In this document: piece by piece, positions 1 through 64,000 of the stretch
Layout of the letters: the number at the start of each line of letters is the position of its first letter
Position numbering within the stretch: the first letter of the stretch is position 1
From: Trichlorobacter ammonificans
GTDB lineage: Bacteria; Desulfobacterota; Desulfuromonadia; Geobacterales; Pseudopelobacteraceae
NCBI RefSeq assembly: GCF_933509905.1
Contig: NZ_OW150024.1
Span: 2,096,001-2,160,000 of the forward strand
Length of the DNA: 64,000 bases
Reading direction: 5' to 3'
Translations under genes and position numbers: made by a program
Notes under the pieces: model-generated
Database searches by the model: none
The model's input: only the letters and a program-made list of their open reading frames with translations
What the model was told of the DNA's origin: nothing

Positions 1-745
<745 letters not shown>

Positions 746-780
746 TTACCATAGTTTCAGTCAAAATACACCACCCGCAA

Positions 781-1869
781 TCACAACAGCAGCTTGGTCA
801 GGTTACCGGAAAAAGAACAGACCCGGTCGCGTCCCGCCTCCTTCGCCTCGTACATGGCCGAGTCGGTCACCCGGATCAGGCTTTCCCGGTCAGTGGCGTC
901 ATCGGGAAAGGTGCCGACGCCGAAGCTGGCGGTAATCGGGATCCTGGTGCCGTTGTCGGTGAGGAAACGGTGGGCATGGAACCGCTCCAACATGTTGTGG
1001 GCCACGGTCATGGCCCCCTGCTTGCCGGTGTTGGGCAGCACGATGATATACTCGTCTCCGCCGTAACGGGCACCGCGGTCTGACGACCTGATATGGTTCC
1101 TGACCAGGTGTCCCACCTCCGCGATCATCCGGCTCCCCACCAGGTGGCCGTAGGTATCGTTTACGGACTTGAACCGGTCGAGATCGAAGAACAGCAGCGA
1201 TACTTGGCTGTTGTAGCGCCGCGCCCGATCTATTTCATATTCCAGCAGTTCCTGAAAATAGCGGGCGTTGTAGAGACCGGTCAGGTCGTCGGTGATGACC
1301 AGCTCGCTGACCCGTTTGTAGTTGCGGGCGTTGTCGATGGCAATGGCGGCAAAGTCGGCCACGGCTCCCAGAAGGGGCAAATCCGCCTCCTCGAAACTGC
1401 GCTCACTGGCAGAGTTGATCAGCTCGATCACCCCCAGCACCCGATCACGGATTTTGAGCGGCACGCAGAGGATGGAACTGACCGGATACTCCACGGCATC
1501 GGCCACATGGCGGGCAAACCGTTCGTCCCGCATCACATCCGGGATCAGGAGCGGCTCGCCGTGCTGCGCCACCCAGCCGGCAATCCCCTCCCCCATCTTC
1601 AGGTTGATCCCCTTCAGTTCGTTGGCCACCGGCGACACGGCGATTTCGAAGTGCAACTCGCCGGTGGAATCGTTCACCAGCAGGAGCGACCAGGTTTTGG
1701 GCTGCAGCAGCCGCTCAACCTGGGACATGATCTCCTGCAGCACGTCCCGCAGCTCCAGGGAAGAGATGATGGTCTTGCCGATTTCCAGCAGCGAGGCAAG
1801 CTCGGCATTCCGCCGGGCCAGCAGTTCCAGCATCCGCTCCGGATCGTGCGCTTGATCAATGGTCATCAT
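781..1869 (-). CDS. GAF-domain diguanylate cyclase
   Basis: A 362-residue soluble protein that should make cyclic di-GMP from GTP in response to a ligand or redox signal. After a short N-terminal helix, residues about 28-180 form a GAF domain. Residues about 190-350 form a GGDEF domain with active-site signature RYGGDEYIIV. RSSD lies five residues before GGDEY, which is the spacing of a product-inhibition I-site. No membrane segment is seen. It is the last gene of a run aminopeptidase-tsaC-cyclase with a 21-base gap to tsaC. The start is one of two adjacent ATGs preceded by GAGG. The signal sensed is unknown. Confidence 0.9.
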   Translation of the reverse strand: MMTIDQAHDPERMLELLARRNAELASLLEIGKTIISSLELRDVLQEIMSQVERLLQPKTWSLLLVNDSTGELHFEIAVSPVANELKGINLKMGEGIAGWVAQHGEPLLIPDVMRDERFARHVADAVEYPVSSILCVPLKIRDRVLGVIELINSASERSFEEADLPLLGAVADFAAIAIDNARNYKRVSELVITDDLTGLYNARYFQELLEYEIDRARRYNSQVSLLFFDLDRFKSVNDTYGHLVGSRMIAEVGHLVRNHIRSSDRGARYGGDEYIIVLPNTGKQGAMTVAHNMLERFHAHRFLTDNGTRIPITASFGVGTFPDDATDRESLIRVTDSAMYEAKEAGRDRVCSFSGNLTKLLL

Positions 1870-1890
1870 GGACGTACCTCGGCAGCCGCT

Positions 1891-2502
1891 TTATCCGAGT
1901 ATTCGGGCAAGATCGCCCGAGCCTTCACGAAGAATTTCAATGCGATCCCCCACCAAGCTGACCACGGAACTGACATCGGTGGTGAGCAGTCCACCGTCGA
2001 TCACCAGGTTCAGCTGGCTGCCGAACTGACGGTTGATCTCCAGCGGGTCCCCCACGGGCTCCTCGCCGCTCAAATTGGCGCTGGTGGTGACGATCGGATT
2101 GCCCAGCTCCCGCACCAGTGCCGAGCAGATCGGATGATCGGGCATCCGCACCCCTACCGTTTTCTGGCGCGTTGTCAGAAGATCGGGAACCTCACGGCTG
2201 GCCTGCAGCACAAAGGTATAGGGACCGGGCAGGCAGCGCTTCATGATCTTGAAGGCATGGTTGGTCAGGCGGGCGAACCGGGCCACTTCGGACAGGTCGG
2301 CACAGATGAAGGAAAAGGGTTTGCGGCGGTCCCGCTGCTTGATCTGGTAGATCAGCTCCAGTCCCTTCTTGCTGAAAATGGAACAGCCGATGCCGTAGGT
2401 GGTGTCGGTGGGGTAGGCGATAACGCCCCCTGCCTTCAGAACGGACACCACCTGGGCGATCAGCCGTGGCTGCGGATGGTGTGGATTGATGGCCAGCAGC
2501 AT
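1891..2502 (-). CDS. tsaC: Threonylcarbamoyl-AMP synthase (Sua5/YrdC/YwlC family)
   Basis: Makes threonylcarbamoyl-AMP from threonine, bicarbonate and ATP, the first step of t6A formation at position 37 of ANN-decoding tRNAs. The 203-residue protein is a single YrdC domain without the C-terminal Sua5 extension. Diagnostic segments are AYPTDTTYGIGC near residue 30, KQRDRRKPFSF near 55, LPGPYTF near 92 and TTSANLSGE near 142. It lies five bases downstream of the M29 peptidase gene and is probably cotranscribed with it. Confidence 0.93.
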   Translation of the reverse strand: MLLAINPHHPQPRLIAQVVSVLKAGGVIAYPTDTTYGIGCSIFSKKGLELIYQIKQRDRRKPFSFICADLSEVARFARLTNHAFKIMKRCLPGPYTFVLQASREVPDLLTTRQKTVGVRMPDHPICSALVRELGNPIVTTSANLSGEEPVGDPLEINRQFGSQLNLVIDGGLLTTDVSSVVSLVGDRIEILREGSGDLARILG

Positions 2503-2507
2503 GAAAC

Positions 2508-3608
2508 TCAGTCCTCCGGGTTCAGGTCTTCCAGCTCACGGATGACGAAGCGGCCATGCTTCTGAATCAGGCGGTCGTCGAACCATATCTCTCCGTCACG
2601 CATCAGGCGTACCATGTCCCAGTGTACGGCGGAACGGTTGCCGTTGTCCGCCTCGTCGTAAGCCTGACCGGGGGTGAAGTGAATGGAGCCGAAGATTTTC
2701 TCGTCGAACAGGATATTACGCATCGGCGTTCTGATACCGGGGTTGACCCCCAGGGAAAATTCACCGATATAGCGGGCCCCTTCGTCGGTATCGAGAATCT
2801 TGTTGAGGGGGCCGGTCATCTCCCCGGCAGTTGCCTTCACGATCTTGCCATCCCTGAATTCCAGCCGGATGTTGTTGAACTCCCGTCCCTGGTACAGGGT
2901 GGGACAGTTGTAGGTAATATGCCCCTGCACCGAGTCCCGCACCGGCGCCGTGAATACTTCGCCATCGGGAATATTGAAGCGGCCGTCGCACTTGACGCTG
3001 TTCAGTCCCTTGATACTGAAGGAAAGATCGGTGTCCGGCCCCTTCAGGCGGACCGACGCGGTTTTGTCCATCAGCTTCTTCAGCTTTTCCATCTTGCGGG
3101 ATTCGACCGCCCAGTCGACATTGCAGGCGCCAAAGAGATAGGACTCGTACTCCTCCAGGGACATGCGGGCCTCCTGGGCGCCACCGTGGGTGGGGAAGCG
3201 GGTCACCACCCACTTGGTATGCTTCACCCGCTGGTCCACCAGGGGACGGGTCAGTTTCTGGTAGGCCCCCATCGCCTTCTGGTTGCTGGTGGCGTTGACC
3301 ATGGAGTTCTCGCCGGCGGAAATACCGATGTAGGCGGTGAGGGTCTTGTAGAAGTCCAGCTTGTGTTGCGGAAAGACTTCCAGCTGGCGTTTGGAGGCAA
3401 GGTTGTAGAACTGCCGGTCGATCTCCGGGTCGGAAAAACTATATTCGACATAGTCGGCTCCCCGCTTCAGGCAGAGGGCGTACAACTCTTTCACCAACGG
3501 CGCCGCCTCGAAACCGGCGGCCGAGATCAGTACCCGGTCACCTTTTTTGATACGGGTGGAATAATCGACCAGAACCCTGGCCATTTCGGCTACGCGGGGA
3601 TCGTACAT
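2508..3608 (-). CDS. M29-family aminopeptidase
   Basis: A 366-residue metallo-aminopeptidase of the AmpS/PepS/AmpT (M29) family, cytosolic with no signal peptide. Candidate metal ligands match the family pattern: Glu in PDGEVFTAP, Glu in YIGEFSLGVN, His in GSIHFTPGQ, and His and Asp in SAVHWDMV. The length is slightly below the roughly 410 residues of the founding enzymes but all ligand blocks are present. It is the first gene of the aminopeptidase-tsaC-cyclase run. The start ATG at 3608 is preceded by AAAAGGAGC. The substrate range cannot be read from sequence. Confidence 0.9.
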   Translation of the reverse strand: MYDPRVAEMARVLVDYSTRIKKGDRVLISAAGFEAAPLVKELYALCLKRGADYVEYSFSDPEIDRQFYNLASKRQLEVFPQHKLDFYKTLTAYIGISAGENSMVNATSNQKAMGAYQKLTRPLVDQRVKHTKWVVTRFPTHGGAQEARMSLEEYESYLFGACNVDWAVESRKMEKLKKLMDKTASVRLKGPDTDLSFSIKGLNSVKCDGRFNIPDGEVFTAPVRDSVQGHITYNCPTLYQGREFNNIRLEFRDGKIVKATAGEMTGPLNKILDTDEGARYIGEFSLGVNPGIRTPMRNILFDEKIFGSIHFTPGQAYDEADNGNRSAVHWDMVRLMRDGEIWFDDRLIQKHGRFVIRELEDLNPED

Positions 3609-3748
3609 CTGAAAGCTCCTTTTCCGCTCCGGAGGCTCCCTACGGGCTTATGCTGCCCCATGGCATATCCGGGCCCAGTTTTCACTTTGTATCGGGGGCG
3701 CTTTGCGTTACAACAGCGTGTCACCTACCGTCAGGAGGGAGTTTTTAC

Positions 3749-4213
3749 ATGAAACCCCGCGAGATTGAAACCAAAATTATGAGTCCGCTGCTGGGCAGCA
3801 CCATCCCGCTGCCGAGCCGCGCCACCGACGGTTCCGCTGCTCTGGATCTGCGTGCCTGCATCGACGTTCCCACGACCATCCAACCCGGCGACACCGCAAT
3901 CATCCCCAGCGGCATCGCCATCAGCATCCACGACCCGGCACTGGTGGCGATCCTGGCCCCCCGCTCCGGCCTGGGGATCAGGCACGGCATTGTGCTGGCC
4001 AACGCTATCGGCGTCATCGACAGCGACTACCAGGGGGAAATCATGGTGGGGCTACGTAATCAGGGTGAGGTGCCGTACACCGTGACACCGGGAGAGCGGA
4101 TCTGCCAGATGCTGTTCATGCCGGTGGTACAAGCCGACCTGCGGGTCGTCGAGGCGTTCAGCGAGGAAAGCGTGCGGGGCAGCGGTGGGCTGGGGTCGAC
4201 GGGGAAACATTAA
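3749..4213 (+). CDS. dut: dUTP diphosphatase
   Basis: Hydrolyses dUTP to dUMP and PPi, keeping uracil out of DNA and feeding dTMP synthesis. The 154-residue product has all five trimeric dUTPase motifs: SAALDLRA, PRSGLG, GVIDSDYQGE, GERICQMLF and the C-terminal P-loop-like RGSGGLGSTG. The start at 3749 is chosen because AGGAGGGA lies eight bases upstream; the frame is open further upstream but without a better site. It is convergent with the M16 peptidase gene, with a hairpin repeat between them. Confidence 0.97.
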   Translation: MKPREIETKIMSPLLGSTIPLPSRATDGSAALDLRACIDVPTTIQPGDTAIIPSGIAISIHDPALVAILAPRSGLGIRHGIVLANAIGVIDSDYQGEIMVGLRNQGEVPYTVTPGERICQMLFMPVVQADLRVVEAFSEESVRGSGGLGSTGKH

Positions 4214-4228
4214 AAACCTTAATGCATC

Positions 4229-4346
4229 GCACGCGGATCATATCTGATTTTGGCGGATGTATGCGGATAAACATTAGATAGATAAGATTTTAAAAATCCG
4301 CGTACATCCGCTCAATCAGCATAATCTGCGTGCCATTGCCTTTGAT
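4229..4346. repeat. Dispersed intergenic hairpin repeat, copy A
   Basis: Two arms of about 40 bases, each with GCACGC(A/G)GAT and GCGGATGTA-CGGAT motifs, form an imperfect palindrome around an AT-rich centre (4268-4295). The minus strand of 4346-4280 aligns closely with the plus strand of 8438-8500, sharing ATCAAAGGCAATGGCACGC and a following GATTA, GCGGATGTACGC and AAAATCTT. It fills the space between the convergent dut and M16 genes, where the hairpin could also end transcription. Confidence 0.75.
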
Positions 4347-4350
4347 CTGC

Positions 4351-5646
4351 CTACGCCAAAATCCCCCGGCAGTCGTCGAAGCAGTGCCCGTCCATTCTGC
4401 CCATAATCTGGATGTTCAGGCTTTCCTCCCGGAACAGCTCGTTTGCCAGACGGAGCAGATCGTCGGCGGTGACGGCGTCGAGCCCGGCCATTATCTCCTC
4501 GATCGGCTGGTAGCGGCCGAAATTGAGATAGCTGCGGGCCAGCCGCGACATGTAGCTGTCGCTGGACTCCAGGGACATCAATATCTTCCCCTTGATCTGC
4601 TCCCTGGTGCTGTCCAGTTCGTCGCGGGGTACCGGCTCCCGCTTCAGGCGGGCCATTTCGGCCAGGATGATTTTCAGCGATTCGCAACTGCGCTCCCGCT
4701 CGGTGCCGGCGTAGACCGCCAGGGAACCGGCATCGGCAAAGGAGGAGACGTACGAATAGACCGAATAGGCCAGTCCCCGTTTTTCCCGTATCTCCTCGAA
4801 CAGCCGTGAGCTCATCCCCCCGCCCAGGATGGCGTTCAGGGTCATCAGGGCATAGCGGTCCGGCGAGGTGACCGGCAGTCCCTCGGTTCCCAGGCAGAGC
4901 AGGGTCTGCTCCAGATCGCGTTCGCACAACTCCAGCACCTGGCCGGAACTGCTGCGACCCGCCGTCCCCCCCTCGCGGCGCGGCTCACCGGGGAGCATAC
5001 GGGAAAACGGTTCCTGCAAGAGGTCGATCAACGCCTGATGCTCCACGCCGCCGGCCGCCGCAATCATGATTTCGCTGGGACGGTACCAGTGGTCCCGGAA
5101 GCCGACGATCTCGTCACGGGCAAGGGACTCTATGGTCTCGGCAGTGCCCAGGATCGGATGCCCCAGGGGGTGTCCCTTCCAGAAACTGCGGTGCAGCCGG
5201 TCGTGGATGCTCTCCTCCGGCGCATCGTCCCGCATCTTGATCTCCTGCAGCACCACCTTGCGCTCTTTCTCGATCTCATCGGGTGGGAAGGCAGAGTGCA
5301 GAAACATGTCGCCGAGGATGTCGGACACCTGCGGCAGCACGCTGGCCAGCGCCTTGGCGTAGTAGCAGACGTACTCGTAGCCGGTGAAGGCGTTGAGCAT
5401 CCCCCCCAGGGAGTCGATCTCCCGGGTGATCTGGCGGGCCGTGCGCCGCTCGGTCCCCTTGAACAACAGATGCTCGATGAAATGGGCCACTCCCTCTTCG
5501 GCGGGCCGCTCATTACGGGCGCCGTTGGCCACCCAGATTCCCAGCGAAACCGTGTGCATCCCCGGCACCTGCTGGGACACCACCCGGACACCATTATCGA
5601 ACGTTGTTTCCTGTACCATGGGGGACAGTCTACCCCGCTTTTCCAT
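4351..5646 (-). CDS. M16-family zinc peptidase (processing-peptidase-like)
   Basis: A 431-residue zinc protease of the pitrilysin/MPP group. The inverted zinc motif HFIEH is at residues 55-59. The N-terminal half is the active domain (DNGVRVV, GARNE, EEGVAHFIEHLLFKGT, NAFTGYEYVCYYA) and the C-terminal half is the non-catalytic domain (EKRGLAYSVYSYVSSFADAG). I start at ATG 5646 because GGAGGAG lies eight bases upstream; the frame extends to 5682 without a comparable site. It is divergent from rfbC. No signal peptide is seen. The substrate is unknown. Confidence 0.9.
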   Translation of the reverse strand: MEKRGRLSPMVQETTFDNGVRVVSQQVPGMHTVSLGIWVANGARNERPAEEGVAHFIEHLLFKGTERRTARQITREIDSLGGMLNAFTGYEYVCYYAKALASVLPQVSDILGDMFLHSAFPPDEIEKERKVVLQEIKMRDDAPEESIHDRLHRSFWKGHPLGHPILGTAETIESLARDEIVGFRDHWYRPSEIMIAAAGGVEHQALIDLLQEPFSRMLPGEPRREGGTAGRSSSGQVLELCERDLEQTLLCLGTEGLPVTSPDRYALMTLNAILGGGMSSRLFEEIREKRGLAYSVYSYVSSFADAGSLAVYAGTERERSCESLKIILAEMARLKREPVPRDELDSTREQIKGKILMSLESSDSYMSRLARSYLNFGRYQPIEEIMAGLDAVTADDLLRLANELFREESLNIQIMGRMDGHCFDDCRGILA

Positions 5647-5739
5647 GATTGCAACTCCTCCCATCAGATTGTTGCCCTGCATGCCGGTTTTCTGCTATGA
5701 ACAGCCCTGTTCACATTCTACCGTTGAAAAGGCCCCCCC

Positions 5740-6285
5740 ATGAACTGTCTCACCACAGCGCTGCCCGGCGTACTGCTGCTGGAACCGAAGGTCTTTGGCG
5801 ACGACCGCGGCTTCTTCTTCGAAAGCTTCAATCAGCGGGTCTGGCAGCAGGTGACCGGCCTCAAGGTTGCCTTTGTCCAGCACAACCACTCCCGCTCGGC
5901 CAGAAACGTCCTGCGCGGCCTGCATTACCAGATCCGCCGCCCCCAGGGGAAGCTGGTGCGGGTCATTGCCGGCGAGGTGTTCGACGTGGCCGTGGATATC
6001 CGCCGTTCCTCCCCCACCTTCGGTCAGTGGTTCGGCACCCTGCTCTCCGCAGAGAACAAGCGCCAAGTGTGGATACCGGCAGGGTTTGCCCACGGTTTCT
6101 GCGTCACTTCCGACCATGCCGAGTTCCTCTACCTGACCACCGACTACTGGGCGCCGGAGCACGAGCGCTGCATCGCCTGGAACGATCCGTCCATCGCTAT
6201 TGACTGGCCCCTGGCCGGCGAGCCGCTGCTCTCCGCCAAGGATATGACGGGGACCCCGCTTGAGCAGGCCGACCTGTTTGACTGA
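5740..6285 (+). CDS. rfbC: dTDP-4-dehydrorhamnose 3,5-epimerase
   Basis: Epimerises dTDP-4-keto-6-deoxyglucose on the way to dTDP-L-rhamnose for surface polysaccharide. The 181-residue cupin has DDRGFFFESF near residue 25, the catalytic-His block VLRGLHYQ near 58, VDIRRSSPTFG, IPAGFAHGF and the late tyrosine and acidic residues in YLTTDYWAPEHE. None of the other rml genes is adjacent, so the gene is separated from its pathway partners. The start codon follows a weak AAGG. The end overlaps the transporter gene downstream by about 26 bases. Confidence 0.94.
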   Translation: MNCLTTALPGVLLLEPKVFGDDRGFFFESFNQRVWQQVTGLKVAFVQHNHSRSARNVLRGLHYQIRRPQGKLVRVIAGEVFDVAVDIRRSSPTFGQWFGTLLSAENKRQVWIPAGFAHGFCVTSDHAEFLYLTTDYWAPEHERCIAWNDPSIAIDWPLAGEPLLSAKDMTGTPLEQADLFD

Positions 6286-7531
6286 GCAGCGCAACGATAC
6301 CGCCTGGCTGCTGCTGCTGTGCAGCAGCCAGATATTCATCATGCTGGTGTTCATCAACTACTCGGCCATCCTGCCGCTTCTGAAGGCCGAGTGGGGCATG
6401 AACAACACCCGGGCCGGCATCATCTTCTCCGTCTACCAACTGGGCTACATCGCCTCCGGCGTCCTGCTCAGTACCCTCTCCGACCGCCTCAATATCCGCT
6501 GGATATTTCTTGCCTCCGCCGCCTGGTCCTGCATCGCCAACCTGCTCTTCGCCCTCTGCGCCCACGACTACCTCTCCGGCCTGCTACTGCGGGGGCTGAC
6601 CGGCATCGGCATGGGAGGAACCTACATGCCGGGGCTCAAGCTGGTGGCGGAACGGTTCGACAGCGCCCGGCGGGGACGGGCCATCGGCATGTATGTCGGA
6701 GCCCTGGTACTGGGTGCATCCCTCTCCCTGGTGGTACCGGGAGTGATTGCCGGCATCTGGGGCTGGCGGATCGCCATGATCGCCTGCTCGATCGGCGTCT
6801 TCATCGGCATCTGCCTGGCGGTACCGGTCTTTCGCGGTTACCGTCCCCAGCCCGCCGCCACAAGTCCCCGGGGATTTTCCGGCGAAATACTGCAAAACCG
6901 CCCCGCACTGCTGGTGATTCTCGGCTACGCCGGCCACATGTGGGAAATGTACGGCATGCGTAGCTGGCTGGCCCCTTTCTTCACCGCTGCCCTTACCGGC
7001 TGGGGGATGACGACGGGCAAAGCCACGGTGACCGCAGCGGCCATTGCCGCGGCTCTGGTGGGGCTGGGCACCTTCTCCACCGCCCTCACCGGCCTTCTGT
7101 CCGACCGTTTCGGACGTACCCGTACCGTGGCCGCGGTGATGGTCGGCAGCGCCTGCTGCTCCCTCATCTTCGGCTGGCTGATCCATACCACGATCTGGCT
7201 GGCGCTGGGGGTGGGCATCCTGTACGGCTGGCTGATTGTGGCGGAATCCCCGGTCTTTTCCACCGCCCTCACCGAGGTGGTGGCTCCCGGTTACCTGGGG
7301 GCCGCCATGGGGATGCAGTCACTGGTGGGCTACACCATGGGGATGATCTCGCCGGCGGTGTTCGGCTGGGCCCTGGACCGTTTCCAGGGGTGGCAGCCGC
7401 TGCCCGGCATCGACGGTTCCTGGGGACTGGCCTTTTCCACCCTGGCCCTGGGGGCGCTCCTGGGACCGCTCTTCATGTGGCGGTTGCACCGCCACCCGGA
7501 AAGCGTGCGGATGGCCCAGGGCAGGCGGTAG
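6260..7531 (+). CDS. Major facilitator superfamily transporter
   Basis: A 423-residue inner-membrane protein with about 12 hydrophobic segments and the MFS loop signature between TM2 and TM3 (STLSDRLNIRW, repeated as GLLSDRFGRTR in the second half). The start is uncertain: TTG at 6260 (used here) or TTG at 6278, both inside the 3' end of rfbC, so translation is probably coupled. RGxxxGxYxG-type residues in TM5 occur, but the substrate cannot be predicted. It is convergent with znuB, only 18 bases away. Confidence 0.85.
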   Translation: MSRPTCLTEQRNDTAWLLLLCSSQIFIMLVFINYSAILPLLKAEWGMNNTRAGIIFSVYQLGYIASGVLLSTLSDRLNIRWIFLASAAWSCIANLLFALCAHDYLSGLLLRGLTGIGMGGTYMPGLKLVAERFDSARRGRAIGMYVGALVLGASLSLVVPGVIAGIWGWRIAMIACSIGVFIGICLAVPVFRGYRPQPAATSPRGFSGEILQNRPALLVILGYAGHMWEMYGMRSWLAPFFTAALTGWGMTTGKATVTAAAIAAALVGLGTFSTALTGLLSDRFGRTRTVAAVMVGSACCSLIFGWLIHTTIWLALGVGILYGWLIVAESPVFSTALTEVVAPGYLGAAMGMQSLVGYTMGMISPAVFGWALDRFQGWQPLPGIDGSWGLAFSTLALGALLGPLFMWRLHRHPESVRMAQGRR

Positions 7532-7549
7532 CGGTTCACACAGATGAGC

Positions 7550-8377
7550 TCAGCTCCGGCAGAGAAAATACCGGCGCAGCAGCAGCGAGCAGCAGAACAG
7601 GGCAAAGGCCAGCAGGATGATAGTGGCACCGGTGGGGAGATTCAGCGCAAAGGAAAGCATGATTCCCCCCGTCACCGAGAGCAGCGACACTCCCACCGCT
7701 GCCAGCACCGTCATCCGGAACCCCCGCGCCACCTGCAGGGCCGTGGCCGCCGGCAGGATCAGCAGGGCCGAGATGAGCATCACTCCCACCAGCTTCATCG
7801 CCAGCACCACGGTCAGGGCGGTGAGCACCGCCAGCAGACTATTCAGAAAACGGACATTGATGCCGGAGACCGCCGCCAGTTCCTCGTTGAACGTGAGCGC
7901 GGCCAGATCGTGGAAATAGAGCCACAGTAAGCCGGTCACCACAACGAACAGGCCCGCTGCCACCAGCAGTTCGGCTCGGCTGATGGCCAGAATGCTGCCG
8001 AAGAGGTAGCTCATCAGGTCCACTCCGTACCCGCGCCCCAACACCGCCAGCACCACCCCCAGGGAGACCCCCAGGGAGGAGACGATGCCGATGGCTGCGT
8101 CGCCGCCCAGGCGGGCGTTGCCGGCAAGCCGCAGGATCCCCAGGGAGGAAAGCAGCACCACCGGCACGGAAACCAGCAACATGGCCGCCCCCTCCAGCCC
8201 GGCGAACAGGGCCAGGGCCACACTGCCGAAACTGACGTGGGCCAGACCGTCGCCGATCAGGGAAAAACGGCGCAGCACCAGGAACACCCCCAGCACGGCG
8301 CAGAGCACGCCGATCAGCACGCCCGCCACAAGCGCCCGCTGCATGAAGCCGTAGGTGAACAGTTCAAGAATCATCAT
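7550..8377 (-). CDS. znuB: Zinc/manganese ABC transporter permease (ZnuB-like)
   Basis: A 275-residue ABC-3 family integral membrane protein with about eight hydrophobic segments. The family block GDGLAHVSFG near residue 42 and the later KLVGVMLISALLILPAATA are typical of ZnuB/MntB permeases. It is the last gene of znuA-znuC-znuB, but 220 bases separate it from znuC and that gap is filled by a hairpin repeat, unlike the overlapping znuA-znuC junction. Metal specificity (Zn rather than Mn) is inferred from the His-rich ZnuA. Confidence 0.9.
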   Translation of the reverse strand: MMILELFTYGFMQRALVAGVLIGVLCAVLGVFLVLRRFSLIGDGLAHVSFGSVALALFAGLEGAAMLLVSVPVVLLSSLGILRLAGNARLGGDAAIGIVSSLGVSLGVVLAVLGRGYGVDLMSYLFGSILAISRAELLVAAGLFVVVTGLLWLYFHDLAALTFNEELAAVSGINVRFLNSLLAVLTALTVVLAMKLVGVMLISALLILPAATALQVARGFRMTVLAAVGVSLLSVTGGIMLSFALNLPTGATIILLAFALFCCSLLLRRYFLCRS

Positions 8378-8399
8378 GGTCCCGTTATTAGTGCGTTCT

Positions 8400-8588
8400 C
8401 ACGCAGAGCCGCGAAGTGCGCGGAGAAAACCGAACATCAAAGGCAATGGCACGCGGATTACGCGGATGTGGCGGATGTACGCAGATTTCAAAATCTTTTT
8501 CCTGGTGTGATGTATCCGCACGGATCCGCTCAAATCCGGCCTTTTCCGCGTGCAAGGATTTTCACTCCGTGTTCTCCTCGGCTCCACG
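8400..8588. repeat. Dispersed hairpin repeat, copy B, inside the znu operon
   Basis: A long imperfect palindrome. The left part carries ACGCAGAGCCGCGAAG, GGCACGCGGATTACGC and GCGGATGTACGCAGAT. The right part, read on the other strand, carries GTGGAGCCGAGGAGAA, GCACGCGGAAAAGG and GAGCGGATCCGTGCGGAT. The core is homologous to the repeat at 4229-4346 in opposite orientation. It separates znuC (stop at 8598) from znuB (start at 8377), so any znu transcript must contain this fold. Confidence 0.75.
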
Positions 8589-8597
8589 TAAGCAGGT

Positions 8598-9347
8598 TCA
8601 ATGCCTATGGCAGATCAGGTGCTGGGCATGCTCCCCAAAGAAGGCGGTCATTTCCGGCGAGTAGCAGAACTCGTCGAATCCGCCCCAGAAGAGTACCGTC
8701 TTGTCCAGGTAGAGCATCCGCGAGGCATGGGTGCCGATGACGCCGATATCGTGGGTTACCAGCAGTACCGTCGTGTTGGTAGTCCGGTTCATGTCGCCCA
8801 CCAGTGCATAGAACTGCTCCCGTATCTCCGGATCAAGGGCCGCCGTCGGCTCGTCCAGGATCAGCAGGCGGGGGGAAGCAACCAGGGCCCGGGCCAGTAA
8901 CGCACGCTGCTGCTGACCGCCGGACAGTTCGCCGATCAGCCGTTTTCCCAAGTGGGCGATTCCCAGCAGGCCAAGGACCTCCTCGACCCGACGATGATCC
9001 TGCTGCTGCATCCGCCGGGGAAATCCCTTGCCGGCCAACAGTCCCAGCCGGACCACTTCCGTGACCGTTGCCGGGAAGGAGGGGGTGAGCGGTCCCAGGT
9101 TCTGGGGCAGGTAGCCCACCAACTGCCACTGCCGGAACTGCTCCAGGGGGGTGTCGAAGAGGCTGATGGAGCCGGCCGCACGCGGAACCAGTCCCAACAG
9201 GGCCTTTACCAGCGTGCTCTTGCCGGAACCGTTGGGACCGACGATCCCCACGTACGCTCCTGCCGGCACCGAAAAGGAGACCTCTTCCAGAACATTCTCC
9301 GCTCCGCGGCGGCAAACGATATCCCTGGCCTCGATCACTGCCGGCAT
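8598..9347 (-). CDS. znuC: Zinc/manganese ABC transporter ATPase (ZnuC-like)
   Basis: A 249-residue ATP-binding subunit. Walker A GPNGSGKST is near residue 37, the signature LSGGQQQRALLARAL near 140, Walker B LLILDEPTAALD near 160 and the switch His in LLVTHDIG near 197. The start overlaps the end of znuA by 13 bases, so translation is probably coupled. It pairs with the solute-binding lipoprotein upstream and the permease downstream. Confidence 0.92.
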   Translation of the reverse strand: MPAVIEARDIVCRRGAENVLEEVSFSVPAGAYVGIVGPNGSGKSTLVKALLGLVPRAAGSISLFDTPLEQFRQWQLVGYLPQNLGPLTPSFPATVTEVVRLGLLAGKGFPRRMQQQDHRRVEEVLGLLGIAHLGKRLIGELSGGQQQRALLARALVASPRLLILDEPTAALDPEIREQFYALVGDMNRTTNTTVLLVTHDIGVIGTHASRMLYLDKTVLFWGGFDEFCYSPEMTAFFGEHAQHLICHRH

Positions 9348-10288
9348 GCCAGTCCGGTCCGCAGGTTTTTCAGGTTCTCGTCCATCAGGTCGAAAAAGGT
9401 GATTCCCCGGGACAACTCACCCTTGCCCAGATTATGGGCTCCGTGGAGCTTTAGCACGGTGACGCCGGTTTCGCGGCCGATGGTTTCGGCAATCCGGGGC
9501 GACAGCAGTTCTTCGGTAAAAACCGCACGGCTGCCGGTGCTCCGCACCAGCCGCACCAGTTCGGCCAGCCGTCGCGGAGTCGGCTCCACCTCGGCGGAGA
9601 CACCGGCAGCGGCACGGTAGGTCAGGTTGTAACGACGTCCCAGGTAGCCGAAGGCGTTGTGCCCGCCATGGATCACCACCCGGCTGGCGCAGGAGGCCAG
9701 ACCGTCGCGGTAGCGCCGGTCCAGGTCCTCCAGCCGTGTCGCAAGCTGCGCTGCCCGCTGCCGGTACTGCGGGGCACCGGCGGGGTCGGCCTGGGCAAGG
9801 GCCGCGGCAATCCGTTCCACCATCAGCCGACTGTTGGCGAAATCCAGCCAGACGTGGGGATCGACACCATGCTGTTCGCCGGCAGGATGCTTGTCGTGAT
9901 CAGCGTGTGCCGCCTCATCATCGAGCTCCAGCAGCGACACCCCTTCGGCAGCCGCCAGGACCCGCGTGGCGCCGCGATCCGTTCCGGCCAGCAGCCGTCC
10001 GGCCCAGGGCTCCATGAACGGTCCGGTATAGACGAACAGCGCCGCCTGCCGGATACGGGCCATCTCCTCCGGCCTCGGCTCGAAGTGGTGCGGTTCCACG
10101 CCGGGAGGCAGCAGCAGCGTCACCTCCATTCGCTCCCCCGCCAGGGTACGGGCGAAATCGTACAGCGGGAAGATGGTGGTCACCACCACCGGCCGCTTCC
10201 GGCTGTCGGCCCGCTTCCCGTCGGCAGGGCAGCCACTCAGCAGCGGCAGCGCCACGACCAGCAGAAGCAGTCTGAACAGTATTCCCAT
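9335..10288 (-). CDS. znuA: Zinc-binding lipoprotein of ABC transporter (ZnuA-like)
   Basis: A cluster A-I metal-binding protein of 317 residues anchored by a lipobox (LLSGC). Metal-ligand regions are EPHHFEPRP, the loop DHDKHPAGEQHGVDPHVW and VIHGGHNAFGYL; the His-rich loop favours zinc. I start at ATG 10288 because AGAAGG lies nine bases upstream; a TTG at 10315 in the same frame is an alternative. Only about 80 bases separate it from cheW, and they contain a terminator. I see no obvious Zur operator. Confidence 0.9.
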   Translation of the reverse strand: MGILFRLLLLVVALPLLSGCPADGKRADSRKRPVVVTTIFPLYDFARTLAGERMEVTLLLPPGVEPHHFEPRPEEMARIRQAALFVYTGPFMEPWAGRLLAGTDRGATRVLAAAEGVSLLELDDEAAHADHDKHPAGEQHGVDPHVWLDFANSRLMVERIAAALAQADPAGAPQYRQRAAQLATRLEDLDRRYRDGLASCASRVVIHGGHNAFGYLGRRYNLTYRAAAGVSAEVEPTPRRLAELVRLVRSTGSRAVFTEELLSPRIAETIGRETGVTVLKLHGAHNLGKGELSRGITFFDLMDENLKNLRTGLACRQ

Positions 10289-10318
10289 GTCCGGCATCCT
10301 TCTTTGGTGCTTCAATGC

Positions 10319-10344
10319 AAAAAGCCGGGGAAAACACCCGGCTT
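10319..10344 (-). terminator. Rho-independent terminator after cheW
   Basis: On the minus strand an 8-bp stem AAGCCGGG/CCCGGCTT with a 7-base loop is followed by a run of T. It lies between the cheW stop (10370) and znuA. Confidence 0.85.
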
Positions 10345-10369
10345 CCTGCCGAAATCTCGGTACAACATG

Positions 10370-10882
10370 CTATTCGTCGCCGAAGGCCGCGAAGGACTCC
10401 CGCTCAGCCTCGGAGAACATCCGGTCGACGTCCATGATGATCAGCAGACGTTCGGCATGGTTGAACACACCGGTGATGAACTCCTGGTCGATATTGCCGG
10501 ACACCATGGCCGGCGGCGGCTGGATCTCGCTGGAATGAATCCGGATCACCTCGGAAACCCCGTCCACGATGAAGCCGGTGAGTCCGCCAGCCACGTCCAT
10601 GACCATGATCCGGGTATGGCTGTCGTGATCGGCATCCATGAGGCCGAACCGCTTGCGCATGGAAATGATCGGGATCACCTTCCCCCGCAGGTTGATGATT
10701 CCCTCCACGTAGTGAGGGGTATTGGGCATCTTGGTAATGGCCGGCATCCGGATGATCTCGCGCACCTTCAGCACTTCGACGCCGTACTCTTCATTGCTGA
10801 GCATGAAGCTGACCAGCTGGATCAGCTGATCCCTGGTTCCGGCCGCAACGTCGCCCTTCTTGACCAGCGCTGTGGTAGACAT
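10370..10882 (-). CDS. cheW: CheW-like chemotaxis coupling protein
   Basis: A 170-residue single CheW domain that links chemoreceptors to the CheA kinase. Typical blocks are LVSFMLSNEEYGVEVLKVREIIR, NTPHYVEGIINLRGKVIPII and the late DVDRMF. The start ATG at 10882 has AAGGAGG six bases upstream; an in-frame TTG lies two codons earlier. It is a monocistronic gene with its own terminator and no other che genes adjacent, so it is an orphan adaptor possibly serving a receptor elsewhere. Confidence 0.92.
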   Translation of the reverse strand: MSTTALVKKGDVAAGTRDQLIQLVSFMLSNEEYGVEVLKVREIIRMPAITKMPNTPHYVEGIINLRGKVIPIISMRKRFGLMDADHDSHTRIMVMDVAGGLTGFIVDGVSEVIRIHSSEIQPPPAMVSGNIDQEFITGVFNHAERLLIIMDVDRMFSEAERESFAAFGDE

Positions 10883-10964
10883 GAACAACCTCCTTGAGAC
10901 GTTTCAAGTGGTGCAGATCAGGCTCAGAACAATACCATTAAATCCGATTGATGCAACACTGTTT

Positions 10965-12812
10965 TCACCACAGCCCCGCCAGCGGTCCGGAGGCGGCGGC
11001 CAGGTCGTCGATCCTGCGTGCCAGCTGCGCTTCCTCCTCCAGCGGTGGCGCGTGGAACGGCTTGCGCCGGGCATCGATCACCAGCGCTCCGCTGCATCCC
11101 CAGTGCCGTCCCGTGGTCGCGGCACCGACACCGTAGATATCCACGGCAGGATTGGAGCGGGTAAAGGTAACCCAGAGCAGATTGTCCAAGGTGCGGGCCG
11201 TGAACTCGCTGTCGTCGACCAGCACCACCAGCGGCAGTCCCTCCGGCAGGGGACATTCCTGCCAGAAGGCGCAGAAGCGCTCGATGTGCGGGTCCTGCTC
11301 CCCCCTCCCCTGCTGCGCCGCACCGGTCTGCACTACCAGCACCCCCGGCAGGGCCAGGCGCGGTGCGCCGCACCCTTCCGGCAACGGCAGGTGGGCGGGC
11401 AGTGCGGTGGCCAGGCTGCGCCGCACCGGCCCGGCAGCGGCCATGACCACCTTGGAGCCGCTGTTCAGTCCCTGGCCCGAGTAGTCCAGGGTATCGATGG
11501 TGGTGGCGGTCTGGAAGTGAAGGTCCCGCCGCCAGTCCACCCGCGCCAGCAGATGCTGCAGGAACTCGTCGACCTGATGGATATCCAGGGCAGGGTTGTC
11601 GTCTTCCGCCACGATCAGCAGGTACTTGGCCAGGGAAAGCTGCCCCTGCCCCAGGATGGCGTTGGCCTGGGTCAAAAGCTCCATGGGGCGGGTCACGCCG
11701 TCGTACGGAGTGTACCGTTCGGAACCGATGGCCAGAAGCAGCGGATGGACCCCGGCGGCGTCCACGGCATGGACCGCCTTCACGCCGGGCAGCACCGTGG
11801 GGATCAGATCGCCGGTCAGCTCGTGGATGAAGGCGCCGAAGGAGGTATCCTCCTGGGGGGGACGTCCCACGGTGGTGAAGGGCCAGACGGCGTCGGGGCG
11901 GTGGTAGACCGCCTCCACCTCCACAAAGGGGAAGGGATGTTCCAGACTGTAGTAGCCCAGGTGGTCGCCGAAGGGGCCTTCCGGCAGGGTTGCCGTGGGC
12001 TCGATGGAGCCGACGATGCAAAAGTCCGCCTCGGCCGGCACCGGCAAGTGCCCCGGCAACGTTGCCATCGCTATTCGCTGCCCTGCCAGCAGCCCGGCAA
12101 AGGAAAGTTCCGGCATCCCCTCCGGCAGCGGCATCACCGCGGCCACGGTCATGGCCGGGGCTCCACCGACGAAGATGTTCACCTTCAGCCGCTCCCCCCG
12201 GGCCTTTGCCTCGGCATGGTGCACCCCGATACCGCGGTGGATCTGGTAGTGCAGCCCTGCCTGCCGGTCCGGTTCATACCGGTTGCCGGCCAGCTGTACC
12301 CGGTACATCCCCAGGTTGGATTTCCCGACCCCCGGCTTCAGCGGCGATTCGCTGTACACCTGGGGCAGGGTGATGAAGGGGCCGCCGTCCAGGGGCCAGG
12401 AGACCAGCCGGGGCAGCTGCGCCAGGGTGGTACGGCACCTCAGCACCGGTGCGGAGGAGGGCGCCACGGTCTTCGGCAGCAGGTGGCGGGCCTTGAGCCC
12501 GGCTCCCAGGCTGTCCAGCGGATCGCGCAGGGCGGTGAACGGATTGATCTTCAGCCGCACCAGGGTTTCGATGGTCTTCAGGCTGTCCCGGAACAGGAAA
12601 CGGGTCCGTTCCAGGGTGCCGAACAGGTTCCCCAGCAGCGGGAAGGACGAGCCGGTGACGTTGGTAAAGAGCAGGGCCGGTCCACCGGCCCGGTAGACCC
12701 GGCGCTGAATCATGCCCGCTTCAAGGTATGGATCCACCGGAATCCCGATGCGGCGAAGCCGGCCGTGGCGTTCCAGATCGGCGATGCAGGACTGAAGATC
12801 TGCGTATCCCAT
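10965..12812 (-). CDS. UbiD-family decarboxylase (menaquinone-type)
   Basis: A 615-residue prenylated-FMN-dependent decarboxylase resembling the long menaquinone/ubiquinone-biosynthesis UbiD proteins. The start at 12812 (MGYADLQSCIADLERHG) follows AAGAGA; an upstream ATG at 12851 has no good site. Conserved UbiD blocks are YRVQLAGNRY, HYQIHRGIGVHH, EGPFGDHLGYYSLEH and the later ELTGD, with acidic residues expected in the active site. A role in quinone synthesis is inferred; no mqn or ubi genes flank it. Confidence 0.82.
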   Translation of the reverse strand: MGYADLQSCIADLERHGRLRRIGIPVDPYLEAGMIQRRVYRAGGPALLFTNVTGSSFPLLGNLFGTLERTRFLFRDSLKTIETLVRLKINPFTALRDPLDSLGAGLKARHLLPKTVAPSSAPVLRCRTTLAQLPRLVSWPLDGGPFITLPQVYSESPLKPGVGKSNLGMYRVQLAGNRYEPDRQAGLHYQIHRGIGVHHAEAKARGERLKVNIFVGGAPAMTVAAVMPLPEGMPELSFAGLLAGQRIAMATLPGHLPVPAEADFCIVGSIEPTATLPEGPFGDHLGYYSLEHPFPFVEVEAVYHRPDAVWPFTTVGRPPQEDTSFGAFIHELTGDLIPTVLPGVKAVHAVDAAGVHPLLLAIGSERYTPYDGVTRPMELLTQANAILGQGQLSLAKYLLIVAEDDNPALDIHQVDEFLQHLLARVDWRRDLHFQTATTIDTLDYSGQGLNSGSKVVMAAAGPVRRSLATALPAHLPLPEGCGAPRLALPGVLVVQTGAAQQGRGEQDPHIERFCAFWQECPLPEGLPLVVLVDDSEFTARTLDNLLWVTFTRSNPAVDIYGVGAATTGRHWGCSGALVIDARRKPFHAPPLEEEAQLARRIDDLAAASGPLAGLW

Positions 12813-12916
12813 GCAGCGATTCTCTTTTCTTGATGGCGTTTGAAACAACATAGGCTATCATCCGGCGCATGTCACTTCAAGCGTGACCATCTCAATGATC
12901 CGGCCGACGACGATTC

Positions 12917-15382
12917 ATGCTCAAACCGACCCTGTTCAAAAAGTTTCTCTTCCCGTCCCTGCTCATTGCCCTGGGGCCGCTCCTGGCGGTGTCGGTCCTG
13001 CTTTACACCGGCCTGGAGCAGGTACGCGACCACCTGGCCCAGGAAGTGGCCCGGACCGCCGATCGGCAGGTCTCGGAAACCCTCCAGAACCGTGCCCGCC
13101 AGGTGGCGGAGTCGATTACCCATTTTCTCAGGGAACGGGAAAACGACCTGCGTTTTCTCTCCCGTTTTTCCCACGACCGGCAGATGCTCCTCGGTTTTTA
13201 CGCCGTCAGCCGTCGTGAAATCTGGCAGATTCGCAACGGACGGGAAGAACGCCGCCAGATTCCCCTTTACCGCTCCATTGCCCTGATCGGTCCCGATGGC
13301 CGGGAGCGACTGGTAGTCCGGGATGGCGAACCTGTTCCCGCGACTGCCCTGCGTGACGTCTCCCGTCCGGAGCAGACCGAATTCAAAACTGAAACCTACT
13401 TTCGCGATATTCGGCGGCTGAAGCCGGGAGAGATCTACGTCTCGCGGGTTACCGGCTTTCATGTCACCACCCCGGAACAGCAGGCAGGCCGTCAGTTCGA
13501 AGGGGTGATCCGCTTCGGCATGCCGCTGTTCCGTGCCGACGGACGCTTCGACGGTGCCCTGATTCTTTCCCTTGATCATCGCCACCTGATGGAATTCAGC
13601 CAGCATATCGACCCCGGTCCCGGCTACAGTTTCGTGGAGCCGAGCTATGAGAGCGCCAACTACGCCTTTCTGTTCGACGACGAGGGCTGGATCATCACCC
13701 ACCCCAAGTACTGGGATCTGCGGGGACTGGATGCCAACGGCCGGCTGGTCCCCCCCTATTCGGCCCGCTCCAGCCGGGAGGACATCGAAACCGGCCGCAT
13801 TCCGTTCAACCTCGACCATGCCGGCTTCATCCATCCCAACTACCCGCGGGTCGCGGAGGCGGTCCGCCAGCACCGGGTCGGCTCCGTTGAAACCACCAAC
13901 GTGGGACGTTCACGCAAGATCATGGCCTACGCACCGATCATCTACGACACCGGCACCTACCGCCGGCACGGCATTTTCGGCGGTGTCACCATCGGCCTGC
14001 AGATGGACCAGTATTACGAGCAGTCCAGTTCCGGCAGCCGGCTGATCAACCGGCAGCTGCGCCAGTTCCGCTACCGCAGCGCCTGGATCATGACCCTGAC
14101 GGCCCTGCTGGCCGCTCTGGCCGCCTGGCGGCTGGCCCGGGGAATCATCAAGCCGATCCAGAAGCTGAACCAGGAGGCCCACCGCCTGGCCGCCGGCGAC
14201 GCCGCCTCCCCCATCGCCGTTTCCGGCAGCGACGAACTGGCCCAGTTGACCGAAACCTTCAACCACATGGCCCGGGAACTGGAAGAACGGCGCCTGAACC
14301 TGCTCTCCACCCTGGAACAGCTCCAGCAGTCGCGGCGCGACATCCTTGATGAGCGGAACTTCAAGGAGAGCATCCTGGAAAGTATCTCCAGCGCCATCCT
14401 CACCTTCGACACCGGTGGCCGGCTTACCTCCACCAACAGCACGGCCCACAGTTTTCTCGGCCGGACCTGGCCCCTGGGCAGCCACTACGCAACGGTCTTC
14501 AGCGCCTGGGAGGGGGTACCGGCCCGCGTCGCCCGGGCGCTGAGCGAAGGAAGCGGCTACGGGCGGGAGCCGCTCAAGCTGCGCCGGGATTCCGGCATCC
14601 GCCATTTCGACCTGGGAATTTTCCCCATCGGTCCGGAGGGGAGCCAGGGACTGACCGTCACCCTGCGGGACGAAACCATCCGGGAAAAGCTGCGGGAGGA
14701 GACCATCCGCCTGGACCGGCTGGCCTCGCTGGGCCGGTTGGCGGCCGGTATTTCCCACGAGATTCGCAACCCGCTTACCGGCGTCACCCTGCTTTTGGAC
14801 GATCTCCATGACCGGGCCGCCCTGGCACGGGAAGACCGGGAGATGCTGGGACGGGCCATGGCGGAGATCGAACGGGTGGAACGGCTGGTAGCCTCACTGC
14901 TCAGCTTCGCTTCCCCGCCGCAGGCCGAATTCAGGATGGGACGCCTGGACGAAACCGTACAGGAGGTGGCGCTGCTGCTCAAACGCTCCTGCCGGCGCCA
15001 GCAGATCGAGCTGATCACCGACTGCCGCCGGCTGGAACCGTTCCCCTTTGATCCGGACAAGATCCGCCAGGCGGTGCTGAATCTGCTCAAGAATGCCCTG
15101 GAGGCGATGCCCGACGGCGGACGGCTGACCCTGAGCCTGCAGGAGGAGGAACAGCAGGCGGTCCTGCGGGTGGCCGACACCGGATCGGGGATCGCCGAGG
15201 CGGACCTGCCGCTGCTGTTCGAACCATTCTTCACCCGCAAGGGGGCCAGCACCGGCCTGGGGCTCTCCATCACCCGCCGTATCATCGAGGAGCATGGCGG
15301 CAGCATCGTTGCCGAGAATCGTTCCGCCGGGGGCGCCTGTTTCACGGTGCGGCTGCCAATGACGCCGGGCAGGCAGCAATGA
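12917..15382 (+). CDS. Membrane sensor histidine kinase, DctB-like
   Basis: An 821-residue kinase. A membrane segment at about residues 10-32 is followed by a large Cache-like periplasmic domain (to about 390), a second membrane segment (IMTLTALLAALAAW), HAMP, a PAS-like region (about 485-590), HisKA with AAGISHEIRNPLTG (His near 614) and HATPase (NLLKNALEAMPDG, DTGSGI, STGLGLSI). It is followed directly by a sigma-54 activator and then two TRAP dicarboxylate operons, so the likely ligand is a C4-dicarboxylate; that is inference from context. Confidence 0.9.
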   Translation: MLKPTLFKKFLFPSLLIALGPLLAVSVLLYTGLEQVRDHLAQEVARTADRQVSETLQNRARQVAESITHFLRERENDLRFLSRFSHDRQMLLGFYAVSRREIWQIRNGREERRQIPLYRSIALIGPDGRERLVVRDGEPVPATALRDVSRPEQTEFKTETYFRDIRRLKPGEIYVSRVTGFHVTTPEQQAGRQFEGVIRFGMPLFRADGRFDGALILSLDHRHLMEFSQHIDPGPGYSFVEPSYESANYAFLFDDEGWIITHPKYWDLRGLDANGRLVPPYSARSSREDIETGRIPFNLDHAGFIHPNYPRVAEAVRQHRVGSVETTNVGRSRKIMAYAPIIYDTGTYRRHGIFGGVTIGLQMDQYYEQSSSGSRLINRQLRQFRYRSAWIMTLTALLAALAAWRLARGIIKPIQKLNQEAHRLAAGDAASPIAVSGSDELAQLTETFNHMARELEERRLNLLSTLEQLQQSRRDILDERNFKESILESISSAILTFDTGGRLTSTNSTAHSFLGRTWPLGSHYATVFSAWEGVPARVARALSEGSGYGREPLKLRRDSGIRHFDLGIFPIGPEGSQGLTVTLRDETIREKLREETIRLDRLASLGRLAAGISHEIRNPLTGVTLLLDDLHDRAALAREDREMLGRAMAEIERVERLVASLLSFASPPQAEFRMGRLDETVQEVALLLKRSCRRQQIELITDCRRLEPFPFDPDKIRQAVLNLLKNALEAMPDGGRLTLSLQEEEQQAVLRVADTGSGIAEADLPLLFEPFFTRKGASTGLGLSITRRIIEEHGGSIVAENRSAGGACFTVRLPMTPGRQQ

Positions 15383-15441
15383 AATCGGAACAAGGTTTGC
15401 ATAAAAAATCGCCCAACAACCTGACCAACGGGCAGAGGACA

Positions 15442-16791
15442 ATGGAATCGATCCTGATCATCGACGACGAACCGTTTATCCGCGAAAACGTCCAGCGGGT
15501 GCTGTCGGAAGACGGCTACCGGGTGCTGGAGGCTGCCGACGGCGCCCAGGCACGGGAGCTGGTGCTGTCCGACGAAGTGGACCTGGCGCTGCTGGACCTG
15601 AACCTGGGACAGGAAGACGGCCTGGAGCTGCTCAAGTCCCTGCGGGAGCTGGATCCCCACCTGCTGGTGATCATCATCACCGGCTACGGCTCGGTGGAAT
15701 CGGCGGTGGAGGCGTTGCGCCTGGGAGCCTACGACTACGTCAAAAAGCCGTTCAAGGCCGATGCCCTGCGGGTCATCGTCAAGCTGGCGCTGCAGACCCA
15801 GGAACTGAAGCGGGAGGTGCGGGCACTGAAGCGGGAAGGCGGCATGCCGGGCAGCACACCGTTGCTGGGCGACAGTCCCGCCTTTACCCAAGTGGTGAAC
15901 CAGTTGCGCGACGTGGCCCGTATCCCCACCGCCACCGTGCTGATCACCGGCGAATCCGGCACCGGCAAAGAGTTGGCCGCCCGGGCGATTCACACCCTGT
16001 CCGACCGCTGCGACGCGCCCTTTGTGGCGGTCAACTGCGCCTCCATTCCAACGGAACTGATGGAAAGCGAGCTGTTCGGCCACGAGCGGGGCGCCTTCAC
16101 CGGCGCGGTCATCCGCAAGACCGGCCTGTTTGAGGAGGCCAACGGCGGCACCATCTTCCTGGACGAAATCGGCGACATGTACGCCTCCCTGCAGGCCAAA
16201 CTGCTGCGGGTACTGCAGGAACGCACCATCCGCCGGGTGGGAGGTGGCCGCGACCTGCCGGTGGATCTGCGGGTCATCGCCGCCACCAACCGCAACCTGC
16301 AGGAACGGATCAAACAGGGAACCTTTCGGGAGGACCTCTACTACCGCCTGAACGTGGTGCCGCTCCATCTCCCGCCGCTCAGGGAACGGCGGGAGGATAT
16401 CGGCCTGCTGGCCAAGTACTTCCTGGACAGCTTCAGCCGCTCCTTCGGAAAATCGTTCCAGGGAATCTCCGCCGCCGCCCTGGAGCTGCTCAGCACCTAC
16501 GCCTGGCCCGGCAACGTCCGTGAACTGCGCAACGTCATCGAGCGGATCTGCATCATGCGCAACGCCACCTGGCTTGAGCCGGAACACCTGCCGGCGGAGT
16601 TGCATGCCGTGATCCTTCCTCCTACCTCCGTCCAGCCCGCCGGCGGCCTGGAACAGGCGGTTGCCGAGTTCGAACGCCAGATGATCGCCCGCGCCCTGGC
16701 CGAGACCGACGGCAACGTGGTCAAGGCTGCCCTTGCCCTGAAGATCCCCCGCGGCACCCTGCGCTACAAGATGGAAAAGTACGCTTTATGA
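15442..16791 (+). CDS. Sigma-54-dependent response regulator, DctD-like
   Basis: A 449-residue NtrC-family activator. The receiver has phospho-acceptor Asp52 (LLDLNLG). The AAA+ domain has Walker A GESGTGKE, the sigma-54 contact loop GAFTGA, Walker B GGTIFLDEIGD and the arginine-finger region. A Fis-type HTH (NVVKAALALKIPRGTLRYKM) ends the protein. I start at 15442, where AGAGG precedes ATG; the frame opens at 15379 inside the kinase gene. It is the obvious candidate to bind the TGGC-N8-GCCA sites in front of both downstream dctP genes. Confidence 0.93.
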   Translation: MESILIIDDEPFIRENVQRVLSEDGYRVLEAADGAQARELVLSDEVDLALLDLNLGQEDGLELLKSLRELDPHLLVIIITGYGSVESAVEALRLGAYDYVKKPFKADALRVIVKLALQTQELKREVRALKREGGMPGSTPLLGDSPAFTQVVNQLRDVARIPTATVLITGESGTGKELAARAIHTLSDRCDAPFVAVNCASIPTELMESELFGHERGAFTGAVIRKTGLFEEANGGTIFLDEIGDMYASLQAKLLRVLQERTIRRVGGGRDLPVDLRVIAATNRNLQERIKQGTFREDLYYRLNVVPLHLPPLRERREDIGLLAKYFLDSFSRSFGKSFQGISAAALELLSTYAWPGNVRELRNVIERICIMRNATWLEPEHLPAELHAVILPPTSVQPAGGLEQAVAEFERQMIARALAETDGNVVKAALALKIPRGTLRYKMEKYAL

Positions 16792-16849
16792 GCCGAAACA
16801 GAAAAACTCAAAGATTTTAAAGCATTACAAGATCTTTACACATTTTTTA

Positions 16850-16865
16850 TGGCCAAAAACCGCCA
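16850..16865. promoter_or_regulatory. Candidate activator site upstream of dctPQM copy 1
   Basis: The 16-base palindrome-ended element TGGCCAAAAACCGCCA (TGGC-N8-GCCA) lies about 117 bp upstream of the sigma-54 promoter. The same pattern recurs in front of the second operon. Assignment to the adjacent activator is inference. Confidence 0.65.
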
Positions 16866-16973
16866 CTACGTCCCGCCCCCCGCGCTCCCACACCGTCCCC
16901 TCCGTTCGAACCAGCAGCATATCATACTGTAATCCCTATAAAAAAACTGAACAGCACCTCCCCCACACCCTTC

Positions 16974-16987
16974 GGCACACCATTTGC
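16974..16987 (+). promoter_or_regulatory. Sigma-54 promoter of dctPQM copy 1
   Basis: GGCACACCATTTGC has exactly GG-N10-GC (-24 GG at 16974-16975, -12 GC at 16986-16987). It lies 75 bases upstream of dctP and directly downstream of the sigma-54 activator gene. Confidence 0.8.
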
Positions 16988-17062
16988 CATAGAACCGCAT
17001 TCCGCTATGACAGTAACACGCATGCACTCGCTTGCATCACAACTCAAAGGAGGAGTATCCAA

Positions 17063-18061
17063 ATGTTCAAGAAGATCAGCGTTGCCGTTCTGACCCTGGC
17101 CCTGGCCCTGCCGCTGGGCGCACAGGCATCCCCCATTGTCATCAAGTTCAGCCACGTGGTCGCCACCAACACCCCCAAGGGAGCCGCTGCCGAGTACTTC
17201 AAGAAGCTGGCAGAGGAGCGCACCAAAGGCAAGGTCAAGGTGGAGGTCTACCCCAACAGCCAGCTCTACAAGGACAAGGAAGAGATGGAGGCCCTGCAGC
17301 TGGGCGCCGTGCAGATGCTGGCCCCTTCCCTGGCCAAGTTCGCCCCCTTGGGCCTGAAAGAGTTCGAGGTATTCGACCTGCCCTTCATCTTTGACGACTA
17401 CAAGGACCTCCATGCCGTAACGCAAGGACCGGTGGGGGCCAAGCTGCTCAAGAAGCTGGAAAGCAAGGGGCTGATGGGCCTGGCTTACTGGGACAACGGC
17501 TTCAAGGTCATGTCCGCCAACAAGCCGCTCAAGAATGTTGCCGATTTCAGGGGGCTCAAGATGCGCATCCAGTCCTCCAAGGTGCTGGACTCCCAGATGC
17601 GCTCCGTGGGTGCCATTCCCCAGGTCATGGCCTTCTCGGAAGTCTACCAGGCACTGCAGACCGGCGTGGTGGACGGCACCGAGAACCCGCCGTCAAACCT
17701 TTACACCCAGAAGATGCATGAAGTGCAGAAGTACGTCACCGTCTCCAACCACGGCTACCTGGGCTACGCCGTGCTGGTGAACAAGAAGTTCTGGATGGGC
17801 CTGCCGGCCGACATCCGCGCCACCCTGGAAGGGGCCATGAAGGATGCCACCAAGTACGCCAACGACATCGCCAAGAAGGACAACGACGACGCCCTGGCGG
17901 CAGTGAAGAAGTCCGGCAAGTCCCAGATCATCACCCTGACCCCGGCCGAGCGCCAGGCATGGAAGAAGGCCATGGACAAGGCCCACAAGGACAACGCTGC
18001 CCGCATCGGCAACGACATCGTCCAGGAAGTCTACAAGGCAACCGGCTACAACCCCAACTGA
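17063..18061 (+). CDS. dctP: TRAP transporter substrate-binding protein DctP, copy 1
   Basis: A 332-residue periplasmic binding protein for a C4-dicarboxylate-type TRAP importer, with signal peptide MFKKISVAVLTLALALPLGAQA. Family blocks are IKFSHVVATNTPKG, EVYPNSQLY, LGAVQMLAPSLAKF, FDLPFIF and GLKMRIQSSKVLDSQ, whose Arg binds the substrate carboxylate in known DctPs. GTENPPSNLYTQKMHEVQKY follows. AAGGAGGAG precedes the start. It differs from copy 2 (20545) at one residue only (Ala versus Thr near residue 312). A terminator-like hairpin follows it inside the operon. Confidence 0.95.
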   Translation: MFKKISVAVLTLALALPLGAQASPIVIKFSHVVATNTPKGAAAEYFKKLAEERTKGKVKVEVYPNSQLYKDKEEMEALQLGAVQMLAPSLAKFAPLGLKEFEVFDLPFIFDDYKDLHAVTQGPVGAKLLKKLESKGLMGLAYWDNGFKVMSANKPLKNVADFRGLKMRIQSSKVLDSQMRSVGAIPQVMAFSEVYQALQTGVVDGTENPPSNLYTQKMHEVQKYVTVSNHGYLGYAVLVNKKFWMGLPADIRATLEGAMKDATKYANDIAKKDNDDALAAVKKSGKSQIITLTPAERQAWKKAMDKAHKDNAARIGNDIVQEVYKATGYNPN

Positions 18062-18080
18062 GTCCAACCTGATCAACATC

Positions 18081-18111
18081 GGCCGCTGCGGCCTCCGCAG
18101 CGGCCTTTTTT
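18081..18111 (+). terminator. Intra-operon terminator/attenuator after dctP copy 1
   Basis: An 11-bp GC-rich stem (GGCCGCTGCGG / CCGCAGCGGCC) with a 3-base loop is followed by six T. It lies between dctP and dctQ, which fits partial termination giving more binding protein than membrane subunits. Confidence 0.85.
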
Positions 18112-18135
18112 GCGAACAACTCCGGGAGAGAACCC

Positions 18136-18807
18136 ATGATGAAATATCTGGATCACTTAGAGGAAATTATCATCACCTTCCTCATCGGCGCGGCAACGCT
18201 GATCATCTTTGCCGCCGTGCTGCACCGCTACGCCGCCGGCCTGCCGATCCCCGGCCTGCAGGACTGGCTGCTGGGCATCAACCTGGGCTGGGCCCAGGAG
18301 CTCTGTATCTACATGTTCGTCTGGATGGCCAAGTTCGGCGCTGCCTACGGCGTCCGCACCGGCATCCATGTCGGCGTGGACGTACTGGTCACCCGCCTGC
18401 CGGAGCCATGGCGGATAAAGTGCGTGCTGCTGGGGATTACCGGCGGTGCGCTCTTCACCGGCATCATCGGCGCCCTGGGAGCCGCCTTTGTCTGGGAGAA
18501 CGGCATGCATTACGCCGTCTACAGCAAGCTGGGGATGGATGTTTCGGAAATCATTGAAGGGCCCATCACGCCGGATCTTGAGTGGCCCACCTGGATCATC
18601 TATTCCGCCGTTCCCCTGGGGTCGTTCCTGATGTGCTTCCGTTTCCTGCAGGTGGGCTGGGCGTTCTTCCGCACCGGTGAGCTGCCCCATCACGACCACG
18701 GCCACGTGGACGGCATCGAAGAGGAAGCTGTGGACTCCACTGACGCTCTCGAAGAGTACGAGGAGCATAAATTTGACCACGAGACCAGCGGAGGAGGCGT
18801 AAAATGA
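18136..18807 (+). CDS. dctQ: TRAP transporter small permease DctQ, copy 1
   Basis: A 223-residue four-helix membrane subunit of the TRAP importer. Hydrophobic segments lie near residues 12-30, 52-70, 95-118 and 155-175. The family motif AQELCIYMFVWMAKFGAAYG is followed by RTGIHVGVDVL. The C-terminal 45 residues are acidic and His-rich (PHHDHGHVDGIEEE). The start has GGGAGAG upstream, and the stop overlaps dctM by four bases. Copy 2 differs mainly in the first 50 residues and the last 40. Confidence 0.93.
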   Translation: MMKYLDHLEEIIITFLIGAATLIIFAAVLHRYAAGLPIPGLQDWLLGINLGWAQELCIYMFVWMAKFGAAYGVRTGIHVGVDVLVTRLPEPWRIKCVLLGITGGALFTGIIGALGAAFVWENGMHYAVYSKLGMDVSEIIEGPITPDLEWPTWIIYSAVPLGSFLMCFRFLQVGWAFFRTGELPHHDHGHVDGIEEEAVDSTDALEEYEEHKFDHETSGGGVK

Positions 18808-20183
18808 GTTCAACTGCCATCACATTTGAGGTTTTCAGTAAAAAGAAGGCCGCTCTCTGGTTGCTCGGTATTGCCGTCGTATTGTTCGGTCTGAGCTCCC
18901 TGGGACATGCCGGTATCGTCTTTGCGCTGCTGGCCGGCCTGATGCTGACCGGCATGCCGATCTCCATCTCCCTGGGCCTGACCGTCTTGGTCTTTCTCTT
19001 CTTCTTCTCCAACGTCCCCACCGAAGCGGTGGCGTTAAAGCTCTTCACCGGCATCGAGAAGTTCGAGATCATGGCCATCCCCTTCTTCATCCTGGCCGGC
19101 AACTTCCTGACCCACGGCGGCGTGGCCAAGCGGATGATCAACTTCGCCACCGCACTGGTGGGACACCTAAACGGTGGCCTGGCCCTGGGCGGTATCGTGG
19201 CCTGCGCCCTGTTTGCCGCGGTATCCGGCTCCAGCCCCGCCACCGTGGTGGCCATCGGCTCCATCCTGTTGCCGGCCATGGTCAAGCAAGGCTACCCGAT
19301 GAAGTTCGGCGTCGGCGTCATCGGCACCGCCGGCGGCCTGGGAATCCTGATCCCCCCCTCCATCGTCATGGTCATCTACGCCGTTTCCACCAACGCCTCC
19401 ATCGGCCAGTTGTTCATCGCCGGCATCATCCCCGGCATTCTGCTGGCCCTGACCCTGATGGCCGTCACCTGGGTAGTGGCCAAAAAGCGCAACTACCCCC
19501 GGCAGCCACGGGCCTCCTTCAGTGAAATCGTTCGCACCTTCCGCGAGAGTGTCTGGGGACTGTTCCTGATCGTGGTGGTCATCGGCGGTATCTACTCCGG
19601 CCTGTTCACTCCCACCGAGGCGGCCGCCATGAGCGCAGTCTACGCCTTCTTCGTCTCGGTCTTCGTCTACCGCGACCTGGGGCTGAAGGACATCCCCAAG
19701 GTGCTGCTTTCCTCGGCCAGCATGTCCGCAATGCTGCTCTACATCATCACCAACGCCGTGCTCTTCTCCTTCCTGCTCACCTCCGAACAGGTGCCCCAGA
19801 ACCTCACCGCCTGGATGGTGGGACTGGGCCTCTCATCCGTCACGTTCCTGATCTTCGTCAATATCCTGCTGCTGGCGGCCGGCAACTTCATGGAGCCCTC
19901 CTCCATCCTGCTGATTACCGCGCCGCTGCTCTTCCCCATGGCCATGGAGCTGGGCATCGATCCGATCCACCTGGGGGTGCTGATGACCGTCAACATGGAG
20001 ATCGGCATGATCACCCCGCCGGTGGGCCTGAACCTCTACGTTGCCAGCGGTATATCACGGCTGGGACTGACTGAGACCACCAAGGCCTGCGCCCCCTGGA
20101 TTCTGGTGATGCTGGTTTACCTCACCATCATTACCTACATCCCCGCCATCTCCCTCTGGCTGCCCAACCTGCTCTACAAGTAG
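18804..20183 (+). CDS. dctM: TRAP transporter large permease DctM, copy 1
   Basis: A 459-residue integral membrane protein of the ion-transporter superfamily, about 12 helices, which forms the transport channel with DctQ. Typical DctM sequences are FKxFxGIEKFEIMAIPFFILAGN-like (here LFTGIEKFEIMAIPFF), AAVSGSSPATVVAIGS, GTAGGLGILIPPSI and MEIGMITPPVGLNLYV. The first 25 residues and a stretch around 195-245 differ from copy 2, while the rest is almost identical, also at base level. Its start overlaps dctQ (ATGA). Confidence 0.95.
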   Translation: MSSTAITFEVFSKKKAALWLLGIAVVLFGLSSLGHAGIVFALLAGLMLTGMPISISLGLTVLVFLFFFSNVPTEAVALKLFTGIEKFEIMAIPFFILAGNFLTHGGVAKRMINFATALVGHLNGGLALGGIVACALFAAVSGSSPATVVAIGSILLPAMVKQGYPMKFGVGVIGTAGGLGILIPPSIVMVIYAVSTNASIGQLFIAGIIPGILLALTLMAVTWVVAKKRNYPRQPRASFSEIVRTFRESVWGLFLIVVVIGGIYSGLFTPTEAAAMSAVYAFFVSVFVYRDLGLKDIPKVLLSSASMSAMLLYIITNAVLFSFLLTSEQVPQNLTAWMVGLGLSSVTFLIFVNILLLAAGNFMEPSSILLITAPLLFPMAMELGIDPIHLGVLMTVNMEIGMITPPVGLNLYVASGISRLGLTETTKACAPWILVMLVYLTIITYIPAISLWLPNLLYK

Positions 20184-20211
20184 CAGCCACAAGCCATACC
20201 CCCGCACCATC

Positions 20212-20244
20212 AGCGGGCCTGTCCAACGGACAGGCCCGCTTTTT
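20212..20244 (+). terminator. Terminator of dctPQM copy 1
   Basis: A 13-bp perfect stem (AGCGGGCCTGTCC / GGACAGGCCCGCT) with loop AAC is followed by five T. It marks the end of duplication unit 1. Confidence 0.92.
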
Positions 20245-20326
20245 ATCCCGCTGATAGTTTTCTCTGCCCGCCAGTGTTACGGGTGATCATCCTGGGGCCG
20301 AAACGCCATTACTTATCATTTCTTTA

Positions 20327-20342
20327 TGGCCAAAATCCGCCA
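20327..20342. promoter_or_regulatory. Candidate activator site 1 upstream of dctPQM copy 2
   Basis: TGGCCAAAATCCGCCA matches the site at 16850 at 15 of 16 bases. It lies about 130 bp upstream of the second sigma-54 promoter. Confidence 0.65.
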
Positions 20343-20350
20343 CACCATCA

Positions 20351-20366
20351 TGGCTAAAATTCGCCA
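20351..20366. promoter_or_regulatory. Candidate activator site 2 upstream of dctPQM copy 2
   Basis: TGGCTAAAATTCGCCA keeps the TGGC-N8-GCCA pattern. It starts 24 bp after the previous site. Confidence 0.65.
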
Positions 20367-20368
20367 CG

Positions 20369-20384
20369 AGGCCTTAATACGCCA
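20369..20384. promoter_or_regulatory. Degenerate activator site 3 upstream of dctPQM copy 2
   Basis: AGGCCTTAATACGCCA matches the TGGCCAAAATCCGCCA form at 12 of 16 positions and starts 18 bp after the preceding site. Another weak match, TGGGGCCGAAACGCCA, lies at 20293-20308. The 361-base gap 20184-20544 holds only the terminator, these sites, an AT-rich stretch (20400-20455) that could bend, and the promoter. Confidence 0.4.
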
Positions 20385-20463
20385 CTGAAGCCGACACGAC
20401 AAAATCATATACACTTTTATAATTATTGACTAAAAGTTTATTATACTCACATCATGCGCTTCC

Positions 20464-20477
20464 GGCACACCCTTTGC
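20464..20477 (+). promoter_or_regulatory. Sigma-54 promoter of dctPQM copy 2
   Basis: GGCACACCCTTTGC has exact GG-N10-GC spacing and differs from the copy 1 promoter core at one base, although the flanking DNA is otherwise dissimilar. It lies 67 bases upstream of the second dctP. Confidence 0.8.
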
Positions 20478-20544
20478 TCTAAAACGACATCTCAGTTTCC
20501 AGGCAAACAGAAGTAGTAAAGAAAACATAAGGAGGAGTATCCAA

Positions 20545-21543
20545 ATGTTCAAGAAGATCAGCGTTGCCGTTCTGACCCTGGCCCTGGCCCTGCCGCTGGG
20601 CGCACAGGCATCCCCCATTGTCATCAAGTTCAGCCACGTGGTCGCCACCAACACCCCCAAGGGAGCCGCTGCCGAGTACTTCAAGAAGCTGGCAGAGGAG
20701 CGCACCAAAGGCAAGGTCAAGGTGGAGGTCTACCCCAACAGCCAGCTCTACAAGGACAAGGAAGAGATGGAGGCCCTGCAGCTGGGCGCCGTGCAGATGC
20801 TGGCCCCTTCCCTGGCCAAGTTCGCCCCCTTGGGCCTGAAAGAGTTCGAGGTATTCGACCTGCCCTTCATCTTTGACGACTACAAGGACCTCCATGCCGT
20901 AACGCAAGGACCGGTGGGGGCCAAGCTGCTCAAGAAGCTGGAAAGCAAGGGGCTGATGGGCCTGGCTTACTGGGACAACGGCTTCAAGGTCATGTCCGCC
21001 AACAAGCCGCTCAAGAATGTTGCCGATTTCAGGGGGCTCAAGATGCGCATCCAGTCCTCCAAGGTGCTGGACTCCCAGATGCGCTCCGTGGGTGCCATTC
21101 CCCAGGTCATGGCCTTCTCGGAAGTCTACCAGGCACTGCAGACCGGCGTGGTGGACGGCACCGAGAACCCGCCGTCAAACCTTTACACCCAGAAGATGCA
21201 TGAAGTGCAGAAGTACGTCACCGTCTCCAACCACGGCTACCTGGGCTACGCCGTGCTGGTGAACAAGAAGTTCTGGATGGGCCTGCCGGCCGACATCCGC
21301 GCCACCCTGGAAGGGGCCATGAAGGATGCCACCAAGTACGCCAACGACATCGCCAAGAAGGACAACGACGACGCCCTGGCGGCAGTGAAGAAGTCCGGCA
21401 AGTCCCAGATCATCACCCTGACTCCGGCCGAGCGCCAGGCCTGGAAGAAGACCATGGACAAGGCCCACAAGGACAACGCTGCCCGCATCGGCAACGATAT
21501 TGTCCAGGAAGTCTACAAGGCAACCGGCTACAACCCCAACTGA
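20545..21543 (+). CDS. dctP: TRAP transporter substrate-binding protein DctP, copy 2
   Basis: A 332-residue periplasmic dicarboxylate-binding protein identical to copy 1 except for Thr instead of Ala in KK(T)MDKAH. The first roughly 870 bases show no difference by eye and the few differences cluster near the 3' end. It has the same signal peptide and the same AAGGAGGAG ribosome site. Ligand specificity must therefore be the same as copy 1. Any functional difference between the operons should come from regulation or from the permeases. Confidence 0.95.
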   Translation: MFKKISVAVLTLALALPLGAQASPIVIKFSHVVATNTPKGAAAEYFKKLAEERTKGKVKVEVYPNSQLYKDKEEMEALQLGAVQMLAPSLAKFAPLGLKEFEVFDLPFIFDDYKDLHAVTQGPVGAKLLKKLESKGLMGLAYWDNGFKVMSANKPLKNVADFRGLKMRIQSSKVLDSQMRSVGAIPQVMAFSEVYQALQTGVVDGTENPPSNLYTQKMHEVQKYVTVSNHGYLGYAVLVNKKFWMGLPADIRATLEGAMKDATKYANDIAKKDNDDALAAVKKSGKSQIITLTPAERQAWKKTMDKAHKDNAARIGNDIVQEVYKATGYNPN

Positions 21544-21562
21544 TTCCTGCCTGATCGACACC

Positions 21563-21593
21563 GGCCGCTGCGGCCTCCGCAGCGGCCTTTTTT
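21563..21593 (+). terminator. Intra-operon terminator/attenuator after dctP copy 2
   Basis: The same 11-bp stem and six-T run as at 18081-18111 is conserved exactly, while the bases just before it differ between copies. This suggests selection on the hairpin. Confidence 0.85.
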
Positions 21594-21617
21594 GCGACTA
21601 TCCCCGGGAGATATCCA

Positions 21618-22289
21618 ATGATGAAATACCTTGACCGTTTGGAGGAGATCGTCATCGCCTTCCTCATCGGTACGGCAACACTGATCATCTTTGCTGCCGT
21701 TCTCCATCGCTACACCGCCGGCCTGCCGATCCCCGGCCTGCAGGACTGGCTGCTGGGCATCAACCTGAGCTGGGCCCAGGAGCTCTGTATCTACATGTTC
21801 GTCTGGATGGCCAAGTTCGGCGCTGCCTACGGCGTCCGCACCGGCATCCATGTCGGCGTGGACGTACTGGTCACCCGCCTGCCGGAGCCATGGCGGATAA
21901 AGTGCGTGCTGCTGGGGATTACCGGCGGTGCGCTCTTCACCGGCATCATCGGCGCCCTGGGAGCCGCCTTTGTCTGGGAGAACGGCATGCATTACGCCGT
22001 CTACAGCAAGCTGGGGATGGATGTTTCGGAAATCATTGAAGGGCCCATCACGCCGGATCTTGAGTGGCCCACTTGGATCATCTATTCCGCCGTCCCCCTG
22101 GGGTCGTTCCTGATGTGCTTCCGTTTCCTGCAAGTGGGCTGGGCGTTCTTCCGCACCGGTGAGCTGCCCCATCACGACCACGGCCACGTGGAAGGCATCG
22201 AAGAGGAGACCGTGGACTCCACCGACGCCCTGGAAGAGTACGAGGAGCATAAATTTGCAGACGAGGCGACCAGGGGAGGTGTGAAATGA
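21618..22289 (+). CDS. dctQ: TRAP transporter small permease DctQ, copy 2
   Basis: A 223-residue four-helix subunit. Relative to copy 1 it has scattered changes in residues 7-51 (for example DRLEEIVIAFLIGT, HRYTAG, INLSWAQ), then a run of about 145 identical residues, then a changed acidic tail (HVEGIEEETVD, ADEATRGGVK). The start has GGGAGAT upstream. The stop overlaps the next start by four bases. Confidence 0.93.
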   Translation: MMKYLDRLEEIVIAFLIGTATLIIFAAVLHRYTAGLPIPGLQDWLLGINLSWAQELCIYMFVWMAKFGAAYGVRTGIHVGVDVLVTRLPEPWRIKCVLLGITGGALFTGIIGALGAAFVWENGMHYAVYSKLGMDVSEIIEGPITPDLEWPTWIIYSAVPLGSFLMCFRFLQVGWAFFRTGELPHHDHGHVEGIEEETVDSTDALEEYEEHKFADEATRGGVK

Positions 22290-23665
22290 GTACCGCCGTA
22301 ATCGGACTTCAGCAACTGACCAAGAAAAAAGCCGCTATTATACTTGCCGGCATAGCCGTCGTATTGTTCGGTCTGGGCTCCCTGGGGCATGCCGGTATCG
22401 TCTTTGCGCTGCTGGCCGGCCTGATGCTGACCGGCATGCCGATCTCCATCTCCCTGGGCCTGACCGTCTTGGTCTTTCTCTTCTTCTTCTCCAACGTCCC
22501 CACCGAGGCAGTAGCGTTAAAGCTCTTCACCGGCATCGAGAAGTTCGAGATCATGGCCATCCCCTTCTTCATCCTGGCCGGCAACTTCCTGACCCACGGC
22601 GGCGTGGCCAAGCGGATGATCAACTTCGCCACCGCACTGGTGGGACATTTCCGCGGCGGACTGGCCCTGGGTGGTGTGGTGGCCTGCGCCCTGTTTGCCG
22701 CGGTATCCGGCTCCAGCCCCGCCACCGTGGTGGCCATCGGCTCCATCCTGTTGCCGGCCATGGTCAAGCAAGGCTACCCGATGAAGTTCGGCGTCGGCGT
22801 CATCGGCACCGCCGGCGGCCTGGGGATCCTGATCCCCCCCTCCATCGTCATGGTCATTTATGCGGTGTCGGTGAACGAATCCATCGGCAAGCTGTTCATC
22901 GCCGGCATCATCCCCGGCCTGCTCCTGGCAGCGACCTTAATGGGCGTCACCTGGGTAGTGGCCAAAAAGCGCAACTACCCCTGCCAGCCCCGTGCTTCGG
23001 TTGGCGAGGTTATCCGATCCTTCCGGGAGAGTTTCTGGGGGCTGTTCCTGATCGTGGTGGTCATCGGCGGTATCTACTCCGGCCTGTTCACCCCCACCGA
23101 GGCGGCCGCCATGAGCGCAGTCTACGCCTTCTTCGTCTCGGTCTTCGTCTACCGCGACCTGGGGCTGAAGGACATCCCCAAGGTGCTGCTTTCCTCGGCC
23201 AGCATGTCCGCAATGCTGCTCTACATCATCACCAACGCCGTGCTCTTCTCCTTCCTGCTCACCTCCGAACAGGTGCCCCAGAACCTCACCGCCTGGATGG
23301 TGGGACTGGGACTCTCATCCGTCACGTTCCTGATCTTCGTCAATATCCTGCTGCTGGCGGCCGGCAACTTCATGGAGCCCTCCTCCATCCTGCTGATTAC
23401 CGCGCCGCTGCTCTTCCCGGTGGCCATGGAGCTGGGCATCGATCCGATCCACCTGGGGGTGCTGATGACCGTCAACATGGAGATCGGCATGATCACCCCG
23501 CCGGTGGGCCTGAACCTCTACGTTGCCAGCGGCATATCACGGCTGGGACTGACCGAGACCACCAAAGCCTGTTTGCCTTGGATTCTGGTGATGCTGGTTT
23601 ACCTCACCATCATTACCTACATCCCCGCCATCTCCCTCTGGCTGCCCAACCTGCTCTACAAGTAG
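22286..23665 (+). CDS. dctM: TRAP transporter large permease DctM, copy 2
   Basis: A 459-residue channel subunit. The N-terminus (MSTAVIGLQQLTKKKAAIIL) and residues around 125-130 and 195-245 differ from copy 1, including Asn-Glu-Ser-Ile-Gly-Lys in place of Asn-Ala-Ser-Ile-Gly-Gln and a Cys in KKRNYPCQPRAS. Long flanking stretches are identical at base level, including silent sites. All core DctM motifs are intact, so the protein should be functional. Confidence 0.95.
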   Translation: MSTAVIGLQQLTKKKAAIILAGIAVVLFGLGSLGHAGIVFALLAGLMLTGMPISISLGLTVLVFLFFFSNVPTEAVALKLFTGIEKFEIMAIPFFILAGNFLTHGGVAKRMINFATALVGHFRGGLALGGVVACALFAAVSGSSPATVVAIGSILLPAMVKQGYPMKFGVGVIGTAGGLGILIPPSIVMVIYAVSVNESIGKLFIAGIIPGLLLAATLMGVTWVVAKKRNYPCQPRASVGEVIRSFRESFWGLFLIVVVIGGIYSGLFTPTEAAAMSAVYAFFVSVFVYRDLGLKDIPKVLLSSASMSAMLLYIITNAVLFSFLLTSEQVPQNLTAWMVGLGLSSVTFLIFVNILLLAAGNFMEPSSILLITAPLLFPVAMELGIDPIHLGVLMTVNMEIGMITPPVGLNLYVASGISRLGLTETTKACLPWILVMLVYLTIITYIPAISLWLPNLLYK

Positions 23666-23693
23666 CAGCCACAAGCCATACCCCCACTCCATC

Positions 23694-23722
23694 AGCGGGC
23701 CTGTCCAACGGACAGGCCCGCT
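23694..23722 (+). terminator. Terminator hairpin of dctPQM copy 2, without the T run
   Basis: The 13-bp stem is identical to 20212-20240 but is followed by GCATTTCTG instead of TTTTT. Termination here may be weaker, allowing read-through into the response-regulator gene. Confidence 0.7.
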
Positions 23723-23728
23723 GCATTT

Positions 23729-23784
23729 CTGACACATCCGTCAGAAAGAGGTCAGTTGCGTCCGCCATCCGATCCTGTTACAAA
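23729..23784 (+). promoter_or_regulatory. Promoter and operator of the OmpR-type two-component pair
   Basis: CTGAC (23729), GTCAG (23740) and GTCAG (23751) are spaced by exactly 11 bases. The last box runs into a -35 TTGCGT (23756-23761), with a 17-base spacer to -10 TACAAA (23779-23784). The same arrangement occurs at 25859-25914, which suggests autoregulation by the response regulator. Confidence 0.65.
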
Positions 23785-23818
23785 CGCCCCACGCCCGATC
23801 GATGCCGGAGAGCCAGCG

Positions 23819-24517
23819 ATGCGTATTCTGATTATTGAAGACGAGCAGAAAATAGCCGAGGCCCTGAAGCGGGGGCTGGAAGCGGAAGGGTACGAAGCGG
23901 TGACGGCTGTCACCGGCGAGGAGGGATTCTACTGCCTGAGCACCGAGTTCTTCAACCTCCTGCTCCTGGACCTGATGCTGCCGGGACGGGACGGGCTGGA
24001 GATTCTCACCACCATCCGCGACAAGGGGTACACCCTGCCGGTGCTGGTGCTGACCGGTCGCGACACGGTTGAAGACCGGGTACTGGGGTTGGACAGCGGC
24101 GCCGACGACTACCTGGTCAAGCCCTTCGCCTTTCCGGAGCTTTTGGCCCGCATCCGGCTGCTGTTGCGTCGGGGCAGACCTGAGCCGATGGGACAGGTAT
24201 CCCTGGCCGACCTCGAGCTGAACCTCTCCACCCACCAGGCGCTCCGGGACGGACAGCTCCTGGACCTGACCCAACGGGAGTTCGAGCTGCTGGAATATCT
24301 GCTGCGGCACCAGGAACACGTGGTCTCCCGCGAGATGCTGGCCCACGACATCTGGAAGGTCAAGGAGCGTTCCACCCCGCTGGACAACGTGATCGACGTC
24401 AATATCGCCCGCCTGCGCCGCAAGGTGGACGGCCCCTTTGCCCGCAAACTGATCCGCACCATCCGTGGCGTCGGCTTCATGGCAACGGTGCGGGAGGCCC
24501 ATGAACCGGCCCACTAA
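23819..24517 (+). CDS. OmpR-family response regulator
   Basis: A 232-residue DNA-binding regulator. The receiver has acidic pocket E7-D8 and phospho-acceptor D51 (LLLLDLMLPGRDG), with the conserved Thr in VLTGRD and Lys in DYLVKPF. The C-terminal winged helix contains LTQREFELLEYLLRH and IRTIRGVGFM. It is CusR-like in outline. I start at ATG 23819 (GGAG upstream, first residues MRILIIEDE); the frame is open earlier but lies within the promoter. It overlaps the kinase gene by 17 bases. Confidence 0.93.
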   Translation: MRILIIEDEQKIAEALKRGLEAEGYEAVTAVTGEEGFYCLSTEFFNLLLLDLMLPGRDGLEILTTIRDKGYTLPVLVLTGRDTVEDRVLGLDSGADDYLVKPFAFPELLARIRLLLRRGRPEPMGQVSLADLELNLSTHQALRDGQLLDLTQREFELLEYLLRHQEHVVSREMLAHDIWKVKERSTPLDNVIDVNIARLRRKVDGPFARKLIRTIRGVGFMATVREAHEPAH

Positions 24518-25862
24518 CATCCGCCTGCGCTTCACGCTGCTCTACGGCGCCGCCCTGGTGGCGACGGTGGTGCTCTTTTCGGCCGGTGTCTACTACTTTG
24601 TGCAGAAACTGCTCTTCAGCCAGATCGACAACCACCTGCGCAAGGATCTGGCCACGGTTGTCGAATACCTGCGCCGCGACCCCGCCGGGCTGGAAAAGCT
24701 GGCCCGTTTCGGCTCCGTCCATTATTTCCGGGTACAAAAAAACGGCCGGACGCTGGTCTCGTCCAACGAGTGGCTCGAAAGCGGTCTGCAGTATCAACGG
24801 CCCGCTATGGCTTCGTCTCCGGAGCCGGTTTCCGTCATCAACGCCGACAACAAACCCTTCCGCATCATCAGCCGCCAGGAACAGGAAGACCAGCTCCAGT
24901 ACCTGATCACGGTTGCCCATGAAGAGGGAACCTACCGCCGCACCCTGCGGACCCTGGGCCTGATCATCCTGCTGATCCTGCCGGTCTCCATCGCAGGCTC
25001 TCTGGCGGTGGGCTACCTGATCGCCGGCCGGGTACTGGCTCCCATCACGGCCATCACCCAACGGGCAGCAGATATTTCGGCGGAAAACCTGTCGGCCCGG
25101 TTGCCGGTGGACGGCAGTGACAACGAACTGAGCCGGCTGGCCGTGGTCTTCAACCAGACCTTCACACGCCTGGAGGAGTCTTTCGAACGGCTGCGGCGTT
25201 TCACCGCCGACGCTTCCCACGAGCTGCGCACCCCGCTGACCGCCATCCGCAGCATCGGCGAAACCGCCCTGCAACAGCAACCCGGCGCGCTGGACTGCCA
25301 CGAAACCATCGGCAGTATCCTTGAGGAAACCGATCGGCTGGTACAAACCGTGGAAGCGCTGCTGATACTCAGCCGCGCCGACAGTCAGGCCCTTGAGCGG
25401 CAACCGGTGGATGTCGGCGAGCTGGTGGCTGACGTTGTCGACTTCCTCGGCGTGCTGGCTGAGGAAAAAAGCCAGAGGCTGCACTATCTCCGCAATACCG
25501 ACCTGACCATTGCCGCCGATCCCGGCGTGCTCCGGCGCGCCTTTCTCAACCTGCTGGACAATGCCATCAAGTATTCACCGCAGCGGGGTGATATCACCAT
25601 CGCCCTGTTCCGTAACGAACAGGGCGAGACGCTGCTGGACTTCGTCGATTGCGGTCCCGGCATTCCGGATGAGGAGAAGGAGCGGATCTTCAACCGCTTC
25701 TATCGTCTCGACGCCGGGCGGGCCCGCACGAACGGCGGTACCGGCCTGGGACTCGCCATCGCCAAAACCGCCGTCGAAGTCCACGGCGGCACCATCACCC
25801 TGCTGGATGCCCCATCAGGTGGCGCATGCTTCCGGATCAGTTTTCCCGGCTCCCGATCCTGA
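24501..25862 (+). CDS. Membrane sensor histidine kinase partner
   Basis: A 453-residue kinase with two membrane segments (about residues 12-32 and 150-172) bracketing a roughly 115-residue periplasmic domain. It continues with HAMP, HisKA (TADASHELRTPLTAIRS, His near 237), HATPase (NLLDNAIKYSP, DCGPGIP, GTGLGLAIAK). The start at 24501 is preceded by GGGAGG. The architecture is that of CusS/QseC-type kinases. The signal is unknown, but the cytochrome gene that follows shares the operon's operator-like element. Confidence 0.92.
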   Translation: MNRPTNIRLRFTLLYGAALVATVVLFSAGVYYFVQKLLFSQIDNHLRKDLATVVEYLRRDPAGLEKLARFGSVHYFRVQKNGRTLVSSNEWLESGLQYQRPAMASSPEPVSVINADNKPFRIISRQEQEDQLQYLITVAHEEGTYRRTLRTLGLIILLILPVSIAGSLAVGYLIAGRVLAPITAITQRAADISAENLSARLPVDGSDNELSRLAVVFNQTFTRLEESFERLRRFTADASHELRTPLTAIRSIGETALQQQPGALDCHETIGSILEETDRLVQTVEALLILSRADSQALERQPVDVGELVADVVDFLGVLAEEKSQRLHYLRNTDLTIAADPGVLRRAFLNLLDNAIKYSPQRGDITIALFRNEQGETLLDFVDCGPGIPDEEKERIFNRFYRLDAGRARTNGGTGLGLAIAKTAVEVHGGTITLLDAPSGGACFRISFPGSRS

Positions 25863-25914
25863 CGGGAATGTCAGGAAAGCGTCAGTTGTCCCCCCTCACC
25901 GCCTTTGTTACAAA
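25859..25914 (+). promoter_or_regulatory. Promoter and operator of the hexaheme cytochrome gene
   Basis: CTGAC (25859), GTCAG (25870) and GTCAG (25881) again have 11-base spacing. They are followed by -35 TTGTCC (25886-25891), a 17-base spacer and -10 TACAAA (25909-25914). It is near-superimposable on 23729-23784 although the rest of the flanking DNA differs. The first box overlaps the kinase stop codon. Confidence 0.65.
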
Positions 25915-25978
25915 GGGATGCACGAATTCAATTCAATTTTCGGCAGCTCCGAAGCTCGAACACCAGAGGAGGAACAGC

Positions 25979-27418
25979 ATGTACCGGACCGTAATGGCAG
26001 CAGCCCTGATCCTGACCGCCCTGCCCGCACTGGCGGCTCAGTATCCCACGGCACAACAGGCGGAGATCGCGCACCGCGCCACCTACGTTGGTGGCGACGC
26101 CTGCAAGGAGTGCCACGGCGACATCCACGCCACATGGAAAACCACCTGGCATACCCTGAAGGCAACCCAGGGGCCGGCACTGGGCAAGCAGAACGAGAAG
26201 AACATCTACGAGTGGGTTCGCAAGGACTGGGACAAGCTGGACACCTACCTGATCCTGGACCAGAAGGACAAGAACACCAACTACGTCATGACCAGGAAGA
26301 TCAAGCCGGAAGAGGTCGGCTATGTGGTTGGCCAGATTCGCAAACAGCGCTACCTGGCCTACTATGACGGCTCCCCCACCGAGGCGTGGCTCCAGACCAC
26401 CAAGGACGGCGGTATCTCCTGGAGCATCGACAAGAGCACAACCGTTCAGTTCCCCGGCAACAAGGACCGTGCCGGCTGGAAATTCCTGGTACTGGAAATG
26501 AAGCCGAAAGCCGGTGAGCTGAACAAGAACAACTACGGCGAGTACCGTTCATGGCAAGAGCGCTGCATCGGCTGCCACACCACCGGATTCGATGCCAAAG
26601 CCTGGGACACGGCCAAGGCGGAATTCAAAGCCGGCAAACGCGCCGACCTGAAGGACACCTTTGTTGCCGACCTGCGCGTAAGCTGTGAAATGTGTCACGG
26701 CCCCGGTGGCGTGCATGTAAAGAGTCCAAGCAAGGAAAACATCATTCAACCGGCAAAAATCACCGATGTTGCCGCACGTCAAATGGTCTGCGGTCAGTGT
26801 CACACACGCCCCGACAAGAACAACCACAGTCCGCTGGCCCAGGATCTGCGCGGTTACCGTCTGGGCGACCGCTACCAGGACTTCGCCTCCTATACCCGTC
26901 CGGCATGGGGCAAGGGCAACCGTCAGGTATCCATCGACGGCAAGGGGCGCCGCGACCATCAGATGGATATGGATATTCAGCTTTCCGTCACCATCAAGGG
27001 CGCCCACAGCGTTCATGCACAAATGGCCTGTTTCGACTGCCACGACTCGCATAGCATCGGTAACAACACGCAGAACCCGCGCCTGAAGAAATCCAAGGTC
27101 GAAACCTGCGCCGCCTGCCACAAGGGTCAGGCCGAGGCCGTGCTGAAGGTTCTGGATGGCCGCAAGGGCTGGGAAAAGGCGGGGTACCCCAACTGGGGCA
27201 CCGAGTACGGCCGCAACGCCAACAATCAGCACATCTTCAACTTTGATGAGCAGGGCCGTTCCTATGGCCTCAAGCCGTCCCAGTACCACTGGGCCCTGAA
27301 GAAGGATGGCGACGCCAAGAAAGAGGCCGACTGGTCCGCCATCTGGCCCTGGGAAAAGGCAACCTGCGAGAAGAAGGGGATGACCGTCAAAGTGGGCGCC
27401 AAGCCCTGGGAAATGTAA
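25979..27418 (+). CDS. Hexaheme c-type cytochrome
   Basis: A 479-residue exported electron carrier with signal peptide MYRTVMAAALILTALPALAA and six CXXCH heme sites: CKECH, CIGCH, CEMCH, CGQCH, CFDCH and CAACH. The order and spacing resemble cytochrome c554-like multiheme proteins of Geobacter. No lipobox is present, so it is probably periplasmic. GAGGAGG precedes the start. Its promoter carries the same triple GTCAG element as the adjacent two-component operon, so it is the likely target of that system. The redox partner is unknown. Confidence 0.9.
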   Translation: MYRTVMAAALILTALPALAAQYPTAQQAEIAHRATYVGGDACKECHGDIHATWKTTWHTLKATQGPALGKQNEKNIYEWVRKDWDKLDTYLILDQKDKNTNYVMTRKIKPEEVGYVVGQIRKQRYLAYYDGSPTEAWLQTTKDGGISWSIDKSTTVQFPGNKDRAGWKFLVLEMKPKAGELNKNNYGEYRSWQERCIGCHTTGFDAKAWDTAKAEFKAGKRADLKDTFVADLRVSCEMCHGPGGVHVKSPSKENIIQPAKITDVAARQMVCGQCHTRPDKNNHSPLAQDLRGYRLGDRYQDFASYTRPAWGKGNRQVSIDGKGRRDHQMDMDIQLSVTIKGAHSVHAQMACFDCHDSHSIGNNTQNPRLKKSKVETCAACHKGQAEAVLKVLDGRKGWEKAGYPNWGTEYGRNANNQHIFNFDEQGRSYGLKPSQYHWALKKDGDAKKEADWSAIWPWEKATCEKKGMTVKVGAKPWEM

Positions 27419-27441
27419 CACCCGGCAGATGAACCGCCGCT

Positions 27442-27471
27442 AAAAGGCCGCTTCTCCAGGAGCGGCCTTTT
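27442..27471 (+). terminator. Terminator after the cytochrome gene
   Basis: AAAAGGCCGCT and AGCGGCCTTTT form an 11-bp stem with an 8-base loop that begins in A and ends in T, so it may work in both directions. Confidence 0.85.
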
Positions 27472-27482
27472 GGTCGTTTCTG

Positions 27483-27491
27483 TGGTATACA
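27483..27491 (+). promoter_or_regulatory. Possible extended -10 promoter of fetAB
   Basis: TGGTATACA fits the TG-N-TATAAT form and lies 31 bases upstream of the chosen fetA start, just after a terminator. No convincing -35 is seen. Confidence 0.35.
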
Positions 27492-27522
27492 TCGAGAAAA
27501 CGTGATCGGGCGGGATAACGTC

Positions 27523-28269
27523 ATGCTACGTGCTGAGCAGCTTGAAGTGGTACGCACAAACCGGGAGGGGACCACTGTCCGCATCCTGCACGGCATCTCT
27601 TTTACCGCCCGCCCCGGAGAAATCACCGCCATCGTTGGCCCCTCCGGCAGCGGCAAGAGCACGTTGATTCGCCTGCTGAACCGGATGAGTGACCCCACCG
27701 CCGGCACCATCTTCCTGCGGGACCGCTCCATTGCCGCCATCGATCCCCTGGAACTGCGCCGCCGGGTGTCCATGGTGCTGCAGAAGCCGTTCATGTTCGA
27801 CGGGACAGTGCTGGAGAATCTGCAGCGTCCCTTTCGCTACCGGCGGGAGGTGCCGCCGGACGGCGATAGTGATACGCTGACAGAGCTGATGGCCCTGGTT
27901 CGCCTCTCCCCCGACCTGCTGCAGCGCGACGCCCGTTCCCTCTCCATCGGCGAACAACAACGGGTCAACGTGGCCCGTGCCCTGATTACCGGTCCCGAAG
28001 CACTGTTGCTTGACGAACCGACCAGCGCGCTGGACCGCCCCACCGCCGACCGCCTCGGCAGCACCCTGCACGATATCTGTCACACCCGTCAGCTGACCGT
28101 GATCATGGTCACCCATGACCTGCGCCTGGCCCGGCGGAACGCCGATCATCTGCTCTATCTGGAAAAAGGGTGCATTCTTGAGGATGGTCCGGCGGCGGCA
28201 CTGCTGACCCACCCGCGCACCGGTGAGCTGCGGCGGTTTCTCGACGATCCGGCGGATGAGGAGGAGTGA
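27523..28269 (+). CDS. fetA: ABC transporter ATPase, FetA-like
   Basis: A 248-residue ATP-binding subunit. Walker A is GPSGSGKST, the signature LSIGEQQRVNVARAL is slightly divergent (Ile for Gly) as often in this family, Walker B is ALLLDEPTSALD and the switch His is in MVTHDLR. It partners the UPF0014 membrane protein encoded next, a pair known in E. coli as the iron exporter FetAB (YbbL/YbbM). Start choice is between ATG 27523 (used) and GTG 27502. Confidence 0.85.
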   Translation: MLRAEQLEVVRTNREGTTVRILHGISFTARPGEITAIVGPSGSGKSTLIRLLNRMSDPTAGTIFLRDRSIAAIDPLELRRRVSMVLQKPFMFDGTVLENLQRPFRYRREVPPDGDSDTLTELMALVRLSPDLLQRDARSLSIGEQQRVNVARALITGPEALLLDEPTSALDRPTADRLGSTLHDICHTRQLTVIMVTHDLRLARRNADHLLYLEKGCILEDGPAAALLTHPRTGELRRFLDDPADEEE

Positions 28270-29063
28270 TGGAAACAACACACCTGGTGAGCCTGGGACT
28301 GACGGAACTGCTGCTGGCCTACGGTCTGATCCTGCTGGCCGCAGGCTTGGTCCGGCTGGAGCGGATCGGCCAGGAATGGCAGATGATCCGGGCCTCGTTG
28401 CGCATGGTGGTGCAACTGATCGCCGTGGGCTACCTGCTGCACGTCGTCTTTGCCGTCCGCAACCCCGGGCTGGTGCTGCTGATGCTGCTGGTGATGGCGC
28501 TCTTCTCGCTGCAGGTGCTGGGTTCGCGGGTGCAGCACCGGATGCCCCGCTTTTACCGGATCGTCGGCAGCTCACTGCTGGCGGGTTGCGGCGGGGTCAC
28601 CTTCGTCTTCTGTGCCCTGGTGGTGGGGTACACCCCATGGTACGATCCCCGCTACCTGATCCCTCTTGCCGGCATGATCGTGGGCAACTCCATGAACGGC
28701 GCCAGTCTGGCCGCCGAGCGGCTTTCATCGGAGCTGCATGAGCGGCGGGACGAGATCGAAACCGCCCTCTGCCTGGGAGCCTCGTCCCGCCAGGCGGCGG
28801 AAAACGCCGTGCGGTCCGCCTTCCGGGCCGCGCTGATGCCCACCGTCAACACCATGGCCGCCACCGGCATCGTTTCACTGCCCGGCATGATGACCGGCCA
28901 GATCCTCTCCGGCACCGCCCCGATCCTGGCGGTACGCTACCAGATCGCCATCATGTGCGCCATCACCGCCGCCGTGGCGGTTACTTCGTTCATGATCCTG
29001 CTCCAGGGGCACCGCCAGTACTTCACTTCGGCCCATCAGTTGAAAGAGCGGGAGCTGCTGTAA
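28269..29063 (+). CDS. fetB: ABC transporter permease, FetB-like (UPF0014)
   Basis: A 264-residue membrane protein with about six to seven hydrophobic segments. UPF0014 marks are RASLRMVVQLIAVGY, GMIVGNSMNGASLAAERL, LGASSRQAAENAVRSAFRAALMPTVNTMAATGIVSLPGMMTGQIL and a final amphipathic tail. The ATG overlaps the fetA stop as TGATG, showing tight coupling. Iron export is the role of the E. coli homologue; here it is inferred. Confidence 0.88.
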   Translation: METTHLVSLGLTELLLAYGLILLAAGLVRLERIGQEWQMIRASLRMVVQLIAVGYLLHVVFAVRNPGLVLLMLLVMALFSLQVLGSRVQHRMPRFYRIVGSSLLAGCGGVTFVFCALVVGYTPWYDPRYLIPLAGMIVGNSMNGASLAAERLSSELHERRDEIETALCLGASSRQAAENAVRSAFRAALMPTVNTMAATGIVSLPGMMTGQILSGTAPILAVRYQIAIMCAITAAVAVTSFMILLQGHRQYFTSAHQLKERELL

Positions 29064-29084
29064 TTCTGATTCCATTTCAAGGCA

Positions 29085-29190
29085 CTATCTTCGTTGGCTC
29101 GTCTTGGGCTCCTCGATGTACTGCGTGTACACCTGCGTCGCCGACCTCCTCGCCGCCTTGCTATCATCCTTGAACTGGCACCGGATAATT
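29085..29190 (-). other. Intergenic sequence that looks like a dispersed element (unidentified)
   Basis: The 155-base gap between fetB and uppP contains, on the minus strand, AAGGCGGCGAGGAGGTCGG, ACGCAGGTGTACACGC and ATCGAGGAGCCCAAGACG, with no start codon or family match. Its unusual, ungene-like composition suggests a repeat fragment, but no second copy exists in this window. Confidence 0.3.
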
Positions 29191-29218
29191 CCCCGTGCCG
29201 GTATCGCCAGCCTCGCGG

Positions 29219-29983
29219 TCAGAACAGAAAGAGCAAAAACAGCACTCCCACCGCGATCCGGTAGATGCCGAAGGAAACAAAGGTGTGGCTGGTGACGAAG
29301 CGCAGCAGCCACTTGATGCTTATTACGGCGAAAATGAAGGAGGTGACGAAGCCGACAGCGATGTTCTGCAGGTCGGACGCCTGGAAGACGGCGTGGTTCT
29401 TGTAGATGTCGTAGGCCGTGGCCGCCAGCATGGTGGGCAGGGCCAGCAGAAAGGAAAACTCGGCGGCGGCGGTGCGGCTCAGGCCGCACAGCAGGCCCCC
29501 CATGATGGTGGCCCCGGAGCGGGAGACGCCGGGAACCATGGAAAGACATTGCACCAGGCCGATCAGAAAGGCCTGACCGTAGGAGATATTCTGTACCTCC
29601 TCCACCGATGCCGGATGCCGTTTCAGGAACCATTCGATCAGGATGAAGGCAACCCCGCCCAGAATCAGCATGTAGCTGACCAGTGACGGCACGAACAGTG
29701 ACTTGACCAGTTTGTACAGCAGAAAGCCGATGGTGCCGGTGGGCAGAAAGGCCACGGCCAGCTTCTTCAGCAGTTCGGGGTTGGCCACCAGCCGTTTGCA
29801 GTAGATGAACAGCACCGCCAGCATGGCCCCCAGCTGAATGGTCACTTCGAACACCTTGTGTCCGTCGGTCTGCTGCAGTTTCATCAGCGCCGACGCCAGG
29901 ATCAGATGGCCGGTGGACGAAATCGGCAGGAACTCGCTCAATCCCTCCACCACCCCCAGCACGAATGCGTCAAGAAATGTCAC
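29219..29983 (-). CDS. uppP: Undecaprenyl-diphosphatase
   Basis: A BacA-type phosphatase of 254 residues that recycles undecaprenyl pyrophosphate to the lipid carrier for peptidoglycan and other envelope polymers. The active-site segments are VVEGLSEFLPISSTGHLIL (N-terminal) and SMVPGVSRSGATI (middle). About eight hydrophobic segments are seen. It starts 14 bases downstream of polA and is probably cotranscribed with it. Confidence 0.95.
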   Translation of the reverse strand: MTFLDAFVLGVVEGLSEFLPISSTGHLILASALMKLQQTDGHKVFEVTIQLGAMLAVLFIYCKRLVANPELLKKLAVAFLPTGTIGFLLYKLVKSLFVPSLVSYMLILGGVAFILIEWFLKRHPASVEEVQNISYGQAFLIGLVQCLSMVPGVSRSGATIMGGLLCGLSRTAAAEFSFLLALPTMLAATAYDIYKNHAVFQASDLQNIAVGFVTSFIFAVISIKWLLRFVTSHTFVSFGIYRIAVGVLFLLFLF

Positions 29984-29997
29984 AAATCATCTCCTTG

Positions 29998-32775
29998 TTA
30001 ATGAGCTTCACTCCAGTTTTTTCCAAAGTTCATATCCACTTTCAGCGGCACCTGCAGCGGCACCGCCTGCGACATCTCCCGCTCAACCAGTACCTTCATT
30101 GCCGCGAGCTCCCCTTCCGGCACCTCGAAGACCAGCTCGTCATGCACCTGCATGATCAGGCGGCTCTGCAGACCCTCCGCAGCAATGGCCCGCTCCACCC
30201 CCAGCATGGCCTGCTTGATGATATCCGCCGCCGACCCCTGGATCGGGTAGTTGATGGCGTTGCGTTCCGCAAAGGAACGCAGGTTGTGGTTCGCGCTGGC
30301 GATGTCGGCAATGGGCAGTTTGCGCCCCAGGATGGTGGTGACGTACCCCTGTTCCCGGGCCTGCTGCACGCAGCGGTCCAGGAACCCCATGGCACCGCTG
30401 TGGCGCTCCTTGTAGGCGGCAATGAACTTCTCCGCCACGTTCCGGGCCACCCCCAGCTGCTTGGCCAGGGAAAAGGCCCCCTGACCGTAGATCACCCCGA
30501 AGTTGATGGTCTTGGCCTGGCGCCGCATCTCGCTGGTGACCATCTCCGGGAACAGGCCGAAAATCTCGCTGGCGGTGCGGGTATGGATGTCCTCGTCATT
30601 GCCGAATGCCTGACAGAAGACCGGGTCCGAGGACAAGTGGGCCAGCACCCGCAGTTCCACCTGGGAGTAGTCGGCCGCCAGGATGACGCTGCCCGCAGGC
30701 GCAATGAACGCCTCCCGGATGCGGCGGCCCTCTTCGGTGCGGATCGGGATGTTCTGCAGATTGGGGTCCGAGGAGGAGAGGCGGCCGGTGGACGTGACCG
30801 CCTGGTTGTAGGAGGTATGTACCCGGCCGCTGTCGTCGGCCAAACGGACCAGGGCATCGGCGTAGGTGGATTTCAGCTTGGCCAGCCCCCGGTATTCCAG
30901 CAGCAGCCGGGGAATCTCATGCTCTTCCGCCAGGCTGGTCAGCACCTCGTTGTCCGTGGACCAGCCGGTTTTCCCCTTGGTCTTCTTGGCCGTAGCCAGC
31001 CCCAGCTTCTCGAACAGTACCTCCCCCAACTGCTTGGGGGAATTGAGGTTAAACGGGCCACCCGCCAGTTCGTGGATTTGCGTTTCCAGCCGGGCCATCT
31101 GGCTGCCGAAATCTTCGGAGAGCCGCCCCAGGAATTCCCGGTCCAGCAGCACCCCGTAGCGTTCCATCCGGGTAAGAATCGCCATCAGCGGCATTTCCAG
31201 CCCGAAGAGCAGCTCCTCCTGTCCCGCCTCCCGCACCATGGGCAACAGCTTTTCGTGTATAAGCCAAGTAACGTCGGCATCCTCGCAGGCGTAACGGGTT
31301 GCCTCCTCAAGCCCCACCTCGCTGAAGTTGATCCGGTTCCTGCCGGTGCCGGTCACCTCGTCGTAGGAGATCATCCGGTGATTCAGGTGCTCCTGGGCCA
31401 GGGCATCCAGACCGTGCCCGCCCCGCGACGGGTTGAGGAGATAGGAGCAGAGCATGGTGTCGCACCAGCTCCCCTGCACCTCGATACCGGCGGTGTCCAG
31501 CACCTGCAGGTCGAACTTCAGGTTCTGTCCCACCTTGCGGACGGACGGGTTGCCAAAAACCGGACGCAGGCGGTCCAGCACCAGGTCACGGGAAAGCTGG
31601 CCGGGACTCAGGCCTCCCCCCCTCCCAACCTCCCCCCGCTGGGGGGAGGAGTCTGCGTCATCATTCCGTTGTTCGGAAAATGCGAACAGATCTCCCTCCC
31701 CAGGAGGGGGAGAGGCGGGGAGGGGTGAGCGGTGTCCCACCGGGATGTAGAAGGCTTCGTGGGGTTCAAGGGCGATGGATATCCCCACCAGGGAGGCGGT
31801 GCGGGGGTCCAGGCCGGTGGTCTCGGTATCAAAGGCAAAGGCGGGCGCCTCCTCCAGTCTCGTGACCAGACGCTCCAGTTGCTCCGGTGTCTGCACGCAG
31901 TGGTAGCGGTCGCTCTGCAGCGTGGCCCGGGCGGTCAGCTCCTTGATCAGGCTGAAAAAACCGTACTCCGAAAAGAGCTCGTGCAGCCGGGCCGTGTCCG
32001 GCTCCCGGGCCGCCAGTTCTTCGGGGTTCAGGTCATAGGGCACATCCCGCACGATGGTGGCGAGCCGTCGCGACAACCGGGCCTGCTCGGCAAACTCCCG
32101 CAGTTTTTCGCCGGTCTTGCCCGGCACCTCAGCGGCCCGCTCCAGCAGGGCATCCAGCGATCCGAACTGCTGGATCAGCTTGATGGCGGTCTTCTCGCCG
32201 ATCCCCGGCACGCCGGGGATGTTGTCCGAACTGTCCCCGGCAAGCCCCAGGATATCGATCACCTTTTCCGGCCCCACCCCGAAACGCTCCTGCACCTGGG
32301 GGATATCCGAGGCCGTGTTCTTCATGGTGTCCAGCAGTGTGGTCCGGCCGGTGACGATCTGCATCAGATCCTTGTCGCCGGTCACCACCACCACCGTGCC
32401 GCCGGAAGCCTCCCAGCGGGCCGCCAGGGTGCCGATCAGGTCGTCGGCCTCGTACCCGGCCAGTTCCACCACCGGGATATTAAAGGCCCGCACCAGATCG
32501 CGGATCGGCTCCAGTTGCTGGCGCAGGTCGGCAGGCATCTCCTCGCGGTTGGCCTTGTAGGCCGGGTACAGCTCGGTGCGGAACGTGACCCGCCCCACGT
32601 CGAACACCATGGCCAGATGCTCCGGCTTGTAATCCTTCAGCAACTTCAACAACATCTGCGTAAAACCGTAGATGGCGTTGGTGGGAAAACCGCTGGGGGA
32701 CGACAGCCGCTTGATGGCGAAATAGGCCCGGTAGAGATAGGAAGAACCGTCGATCAGGTAGAGGGTGGTGTTCAT
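29998..32775 (-). CDS. polA: DNA polymerase I
   Basis: A 925-residue family A polymerase for Okazaki-fragment processing and repair. Domains are the 5' nuclease (1 to about 290), the 3'-5' proofreading exonuclease (about 300-510; FDTETTGLD, KVGQNLKFD, YACEDADVTW present) and the polymerase (motif A DYSQVELRVLAHLS, motif B RRQAKTINFGVIYG, motif C QVHDELVFEV). The odd feature is residues about 349-388, an in-frame Pro/Gly/Arg-rich insertion encoded by a palindromic repeat after YIPVGHR. The rest matches family length. Confidence 0.96.
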   Translation of the reverse strand: MNTTLYLIDGSSYLYRAYFAIKRLSSPSGFPTNAIYGFTQMLLKLLKDYKPEHLAMVFDVGRVTFRTELYPAYKANREEMPADLRQQLEPIRDLVRAFNIPVVELAGYEADDLIGTLAARWEASGGTVVVVTGDKDLMQIVTGRTTLLDTMKNTASDIPQVQERFGVGPEKVIDILGLAGDSSDNIPGVPGIGEKTAIKLIQQFGSLDALLERAAEVPGKTGEKLREFAEQARLSRRLATIVRDVPYDLNPEELAAREPDTARLHELFSEYGFFSLIKELTARATLQSDRYHCVQTPEQLERLVTRLEEAPAFAFDTETTGLDPRTASLVGISIALEPHEAFYIPVGHRSPLPASPPPGEGDLFAFSEQRNDDADSSPQRGEVGRGGGLSPGQLSRDLVLDRLRPVFGNPSVRKVGQNLKFDLQVLDTAGIEVQGSWCDTMLCSYLLNPSRGGHGLDALAQEHLNHRMISYDEVTGTGRNRINFSEVGLEEATRYACEDADVTWLIHEKLLPMVREAGQEELLFGLEMPLMAILTRMERYGVLLDREFLGRLSEDFGSQMARLETQIHELAGGPFNLNSPKQLGEVLFEKLGLATAKKTKGKTGWSTDNEVLTSLAEEHEIPRLLLEYRGLAKLKSTYADALVRLADDSGRVHTSYNQAVTSTGRLSSSDPNLQNIPIRTEEGRRIREAFIAPAGSVILAADYSQVELRVLAHLSSDPVFCQAFGNDEDIHTRTASEIFGLFPEMVTSEMRRQAKTINFGVIYGQGAFSLAKQLGVARNVAEKFIAAYKERHSGAMGFLDRCVQQAREQGYVTTILGRKLPIADIASANHNLRSFAERNAINYPIQGSAADIIKQAMLGVERAIAAEGLQSRLIMQVHDELVFEVPEGELAAMKVLVEREMSQAVPLQVPLKVDMNFGKNWSEAH
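31613..31729. repeat. Palindromic repeat inserted in frame within polA
   Basis: A 117-base segment, exactly 39 codons. It is bounded by roughly 42-base imperfect inverted arms: 31614-31655, rich in CCTCCCCCC and GGGGGGAGG, and 31687-31729, rich in CTCCCTCCCC and GGAGGGGGAG. Each arm can also fold on itself. The 31-base centre is of ordinary composition. Such C-rich/G-rich arms are normal for intergenic repeats, not for polymerase coding DNA. Confidence 0.75.
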
Positions 32776-32813
32776 GGGGTGTCCGTGTCCGTTGTAGTGG
32801 TTGTGTGTGCAGA

Positions 32814-33127
32814 TCAGAAGCCGGTAAACAGAAAATCAAGGACGGCAATGATCTCTTGCCGGTGCTCCTTGAGAGTGCCGACACGCTCTCCCAGGCTGCC
32901 GACCGCGAAACCGGCCAGCTCTGCCGTTGACAGCACCAAGGCTTCTTGTCCAAAGGAGAACACCGGGTTCAAGCACTGCCGCTTTGCCCGACGCCGTTGC
33001 CGTGTAGAGCGGGACAACCACCCTCGGTACAAAGATTGTGCAGAAGATCGGCCTGAACATCAAGCAGGTAGGGTATCGCCTCGCTGGTCTCGGGATTGGG
33101 GGTGCGGTAAAGATCAAACTGCGCCAT
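32814..33127 (-). pseudogene. ccdB: CcdB-family toxin, broken by two frameshifts
   Basis: Frame 1 gives MAQFDLYRTPNPETSEAI, PYLLDVQADLLHNLCT and then drifts into nonsense. A second frame continues with RVVVPLYTATASGKAAV. A third continues with LNPVFSFGQEALVLSTAEL, AGFAVGSLGERVGTLKEH and RQEIIAVLDFLFTGF before the stop. Joined, these give a full-length roughly 104-residue CcdB, a gyrase poison. Shifts lie near 33025 and near 32970. The 314-base length is not a multiple of three. The gene is therefore inactive unless sequencing errors are responsible. Confidence 0.85.
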
Positions 33128-33213
33128 CAGAACCTCCGCACACCGTCACAGAAAACCCCGTCCGCCGCAACGCGCCGGTTGCAGCTCGCAACAGCCTCCC
33201 GGTTTTCCGCATG
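33127..33213 (-). pseudogene. ccdA: CcdA antitoxin, C-terminal remnant
   Basis: Twenty-eight codons reading HAENREAVASCNRRVAADGV then FCDGVRRF and a stop match the toxin-binding tail of CcdA antitoxins. The TGA overlaps the ccdB ATG as TGATG, the normal ccdAB junction. Upstream in this frame a TAA at about 33226 closes the reading frame and no DNA-binding N-terminus is found, so the 5' part has been lost or scrambled. The 71 bases up to the DUF4403 gene hold nothing else recognisable. Confidence 0.8.
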
Positions 33214-33284
33214 CCCTCCTGGAGGTTAATAATGCCAGAAAGCCCTACTTTTAACAGGTCTTCCGTTTAGGAAAGCTTATGCGG

Positions 33285-34574
33285 TCACTTCAGAATAACA
33301 CCGGCCTCCCCCTGGGCAACCACCTGCACCGACAGGCGGTCCTGTTGTACCGTTGCCTCGCCGAGGGAGAGGGACGTGACGGTGCCGGAGAGCCTGACCC
33401 GCTCGGCAAGCTGGATGGACGACAGCGCCGTGGAGGCTTTCAGACGGGTTTTCTCCACCTGCTCGGCCACGGCGCTGTCCAGCTTTTCCTTGATGGTGCT
33501 GCGGATGGCGCTGCTGAACAGCCAGCTGCCGGCGCTGATCAGCCAGCCGGCGTTTCTGGTGTCAAAATCCACTTCTTCAAAGGTCAGGGTGTTGGTCTGG
33601 CGGTTGTAGACCGGTTTGGCCAGCACCGTCAGCTCACCGTCGAAATCGCCGGTGGCGGTCAGGTTCACCACCAGACGGCCGCCATCCCCCTGCAGGTTGA
33701 ACTTCTTTACCGTGATTTTCTTGTCCTCGCCAAAGGTCTTGTCCAGCAGCACCGGGTTCAGCGCCGTGACCAGATCATTAAAGAAGATGTCGGCGCCGAG
33801 TTGGATATGGAAGGTTTTGTCAAAGGCGGCCTGCTGCTGCACCGGCGGCAAGGGGCGCGGCGGAACGGCCGCCGGTTTCGGTCCCACCGTGATCTCGGCC
33901 CCGGTGATGACGCCGACGGCCAGCCTGATCCGGTTGTCCGTGGCCAGGAGCGGACTCATCACCACCCGTTCCGGGGTCAGTCTCAGCCAGGTGCTGAACT
34001 CCTTGCTGACCAGGGTGGGGGCAAAGGCGTTCTGCCAGAGGGGGGCGACCTTGGCCCGCAGCTGCACCGCATCGTTGACTTTGCCGTCGATGATCGGGGC
34101 CAGCAGCCGCTGCACCGGCTGGGTGATCCCTTCCATCAGGGCTTTGGGATTTACGGAGAGCGGCCCGAGCTTGAGCGTATCGGCCAGATTGTCCGAAAGA
34201 CCGGTGTAGTACAGCTCGGTCTTCAGACGCCAGTCCGGCGCAACCTGTACCCTGGCCTTGAAGCGCAGCCCGGCCCGCAACGGGTAGCTTTCGTAGAAAC
34301 CGTACCTGAAGGTTACCTGCACCGGCAGGGTCACGTGGATAAAGTTGTCGGCGGCCGCCACCGCCACCGGACCGGTGCGCAGCACCGTGACCGAGGTACC
34401 AAGCCCCCCTTGCCCCTTGTACAGCTCAGTGGGCAGGGATTGGTTCATGATGGCGGCAAGATCGGCGGCCGAGGTCTCGACACTCAGATTGATGGACGAT
34501 GGCGGTAGAGCGGCGGCGGCCGATACGGTGCAAAATGTCAGCATGATGAAAAGCATGAGAAGATGGCGCAGCAT
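33285..34574 (-). CDS. DUF4403-family exported protein
   Basis: A 429-residue protein with signal peptide MLRHLLMLFIMLTFCTVSAAAA. It has the alternating beta-rich layout of DUF4403 proteins (related to lipid-binding tubular folds): INLSVETSAADLAAIMNQSLP at the N-terminus, WRLKTELYYTG in the middle and ALNPVLLDKTFGEDKK with SSIQLAERVRLSGTVTSL near the end. No enzyme motif is seen. It is single, divergent from DUF503, and its function is unknown. An outer-membrane or periplasmic location is inferred. Confidence 0.75.
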   Translation of the reverse strand: MLRHLLMLFIMLTFCTVSAAAALPPSSINLSVETSAADLAAIMNQSLPTELYKGQGGLGTSVTVLRTGPVAVAAADNFIHVTLPVQVTFRYGFYESYPLRAGLRFKARVQVAPDWRLKTELYYTGLSDNLADTLKLGPLSVNPKALMEGITQPVQRLLAPIIDGKVNDAVQLRAKVAPLWQNAFAPTLVSKEFSTWLRLTPERVVMSPLLATDNRIRLAVGVITGAEITVGPKPAAVPPRPLPPVQQQAAFDKTFHIQLGADIFFNDLVTALNPVLLDKTFGEDKKITVKKFNLQGDGGRLVVNLTATGDFDGELTVLAKPVYNRQTNTLTFEEVDFDTRNAGWLISAGSWLFSSAIRSTIKEKLDSAVAEQVEKTRLKASTALSSIQLAERVRLSGTVTSLSLGEATVQQDRLSVQVVAQGEAGVILK

Positions 34575-34723
34575 GAATGAATTCCTTCCGTGGACTTAAT
34601 CCTGTTCTCTGCCGCATAGTAGCCCACAGCATCGCCCCGCTTCAACAGCAAAGGAAAAAGCGGCTTGACAGCGCCCTCCTCCGGCGTATGAAATGGGTGC
34701 ATACCACGCAAACGGAACCAGCC

Positions 34724-35005
34724 ATGTTCATCTACTGCCTCGAACTGCACCTGTCCCTTGCCGCTGACTCCCTGAAGGAGAAACGCGGTATCGTCAAGAG
34801 CATCCTGGGACGTTGTCGCAACCGCTTCAATGTGTCCTGCGCCGAGGTGGACCGGCAGGATGCCTGTTCCGTCGCCGTGCTGGGGTTCGTGACGGTGAGC
34901 CCGGACAGGACCGTTGCCCGCGGCACCCTGGAACGTCTTGAAGACTGGGTTTACGACGGCTGGCCCGACGTGGAGATCACCGCTTCGCAGATCACGGAAT
35001 TGTAG
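34724..35005 (+). CDS. DUF503-family protein (YlxP-like)
   Basis: A 93-residue protein beginning MFIYCLELHLSLAADSLKEK. The block LKEKRGIVKSILGRCRNRFNVSCAEVDRQD is characteristic of DUF503. Homologues often sit near translation-factor and ribosome-maturation genes and are thought to act in ribosome or RNA biology, but no activity is established. The frame extends upstream to 34577 without supporting evidence, so ATG 34724 (GGAA upstream) is chosen. Confidence 0.85.
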   Translation: MFIYCLELHLSLAADSLKEKRGIVKSILGRCRNRFNVSCAEVDRQDACSVAVLGFVTVSPDRTVARGTLERLEDWVYDGWPDVEITASQITEL

Positions 35006-35031
35006 CCGGTTCTGGCGACGACTATGGACAA

Positions 35032-35061
35032 TTGACAGTTCGCGGCGATCACCGGTATACT
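35032..35061 (+). promoter_or_regulatory. Sigma-70 promoter of pgpH-ybeY-ybeX-lnt
   Basis: A perfect -35 TTGACA (35032-35037) and -10 TATACT (35056-35061) are separated by 18 bases, 68 bases upstream of pgpH. Confidence 0.8.
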
Positions 35062-35128
35062 CGCCGCTCATGTCATGAAAATCACAGCACCCATCACATA
35101 CGGAAATTTCCGCACACCCTGACGGCCC

Positions 35129-37528
35129 ATGCCCGACCCCCACCATCATATCCCGGACCACTCTCCCCGGAATTATCTGCACAAGCTGGGCTCCAAGCTG
35201 CTGGAAGCGGTGGATCGCCGGTTTTCGAATCCGGAAACGGCCCGACGCAATCGCATACTGCTGCTGCTGGTCACCGCCGCCCTGCTGACCCTGATCCTGA
35301 TGCCCAGCCAGCACCTGACCACGGCACGCTACCTGCCGGGGGAGATCGCCACCTCCGATATCCGCGCCAGCCAGGATTATCTGCTGGAAGACCGTCAGCT
35401 GACCGGCCAGCTGCGCCAGGAGGCGGCCAACAGCGCGCCTCTGGTGTATACCGTCAGCGATACCACCGCCTCGACCGTGACCGACGCCGTTGCCAAGGCG
35501 TTGACCGCGCTGCGCCGGCTGCGCAGCGAACAGCCGGGAGCCAGCCAGGCCGAACTGCGTGCCATGCTGGAGCCGATGTTGGAAGTACGGCTGTCGGAAG
35601 TCGAACTGCAGGCGCTTCTGCGGGTGCGCAATGACGAGGCGCTACTGGCCGATCTGCGCAAGCGTCTGACCGCCCTCTACCAGCGTCGGATCATCCTCGA
35701 TGCCAAGGTATTCGGCTCCGACCGGCAACGGGGAATCGAGCTGCGCGACCTGGCCGGCCGGTTCCTGGGGACCGTCGGCACCGGCGATGCGGCGACCGAA
35801 ATCGCCGAAGCCCGTCGCATGGTACAGGCTGGCCGCCTGGCCGGAACCGGCGGCAACGGGGGCGGCTACCACATCCTGGGCGTGGTGGCCCGGATGATGA
35901 AGCCCAATCTCTTCTTCAACCAGGATGCCAGCGAGGCCCGCAAGAATGCGGCGATTAACGCCGTAAAACCGGTGCTGTACCGCATCCAGAAGGGAGAAAT
36001 GATCGTCCGTGTCGGCGAACGGGTCGGCCCCGAACAGGCCCAGAAACTGACGATGATCTACCAGGCCAGCCGTGGCGAGGGTACCCTGTACACGGCGCTG
36101 GGGATATTCGGCCTGGTGCTGGTGCTGTTCTACTTCCCCTACCGCTTCGCCTGTAGGAACATCCGCAAGTTCAACCCCACCAACCGGGACATTTTGGCCA
36201 TCGCCATCATGATTCTGGGCAGCTTCTTCATCTTCAAGCTGGCCCTGCTGATCACCGCCAACATCGGTGCCGCCTTCCCGGCAGTCTCCGCCGCCTCCTA
36301 TTATTACCTGTTCCCCTTTGCTGCCGGTGCCATGGTGGTGCGGATTCTGCTCAATTCGGAGGTGGCGCTGGTCTACTGCGTGATGATGGCGCCGCTTCTG
36401 GGCATCCTGTTCAACAGCAACATGTTCGTGGTGATTTACGCCCTGCTGGGCAGTGTGGTGGGAGCCCACGGCGTGCGCCAGTGCCAGGACCGCAGCACCA
36501 TCTACACCGCCGGTAGCAAGCTGGCGGTGGTCAACCTGGCCATGGGACTCTGCTTCCAGACCATGACCGGTGCGCTGTTCACCGTTCAGACCCTGTATGT
36601 GGCCGCGTTCGCCCTGATCGGCGCGCTGCTCTCCGCCATGCTGGTGTCGGCCTTTATTCCGCTGTTCGAGTCGCTCTTCCACTACACCACCAACATCAAG
36701 CTGCTGGAGCTGGCCAACCTCAACTCGCCGCTCCTGCGGGACCTGATGGTGAAGGCGCCGGGCACCTACCATCACAGCGTGGTGGTGGGCAACCTGGTGG
36801 AGGCGGCTGCCGAGGCCATCGGCGCCAACCCGTTGCTGGCGCGGGTTGCCGCCTACTATCACGACATCGGCAAGGTGGCCAAGCCGCTCTACTTCATCGA
36901 GAACATGCAGGGGGGGGAAAACCGCCACGATAAGCTCTCCCCGCACATGTCGGCCCTGATCCTGATCTCCCACGTCAAGGAAGGGGAGGCCCTCGCCCGG
37001 GCGCAACGGCTGGGACGCCCGATCATCGACGTGATCCGCCAGCACCACGGCACCACCCTGATCAAATTCTTCTACGAAAAGGCCAAGAGTCAGTCCGAAG
37101 CCACCGGCCTGGCGGTGGAGGAACAGGACTTCCACTATCCCGGCCCCAAGCCCCAGACCCGCGAAGCCGGGCTGGTCATGCTGGCCGACGCGGTGGAGGC
37201 CGCTTCGCGCACCCTGGTCAACCCCACGCCGGACCGTATTCAGGGGATGGTGCAGAAGCTGATCAACCGGATCTTCACCGACGGCCAGCTGGACGAGTGC
37301 GAACTGACCCTGAAGAATCTGCACGAGATCGCCAAGAGCTTCAACCGTATCCTTGGAGCCATTTTCCACCACCGCATCGATTATCCCGAACCGGTACACA
37401 AGGGCGGGATCGGAGGCAAGAAACCCCATGCAGATCATGGTACGGAACAACCAGCGCCGCCATCCGGCTCCAGCCAGGGCCATCAGGGCGACGGCAGTGA
37501 GAATCTTAAGCGCCTTGGGATGTCCTGA
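35129..37528 (+). CDS. pgpH: 7TM-HD membrane phosphodiesterase, PgpH-like
   Basis: A 799-residue protein. One membrane segment (about residues 46-66) precedes a large extracytoplasmic 7TMR-HDED domain (to about 320), then about seven membrane helices (320-520) and a cytosolic HD domain with YYHDIGKVAKPLYFIENM near residue 577 and QHHGTTLIKFFYEKA. PgpH of Listeria hydrolyses cyclic di-AMP, and the conserved HD suggests the same here, though a substrate test is needed. It leads the operon with ybeY, ybeX and lnt and overlaps ybeY by about 100 bases. Confidence 0.9.
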   Translation: MPDPHHHIPDHSPRNYLHKLGSKLLEAVDRRFSNPETARRNRILLLLVTAALLTLILMPSQHLTTARYLPGEIATSDIRASQDYLLEDRQLTGQLRQEAANSAPLVYTVSDTTASTVTDAVAKALTALRRLRSEQPGASQAELRAMLEPMLEVRLSEVELQALLRVRNDEALLADLRKRLTALYQRRIILDAKVFGSDRQRGIELRDLAGRFLGTVGTGDAATEIAEARRMVQAGRLAGTGGNGGGYHILGVVARMMKPNLFFNQDASEARKNAAINAVKPVLYRIQKGEMIVRVGERVGPEQAQKLTMIYQASRGEGTLYTALGIFGLVLVLFYFPYRFACRNIRKFNPTNRDILAIAIMILGSFFIFKLALLITANIGAAFPAVSAASYYYLFPFAAGAMVVRILLNSEVALVYCVMMAPLLGILFNSNMFVVIYALLGSVVGAHGVRQCQDRSTIYTAGSKLAVVNLAMGLCFQTMTGALFTVQTLYVAAFALIGALLSAMLVSAFIPLFESLFHYTTNIKLLELANLNSPLLRDLMVKAPGTYHHSVVVGNLVEAAAEAIGANPLLARVAAYYHDIGKVAKPLYFIENMQGGENRHDKLSPHMSALILISHVKEGEALARAQRLGRPIIDVIRQHHGTTLIKFFYEKAKSQSEATGLAVEEQDFHYPGPKPQTREAGLVMLADAVEAASRTLVNPTPDRIQGMVQKLINRIFTDGQLDECELTLKNLHEIAKSFNRILGAIFHHRIDYPEPVHKGGIGGKKPHADHGTEQPAPPSGSSQGHQGDGSENLKRLGMS

Positions 37529-37898
37529 GGGGACCGGGCTGTCGGTCTCCATTGTCGGCGACCATACCATCCGCCGCCTGAACCGGGAGTACCTCGGCAA
37601 GGACCGCGCCACCAACGTCATTTCCTTTTCCCTGCGTGAAGGGGAGTTCGGCGACCTGGCCGGCGGCCTGCTGGGGGACGTGGTAATTTCGGCCGATACC
37701 GCGGCGCGGGAAGCCGCGGCAAGCGGCATGAGCGGCTACGAACGCCTGTTGTTCCTTTTGCTGCACGGCACGTTGCACCTCTGCGGTTACGATCACGAAC
37801 GCAGCGGCGAGGAGGAAGCACGGCGCATGGCGCGCAAGGAGCAGCAGCTCTGGAAGCTGCTGCAGCAGGAAGGGCTGACTGCCCTTCCGGAACGGTAA
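37428..37898 (+). CDS. ybeY: Endoribonuclease YbeY (rRNA maturation)
   Basis: A 156-residue zinc metalloprotein for 16S rRNA 3' processing and ribosome quality control. The motif HGTLHLCGYDH near residue 113 holds the three His ligands, and YLGKDRATNVISFSL is typical. I start at ATG 37428 with GGAGG twelve bases upstream; ATG 37437 is an alternative. The start is inside the 3' end of pgpH, in another frame. Confidence 0.93.
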   Translation: MQIMVRNNQRRHPAPARAIRATAVRILSALGCPEGTGLSVSIVGDHTIRRLNREYLGKDRATNVISFSLREGEFGDLAGGLLGDVVISADTAAREAAASGMSGYERLLFLLLHGTLHLCGYDHERSGEEEARRMARKEQQLWKLLQQEGLTALPER

Positions 37899-37917
37899 TC
37901 AAGGGGAGAGGAGCATC

Positions 37918-38775
37918 GTGGAGGACGGGAACAGTCGACGAAGAAGCGGCGGGTTGCTGGAAATGATGAGCCGCCTGGTATCCGGACGCCGCAAGGTGAC
38001 CGAAGAGGATATCCGGGATCTGATCGTGGTGGGCGAGGAAGACGGCGTCGTGGGAGAAGAGGAACGGGAGATGATCCGGGCCATCTTTGACCTGGATTCC
38101 ACCGTGGTGCGGGAGATCATGGTCCCCCGTACCGCCATGGCCGCCATCTCGGTGGATGCTTCCATCCGGGAAACCCTGGACGCCATCATCGCCTGCGGCC
38201 ATTCCCGCCTGCCGGTCTTTGAGGGGACCCTGGACAATATCATCGGCCTGCTCTACGCCAAGGACCTGCTCAAATGCTGGGGAATGGAGCCGGAGCGGAT
38301 CAGTATCCGCAACTTGCTGCGCCAGCCGTTCTTTACCCCGGAAACCAAGAACCTGGAAGAGCTGCTGCAGGAGTTCCGTAAAAAGCGGGTACACCTGGCC
38401 ATCGTTATCGACGAGTACGGCGGCACCTCCGGCCTGGTCACCATCGAGGATCTGCTGGAGCAGATCGTGGGCGACATCCAGGACGAATACGATGTTGAAC
38501 AGGAGCTGTACAGCGTCGAACCGGACGGGGCACTGACGGCCGATGCCCGACTGCCGGTGGAAGAGCTGGAGGAACGGTTCGGCATGGCCATTGAGCGGGA
38601 TCAGTTCGATACCGTCGGGGGACTGGCCACCCATCTGGCCGGCGGCATTCCCGCCACCGGCACTGTCATTGCCGGTGCGGGATTGACCATCGAAGTGCTT
38701 GACGCCGACCCCCGGAGGGTCAAGAAAGTCAGGATACGTCGCATACCACCACTTACGGATCACCACGAATCGTGA
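37918..38775 (+). CDS. ybeX: CBS-pair / CorC-HlyC domain protein (YbeX-like)
   Basis: A 285-residue soluble protein. The N-terminal acidic segment (EEREMIRAIFDLDSTVVREIMVPRTAMAAI) is followed by two CBS domains (about 75-200; LPVFEGTLDNIIGLLYAKDLL, VIDEYGGTSGLVTIEDLLEQIVGDIQDEYD) and a CorC_HlyC domain. It starts at GTG 37918, with GAGAGGAG upstream, and overlaps lnt by four bases (GTGA). E. coli YbeX/CorC is linked to ribosome function and Mg/Co handling; the exact role is not settled. Confidence 0.9.
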   Translation: MEDGNSRRRSGGLLEMMSRLVSGRRKVTEEDIRDLIVVGEEDGVVGEEEREMIRAIFDLDSTVVREIMVPRTAMAAISVDASIRETLDAIIACGHSRLPVFEGTLDNIIGLLYAKDLLKCWGMEPERISIRNLLRQPFFTPETKNLEELLQEFRKKRVHLAIVIDEYGGTSGLVTIEDLLEQIVGDIQDEYDVEQELYSVEPDGALTADARLPVEELEERFGMAIERDQFDTVGGLATHLAGGIPATGTVIAGAGLTIEVLDADPRRVKKVRIRRIPPLTDHHES

Positions 38776-40361
38776 AGAAACTCTCCGTTGTTTCCATGAC
38801 CGCCCTGCCCGGCGTGCCGGTGGCCCTGGCCCTTTGCTCGGGACTGCTGACGGCCCTTTCCTTCCCCAAGGTGGAACTTTCCTTCCTGGCCTGGATCGCG
38901 CTGATTCCGCTCCTGACCGCGCTGGAGGGGCAGACGCCCCGCGCGGCGTTCCGGCTCGGCTTCATAGCCGGCCTTACGGCCTACGCCGGCCTGCTCTACT
39001 GGGTCATCATCGTCATGACCGAATACGGCCATCTGCCGCTGTTTGCCGGCATTCCCCTCTGGCTGCTGCTCTCCTGCTGGCTGGCCCTGTTCAGCGGTGC
39101 CGCTTCCTGGGCGGCGGTGCTGGGGGAGCGCTGGGGGATAAAGGCCGCACTGATCTTTCCCCTGGCCTGGGTGGGAGCCGACTACCTGCGCAGTTTTCTT
39201 CTGACCGGGTTCCCCTGGACCATGCTCGGACACTCCCAGTACCGCCTGCTGCCCTTGATTCAGGTGTCCGACCTGACCGGCGTTTACGGCGTCACCGCCC
39301 TGATCGTGCTGGCCAACGTGGTGCTCTACCGCATCCTGCGGGCCGTTGCCGGTGCCCGGGTCCCCTACCCGGCCAAAAGCGCCGCCGTCCTGGTGCTGGC
39401 CCTGGCCGGCACCCTCTGGTACGGCTTCCACCGCCTCAACCTCAATCAGATCCCGCCGGCCGGCACAACGCTCAAGGTGGCCCTGATCCAGGGGAACATC
39501 GACCAGTCGGTCAAATGGTCGCCCGCCTTCCTGGACGCCACGCTGGACATCTACAGCACCCTCACTCGCCAGGCCGCGACCCAGACCCGCCCCGATCTGG
39601 TGGTCTGGCCGGAAAGCGCAGCACCGTTTTTCTTCCAGGATGATGGTCCCCCCTCCCAGCGCATCCGCGGACTGGCCCGCGAGCTGGATACCGCCATCCT
39701 CTTCGGCAGCCCGGCCCTGGAACAGCGCAACGGCAGGACGGCCTACCTGAACAGTGCTTTCCTGCTGGACCGGCGGGGCAACCTGCTGGGACGCAGCGAC
39801 AAGATGCACCTGGTCCCCTTCGGCGAATACGTCCCCCTTGCCCGGCTGCTCCCCTTTGTCAAGAAGCTGGTGCACGGCATCGGCGACTTCGTGCCGGGCC
39901 GCGAAATCAGGCCGCTCAACGCAAGCGGCCTGCCGCTGGGGATACTGGTCTGCTACGAGGCGATTTTCCCGGAGCTGGCACGGCAGCATGTCGCCAGCGG
40001 CAGTCGGGTACTGGTCAACATCACCAACGACGCTTGGTTCGGCCGCTCGTCGGCACCCTACCAGCATCTGGCCATGGCGGCCTTCCGGGCCGTGGAGACC
40101 CGCACCCCCCTGGTGCGGGCCGCCAATACCGGCATTACCGCCCTGGTGGATCAGAATGGCCATATCAAGGGGATGACGCCGCTGTTCAAGGAGGCGGTGA
40201 TGGTGGGCGAGGTCCGCAGCGGCAGCGCCGGTGCACCCTACCTGCTGATCGGCGACCTGTTCGCCCGCGGCTGTCTGCTGTTCTGCGTCCTGATCCTGCT
40301 GGTGCAGTGGCGGCGAAACACGAACCGTATTCCCCGTGTCACGAAAGGAGACGCTCCATGA
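38772..40361 (+). CDS. lnt: Apolipoprotein N-acyltransferase
   Basis: A 529-residue inner-membrane enzyme adding the third acyl chain to lipoproteins. About six N-terminal helices (1-215) precede the nitrilase-like domain with catalytic Glu in VVWPESAAPFF, Lys in SDKMHLVPFGEYVP and Cys in GILVCYEAIFPE. NITNDAWFGRSSAPYQHLAMA is also typical. A C-terminal helix (LFCVLILLV) ends the protein. It starts with GTG overlapping the ybeX stop. Its own stop overlaps the next ATG. Confidence 0.95.
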   Translation: MKKLSVVSMTALPGVPVALALCSGLLTALSFPKVELSFLAWIALIPLLTALEGQTPRAAFRLGFIAGLTAYAGLLYWVIIVMTEYGHLPLFAGIPLWLLLSCWLALFSGAASWAAVLGERWGIKAALIFPLAWVGADYLRSFLLTGFPWTMLGHSQYRLLPLIQVSDLTGVYGVTALIVLANVVLYRILRAVAGARVPYPAKSAAVLVLALAGTLWYGFHRLNLNQIPPAGTTLKVALIQGNIDQSVKWSPAFLDATLDIYSTLTRQAATQTRPDLVVWPESAAPFFFQDDGPPSQRIRGLARELDTAILFGSPALEQRNGRTAYLNSAFLLDRRGNLLGRSDKMHLVPFGEYVPLARLLPFVKKLVHGIGDFVPGREIRPLNASGLPLGILVCYEAIFPELARQHVASGSRVLVNITNDAWFGRSSAPYQHLAMAAFRAVETRTPLVRAANTGITALVDQNGHIKGMTPLFKEAVMVGEVRSGSAGAPYLLIGDLFARGCLLFCVLILLVQWRRNTNRIPRVTKGDAP

Positions 40362-40657
40362 AGGTCCTCGTCGACCTCTGCATTGTTCCCTTGGGGGTGG
40401 GGGTGTCCCTGTCCCCGTACATTGCCGCCTGTGAGCGGATACTGGCCGATGCCGGGCTGAAGACAGCACTGCATGCCTATGGTACGAATATCGAGGGAGA
40501 GTGGGATACGGTCTTCGCCGCCGTCAAGCGCTGCCACGAGGCGGTACATGCCCTGGGAGCCCCTCGCATCACCACCACCATCAAGCTGGGCACCCGCACC
40601 GACCGTCAGCAGACCATGGAAGATAAGATCAACAGCGTGCGGGACAAGCTGGCGTAG
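40358..40657 (+). CDS. MTH1187-family thiamine-binding-like protein (DUF77)
   Basis: A 99-residue ferredoxin-fold protein. MKVLVDLCIVPLGVGVSLSPYI, HAYGTNIEGEWDTVFAAVKRCHE and ITTTIKLGTRTDRQQTMEDKI match the DUF77/MTH1187 family, some members of which bind thiamine-like ligands. GAAAGGAG lies upstream and the ATG overlaps the lnt stop (ATGA), so it is translated with lnt. The biological role in this operon is unknown. Confidence 0.88.
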   Translation: MKVLVDLCIVPLGVGVSLSPYIAACERILADAGLKTALHAYGTNIEGEWDTVFAAVKRCHEAVHALGAPRITTTIKLGTRTDRQQTMEDKINSVRDKLA

Positions 40658-40746
40658 CTGCCGCGGCCCCCGCGCCAGACCTGCCGGAAACCGCTCGCCG
40701 CGCCGCACCGTTGCCGGCAGATACCAGAAAGGAAGCGATCGAACCT

Positions 40747-41907
40747 ATGGGAGTTTATTCAAATACCGTCAGCTTTGCCCAATACCGCATCCAGGGAGAA
40801 CTCCCCGGGGAGGAACGCTTCGACTGGCTTGCTGCGGCGCTGTCGGGACGCATTTTCAGGAGCATCGAACAGTCGGCGGAGGAACAGGCCGAAGGCTGGA
40901 CCTGCACCGACCGGCCGGACGACCCCGCCTTCGCGGCCGCGGCTGACTTCTGGCGCGACCGTTACCTCTTCTTTACCTACCGCCGTGATCAGCGTCGCAT
41001 ACCGTCCGCCTTGCTCAAATCCCATCTCGGCCGGGCCGAAGGGGAAGAACTGGCCAAGCGCCCCGAACTGAAGCGCCTTCCCAAACAGAAACGGGAAGAG
41101 CTCGCCGAACGGGTGAAGCTGGGACTCCTGTCCAGGACACTGCCCACACCGGCCACGGTGGACCTGGTCTGGCAGCAGGACGAGGGGCTGCTCACCCTGT
41201 TTTCCTCCTCCGCCAAGGCCATGGAGCGTTTTGAGGAGCTGTTTCCCAAGAGCTTTGAAAACCTGCGCCCCCAGTTGATCTACCCCTACGCCCGCGCCCT
41301 TTCCCTGCTGGACGAGGCCGGCCGGGAACGGCTGGCAGCCCTGAACCAGGCCGCTTCCGAGGCTGCGCTGGACGAAATCCGGAGCAACGGCTGGCTGGGG
41401 GCGGAGTTTCTGCTCTGGCTGCTGCAGGGTGGACTGGAGGGAGGAAGCTTCCGGGTGATGGTGCCGGGGCGGTACGAGCAGGGGACTGCCTTTGCCGCCT
41501 GGATCGACGACCGGATTCAGTTGCAGGGGGCCAGCGAAGCCGGACCGCAGAAGGTGGCGGTAAGCGGCTCCCAGGACAGCTACCTGGAAGCCCGCTCGGC
41601 CCTGAAAAGCGGCAAAAGCATCAGCAACGCCGCCATCCACCTGGAAATGGGCGAGCTTGAGTGGCGTTTCGTGCTGAACGCCGAGCTGTTCACCTTCGGC
41701 TCCTTCAAATGCCCGCCGGTCAGGATCGAACGGGAGGGGGCTGAGGAACTCTCCGAACGGGAGTCGGCCTTCTTTGAGCGGATGTACCTGCTGGAGGCCG
41801 GCCTGCAGCTGTTCGACAGCCTTCTTGCCGCTTACCTGCAGGAGCGCCTGGGGGATGCCTGGGAGGAACGCCTGCTGACGATCCGGGATTGGCTGGAGGC
41901 GGCGTAG
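40747..41907 (+). CDS. RdgC-like recombination-associated protein
   Basis: A 386-residue protein. GVYSNTVSFAQYRIQGELPG at the start and the segment LKRLPKQKREELAERVKLGL followed by LSRTLPTPATVDLVWQQDEGLLTLFSSSAKAMERFEELF resemble RdgC, a ring-shaped DNA-binding protein that limits RecA action. The match is recognised from segment order, not from a catalytic motif, and the protein is longer than E. coli RdgC (303). I start at MGVYSN because AAGGAAG lies upstream, though at a rather long distance. Confidence 0.6.
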   Translation: MGVYSNTVSFAQYRIQGELPGEERFDWLAAALSGRIFRSIEQSAEEQAEGWTCTDRPDDPAFAAAADFWRDRYLFFTYRRDQRRIPSALLKSHLGRAEGEELAKRPELKRLPKQKREELAERVKLGLLSRTLPTPATVDLVWQQDEGLLTLFSSSAKAMERFEELFPKSFENLRPQLIYPYARALSLLDEAGRERLAALNQAASEAALDEIRSNGWLGAEFLLWLLQGGLEGGSFRVMVPGRYEQGTAFAAWIDDRIQLQGASEAGPQKVAVSGSQDSYLEARSALKSGKSISNAAIHLEMGELEWRFVLNAELFTFGSFKCPPVRIEREGAEELSERESAFFERMYLLEAGLQLFDSLLAAYLQERLGDAWEERLLTIRDWLEAA

Positions 41908-41918
41908 CCCGGCAACAC

Positions 41919-41951
41919 GGCGCGAGGCCGGACAGTCACCGGCCTCGCGCC
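41919..41951. terminator. Strong hairpin between convergent genes
   Basis: A perfect 13-bp stem (GGCGCGAGGCCGG / CCGGCCTCGCGCC) with a 7-base loop lies between the ends of the rdgC-like and beta-helix genes. There is no T run on either strand, so it may be a Rho-assisted end or transcript-stabilising hairpin. Confidence 0.5.
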
Positions 41952-42004
41952 GGAGCCACGATCACGGGGGTGTCGCGGAGCGGTCGGCTCCCGGCGCCCC
42001 CTTC

Positions 42005-44218
42005 CTATTTGAAGATGCCGCTGATCGAACCAGCGGGATAGGCAGCGTTTTTCACCGTCAGCTCGCTGGCATCGAGATTGAAGATGCTGGCGCCCCGACC
42101 GGCGGTATTGCCGCTGAAACCGCCCCCCTCCACGCTGACCACGGTCGCCTCCAGTTGCGAGGCACGGCTGAGCTCGTATATGGCGCCGCCGCTTTCCTTC
42201 GCACTGTTGCCGCTGAAGGTGCTGTTGCTGAAGGCGACATGGGAGCCGTAGTCGGCATAATAGGCGCCGCCATCCGCTGCGGCGCTGTTGCCGGTGAAAG
42301 AACAGTTCGCATACCCGGAACGATTCCCCTCGCGATCCATGACGGCGCCGCCGTAAACCGCCCGGTTGTTCTCGAAGACCGTTTCCGTAACCGTCAGCGT
42401 GGCCTTGCCGAAGGCGTAAATGGCTCCCCCCTCCAGCGCCTCGTTATGCTCGAAGCGGCAGTTGGTGATGGCCATGGTGAAACCGACGGCCGGATCGTGG
42501 GGCAGGAAGGTTTTGCCGGCATGATAGGCCAGCAGACCGCCTCCCTTGCCGTTGTAGGTCATGCCGTCCGCCTTGCCGTCACGGATGGTCAGCCGGTCCA
42601 GCACCGCATTGTTCGCACCGTAGAGCACGTGCGGATAGCGGTACTCCCCCTCGGTCGTCCGGGCGCTGAGGATGGTGGCATGGCCGGCTCCGCGTTGTGT
42701 CAGCGCGGTCTCAGTACCGGCAAACCCGCCGTAGAGCTTGACGTCGTCATAGAGGATGAAGGCGGCGATCCTCCCCTCCACCTGCCGTAGCGGCCGGTAG
42801 GTACCGGCCTTGATCCAGACCGACGCCTTGCTCAGCGAGGCCAGCTCGATCGCCTGTTGCAGGTCGGTAAGGGGGCTGCTCCAGGAGCTGCCGTCGCCGC
42901 CGGCCGCGCCTTTGGCGGCCGGCGCCACGTGGATCACCGCCCCTGCCGCTGCCGCGCGGTTTACGGCGGGACGGGCGTATTCCTCCCGATAGGTGATGGT
43001 GGCGTTGTTCTGGTTCAGGAAGTTCAGCAGTTTGGCGACCAGGGGATTCAGGAGGAGCCCTTCGCCGTCCAGTGCGGGCTGAAACCCGGCAGCAGTATCC
43101 GGCGTATCGCGCAGGTCATGCTCCGTGAGCTGCCCCTTCAGCTTGCTGATGGCGATGAAGCGGTTCAGCGGCACGGTCTGCCCCTGCGGTGCCGTCGAGT
43201 CGAGCACGGCAACCAGATCCTCGTGCCAGTTGTAGATGTCGTCGACCGTGGACCTGATCAGCACCGGGTTGTTGTTGGCGCCGGTCCCCTGGTACAGTCC
43301 CCTTCCCAGCCCGCTGTCGGCCCGGTTGTTTCTGATGGTGACGTTGACCAGCAGCGGTGACGAGCCGCCATCGTTGCCGATGGCGCCGGCACTGACGGCA
43401 CTGTTGTTCTCGAACAGGCAATTGAGCAGCAGCGGGGAGGCGGCAAAATCATTGTACAGGGCGCCTCCCTTGTCCTGACTGCGGTTATTGAGAAAACGGC
43501 AGTTAATGAAGAGCGGCATGGCCCCCAGGTCGTTACTGACCGCACCGCCACGCACCTGGGCGGTGTTGTCGATGAAATCGACATTGATGAACTTCGCCTG
43601 TATGCCGCCCGGCTTGCGGACGTTGTAGACCGCCCCGCCCTTGGGAGAGTAATTGTTCCTGAAAATGCAGTTGCGCACGATCGGGCTGACCATGAAGTTG
43701 CGCATGCCGCCACCGACAACCATATCGTTTTTCAGGATGTCGGCCGGCACCAGGTGCATCCGCGCCTCATCGACGGCATAGGCGTCGGAGATGGTGAAGC
43801 CGTCGAGAAGGGCGTTGTTCGCCCCGATGACGATGGTACGGGTGTTGCGGGTTTTGTCCCCCCTGCCGATATTGCCGCTCAAGATGGTGGGATGCTTGCG
43901 GACATCCCGCTGCTCCCGCGTTGTTTCCGTGCCGCCGAAGCCGCCGTAGAGCGCGGTGTTTTCCCGCAGGACAAAGGAGACCGCCGGGTCGGCGGCATCC
44001 GGATAATAGCTGCCCCGGGCGACCCAGACTTCATCCCCCTCCCCCACTGCGGCAAGGGCGCTCTGCAGGGAGCGGAAGGCGGAGGCCCAACTGCGGCCAT
44101 CCTGGCTGCCGCTGCCGGCATGGTTGACGTACCAGATCCGGCCGGCGGACGCCTGTGTCGTCAGTGCAAGCATAATGGCTCCAATCAGCATGAGGCTACG
44201 AAAACAGGCCATGATCAT
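42005..44218 (-). CDS. Secreted right-handed beta-helix protein with two internal repeats
   Basis: A 737-residue exported protein (signal peptide to about residue 25, ending TTQASA). The body is built of beta-helix coils with recurring NCxFxNN-type turns (NCIFRNNYS, NCRFLNNRS, NCLFENNSA, NCRFEHNEA, FSGNSAKESGGAIY). A module starting WYVNHAGSGSQDGRSWASAF with ALYGGFGGTETTREQR and HPTILSG recurs from about residue 426 as IHVAPAAKGAAGGDGSSWSS with KLYGGFAGTETALTQR and HATILSA, so the gene contains an ancient internal duplication. Surface attachment or polysaccharide binding is possible; no catalytic site is evident. Confidence 0.8.
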   Translation of the reverse strand: MIMACFRSLMLIGAIMLALTTQASAGRIWYVNHAGSGSQDGRSWASAFRSLQSALAAVGEGDEVWVARGSYYPDAADPAVSFVLRENTALYGGFGGTETTREQRDVRKHPTILSGNIGRGDKTRNTRTIVIGANNALLDGFTISDAYAVDEARMHLVPADILKNDMVVGGGMRNFMVSPIVRNCIFRNNYSPKGGAVYNVRKPGGIQAKFINVDFIDNTAQVRGGAVSNDLGAMPLFINCRFLNNRSQDKGGALYNDFAASPLLLNCLFENNSAVSAGAIGNDGGSSPLLVNVTIRNNRADSGLGRGLYQGTGANNNPVLIRSTVDDIYNWHEDLVAVLDSTAPQGQTVPLNRFIAISKLKGQLTEHDLRDTPDTAAGFQPALDGEGLLLNPLVAKLLNFLNQNNATITYREEYARPAVNRAAAAGAVIHVAPAAKGAAGGDGSSWSSPLTDLQQAIELASLSKASVWIKAGTYRPLRQVEGRIAAFILYDDVKLYGGFAGTETALTQRGAGHATILSARTTEGEYRYPHVLYGANNAVLDRLTIRDGKADGMTYNGKGGGLLAYHAGKTFLPHDPAVGFTMAITNCRFEHNEALEGGAIYAFGKATLTVTETVFENNRAVYGGAVMDREGNRSGYANCSFTGNSAAADGGAYYADYGSHVAFSNSTFSGNSAKESGGAIYELSRASQLEATVVSVEGGGFSGNTAGRGASIFNLDASELTVKNAAYPAGSISGIFK

Positions 44219-44229
44219 CCCCGTCCTTC

Positions 44230-45468
44230 CTACTGCTGCTGCCTGTCCACCAGGCTGTCAAACCACCGCTTCTGGTCCACGACGCCGAAAATGAAGGTCC
44301 CCCGGTGGTCGGCCCGATCACCGGCAAACACCGCCGTTGCCGCGGCGCCGCCCACGGCCTCCTGGTAAGTTACCGGCAGGGTGGCTATGTAGGGGGCGAC
44401 TACTTCGTCCGCCGTGCCGTAATAGTAACGGCTGGGAGTCGTGTAGCGCCACTGGTAGGCCTGGTTTTGATGTAGTTGCCGATAGAAACGGTTTGCCATC
44501 AGCGAGCTGGCAGCGGCAAAGTCGTCCTGGAACAGTTCGCTGATCGACTTCGGCAACTTCGGTGACGCCTCACTCCAACCGATACGATTTTCGTAGAAGT
44601 CACGGGCGGTCTGCCAGTACTGGGGCTTGAGCGCCGCTTTACTCAACCCCGGCAGGCCATAGTAGTGCTCGTAGGAATTGACCAGCAGCACCGCGCTGCC
44701 CACCAGCCAGTCGGCGTCCAGGCTGGTGCGCCGATTGATCCAGCGATTCAAGAGAAGATACAGGTCAGTGGGCGTGCTGGCGGTGGCGGCGGCCTTCACC
44801 GCTATCCCCAGGCTTTCGAGCCGGTTACGGAACTGCATGGTGTTCCAGGCCCCCTGAGACCAGCCGCTCAGAAACAGGTCGCCGGTGGTGAGCTTCAGAT
44901 CGGCAAGCACCGCCCGGGCCGCCACCAGCATATCGTAACAGGCCTGCACCGTACTCTCCCTGACCATATAGCTGTCCGGCGCCGGCGAGCTGCCCTTGCC
45001 GATGTAGTCGGCAGCGATCACGATATAGCCCTGGCCGGCGAACTGGGCGATCATCACCCGGGTTTCCATGGACTGCTCGGGAAAGGACGGGACCTCGTTC
45101 CGGGTGAAGACGGTACCGTGCTGGTAGGAGACCAGCGGGTAGCTGGCGGCTGCCCTGTCCGGCACGGCAATGAGGCCGGCCACCTCCACCGGACGGTTCT
45201 CCTGCTCGGGGATCACGGTGCGATAGCTGACCCGGTACAGTTTCACCCCATTTCGGGCCGGTGCCAGGACAAGGTCGCTTTTGATTGTCTTGAACTCCTG
45301 CAATTCCGTGGTGCCGATCCTGTTCAGCCGGGCCACGTCATAGCTGCCGAGCAACTGATAGCTCACGCCGTTTGCCAGCGTCACCGCAGCACCGCCCGCA
45401 GCAGACACCGGAGCAGCCGGGAGCGCCATCAGCAGCGCGGCCACCATCCCCCATACGAATCGAGCCAT
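44230..45468 (-). CDS. Secreted alpha/beta hydrolase (lipase-like)
   Basis: A 412-residue exported hydrolase with signal peptide MARFVWGMVAALLMALPAAPVSA. The nucleophile elbow is FLSGWSQGAW (GxSxG, Ser near residue 203). SYQHGTVFTRNEVPS and YIVIAADYIGKG suggest the secretory-lipase/esterase group. A late Asp (YYGTADEVVAPY) and His (DHRGTFIFG) could complete the triad. It is 11 bases upstream of the beta-helix gene, probably in one transcript. The substrate is unknown. A GGG-N4-CCC element lies about 80-100 bases upstream. Confidence 0.85.
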   Translation of the reverse strand: MARFVWGMVAALLMALPAAPVSAAGGAAVTLANGVSYQLLGSYDVARLNRIGTTELQEFKTIKSDLVLAPARNGVKLYRVSYRTVIPEQENRPVEVAGLIAVPDRAAASYPLVSYQHGTVFTRNEVPSFPEQSMETRVMIAQFAGQGYIVIAADYIGKGSSPAPDSYMVRESTVQACYDMLVAARAVLADLKLTTGDLFLSGWSQGAWNTMQFRNRLESLGIAVKAAATASTPTDLYLLLNRWINRRTSLDADWLVGSAVLLVNSYEHYYGLPGLSKAALKPQYWQTARDFYENRIGWSEASPKLPKSISELFQDDFAAASSLMANRFYRQLHQNQAYQWRYTTPSRYYYGTADEVVAPYIATLPVTYQEAVGGAAATAVFAGDRADHRGTFIFGVVDQKRWFDSLVDRQQQ

Positions 45469-45548
45469 TGTCGCCTCCTGTTCAGGGTGCCGGAATATCG
45501 CACACCGGTTTTTGGGTGGTAAGGGTACCGTACTCCACCGGTTGGTGT

Positions 45549-45567
45549 CTATCAGGGAAAACCCGTA
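45549..45567 (-). promoter_or_regulatory. Candidate LuxR-type regulator site upstream of the lipase gene
   Basis: TACGGGTTTTCCCTGATAG (minus strand) matches TAGGGGTTTCCCCCGATGG at 48060-48078 at 15 of 19 positions. The second site lies in front of the two-component operon. Binding by that operon's regulator is inferred. Confidence 0.45.
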
Positions 45568-45627
45568 GGCTGCCGCCCGGATGGCAGGATGATGCGAGAT
45601 TGAAAAAGGGGAATGTGGGGAAGGCGC

Positions 45628-46263
45628 TCAGCGCTGCTCGGCGATAAACGCCCAGCGGGCCAGCGTGGCGGCGTTGCTGGCATTGAGCTTGTGCATCAGG
45701 TTGCTGCGGTGGATCTCGACGGTTTTGACGCTGATCCCCAGGCGGTCCGCGATCTGCCGGGAGGTATCGCCCCGTCCCACCCGCAGCAGCACCTCGTGCT
45801 CCCGCGGGGTGAGCTGTTCCCGCAGCCAGGCCAGGTCTTTATGGAACGATGTGCTGCCGGCGCTTTGCCGCAGGATGCGCAGCCGGTTCAGGCGGCCGGT
45901 CACGGCGGCCAGCAGCTCCTCGGCGGTAAACGGTTTGGTCAGGTAGTCGTCGGCCCCCGCGGCCATGGCCCTGCGCAGTTCGCTGCGGTCGGCCAGGGCG
46001 GTCACGAAAATGAAGGCAACATCGGCGAACAGGACATCGCTTTTCAGGATGTCGAACATGGTATGGCCGTCCATTTCCGGCATCATGATGTCACAGAGGA
46101 TCAGGTCGGGCACCTCCTCCTGCACGGCCGCCAGGCCGGAGCGCCCGTCCGCGGCGGTGCGGACCCGGAACCCCTCCATTTTCAGGATCATCTCGATGTT
46201 GCCCCGGTAGGAGGGGTCATCCTCGATGACCAGTATGCTCTGCGTTCGCCCTGATTCGCTCAT
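45628..46263 (-). CDS. LuxR/NarL-family response regulator
   Basis: A 211-residue regulator. The receiver has acidic residues E14-D15-D16, phospho-acceptor D58 (LILCDIMMPEMDG), Thr/Ala in VTALAD and Lys in DYLTKPF. The C-terminal LuxR HTH contains LTPREHEVLLRVGRGDTSRQ and LGISVKTVEIHRSNLMHKL. It starts four bases inside the end of the kinase gene (ATGA). Likely targets are its own operon and the downstream lipase/beta-helix genes, from the shared element. Confidence 0.93.
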   Translation of the reverse strand: MSESGRTQSILVIEDDPSYRGNIEMILKMEGFRVRTAADGRSGLAAVQEEVPDLILCDIMMPEMDGHTMFDILKSDVLFADVAFIFVTALADRSELRRAMAAGADDYLTKPFTAEELLAAVTGRLNRLRILRQSAGSTSFHKDLAWLREQLTPREHEVLLRVGRGDTSRQIADRLGISVKTVEIHRSNLMHKLNASNAATLARWAFIAEQR

Positions 46264-47993
46264 GTCTCCATCTCGGCAAGCGGCAGCGTGACCAGCATGG
46301 TGGTTCCCGCTCCCGGTGCGCTGGTGATCGTGATGGTTCCCCGCAACAGCTCCAGCGCCTCCCGCACAATGGCCAGGCCAAGGCCCAGCCCCCGGCGCAG
46401 ACCGGTATTGCTTCCCCGGTAATAGGCTTCAAAGATATGCTGCTGATCATCTTCGCTGATCCCGATGCCGGAATCAACCACTTCCAGTACGAGCTGTCCC
46501 TCGATGCGCCTGGCCCGCAGCGCGATGAACCCCTCCGGCGGGGTATAGCGAAAGGCGTTGCTGAGCAGATTCTGCAGTACCCGGCGCAGGAGGGTTTCAT
46601 CAAGCACGGCACTGCCGCAGTCGTCGCCGATGGCGAGATGCAGGGTGTGGCCGTTGCTCCAGACCGTTTCCGCCTCACCGGCAACGGTACGACAGAACGC
46701 CGTCAGGTCCACCTGCTGAAGAACCGGCTCGTAGCTGCCGCCTTCCGCCTGGTTGTGGGAAATAATAGCGGTGGTCAACTCCGACAGCTGCCGGGCCGCG
46801 CTGCGGATGCGGCTGTTCTGTTCGCCCCGCTCCGCAGTGTTCAGGCGCTCCCAGTAGCGGTCCAGGATGTCGGTGCTGGAAGCCAGCAGTCCCAGCGGTG
46901 TGCGGAATTCATGGGCAACCGTTTTCAGGAACCGGCTCCGTGCCTGGCCGGCCTTTTCCAGTTCCTGATTCTGCTGCTGCAGGAGCTGCTGCTGCGCCTT
47001 CTGCTGACTGATGTCGGTGACGGAAAAGACGGCGTAGGACTGGGCTCGCTCAGGAAAGATTGAGGTTCCCTGCACCCAGGCCCAGAACCGCTCGCCGTTC
47101 TGACGCATCACCGCCACCTCACCTGCGAAGGACCCCCTGTTGACGATCGCCTCGTACATGATCCGGCCGTACTGTTCGCTGGCTTTCGCGTTTTCATAGA
47201 GACATGCCGTCGACGTGCCGGCCATGGTTCCCGGTGCAAATCCGAAGATCGCCTCCAGGGCCGGGTTGCAGCGCTCGATGATCCGCTCCCGCAGGATGGC
47301 AAGTCCGGTGGGCAGGGTCTCCAGAATGGCCTTCTGCTCCCGCAGCGTCGTGCGCAGGGCACGGTCGCTGGTCTCCTTGGCCAGGAGCAGCATGCTGAAA
47401 CCGCTGATCAGCATCATGCAGTAAACGGCCGGCAGCATGACCTGGTGGATCATGACGCCGAAGAAAAGATGGGACTGTGCCGGCTCCACCAGCGCCCAGA
47501 CCGCCCTGACCCCGAAAATCAGGGCCAGGAGACAGAAGCTCCAGCCCAGGCCGCGCCGCAACAGCGACGCTTCCCCCCCGTGCTTCAGCAAAGCCCACCC
47601 CGGCAGCGCATAAAAGAGCGTATGCAGGGAAAAACTGACCGCGATACTCTTGGATGGTTCAAGGAACAGCATGACGACGCAGGCTGCCATGGTGGCAGCC
47701 GCGGTACTAACATGCAGGAAGCGGCTGACCCGGCGGCCGGTTATGTGAACGATGGCCCATCCTTCGTAGGCACAGCCGCTGAGCAGCAGGCAGTTGGCCA
47801 CCAGAACGCCGATGAATTCAGGGGTTGCGTCACGAGCATACAGCAGCAGCGATCCCCCACCCTGCATGAACTTGGCGGTCACCCAGAAGGGAATCCGCTG
47901 GGACGGCTCCTTACCGTACTGAAACAGGATCAGTATGGTGCCGAAAACGAACGAGCCGATTGCCAGCGTCAGAATGACGGTTTTGATATCCAC
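46260..47993 (-). CDS. Multi-pass membrane sensor kinase with PAS domain
   Basis: A 577-residue kinase. The first roughly 210 residues carry about seven hydrophobic segments (a MASE-like input region). Then come a PAS/PAC domain (about 225-350; GAGEVAVMRQNGERFWAWVQGTS-like), HisKA (KTVAHEFRTPLGLLASS, His near 373) and HATPase (NLLSNAFRYTPPEG, DSGIGI, RRGLGLGLAIV). I start at GTG 47993 because GAGGAGG lies five bases upstream; the frame opens at 48059. The signal is unknown. It is divergent from obg. Confidence 0.9.
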   Translation of the reverse strand: MDIKTVILTLAIGSFVFGTILILFQYGKEPSQRIPFWVTAKFMQGGGSLLLYARDATPEFIGVLVANCLLLSGCAYEGWAIVHITGRRVSRFLHVSTAAATMAACVVMLFLEPSKSIAVSFSLHTLFYALPGWALLKHGGEASLLRRGLGWSFCLLALIFGVRAVWALVEPAQSHLFFGVMIHQVMLPAVYCMMLISGFSMLLLAKETSDRALRTTLREQKAILETLPTGLAILRERIIERCNPALEAIFGFAPGTMAGTSTACLYENAKASEQYGRIMYEAIVNRGSFAGEVAVMRQNGERFWAWVQGTSIFPERAQSYAVFSVTDISQQKAQQQLLQQQNQELEKAGQARSRFLKTVAHEFRTPLGLLASSTDILDRYWERLNTAERGEQNSRIRSAARQLSELTTAIISHNQAEGGSYEPVLQQVDLTAFCRTVAGEAETVWSNGHTLHLAIGDDCGSAVLDETLLRRVLQNLLSNAFRYTPPEGFIALRARRIEGQLVLEVVDSGIGISEDDQQHIFEAYYRGSNTGLRRGLGLGLAIVREALELLRGTITITSAPGAGTTMLVTLPLAEMET

Positions 47994-48059
47994 GACAGCC
48001 TCCTCGCACTCACCTGGAGCACGCCGGAGCAACGTAGCAGTTTGCGACAGTCCGCTCAA

Positions 48060-48078
48060 TAGGGGTTTCCCCCGATGG
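48060..48078 (+). promoter_or_regulatory. Candidate LuxR-type regulator site upstream of the kinase operon
   Basis: TAGGGGTTTCCCCCGATGG lies 67 bases before the kinase GTG and resembles the site upstream of the lipase gene (45549-45567). It would fit autoregulation. Confidence 0.45.
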
Positions 48079-48171
48079 GAGCCGCCGTGACACCATCAGC
48101 GATCAGATCAGGAAAGCCTTTGCCCGGATGCGAAATGAAGGGTGCCGGTTGCGGAATGGGGGGCGGTATAG

Positions 48172-49304
<1,133 letters not shown>

Positions 49305-49305
<1 letters not shown>

Positions 49306-50426
49306 TGCGCCGGGAGTTCCTGAAAAACATCCGCCGGGTAGTAATCAAACTGGGCAGCCGGGTGTTGACCGATGATAGCGGCTCGCTGGACGGCACCGTG
49401 ATCCGACAGCTTTGCTCCGACGTAGCTGAGCTGCGCATGCGGGGAATCCAGGTGGTTCTGGTCTCCTCCGGTGCTGTGGCCGCCGGTCGCAACGCCTTGG
49501 GAATGCCGGAGCGCTCCGGCACCATTCCCCAGAAGCAGGCGGCGGCGGCGGTGGGACAGCCCCGCCTGATGCGACTGTATCAGGAATGTTTCGAACAGCA
49601 CGGCCTGGTCACCGGCCAGGTATTGCTGACCGCCGACGACCTGGCCAGTCGCCAGCGGTTTCTCAATGCCCGCGGCACCCTGGAGGCGCTGCTGGCGGCG
49701 GGGGCGGTGCCGGTGATCAACGAGAACGACACCGTCACCGTGGCTGAGATCAAATTCGGCGACAACGACAACCTCTCGGCCCTGGTGACCAACCTGGTGG
49801 AAGCCAATCTGTTGCTGATCCTGACCGATATCGAAGGGCTCTACACCGCCAATCCCGCGATAGATCCGACGGCCCGGCTGATACCGCTGGTGCGCAGCGT
49901 CACCAGAGAGATCGAGCGTGCCGCCGGTGGCAGCGGCTCCAGCGTCGGAACCGGCGGTATGGCCACCAAGGTGGCGGCGGCCAAGAAGGCGGCCCGTTAT
50001 GGAGTGCCGACCCTGATGGCACCGGGGAAACGGCCCGGCGTGATCGGCGCGGCGCTGGCGGGCACGGAGATCGGCACCCTGTTCCTGCCGGCCGACAAGG
50101 GGTTGAACCGTCGCAAGCACTGGATCGCCTACACGTTGCGGCCGGCCGGCAAAGTCCTGGTGGATGCGGGCGCCCGCACCGCGTTACTGGAGAAGGGGAC
50201 CAGCCTGCTTCCGTCCGGTATCCAGGCTGTTGAAGGACGCTTCGAGCGGGGAAGCTGCGTGCGGATCTGCGGGCCGGACGGCGAGGAGTTCGCCCGCGGG
50301 GTCAGCGATTACGGTAGTGCGGAAATCGCACTGATCGCGGGACGCAAGAGTGCTGAAATTGAAGAGGTGCTGGGCTACCACTACGGTGATGCCGTGGTGC
50401 ACCGCGACAACTTGGCACTGAAATAA
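49305..50426 (+). CDS. proB: Glutamate 5-kinase
   Basis: A 373-residue enzyme for the first step of proline synthesis. The amino acid kinase domain ([73 protein letters not shown]) is followed by a C-terminal PUA domain (about 275-360; [24 protein letters not shown]). The start overlaps the obg stop with GGGAGGAG upstream, an arrangement common in this group. Confidence 0.96.
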
Positions 50427-50455
50427 TTCCGGAATACTCTCCGGGCAGGGCCACG

Positions 50456-50494
50456 AAAAACGCCCGCCCCGGCACAGCCGGGGCGGGCGTTTTT
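50456..50494. terminator. Bidirectional terminator between proB and the rpoD-operon end
   Basis: A perfect 13-bp stem CGCCCGCCCCGGC / GCCGGGGCGGGCG with loop ACA is flanked by AAAAA and TTTTT. It serves both convergent transcripts. Confidence 0.95.
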
Positions 50495-50517
50495 CATCAT
50501 GATTGCTGCAATCGGCG

Positions 50518-51782
50518 CTACGGTTTCACAATGGTAAAGGGAGCTCCCTGAAAAGTCTGCTTCTGTTGCAGCACCGTCTGCACCAGGTCGACCGACGTCC
50601 TGAGCTTCTGCTCCTCACCGCCATCCCGTACCACCACGGTCAACGTCCGTTCCGCCAGCGTTCCCCTCTCGATATCGCTGATCCGGCAGGCGGCGGTCTG
50701 CTCGTTTTCGATCCAGCAGCCGTTCTCACCGGCGTTGACCAGTTTGAGCCGCTGCGGCAGGGTAATGCGCAGGTCAACCTCTTTGGCCGGCTGGGAGCCG
50801 ACATTCAGCACCGACACTTTGTAGGCAAGCTGGTCCCCCGGCCGCGCCTGGGGTTTTTCCAGCCGTGAGACCACCCGCAACAATGGCGCCGCCACCACGG
50901 TCTGAATCAGCTGCTGCTGCTCGACATCGCTGAACTTCGTGGAGGCAGCCTTCACGGTCAGGTTGAATCGTGCACCGTCCACCTGGTCCGCCGGCACCGC
51001 AAAGGAGACTATCCCCCGGAACATCTCCTTGGGCTTCAGCGCCACCGTGCGCACCGGCCGGGACGGGTCCTGGGCGGCCGCGACGACCGTATCGGCGCCG
51101 CTGGGCACCTGTGCCGCCACCGCGAACTCCTCGCCCCGCATGCTGCGGTTTGCCAGGGTAAAGGGGATGGCCGCCGTACCGCCGGCCACCACCACCGGAC
51201 GGGTAAGCTGTGGTTCGAAGTCAAACTTGATCGCATCCCGTTCAGCCTTGAGGGCCGCCAGCCGTTCCTGCTCCCGCCGTTCCGCCTCGGCACGCTCTCG
51301 GGCGATCCGTTCACGCTCGGCCCGCTCCCGGGCCTGGCGTTCCCGCTCCAGCTTTTCCGCCAGGGCACGTTCCCGGGCCAGTTGCTCGTTCCGCACCTTC
51401 TGGGCGGCAAGGTGCAGGTTGCGATTGGGCAACAGCTTCTCGCCGTTTTTCTGACGCCTGCCCAAGGCAACCAGTTCATCCTCGACGGAGGCGGCCAACG
51501 AGTTGCCGGAAAACTCGGCAAAGAAACGGTTGATGGTGCGACCCGCCGCTTCGTTGTCGCCGGACCGCTGGTGCGCACGCGCCAGCATCACCAGCGACAC
51601 GTCCCGCAGGGGGGAATCGGGGAACAGCTGATCCAACTGGTTGAGTTTCTCGGCGCTGTAGAGGTAGTCCTTGTGCTGAAACGCCGTAAAGGCGGCCATG
51701 AACAGCGAGGAGTCGTCAACATCCGCCCGCGAAGATGCCGGTAGCGCCAGGCAGAGTAGGAGCAACAGCAGCGGTAGGCGTA

Positions 51783-51786
<4 letters not shown>
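50518..51786 (-). CDS. Exported protein with TPR-like start, long coiled coil and DUF11-like domain
   Basis: A 422-residue protein with signal peptide ([21 protein letters not shown]). Residues about 25-105 look like helical TPR repeats ([32 protein letters not shown]). Residues about 125-185 are an Arg/Glu-rich coiled coil. The rest is beta-rich, ending with a DUF11-like segment ([20 protein letters not shown]). Its start overlaps the rpoD stop (ATGA), so it is translated with rpoD, an unusual partner. Function is unknown; an envelope scaffold role would be a guess. Confidence 0.75.
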
Positions 51787-53546
<1,760 letters not shown>

Positions 53547-53624
53547 TGGTATCCCTTCAACTTGGATCGTAGTAAGTGGTTGTTCCGAACGTCGTTCCAT
53601 CCACCCATCGGACGGCAGCAGGCA

Positions 53625-55409
53625 TTACTGTAACGCAGATTTCCGGTTTCGCAACTCTTCGGCTTTTTTCAGCAGTTCAACGTATTCCGGGCTGTCCGGC
53701 CGCAGACTGCCGAGCTGCACCGAAAGCTGCTTGAGCTCCCGCACCGCCGCCTGCTGCGCCCGCTGGAGGCATTGCTGCAGGGCGGTTCGCCAGTCAATGT
53801 CGGCCAGGTGGGCACCGGCCATCAGCAGCCGGGCCGCCAGCGTCTTCTGTTCGTCGGTTTCAAGCCGGGCCAGCAGGTTGCTGCTCCCCGTGCCGTCCGC
53901 CGTCTCCCCCTCTGCGATAATTGCCCGGGCCAGCGGCAGATGATGGCGATCGAACACCTGGTCGAGCCCGATGGCGGCCATCTCGGAGCGGGAGTCGGGA
54001 TAGCTGGCCAGAATACCCAGCAGGGTCTCCTGCAGCGCATCACGGGGGATCGGCCGCGCCTCCCCGCCCGAGGCGCCCCGCTGCTGCCCGGTCGCCGGGA
54101 GACGGGAATGCCGTGAAGGCTCCGGCCGGTCACCGGTCAGCCGCTTGCGAAAGGCCGGCAGATCGACCCCCAGCAGCCGGCAGATCTCTTTTTCGTACAG
54201 GTTGCGCTCCACCGGATCGCTGATCCGTCGGAAACGGGGCACGATCTCGTCCATCAGCCGCACGCGGCGGTCGATACTGTCCGGCGGCGTTTTGGCCAGC
54301 AGCCAGTGTAGGAACTGCTCAAAAGCCGGCCGCGCCGCCCGCACCTGCTCCCGGAAGGCATCGGCACCCTGTCGCTGCAGGAAACTGTCCGGATCCTCCC
54401 CCTGGGGCAGGCTGATCACGTAGACCGGCAACTTCTGCTCCAGACAAAGTTCCATGGCACGCACGGCGGCACTCCGCCCCGCCTTGTCGCCGTCAAACAG
54501 CAGGTATACCTGCTCGGCATGCTTGCGCAGCAGGGCGATATGGCCGTCGGTCAGGGCGGTGCCGCAGGTTGCCAGCACGTTACGTACCCCGGCCCGGTAG
54601 AGCGCCAGATGATCAAAATACCCCTCAACCACGATGGCGGAGCGTTCCTGACGGATCTCGCGCAGGGCCAGGTCGATGCCGAACAGTACCGTACTTTTCC
54701 GGTACAGCGGCGATTCCGGCGTATTGAGATATTTAGGCAGCCCCTCGTCCAGCACTCGCCCGGCAAAGGCGATCGTCTGTCCCTGGTTGTCCCGGATCGG
54801 AAAGATCAGCCGGTTGTGCAGCAGGTCATACCAGCCCCGCTCCCCTTTGCGAATGATCCCCAGCTCGGCGGCCACCTCCAGGGAGCAGCCTTGTTCCCGC
54901 AGCATCTGCACCAGGGTATCGCGCCGACCGGCTGCACAACCGATACCGTAGGCTGCCGCCGTGTCCGGGTCCACCTCCCGCTGCTGCAGATACCGCCGGG
55001 CAGCTGCGCCGTCGGGATGGCGGTTCAGAATATCGCGGTAGCGCTGCGCCGCCAGCTTCATGATGGTGCGCTGTTCCTCCCGCAGCTGGCCGGCCCGCTG
55101 CTCGGCCTCGCTCAGGGGACGCTCTTCGATGGTGACCCCGGCCCGGGCGGCAAGCTTTTTGATAGCCTCCGGAAAATTCAGCCCTTCAATTTTCATCACG
55201 AAGGTAAAGATATCGCCGCCGGCGCCGCACCCGAAACAGTGAAATATCTCCCGCGCCGGGTTGACATTGAACGATGGCGTCTTCTCTCCGTGGAAAGGAC
55301 ATAGCCCCACGTAATTGGCGCCACTACGTCGCAGGGGAAGGTACTCTCCCACCACGTCAACGATGGAAAGCCGCTCCGCGACCTCCCTGACTTTCTCTTC
55401 CGGAATCAT
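53625..55409 (-). CDS. dnaG: DNA primase
   Basis: A 594-residue primase that lays RNA primers at the replication fork. The CHC2 zinc domain (LCPFHGEKTPSF, HCFGCGAGGD), the catalytic core with EGYFDHLAL and the TOPRIM residues LLFDGDKAGRSA, and a C-terminal helicase-binding domain of normal size are seen. The start overlaps the cvpA stop by four bases. It belongs to the macromolecular synthesis operon rpsU-cvpA-dnaG-rpoD. Confidence 0.97.
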   Translation of the reverse strand: MIPEEKVREVAERLSIVDVVGEYLPLRRSGANYVGLCPFHGEKTPSFNVNPAREIFHCFGCGAGGDIFTFVMKIEGLNFPEAIKKLAARAGVTIEERPLSEAEQRAGQLREEQRTIMKLAAQRYRDILNRHPDGAAARRYLQQREVDPDTAAAYGIGCAAGRRDTLVQMLREQGCSLEVAAELGIIRKGERGWYDLLHNRLIFPIRDNQGQTIAFAGRVLDEGLPKYLNTPESPLYRKSTVLFGIDLALREIRQERSAIVVEGYFDHLALYRAGVRNVLATCGTALTDGHIALLRKHAEQVYLLFDGDKAGRSAAVRAMELCLEQKLPVYVISLPQGEDPDSFLQRQGADAFREQVRAARPAFEQFLHWLLAKTPPDSIDRRVRLMDEIVPRFRRISDPVERNLYEKEICRLLGVDLPAFRKRLTGDRPEPSRHSRLPATGQQRGASGGEARPIPRDALQETLLGILASYPDSRSEMAAIGLDQVFDRHHLPLARAIIAEGETADGTGSSNLLARLETDEQKTLAARLLMAGAHLADIDWRTALQQCLQRAQQAAVRELKQLSVQLGSLRPDSPEYVELLKKAEELRNRKSALQ

Positions 55410-55891
55410 GGTACAGCCGACCTCAGCGTCTTGGCATGGTCCAGCGCCATGCCGCCGAACCGAACCAGCAGTGCCGCGTGGCGGTCCTGCCGGATCTGCT
55501 CCTTCAACGGGAAGGAAAGGGGAACGGCAACCACGGCATAGAGCATCATGCCCAACAACAGCGCCCCTTCCAGGACGCCCAGGGCCAAGCCGCCGAGCCG
55601 GTTTACCCAGCCCAGCAGTGCCAGCTTCACCAATCCGGTCAACAGGCTGCCCACCAAGTGGGCGCCGAGCCCCACCGCCAGCAGCAGACCGGTGAAGGAG
55701 ACGATCCGCGCCGCGTGATACGGCATCAGCGTTGTCAGGGGAACGGCAAGGGGCTCGTGGAAGCGGTAGGCCAGCCAGCCCCCCAGCAGCAGGGCAGTCA
55801 GCGAGGCCACCTCGGTGATCAGCCCCCGCAGCAATCCCCGCAGCCCCCCCAGGGTCAGTACCGCAAGCATGGCGATGGTCAGGAAATTCAT
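55406..55891 (-). CDS. cvpA: CvpA-family membrane protein
   Basis: A 161-residue inner-membrane protein with four hydrophobic segments (about residues 3-20, 28-45, 62-85, 100-122). LRGLLRGLITEVASLTALLLGGWLAYRF and GLALGVLEGALL are typical of CvpA. I start at MNFLTIAM (55891); the frame extends to 55996 but crosses an RNA hairpin. Its insertion between rpsU and dnaG is seen in some relatives and is not the E. coli arrangement. The molecular role is unclear; E. coli CvpA is tied to colicin V export and envelope stress. Confidence 0.85.
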   Translation of the reverse strand: MNFLTIAMLAVLTLGGLRGLLRGLITEVASLTALLLGGWLAYRFHEPLAVPLTTLMPYHAARIVSFTGLLLAVGLGAHLVGSLLTGLVKLALLGWVNRLGGLALGVLEGALLLGMMLYAVVAVPLSFPLKEQIRQDRHAALLVRFGGMALDHAKTLRSAVP

Positions 55892-55926
55892 GCCCGACTC
55901 GGAGCTGCAGGGGCAGAGACGCCGAC

Positions 55927-55948
55927 GGGGCTTTCTTTCGAAAGCCCC
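55927..55948 (-). promoter_or_regulatory. Hairpin between rpsU and cvpA-dnaG
   Basis: A 9-bp stem GGGGCTTTC / GAAAGCCCC with a 4-base loop lies 77 bases after the rpsU stop. There is no T run. In E. coli an attenuator occupies the same place (rpsU-dnaG), so partial termination or processing is plausible. Confidence 0.5.
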
Positions 55949-56024
55949 GTACTTGCTGGATTCCCGGCGAAGTAACCGCCAGGTGGTGATAGACATAACT
56001 CCATCATCGGCACACTCGAACCGC

Positions 56025-56222
56025 CTAGTCCATCATTTTACGCTGTTTCTTCAGTGCACGCTTGCGTGCGGCAATGGCCTTCTTCTTCCGCTTGATGCTG
56101 GGTTTCTCGTAATGCTCCCGCTTGCGGACTTCAGAGAGGATTCCCGCTTTTTCGCACTGCTTCTTGAATTTCTTCAGGGCGAGGTCAAATGGTTCGTTTT
56201 CCCGAATCTTTACACCTGGCAT
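56025..56222 (-). CDS. rpsU: Ribosomal protein S21
   Basis: A 65-residue small-subunit protein ([40 protein letters not shown]). It is the first gene of the macromolecular synthesis operon. A G-rich ribosome site (AAGGGGGGG) lies about nine bases before the ATG. S21 binds near the anti-Shine-Dalgarno region. The operon layout lets ribosome, primase and sigma factor be tuned together. Confidence 0.97.
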
Positions 56223-56308
56223 CCATGATCCCCCCCTTCGTCGTCAGATACGCCATGAAGCGGCTGTGCCGCCGTCAATGTCCAGGTACTGTTTTTTGCG
56301 AGTCTTGC

Positions 56309-56336
56309 ATAGTAACAGCAGAAATAAATATGTCAA
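56309..56336 (-). promoter_or_regulatory. Promoter of the rpsU-cvpA-dnaG-rpoD operon
   Basis: On the minus strand, -35 TTGACA (56336-56331), a 16-base AT-rich spacer and -10 TACTAT (56314-56309) lie about 90 bases upstream of rpsU. Confidence 0.7.
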
Positions 56337-56362
56337 CAGGTAATAAACGCGGATGGCAACGT

Positions 56363-56698
56363 TCAGGCGGGAGGCAGCTTCCGTGAAGCCTTTTCCGCAA
56401 TGCCCGAGGTACCGAAACGGCGGCGCAACTCATCCCATACCGCTTCTACCGGCACGTCACGGGCCGCCAGCAGCACCAACAGGTGATAGCAGAGGTCCGC
56501 AGCCTCGCAGGTCAACTGGGCCTGCTCCCCCCCCTTGCCGGCGATGACCACCTCGGTAGCCTCCTCCCCCACCTTCTTCAGAATCCGGTCCAGCCCCCCC
56601 TGCAGCAGGGAGGCGGTGTAGGAGCTGTCCGGCGAAGCATTTTTCCGGGAGAGGATCACCTGATACAGTTCATCGAGCATATGCCGGTTGTCGCTCAT
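56363..56698 (-). CDS. hisE: Phosphoribosyl-ATP pyrophosphatase
   Basis: A 111-residue enzyme of the second histidine step. SYTASLLQGGLDRILKKVGEEATEVVIAGKG and EAADLCYHLLVLLA carry the MazG-fold metal residues. It starts one base after the hisF stop. I start at MSDNRHMLDELYQVI because longer forms would read through hisF. HisI is not adjacent, so the two activities are on separate genes. Confidence 0.94.
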   Translation of the reverse strand: MSDNRHMLDELYQVILSRKNASPDSSYTASLLQGGLDRILKKVGEEATEVVIAGKGGEQAQLTCEAADLCYHLLVLLAARDVPVEAVWDELRRRFGTSGIAEKASRKLPPA

Positions 56699-56699
56699 C

Positions 56700-57464
56700 T
56701 CAGACCACCCTGACCGGGACGCCCCGTCCCTGCAGATAGGTTTTCGCCTCTTCCACGGTATGCTGACGGAAGTGAAAAATGGAGGCTGCCAGACAGGCCG
56801 ACGCCCCGGCGGTGACAAAGCCGTCGTAGAGGTGCTCCAGGGTGCCCACCCCGCCGGAGGCGATCACCGGAATCCGGACCGCATCCACCACGGCCCGGGT
56901 CACGGCCAGGTCGTACCCATCCTTGGTGCCGTCCCGATCCATGCTGGTCAGCAGAATCTCGCCGGCTCCGTAGGACTCCATCCGCGCCGCCCACTCCACC
57001 ACGTCAATGCCGGTTGGCTTGCGGCCGCCGTGGGTGTAGACCTCCCAGCGCTGCTCCCCCGGCACCTGGCGGGCATCAATGGCCACCACGGTACATTGGG
57101 AGCCGAACCGCTCCGCCGCCTGCCGTACGAACTCGGGACGGTGAACCGCGGCGGTGTTGATGGATACCTTGTCGGCGCCGGCATTCAGCATCCGGCGGAT
57201 ATCCTCCACCACCCGAATCCCCCCCCCTACGGTGAGCGGCATAAAGACCCGCTCGGCGGTGCGGCGCACCACATCCACCATGGTATCGCGCCCATCGCTG
57301 GAGGCGGTGATATCCAGGAAAGTCAACTCATCGGCCCCCTGACGATCATAGGCCTCCGCGATCTCCACCGGATCCCCGGCGTCCCGCAGGTCCAGGAACT
57401 GCACCCCCTTGACCACCCGGCCACCGGTAACGTCCAGACAGGGAATGATGCGGCGGGTCAGCAC
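56700..57464 (-). CDS. hisF: Imidazole glycerol phosphate synthase, cyclase subunit
   Basis: A 254-residue TIM barrel that, with HisH, turns PRFAR and ammonia into IGP and AICAR. Catalytic Asp residues are in [14 protein letters not shown] near residue 11 and in [14 protein letters not shown] near 130. VGGGIR and [12 protein letters not shown] bind the phosphates. It overlaps hisA by seven bases. Confidence 0.97.
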
Positions 57465-58195
57465 GCTCTGCCCCGCCTGGTCAGGGCAATGGCTTCGGCA
57501 AGGTCGATGGCGCCCGTGTAGATCGCCTTGCCGGTAATGGTGCCGCTGACGCCGCTCGCCTCGATGGCCATCAGGTTTTCGATATCGGCGAGGGAGGAGA
57601 CACCGCCGGAGGCGATCACCGGAATGGCGATCGCTTCGGCCAGAGCCCTGGTGGCCTCGATGTTGGGGCCGGCCATCATGCCGTCCCGGCTGATGTCGGT
57701 GTAGATGATGGCCGACACGCCGCAGTCCTCAAACTTCCGGGCCAGATCCACGGCGGTGATGCCGGTCACCTCCGCCCACCCCTGCACCGCCACCATACCG
57801 TTCTTGGCATCGATCCCCACCACGATCCGACCGGGGAATTTCCGGCAGGCCTCCACCACCAGCTCGGGATTGCGTTGGGCAGCCGTGCCGATGATCACCC
57901 GGGACAGCCCCAGGGAGAGGTACGCCTCGATGGTGGCGATGTCACGGATGCCGCCACCCAGCTGGGCCGGGATACTGATCGCCGCCAGGATCGCCTCGAT
58001 GGCCCCCTTGTTCTTCGGCTCACCGGCAAAGGCACCGTCCAGGTCCACCAGGTGCAGCAGTTCGGCCCCGGCCTGCTGCCATTTCAGCGCCTGCTCGGCC
58101 GGGTTATCGGAAAACACGGTGTCGCGGTCCATCTCTCCCTGCTCCAGACGGACACACTTTCCTTCCTTCAGATCAATGGCGGGTATGACGATCAT
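57458..58195 (-). CDS. hisA: ProFAR isomerase
   Basis: A 245-residue TIM-barrel isomerase (fourth histidine step). [14 protein letters not shown] contains the catalytic base Asp8; the acid Asp is in [14 protein letters not shown] near residue 130. LGGGIRD and [10 protein letters not shown] are phosphate loops. It starts one base after the hisH stop. Confidence 0.97.
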
Positions 58196-58196
58196 C

Positions 58197-58823
58197 TCAA
58201 CCTTTCATCTCGGCAAAGTTTTTCAGCATCGCAAGGCCCACGGCCTGGGATTTCTCCGGGTGGAACTGTGTGGCCACCAGGTTATCCCGGCGGATGGCGG
58301 CGCAGAACTCCCGGCCATAGGTACAGGTGGCGGCCACCACGGCCGGATCATCCGGTTGGACATAGTAGGAGTGGACAAAGTAGACGTCGCTGCCATCGGC
58401 AATACCGTCAAAAAGCGGCGATGGCTGCCTGAAGCTGAGCTGGTTCCACCCCATGTGCGGTACCGGCAGTTTTTCGCCCCCCTCGGTCATACCGTCGGGA
58501 AAGCGGACCACCCTGCCGGGAATCACCTCCAACCCCTTGTGCAGACCGAACTCCTCACTCTCCGAGAACAGGAGCTGCAACCCCAGACAGATTCCCAGAA
58601 AAGGACGCCCCTCGGCGATCACCTGCAGGATCGGCTCAACGAAGCCCCCCTGCTCCAGGTTGCGGATACAATCACGGAAAGCCCCCACACCGGGCAATAC
58701 CACCCGCTCCGCAGCCAGAATCCGGGCCGGGTCCGCAGTAACCAGCGCCTCGTAGCCAACTTTCTCGAATCCCTTCTGGACCGAGCGCAGGTTACCCATG
58801 CCATAATCGATAATTGCAATCAT
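58197..58823 (-). CDS. hisH: Imidazole glycerol phosphate synthase, glutaminase subunit
   Basis: A 208-residue class I glutamine amidotransferase. The catalytic Cys is in [10 protein letters not shown] near residue 80 (PFLGICLG), and the His and Glu in QFHPEKSQ near 188. It supplies ammonia to HisF. Its ATG overlaps the stop of the chemoreceptor gene upstream (ATGA), so the two are translated together; hisB, the usual upstream neighbour, is absent. Confidence 0.97.
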
Positions 58824-60373
58824 TTAATACCGTGCTTGATCAGGTGGGGCGCATAGCGCTTGTCCTCACCCTTGATATGGTTGGTCAGCCAGTCCTGCAG
58901 AAAATCGATAACGCTCTGGGTCAGTACCGCCTGTCCTCCCTCGAACTGCCCCTTCAGCTCCAGCACCTGGTTCACCAGCTTGGCGTGCAACTGTTTATGG
59001 CCTGCCTCCTGGGGATAACCGGTGGTGCGGAAGGCGTTCTCCTCGTGGGCGAAGTGGGAGCCGGTGTAGTCGATCAGGCGGTTCAGAATCTGGCCGATGG
59101 CCTCCTTGCTCCGCTTCTGCTGCATGGCGTCGTGCAGCTCGTTGACCATGTTGAACAGGACCTTGTGCTGCTCGTCGATGCTGCGAATACCGGTCTCGAA
59201 GCTGCTGTCCCATTCCAGGGCGTTGGAAAGGCGGAACCGTCCCACCAGCTTGTGCAGCTCGTCAACCTGCTCGGCCAGTTTCTGGGTGGCCACGGTGGTG
59301 CTGCGGGCATTGTCCACGTTGCTCTGCACCACGTCGGTGATCATCTGGATATTCTGGGTGATCTCGCTGGTGGTGGCGGTCTGCTCCTCGGCGGCGGTGG
59401 CCACCTGGCTGATCTGCAGCGACAGCTCACTGATCTTGTTGAGGATATCCTCCAACGCCTCACCGGAGCTGGTGGTGGATTCCGTGCCCCGCTTGACCTG
59501 CTCCACACCGGCGCTCATGGAGCTGACCGCTGTCTGGGTTTCGGCCTGAATGGTCTTGATCATGCCGCTGATTTCCTTGGTGGCCTTGGTGGTCCGCTCC
59601 GCCAGGGCGCGCACCTCGTCGGCAACCACGGCAAAACCGCGTCCCATCTCCCCGGCCCGGGCCGCTTCGATGGCGGCGTTCAGGGCCAGCAGGTTGGTCT
59701 GGTCGGCAATATCCTCGATGGTGCCCACAATGGCGCCGATCTGGTCGGAACGGGAGCCCAGGGCTTCCACTGTGGCTGAAGAAGAGACCACCAGTTGGGC
59801 GATATTCTCCATGACCTTCACACTGTCGCTGACAATGCGGGCGCCGGCCGTGGTCTGCTCAGAAGCAACATGAGCATTTTCGGCGGCATAGAGGCAGTTG
59901 CGGGCAATATCGCTGGAGGTGGCGGACATCTCCTCGCTGGCAGTGGCGATGGTGCCGGCCTGCATGGCCACATCCTCGGCAGCGGCAGTCATGGAGGCGG
60001 TGGTATTGCCCACCAGGGCAACCGAGTCCCGAACCAGGTCGGCAACGGAGAAAAACTGGCGCATGGCCCTGTTGATGTCGCCCATCATGGCGTTGAAGGC
60101 GGTGCCCAGGCGGGCGATTTCACCGATACCGTCGGGCGTCACCTTGGCCGACAGATCGCCGCTTGCTGCCTTTTCCATGGCGGCAACCAGCTTCTCAAGC
60201 GGCTTGAAGGCGCTCTGACAGAGCAGCCAGAGCACCATGGAGGACCCCGCCAGCAGTGCGATGCCGACCGCCAGGGCAACAAGGGCGCCCATCGGTGCCA
60301 GGATGGTCATCAGGATAACCGTCAGCACGACAACAACAGCATTTCCCAGAACAACCCGTGCCGTAAAATTCAT
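58820..60373 (-). CDS. Methyl-accepting chemotaxis protein with C-terminal hemerythrin domain
   Basis: A 517-residue receptor. Two close hydrophobic segments (about 7-30 and 32-52) leave almost no periplasmic domain. HAMP (about 52-105) and the MCP signalling domain follow, with the tip [30 protein letters not shown]. From about residue 385 a bacteriohemerythrin domain begins: [32 protein letters not shown] and [10 protein letters not shown] hold the His/Glu/Asp ligands of a diiron centre. It should sense oxygen from inside the cell. GGGAGGTGG precedes the ATG. Confidence 0.93.
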
Positions 60374-60409
60374 ACGCTGCCACCTCCCAAAAGGTTAGGT
60401 TGGAGGAAT

Positions 60410-62473
60410 CTATGCAGAAAGCCTGGAGAAGTCGGCGATCTTACCGAAAAGCCGATTGATGGCGGTCAGAAGCGCCAGCCGGTTGCCGCGGACATCCTGG
60501 TCGTCGGCCATGACCATGACGGCATCAAAGAAACCGTCAATGGCCCACTTGATGGCGGCGATCTCGGTCAGCGCCTCCAGATAAGCCCCTTTGCCGGTTT
60601 CGGCGTCCACCTTGACCTTGGCCTCCTGGAACGCCTTGTACAGGGTATGCTCGGCTTCGTCCTGGAACTTGTCCGGCAACACCGGGGCATCAACCCCGTC
60701 CTTGACGATATTGCAGACCCGTTTGAAGGCAGCGGTCAGGCTCTGGTAGTCGTCCCGCAGCCGGAACGTCGAAAGAGCCGTGATACGGGCCGCCACGTCC
60801 GCCAAGTCGTCGAAGCCGGCCGCCACCGCCGCATCCACCACATCGGCCGGATACTGCTCGGCCAGCAGGTTGATGAAACGGCCCCGGAAGAACTCGATGA
60901 TGTCGCCATGTACTTCTTCGTACTTCCGGGTCATCCGGGTGGCAAGGGACTGGAGCGCCTCGGTGACAAAGGCCGACAGGGAGAAACGATACCCCCTGTC
61001 GAGAACAATATTGATGATGCCGATGGCGGCACGGCGCAGGGCATAGGGGTCTGCCGAGCCGGTGGGGATCAGCCCCACGCTGAAACAGCCGCAGATGCTG
61101 TCCAGCTTGTCGGCAATGGAGACAAACGCCCCCACATCGGAAGCCGGCAGGTCGCCGCCGGCCTGGGTCGGCAGATAATGCTCGGCAATGGCGTTGGCCA
61201 CCTCCGGATCGATCCCTTCCAGCAGGGCGTACTCACGCCCCATGATCCCCTGCACTTCGGGGAACTCGCCCACCATGCCGGAGACCAGGTCGGCCTTACA
61301 GAGGTAGGCGGCTTCATGAACCTTGCCGACGACGGCCGGGTTGAGCTGACGGGCCAGGCTCCCGGCAAGACGGCGGAACCGCTCCATCTTCTCGTAGGAG
61401 GTCCCCAGTTTCTGCTGGTAGATGACCGACTTCAGCGACTCGACCCGGGTGGCCAGCTTCACCTTCTGATCCTCTTCAAAGAAGAAGCGCGCGTCGGAGA
61501 GGCGGGCCCGCAGCACCCGCTCGTTCCCCTTGACCACCACCGACGGGTCTTCGGCCACGGTGTTGGGGATGGTGATGAAATAGGGAAGCAGCTTCCCCTG
61601 CTCGTCAACCACCGAGAAGTAGCGTTGATGGGAACGCATGGAGGTGATCAGCACCTCCTTGGGAACCACCAGAAACTCGGCCGGAATGGTCCCCACAATG
61701 GCGCTGGGGTACTCCACCAGATAGGTTACTTCGTCCAGCAGCGCCTCGTCCGGCAGCAGCTGGCCGCCGGTACCCTTGGCCGCCCGGTGGGTCTCCCGGC
61801 GGATGGTTTCCTTGCGCCGTTCCTGGTCCACGATCACGAAGTGTCGCTCGCACTCCTCCTGATAATGGGCGAAGTCCCGTACCGGAAACGTCTGATTGGC
61901 CATGAAGCGGTGGCCGCGGGAGATGTTGCCGCTCTGGATCGGCCCGAAGGCAAAGGGGATCACACTGCCGTCGAACAGGGCCACGATCCAGTGCACCGGC
62001 CGGGCGAAGCGGACATCCAGGTCGGCCCAGCGCATGGACTTTTTGAACGGAATGGTGGCGATCAGCCGGGGCAGCAGTTCGGCCAGCAGCTCATGGGTGG
62101 GGCGGCCGCTCTCCTTTTTGGTGACGGCCAGGTACTCGCCTTTGTCGGTGTCGACCACCTGCAGTTCGGCAACCGTGACCCCCTGGCCCCGGGCAAACCC
62201 TTCCGCAGCCTTGGTCGGTTTCCCCTCGGCGTCGAAGGCGGCCTTTTTCGAGGGGCCCATGGCGGTAATCTCGGCATCGGGCTGCAGGGCCGGCAGCCCC
62301 TGTACCACCAGGGTCAGCCGGCGCGGGGTGCCCAGCGTCCTGATCCCGCTGAACTCCAGACGGGCCGCAGCCAGTTCTTTGCGGATCATCTCTTCCATGG
62401 CCGAGAGCGCCTTGGGGACAAAACCGGCCGGAATCTCCTCCGCGCCGATCTCAAGCAGCAGTTCCCTGGACAT
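60410..62473 (-). CDS. glyS: Glycyl-tRNA synthetase beta subunit
   Basis: A 687-residue tRNA-binding subunit of the alpha2-beta2 bacterial GlyRS. It starts LLLEIGAEEIPAGFVPKAL and shows TPRRLTLVVQGL, MGPSKKAAFDAEGKPTKAA, SMRWADLDVRFARPVHWIVAL, TSMRSHQRYFSV and the C-terminal HD-like and DALR-like parts. It lies three bases after glyQ. Confidence 0.97.
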   Translation of the reverse strand: MSRELLLEIGAEEIPAGFVPKALSAMEEMIRKELAAARLEFSGIRTLGTPRRLTLVVQGLPALQPDAEITAMGPSKKAAFDAEGKPTKAAEGFARGQGVTVAELQVVDTDKGEYLAVTKKESGRPTHELLAELLPRLIATIPFKKSMRWADLDVRFARPVHWIVALFDGSVIPFAFGPIQSGNISRGHRFMANQTFPVRDFAHYQEECERHFVIVDQERRKETIRRETHRAAKGTGGQLLPDEALLDEVTYLVEYPSAIVGTIPAEFLVVPKEVLITSMRSHQRYFSVVDEQGKLLPYFITIPNTVAEDPSVVVKGNERVLRARLSDARFFFEEDQKVKLATRVESLKSVIYQQKLGTSYEKMERFRRLAGSLARQLNPAVVGKVHEAAYLCKADLVSGMVGEFPEVQGIMGREYALLEGIDPEVANAIAEHYLPTQAGGDLPASDVGAFVSIADKLDSICGCFSVGLIPTGSADPYALRRAAIGIINIVLDRGYRFSLSAFVTEALQSLATRMTRKYEEVHGDIIEFFRGRFINLLAEQYPADVVDAAVAAGFDDLADVAARITALSTFRLRDDYQSLTAAFKRVCNIVKDGVDAPVLPDKFQDEAEHTLYKAFQEAKVKVDAETGKGAYLEALTEIAAIKWAIDGFFDAVMVMADDQDVRGNRLALLTAINRLFGKIADFSRLSA

Positions 62474-62476
62474 GCC

Positions 62477-63352
62477 TTAGTTCCCCCCTTTCAGCAGCGG
62501 ATAGCCCAGCCGTTCCCGTTGCTGAACGTAGGCTTCGGCACAGAGCTTCGCCACGTTGCGGACCCGGCCGATGTACGAGGCGCGCTCGGTCACCGAGATG
62601 GCGCCGCGGGCATCCAGCAAGTTGAAGGTATGGGAACATTTCATGACAAAATCATAGGCCGGGAATACCAAGCCTTTTTCAGCCAGGCGGATACATTCCT
62701 GTTCATAGTTGGTAAACGACTCCAGGAGCAGCGCCACATTGGCCTCTTCGAAGTTGTAGGTGGAAAACTCCACCTCGGTCTGGTGATGGATATCGCCGTA
62801 CTTGACCCCCTTCACCCACTCCAGGTCGTAGACGTTGTCCACCCCCTGCAGGTACATGGCGATCCGCTCGCAGCCGTAGGTGATCTCCCCGGCAACCGGC
62901 TTGAGGTCGATGCCGCCGGCCTGCTGAAAATAGGTGAACTGCGTGATCTCCATGCCGTCCAGCCAGACCTCCCAGCCCAGCCCCCAGGCCCCCAGGGTGG
63001 GGGATTCCCAGTCATCCTCCACGAAGCGGATATCATGCTGGCTCGGATTGATGCCAAAGGCCCGCAGGCTGTCCAGGTAGAGATCCAGGATATTGGTGGG
63101 GGACGGCTTCATGATCACCTGGAACTGATAGTAGTGCTGCAGCCGGTTGGGATTCTCACCGTAGCGGCCGTCCGTCGGACGCCGGGAGGGCTCCACGTAG
63201 GCGACGTTCCAGGGCTCGGGCCCGAGAACCCGCAAGAAGGTGGCGGGATTGAAGGTACCGGCGCCCTTTTCGGTATCGTAGGGCTGCTGGATCACGCAGC
63301 CCTGCTTGGCCCAGTACCCCTGCAGGGAAAGAATCAGATCCTGAAACGTCAC
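62477..63352 (-). CDS. glyQ: Glycyl-tRNA synthetase alpha subunit
   Basis: A 291-residue catalytic subunit. [63 protein letters not shown] and [30 protein letters not shown] are diagnostic. It is the first gene of a possible glyQ-glyS-receptor-hisHAFE transcript, since all gaps are 36 bases or less. Confidence 0.97.
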
Positions 63353-63493
63353 GGCACGACCTCCGGCAGGATGGAGTGAAAAAGAAGATCAAAGGGGCAT
63401 ACGATAGCAGGCCGCAGCCACAGGGGTCAAGGGGCAAGAGGACTGCCCCGGTTCTTTTTGAAGGCACGGGCTCCGATTGTTCGTACTTTTCCG

Positions 63494-63524
63494 TTGACAT
63501 TGATCCGCGGTTTGTGATTATGCT
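63494..63524 (+). promoter_or_regulatory. Possible promoter of rho with long leader
   Basis: TTGACA (63494-63499) is followed 17-19 bases later by ATTATGCT. The leader to the rho start is about 230 bases, with a C-rich stretch (63680-63740) such as Rho itself could bind. The rest of the 405-base gap 63353-63757 shows no gene or RNA that I recognise. Confidence 0.45.
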
Positions 63525-63757
63525 GAAACGCTGCCTACGCAGCTATTGCCCTCGTTGGCCTTCATACCTGTGTCTGACTCCCATTAGAAAAAACTGCTTA
63601 ATCCAAATTTATAGGCTGTAGATGTGCTGTTTCACATATCCCGCGCAACCAGAGGTATCCTTTCCTGATATCAGTGCCGTCGCAGCCGTCCCCGTCCGCA
63701 CCGGACCGGCTTGAAACCATCCCCGCAACCTAATCCCACCAGCAGGAGAATGTCGTC

Positions 63758-64000
63758 GTGAATTTACAGGAATTGAAAGGCAAGAAGATCAGTGAACTGA
63801 ACACCATTGCTCGTGATCTGAACATCGAGGGTGCATCGGGTCTGCGCAAGCAGGATCTGATCTTTGCCATTCTCAATGCCCAGACGGAACAGAACGGCTC
63901 CATCTACGGCGAGGGTGTCCTGGAAATCCTGCAGGACGGCTTCGGCTTCCTGCGGGCCACCGACTACAACTACCTGCCCGGTCCCGACGACATCTACGTT
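63758..64000 (+). CDS. rho: Transcription termination factor Rho, N-terminal part (cut by window edge)
   Basis: Eighty-one codons are present. [20 protein letters not shown] with [11 protein letters not shown] is the N-terminal Rho helical domain, and [33 protein letters not shown] begins the RNA-binding cold-shock domain. It starts at GTG 63758 with GGAG ten bases upstream; a nearby ATG at 63750 leads at once to a stop. The ATPase part lies beyond the window. Confidence 0.96.

Follow-up and report, generated by a model that had tools for sequence, protein, structure and literature searches.

Patchy homogenisation of a tandem dctPQM transporter operon in Trichlorobacter ammonificans

The genome of Trichlorobacter ammonificans (genome W) carries two head-to-tail copies of a dctPQM operon, in which nearly identical and clearly diverged blocks alternate. 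In all probability, the tandem is ancestral, predates the split from a second species (genome G012) and has been patchily homogenised by gene conversion. It represents a known process, concerted evolution, in a new and datable example. The two copies, W1 and W2, lie in a window of 64,000 nucleotides, the whole stretch of DNA that was analysed, and their features are displayed in Table 1.

Structure of the tandem

Both repeat units are 3194 bp long with 0 indels between them; their starts are offset by 3482, and the intervening spacer is 288 bp. Copy 1 is a DctPQM-type TRAP operon in which PF03480, PF04290 and PF06808 all score above gathering thresholds, and the genes of copy 2 have equal lengths and no stops. 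The nearest solved binding protein is 9dsy, named C4-dicarboxylate-binding DctP (E 6.4e-100). Judged from their sequences, both copies are complete, intact TRAP transporter operons, presumably for C4-dicarboxylates. The coordinates, lengths and Pfam domains agree with the first-pass annotation, which had described two complete 3194-base copies with DctP identical but for one residue; A303T is indeed its sole amino-acid change.

The 158 mismatches between W1 and W2 are clustered, and none falls in the first 894 bp. They amount to 5/999 in dctP, 12/74 in the dctP-dctQ gap, 39/672 in dctQ (13 residues changed), 100/1380 in dctM (31 residues changed) and 2/57 in the tail of the unit. The longest runs without mismatch measure 894, 304, 218, 146, 134 and 119 bp. 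A PF06808 search of the genome gave exactly two DctM, and so no third DctM as an in-genome donor. It is scarcely credible that the tandem is an assembly artefact, a possibility raised in the first pass, because the genome is a single contig of 3,058,983 bases, the copies carry distinct promoters besides their many differences, and the same tandem sits within a contig of 148,737 bases in G012.

Table 1. Features of the tandem dctPQM locus (positions in the window)
Feature	Position	Strand	Basis
Sensor histidine kinase (dCache, HAMP, HisKA, HATPase), immediately 5' of regulator	12917..15382	+	Pfam
Sigma-54-dependent response regulator	15379..16791	+	Pfam Response_reg, Sigma54_activat, HTH_8
Probable activator site 5' of promoter 1, one palindrome TGGC-N8-GCCA	16850..16865	+	pattern
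Sigma-54 -24/-12 promoter-like site, copy 1, GGCAC-N5-TTGCC	16974..16988	+	pattern match
Repeat unit copy 1 (W1), ribosome-binding site to terminator	17047..20240	+	sequence comparison
Conversion tract A, 894 bp without mismatch to copy 2	17047..17940	+	alignment, trees, permutation
dctP copy 1, substrate-binding protein	17063..18061	+	PF03480, E 6e-113
dctQ copy 1	18136..18807	+	PF04290
Conversion tract C, dctQ middle, 304 bp without mismatch	18287..18590	+	alignment, trees, permutation
dctM copy 1	18804..20183	+	PF06808, E 1.7e-133
Diverged island F, dctM codons 181-269; first part (codons 181-216) holds docking-loop positions 196, 198, 202	19343..19610	+	trees, dS
Terminator-like hairpin copy 1, homogenised too	20213..20239	+	sequence
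Palindrome TGGC-N8-GCCA 5' of promoter 2, first of two	20327..20342	+	pattern
Second palindrome upstream of promoter 2, 24 bp 3' of first	20351..20366	+	pattern
Sigma-54 -24/-12 promoter-like site, copy 2	20464..20478	+	pattern match
Repeat unit copy 2 (W2)	20529..23722	+	sequence comparison
dctP copy 2, differs by A303T	20545..21543	+	comparison with copy 1
dctQ copy 2	21618..22289	+	comparison with copy 1
dctM copy 2, VNES form of docking loop	22286..23665	+	comparison with copy 1
Terminator-like hairpin copy 2	23695..23721	+	sequence

Mosaic of homogenised and diverged blocks

Silent divergence (dS) between W1 and W2 is 0.00 in block A, 0.32 in B, 0.01 in C, 0.30 and 0.94 in the dctQ and dctM parts of D, 0.08 in E, 0.48 in F and 0.05 in G. 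W1 and copy 1 of G012 are separated by a dS of at least 0.40 in all blocks, and in dctM codons 181-269 the silent divergence between W1 and W2 equals that from G012. This unevenness, from 0.00 to 0.94, bears out the earlier argument against one uniform duplication. The diverged patches listed at that time (dctQ 5' end, dctM 5' end and dctM codons 195-245) can all be seen; further diverged stretches are the gap between dctP and dctQ and the 3' end of dctQ.

In a permutation test with 496 silent sites variable among relatives and 5000 column permutations, the longest silent-site run between W1 and W2, 127 sites, was reached by 0/5000 permutations. The second-longest run (65 sites) gave p = 0.019, and the next three were singly non-significant (p 0.56 to 0.94). 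The G012 copy pair also has a significant run (45 sites, p 0.0002), and none of the six between-genome pairs reached 0.05 in the same test. The mosaic contains tracts longer than chance would give, in keeping with the gene conversion proposed in the first-pass annotation. Complete identity at variable silent sites holds for the dctP core (0/127) and the dctQ middle (0/58); the two dctM stretches that had also been called identical carry a few silent changes, 7/81 and 7/114.

DctP is a conserved protein, and strong codon selection might maintain identical blocks with no conversion at all. The silent sites refute this explanation, whose probability is negligible: in the dctP block, W1 differs from copy 1 of G012 at 71/127 variable silent sites and from W2 at none.

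The same tandem in a second species

The G012 locus (L113) has the order kinase, regulator, P-Q-M, P-Q-M, second kinase and cytochrome, at the same place as in T. ammonificans. Its homogenisation is separate and less complete. Among 141 genomes of the order, own genome included, whole-operon doubling was found only in these two; the search was made by dctP (67 genomes with a close dctP), and tandems in fragmented assemblies could be missed, the locus being fragmented or gapped in the genus members G004, G007, G009 and G014.

The spacers of W and G012 align with a score of 62.4 (z 26.5), compared to 17.3 (z 6.9) for the two promoter regions within W and 28.5 (z 12.5) within G012. Because the spacers align far better than the promoters within each genome, and the tandem is shared, an ancestral tandem under patchy gene conversion is indicated. 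The distinction lies in the alignment score, since identity over aligned letters (134/169 for the spacers, 110/136 for the gappier G012 promoter pair) does not make the spacer outstanding. Orthology of promoter 1 is weak, as the region upstream of copy 1 in W gives z 12.2 with its counterpart in G012, not above the z 12.8 with the G012 spacer.

Two-by-two site patterns across the four copies are concerted at 301 sites, orthologous at 29 and cross, the control, at 8 (orthologous versus cross, p = 0.00075). Positions at which the copies differ are the same in both species in 59 cases, compared to a circular-shift mean of 15.8 and maximum of 39 (n=1038), and to a mean of 27.8 and maximum of 43 (n=5000) after stratification by variability, with strata drawn from relatives without a resolved tandem. 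Copy-specific residues are common to both species at 11 positions (cross: 2).

Independent tandem duplications in both species, followed by divergence at fast-evolving places, would fit the clustering of within-genome copies in most blocks and the variation of the dctQ-dctM junction among aligned relatives. This history is very improbable in view of the spacer orthology, the coincidence of diverged sites even after stratification, the excess of orthologous over cross patterns and the highly uneven dS within one pair; by alignment score, the spacer of each species matches that of the other better than it matches the upstream promoter of its own genome.

Age of the diverged patches

AU tests reject the orthologous topology for every block but F (p at most 0.0043). 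W1 and W2 are grouped together, with support of 96-100, in the best trees of A, C, D, E and G, and in A, C, E and G the paralogues are closer than the orthologues, silent sites included. In block B, W2 groups weakly (55) with G006, G004b, G007 and G014 and not with W1; the AU rejection there could stem from homogenisation in G012 alone, whose own copies have a dS of 0.12.

The opposite arrangement is found in dctM codons 181-216, whose best tree joins W1 with copy 1 and W2 with copy 2 of G012 (AU 0.945, concerted topology 0.042). The concerted topology has an SH value of 0.059 and the cross topology an AU value of 0.082; a 46-bp core gave p = 0.002, the core having been picked after data inspection. 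With block F taken in full (268 bp), the concerted topology has an AU value of 0.21, or 0.15 with the four copies alone. No topology is resolved by AU for codons 217-269 or the dctM 5' end, and with the old-looking stretches pooled, a set picked afterwards, the concerted topology still stands at 0.28.

The diverged patches are therefore not one age class. The one stretch whose tree lends modest support to divergence older than the species split is dctM codons 181-216; the dctQ 3' end was itself homogenised in this genome after the split. The dctP-dctQ junction (block B) is not datable. Spacer orthology, shared synteny and the modest support from codons 181-216 together indicate that the duplication itself is older than the split.

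A recent duplication, after which one copy acquired foreign type-A dctPQM pieces from other Trichlorobacter by homologous recombination, deserves consideration, as type-A and type-L dctM alleles have been exchanged in the genus. The regulator makes sisters of G006 and G008 (support 100), whose dctM types differ, and G009 combines, on one contig, a regulator like that of T. lovleyi with a dctQ and a dctM start of type A. The VNES docking loop of copy 2 is found also in G006, G004b and G007, and the DctM protein tree places W2 with G006 and G004b (support 53), relatives that it also joins weakly in block B. With dctM alleles being exchanged among Trichlorobacter lineages, some allele sharing could reflect import and not descent. 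As the origin of the tandem, this scenario is improbable and largely refuted by promoters that lie far apart beside an identical dctP, by the tandem and copy-specific residues shared with G012, and by the clear orthology of the spacers. The evidence from G012, the trees, the silent-site runs and the spacers strongly supports gene conversion between members of an older pair, as first proposed.

Promoters and regulation

A sigma-54 activator adjoins the operon, and -24/-12 promoter-like sites, as pattern matches only, precede both copies. The activator and its kinase are presumably DctD-like and DctB-like, names used here as our own labels. The copy-1 sigma-54 site recurs as 15 identical letters upstream of copy 1 in G012, and the palindrome pair with 24-bp spacing also lies 5' of dctP in G002, G003, G005, G009 and G011. 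The palindrome has 4 matches in the genome, compared to 1 for a reversed control pattern, and 3/4 fall in the two dctPQM promoters. The fourth (genome position 903038) was set aside as chance, lying within a 135-codon open frame and having no sigma-54-like site within 1500 bp. Each copy is probably transcribed from a sigma-54 promoter of its own, the two promoters being different, under the control of the neighbouring kinase and sigma-54 regulator.

Docking loop and specialisation

By analogy with the solved relative HiSiaQM, island F contains the loop that docks the binding protein. N354 and S356 of HiSiaT, tested positions of the binding-protein interface (PMC9352664), align with N197 and S199 of DctM. 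Across both species the loop reads TN[A/S]SIGQ in copy 1 and VNESIG[K/R] in copy 2. In block F, dN/dS is 0.19 and 0.18 for paralogues and 0.12 and 0.14 for orthologues, all < 1, and no value above 1 was found in the retained patches of the W and G012 copies.

The diverged patches had been proposed as the place where the two transporters specialise. For substrate this is unlikely, because a single residue separates the two DctP; the data are compatible with a difference in docking or expression, and specialisation of that kind is possible. Selection might hold two docking-loop versions apart while conversion equalises DctP, so that a single pool of interchangeable DctP would supply both membrane units, which would differ in docking kinetics or coupling. 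This idea is tentative and somewhat unlikely. If true, the copy identity of the loop in both species would be a footprint of selection against conversion.

Evolution of the tandem

In the favoured history of an ancestral, patchily converted tandem, the ancestor of T. ammonificans and G012 would have borne a tandem dctPQM duplication that included the sigma-54 promoter. In both descendants, the copies would have been repeatedly overwritten by non-reciprocal homologous recombination, presumably RecA-dependent. Conversion appears confined to the transcribed unit, with its left limit at the end of homology (the ribosome-binding site) and its right limit near the terminator. It would be very recent in dctP and the dctQ middle, slightly older in most of the remaining dctM, and earlier still, yet after the species split, in the dctQ 3' end, with an undated event at the dctP-dctQ junction; dctM codons 181-216 have probably escaped conversion since before the split. 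The two promoters differ by one versus two palindromes for the presumed activator. The likely outcome is an interchangeable DctP pool shared by two membrane units whose expression differs and whose docking may differ as well.

A whole bacterial operon with patchy concerted evolution, whose patches are datable via a second species, is a useful case. It also offers a natural experiment on how two TRAP membrane units divide a shared binding protein, since the binding proteins have been nearly equalised by conversion and the membrane units and promoters left different. In this genus, trees built from dctP or dctM would misdate the duplication and mix up the copies.

Comparison with known systems

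The locus resembles DctPQM systems with a kinase/sigma-54 pair in its P-Q-M order, its full set of Pfam subunits and its adjacent regulator and kinase, and differs in that the entire operon is doubled. In the G. bemidjiensis genome paper, DctPQM is assigned to fumarate/proton symport (PMC2996986). T. ammonificans itself (G+C 61.3%) is acetate-dependent, with weak growth on succinate and negative results for malate and fumarate (PMC10811743). The sialic acid transporter HiSiaQM has a homologous DctM and differs by its fused QM and its substrate (PMC9352664).

In the same order, G122 and G125 have dctP-only doublets (78% and 76% nucleotide identity) that show no homogenisation, with one dctQM beside them in the stretches read. 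Among the best 80 of 575 relative loci, from which the named loci are taken, 9/80 have two or more M or P pieces above 40% identity. Three of them (L037, L085, L111) have one dctP match split in two pieces, and in four (L086, L090, L095, L098) additional and more distant dctP-like genes lie upstream. In L055 and L103 a second dctP (63%) follows dctM, L055 also having a distant DctM (52-54%). A second DctM above 60% occurs in none of these nine.

The literature searched, mostly by title, gave no case of a TRAP transporter or dctP with concerted evolution or gene conversion. Prokaryotic concerted evolution is known from tuf, amoCAB/hao, psbA, fla, etf and others (PMC6053082). In the main text of that survey, the word "transporter" occurs 0 times, and its authors leave cases in which only a portion of a sequence evolves in concert to future work. 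As in the tandem described here, paralogues within a genome in those cases are more alike than orthologues, silent sites included, and several cases are subunits of one complex, as dctPQM is. The 26 genes of the survey evolve in concert over their full length, whereas homogenisation here is patchy, with copy-specific islands lasting in two species.

Organization of the tandem

The two dctPQM units (W1 and W2) lie head-to-tail and in register, 288 bp apart and with 0 indels, each extending from the dctP ribosome-binding site to a terminator-like hairpin past dctM. Their 158 mismatches are distributed over dctP (5), the 74-bp dctP-dctQ gap (12), dctQ (39), dctM (100), and the tail (2). The coordinates and diverged patches of the first-pass annotation are correct; divergence extends to two further places, the dctP-dctQ gap and the 3' end of dctQ. 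Both copies are intact, all three proteins were confirmed by Pfam, and a sensor kinase and a sigma-54 response regulator are located directly 5'. An inverted repeat (4289-4346 and 8436-8493; 58-nt arms, 84% complementary, 4089 nt apart) was also seen in the window.

Features of the tandem operons
Feature	Coordinates	Length	Remarks
dctPQM unit, copy 1	17047-20240	3194 bp	
dctPQM unit, copy 2	20529-23722	3194 bp	
Promoter 1			one TGGC-N8-GCCA palindrome 5' of the -24/-12 site
Promoter 2			two TGGC-N8-GCCA palindromes, 24 bp apart

A C4-dicarboxylate DctP is the closest binding protein of solved structure, and the T. ammonificans protologue describes growth on succinate as weak (PMC10811743). With binding proteins that differ at one residue, the two systems are expected to be alike in substrate choice at this step. 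Genome-wide, the palindrome pattern has 4 matches, 3 at these promoters and the fourth within a reading frame.

The same tandem in a second species

Among 57 genomes searched, own included, a related one, G012, has a pair of close dctP genes 3.4 kb apart; its locus follows the window's order (UbiD, kinase, regulator, P-Q-M, P-Q-M, second kinase, cytochrome). The two are taken as distinct species because their regulators are 86% and their kinases 81% identical. Across the order, close dctP genes (E up to 1e-100) occur in 67 of 141 genomes, own included, and two within 5 kb on one contig in 4 of the 141 (the window's, G012, G122, and G125), with dctP as sole query and with pairs possibly hidden by fragmented assemblies. 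In the stretches read of G122 and G125, the doubling is confined to dctP, whose copies share 78% and 76% of their nucleotides and are not homogenized.

Several side observations concern these loci. An OmpR-type regulator, a histidine kinase, and a multihaem cytochrome lie 3' of the window's tandem (23819-27418); kinase and cytochrome adjoin that of G012 too. In G012, a 190-bp stretch absent from the window separates the sigma-54 site from dctP of copy 1 (contig L113, ~8695-8884); its ends are imperfectly inverted (17/21 matching after a one-base shift), and it resembles a small mobile element lodged in the leader. An assembly N gap sits inside dctM of G007 (L114, ~4138), where codons 181-269 lie. 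Contigs of G004, G009, and G014 stop inside the dct operon, and second copies may be hidden in all four genomes.

Age of the duplication

Sequence comparison indicates that the duplication predates the split of the window species and G012. The inter-copy spacer with its promoter aligns between the species with a score of 62.4 (z 26.5; 134/169 identical), versus 17.3 (z 6.9) for promoter 1 against promoter 2 in the window and 28.5 (z 12.5) in G012; identity counted over aligned letters does not by itself set the spacer pair apart, the G012 promoter pair having 110/136 with more gaps. Promoter 1 is the weaker case for orthology (z 12.2, which does not exceed the 12.8 versus the other promoter), resting mainly on one palindrome rather than two and a common -12 variant.

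Over 3117 columns, 301 site patterns group the copies of one genome (concerted), 29 group orthologous copies, and 8 the cross control (29 vs 8, p = 0.00075); at the amino-acid level, 11 are orthologous and 2 cross. Copy-differing sites coincide in both species at 59 positions, versus a mean of 15.8 (maximum 39) in 1038 circular shifts and 27.8 (maximum 43) in 5000 draws stratified by variability in relatives without a resolved tandem. Correlation of copy differences between the species in 60-column windows is modest (Spearman 0.33, reached by 1 of 50 shifts). All these figures are guides because sites are not independent.

Patchy homogenization

Silent divergence between W1 and W2 is uneven with identical blocks, as the first-pass annotation had claimed; between species it is at least 0.40 in every block.

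Silent divergence between the two copies, by block
Block	Window	G012
dctP core	0.00	0.15
dctP end and dctQ start	0.32	0.12
dctQ middle	0.01	0.39
dctQ end	0.30	0.87
dctM codons 2-34	0.94	0.82
dctM codons 35-180	0.08	0.29
dctM codons 181-269	0.48	0.35
dctM codons 270 on	0.05	0.32

Runs of agreement were examined at 496 silent sites variable among relatives, with 5000 column permutations. The longest W1-W2 run, 127 silent sites (17077-17936), was reached in 0/5000; p is 0.019 for the second, which spans 65 sites in dctQ, and none of the next three is significant singly. The G012 copies share a run of 45 sites (p = 0.0002), and 0 of 6 between-genome pairs reach 0.05. Codon selection as the cause of identity is ruled out by the dctP core, where W1 differs from G012 copy 1 at 71/127 variable silent sites and from W2 at 0/127.

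The AU test rejects the orthologous topology (p 0.0043 or below) in all blocks but dctM 181-269, a result that can by itself arise from homogenization in either species. In five blocks the tree joins W1 with W2 (support 96-100), and so the window genome was homogenized there: the dctP core, the middle of dctQ, the dctQ end together with the dctM start, dctM 35-180, and dctM 270 on. At the dctP-dctQ junction W1 and W2 are not grouped, W2 joining weakly (55) with the related G006, G004b, G007, and G014, and the AU rejection may rest on G012. Codons 181-216 of dctM favor the orthologous topology (AU 0.945; concerted 0.042, SH 0.059; cross 0.082), and no topology is decisively favored for 217-269 and 1-34. 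These comparisons indicate that homogenization is patchy, with patches of different ages.

The process is most likely non-reciprocal recombination between direct repeats, with its left limit at the end of homology; it may have acted within one chromosome, between sister chromosomes, or by way of DNA from conspecific cells. The genome holds no third DctM. Unequal crossing-over followed by re-duplication is unlikely because the promoters should then be homogenized as well, and in the window they are diverged although the adjoining dctP is identical.

Probable exchange of dctM types in the genus

Some sharing of dctM alleles may be import, because the distribution of the two dctM types of the genus (~70% identical) conflicts with the regulator tree; G006 and G008, sisters by regulator (support 100), carry different types. 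Contig L116 of G009 joins a T. lovleyi-like regulator to a type-A dctQ and dctM start, which suggests that the pieces were joined by recombination within the operon, unless the contig is an assembly chimera; several of these assemblies are fragmented, and chimeras are possible. Type-A dctM is closer to dctM at four other loci with Desulfobacterota titles (L034, L035, L037, L038; 84-86%) than to that of G005. The dctM genes and regulators that point to exchange of types between lineages of the genus lie on L116, L117, L115, L119, and L118.

Gene content also varies. By Pfam, G005 and G006 (L118 9748-14467; L115 8933-13416) contain two further genes: one for a second PAS kinase separates kinase from regulator, and one for an MFS transporter separates regulator from dctP. 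The window (15379-17063) and G012 have no room for either. Gap length suggests that the second kinase is present in G002, G008, G009, and G011 and missing from G003, G007, and G014, and that all others read but G002 have the MFS gene. The 3622-base contig L123 of G004 bears another kind of dct operon (77% for P, 68% for Q, and 84% for M relative to the window), in a genome that also has a type-A operon.

The probable docking loop of DctM

In the HiSiaT alignment, N354 and S356 correspond to DctM N197 and S199, which fall within the older-looking codons 181-216. The HiSiaQM study assigns both HiSiaT residues to the interface that the elevator side forms with the binding protein; S356Y ranked there among the substitutions with the greatest effect, and that of N354Y was smaller but significant (PMC9352664). 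The DctM copies differ at 196, 198, and 202, flanking N197 and S199, which with E272 are the same in both. The loop reads TNASIGQ in copy 1 (TNSSIGQ in G012) and VNESIGK in copy 2 (VNESIGR in G012). Among the best 80 named of 575 relatives, position 196 is T in 79 and V, with E at 198, in one (L033, UBA5608); as far as these 80 indicate, VNES therefore looks like a derived form of the genus. G006, G004b, and G007 carry VNES as well, and G009 has TNASIGQ. Adaptive specialization is not demonstrated, because dN/dS is below 1 in the retained diverged patches.

The tandem is real and well supported. It adds a new case to a known process, one that can be dated.
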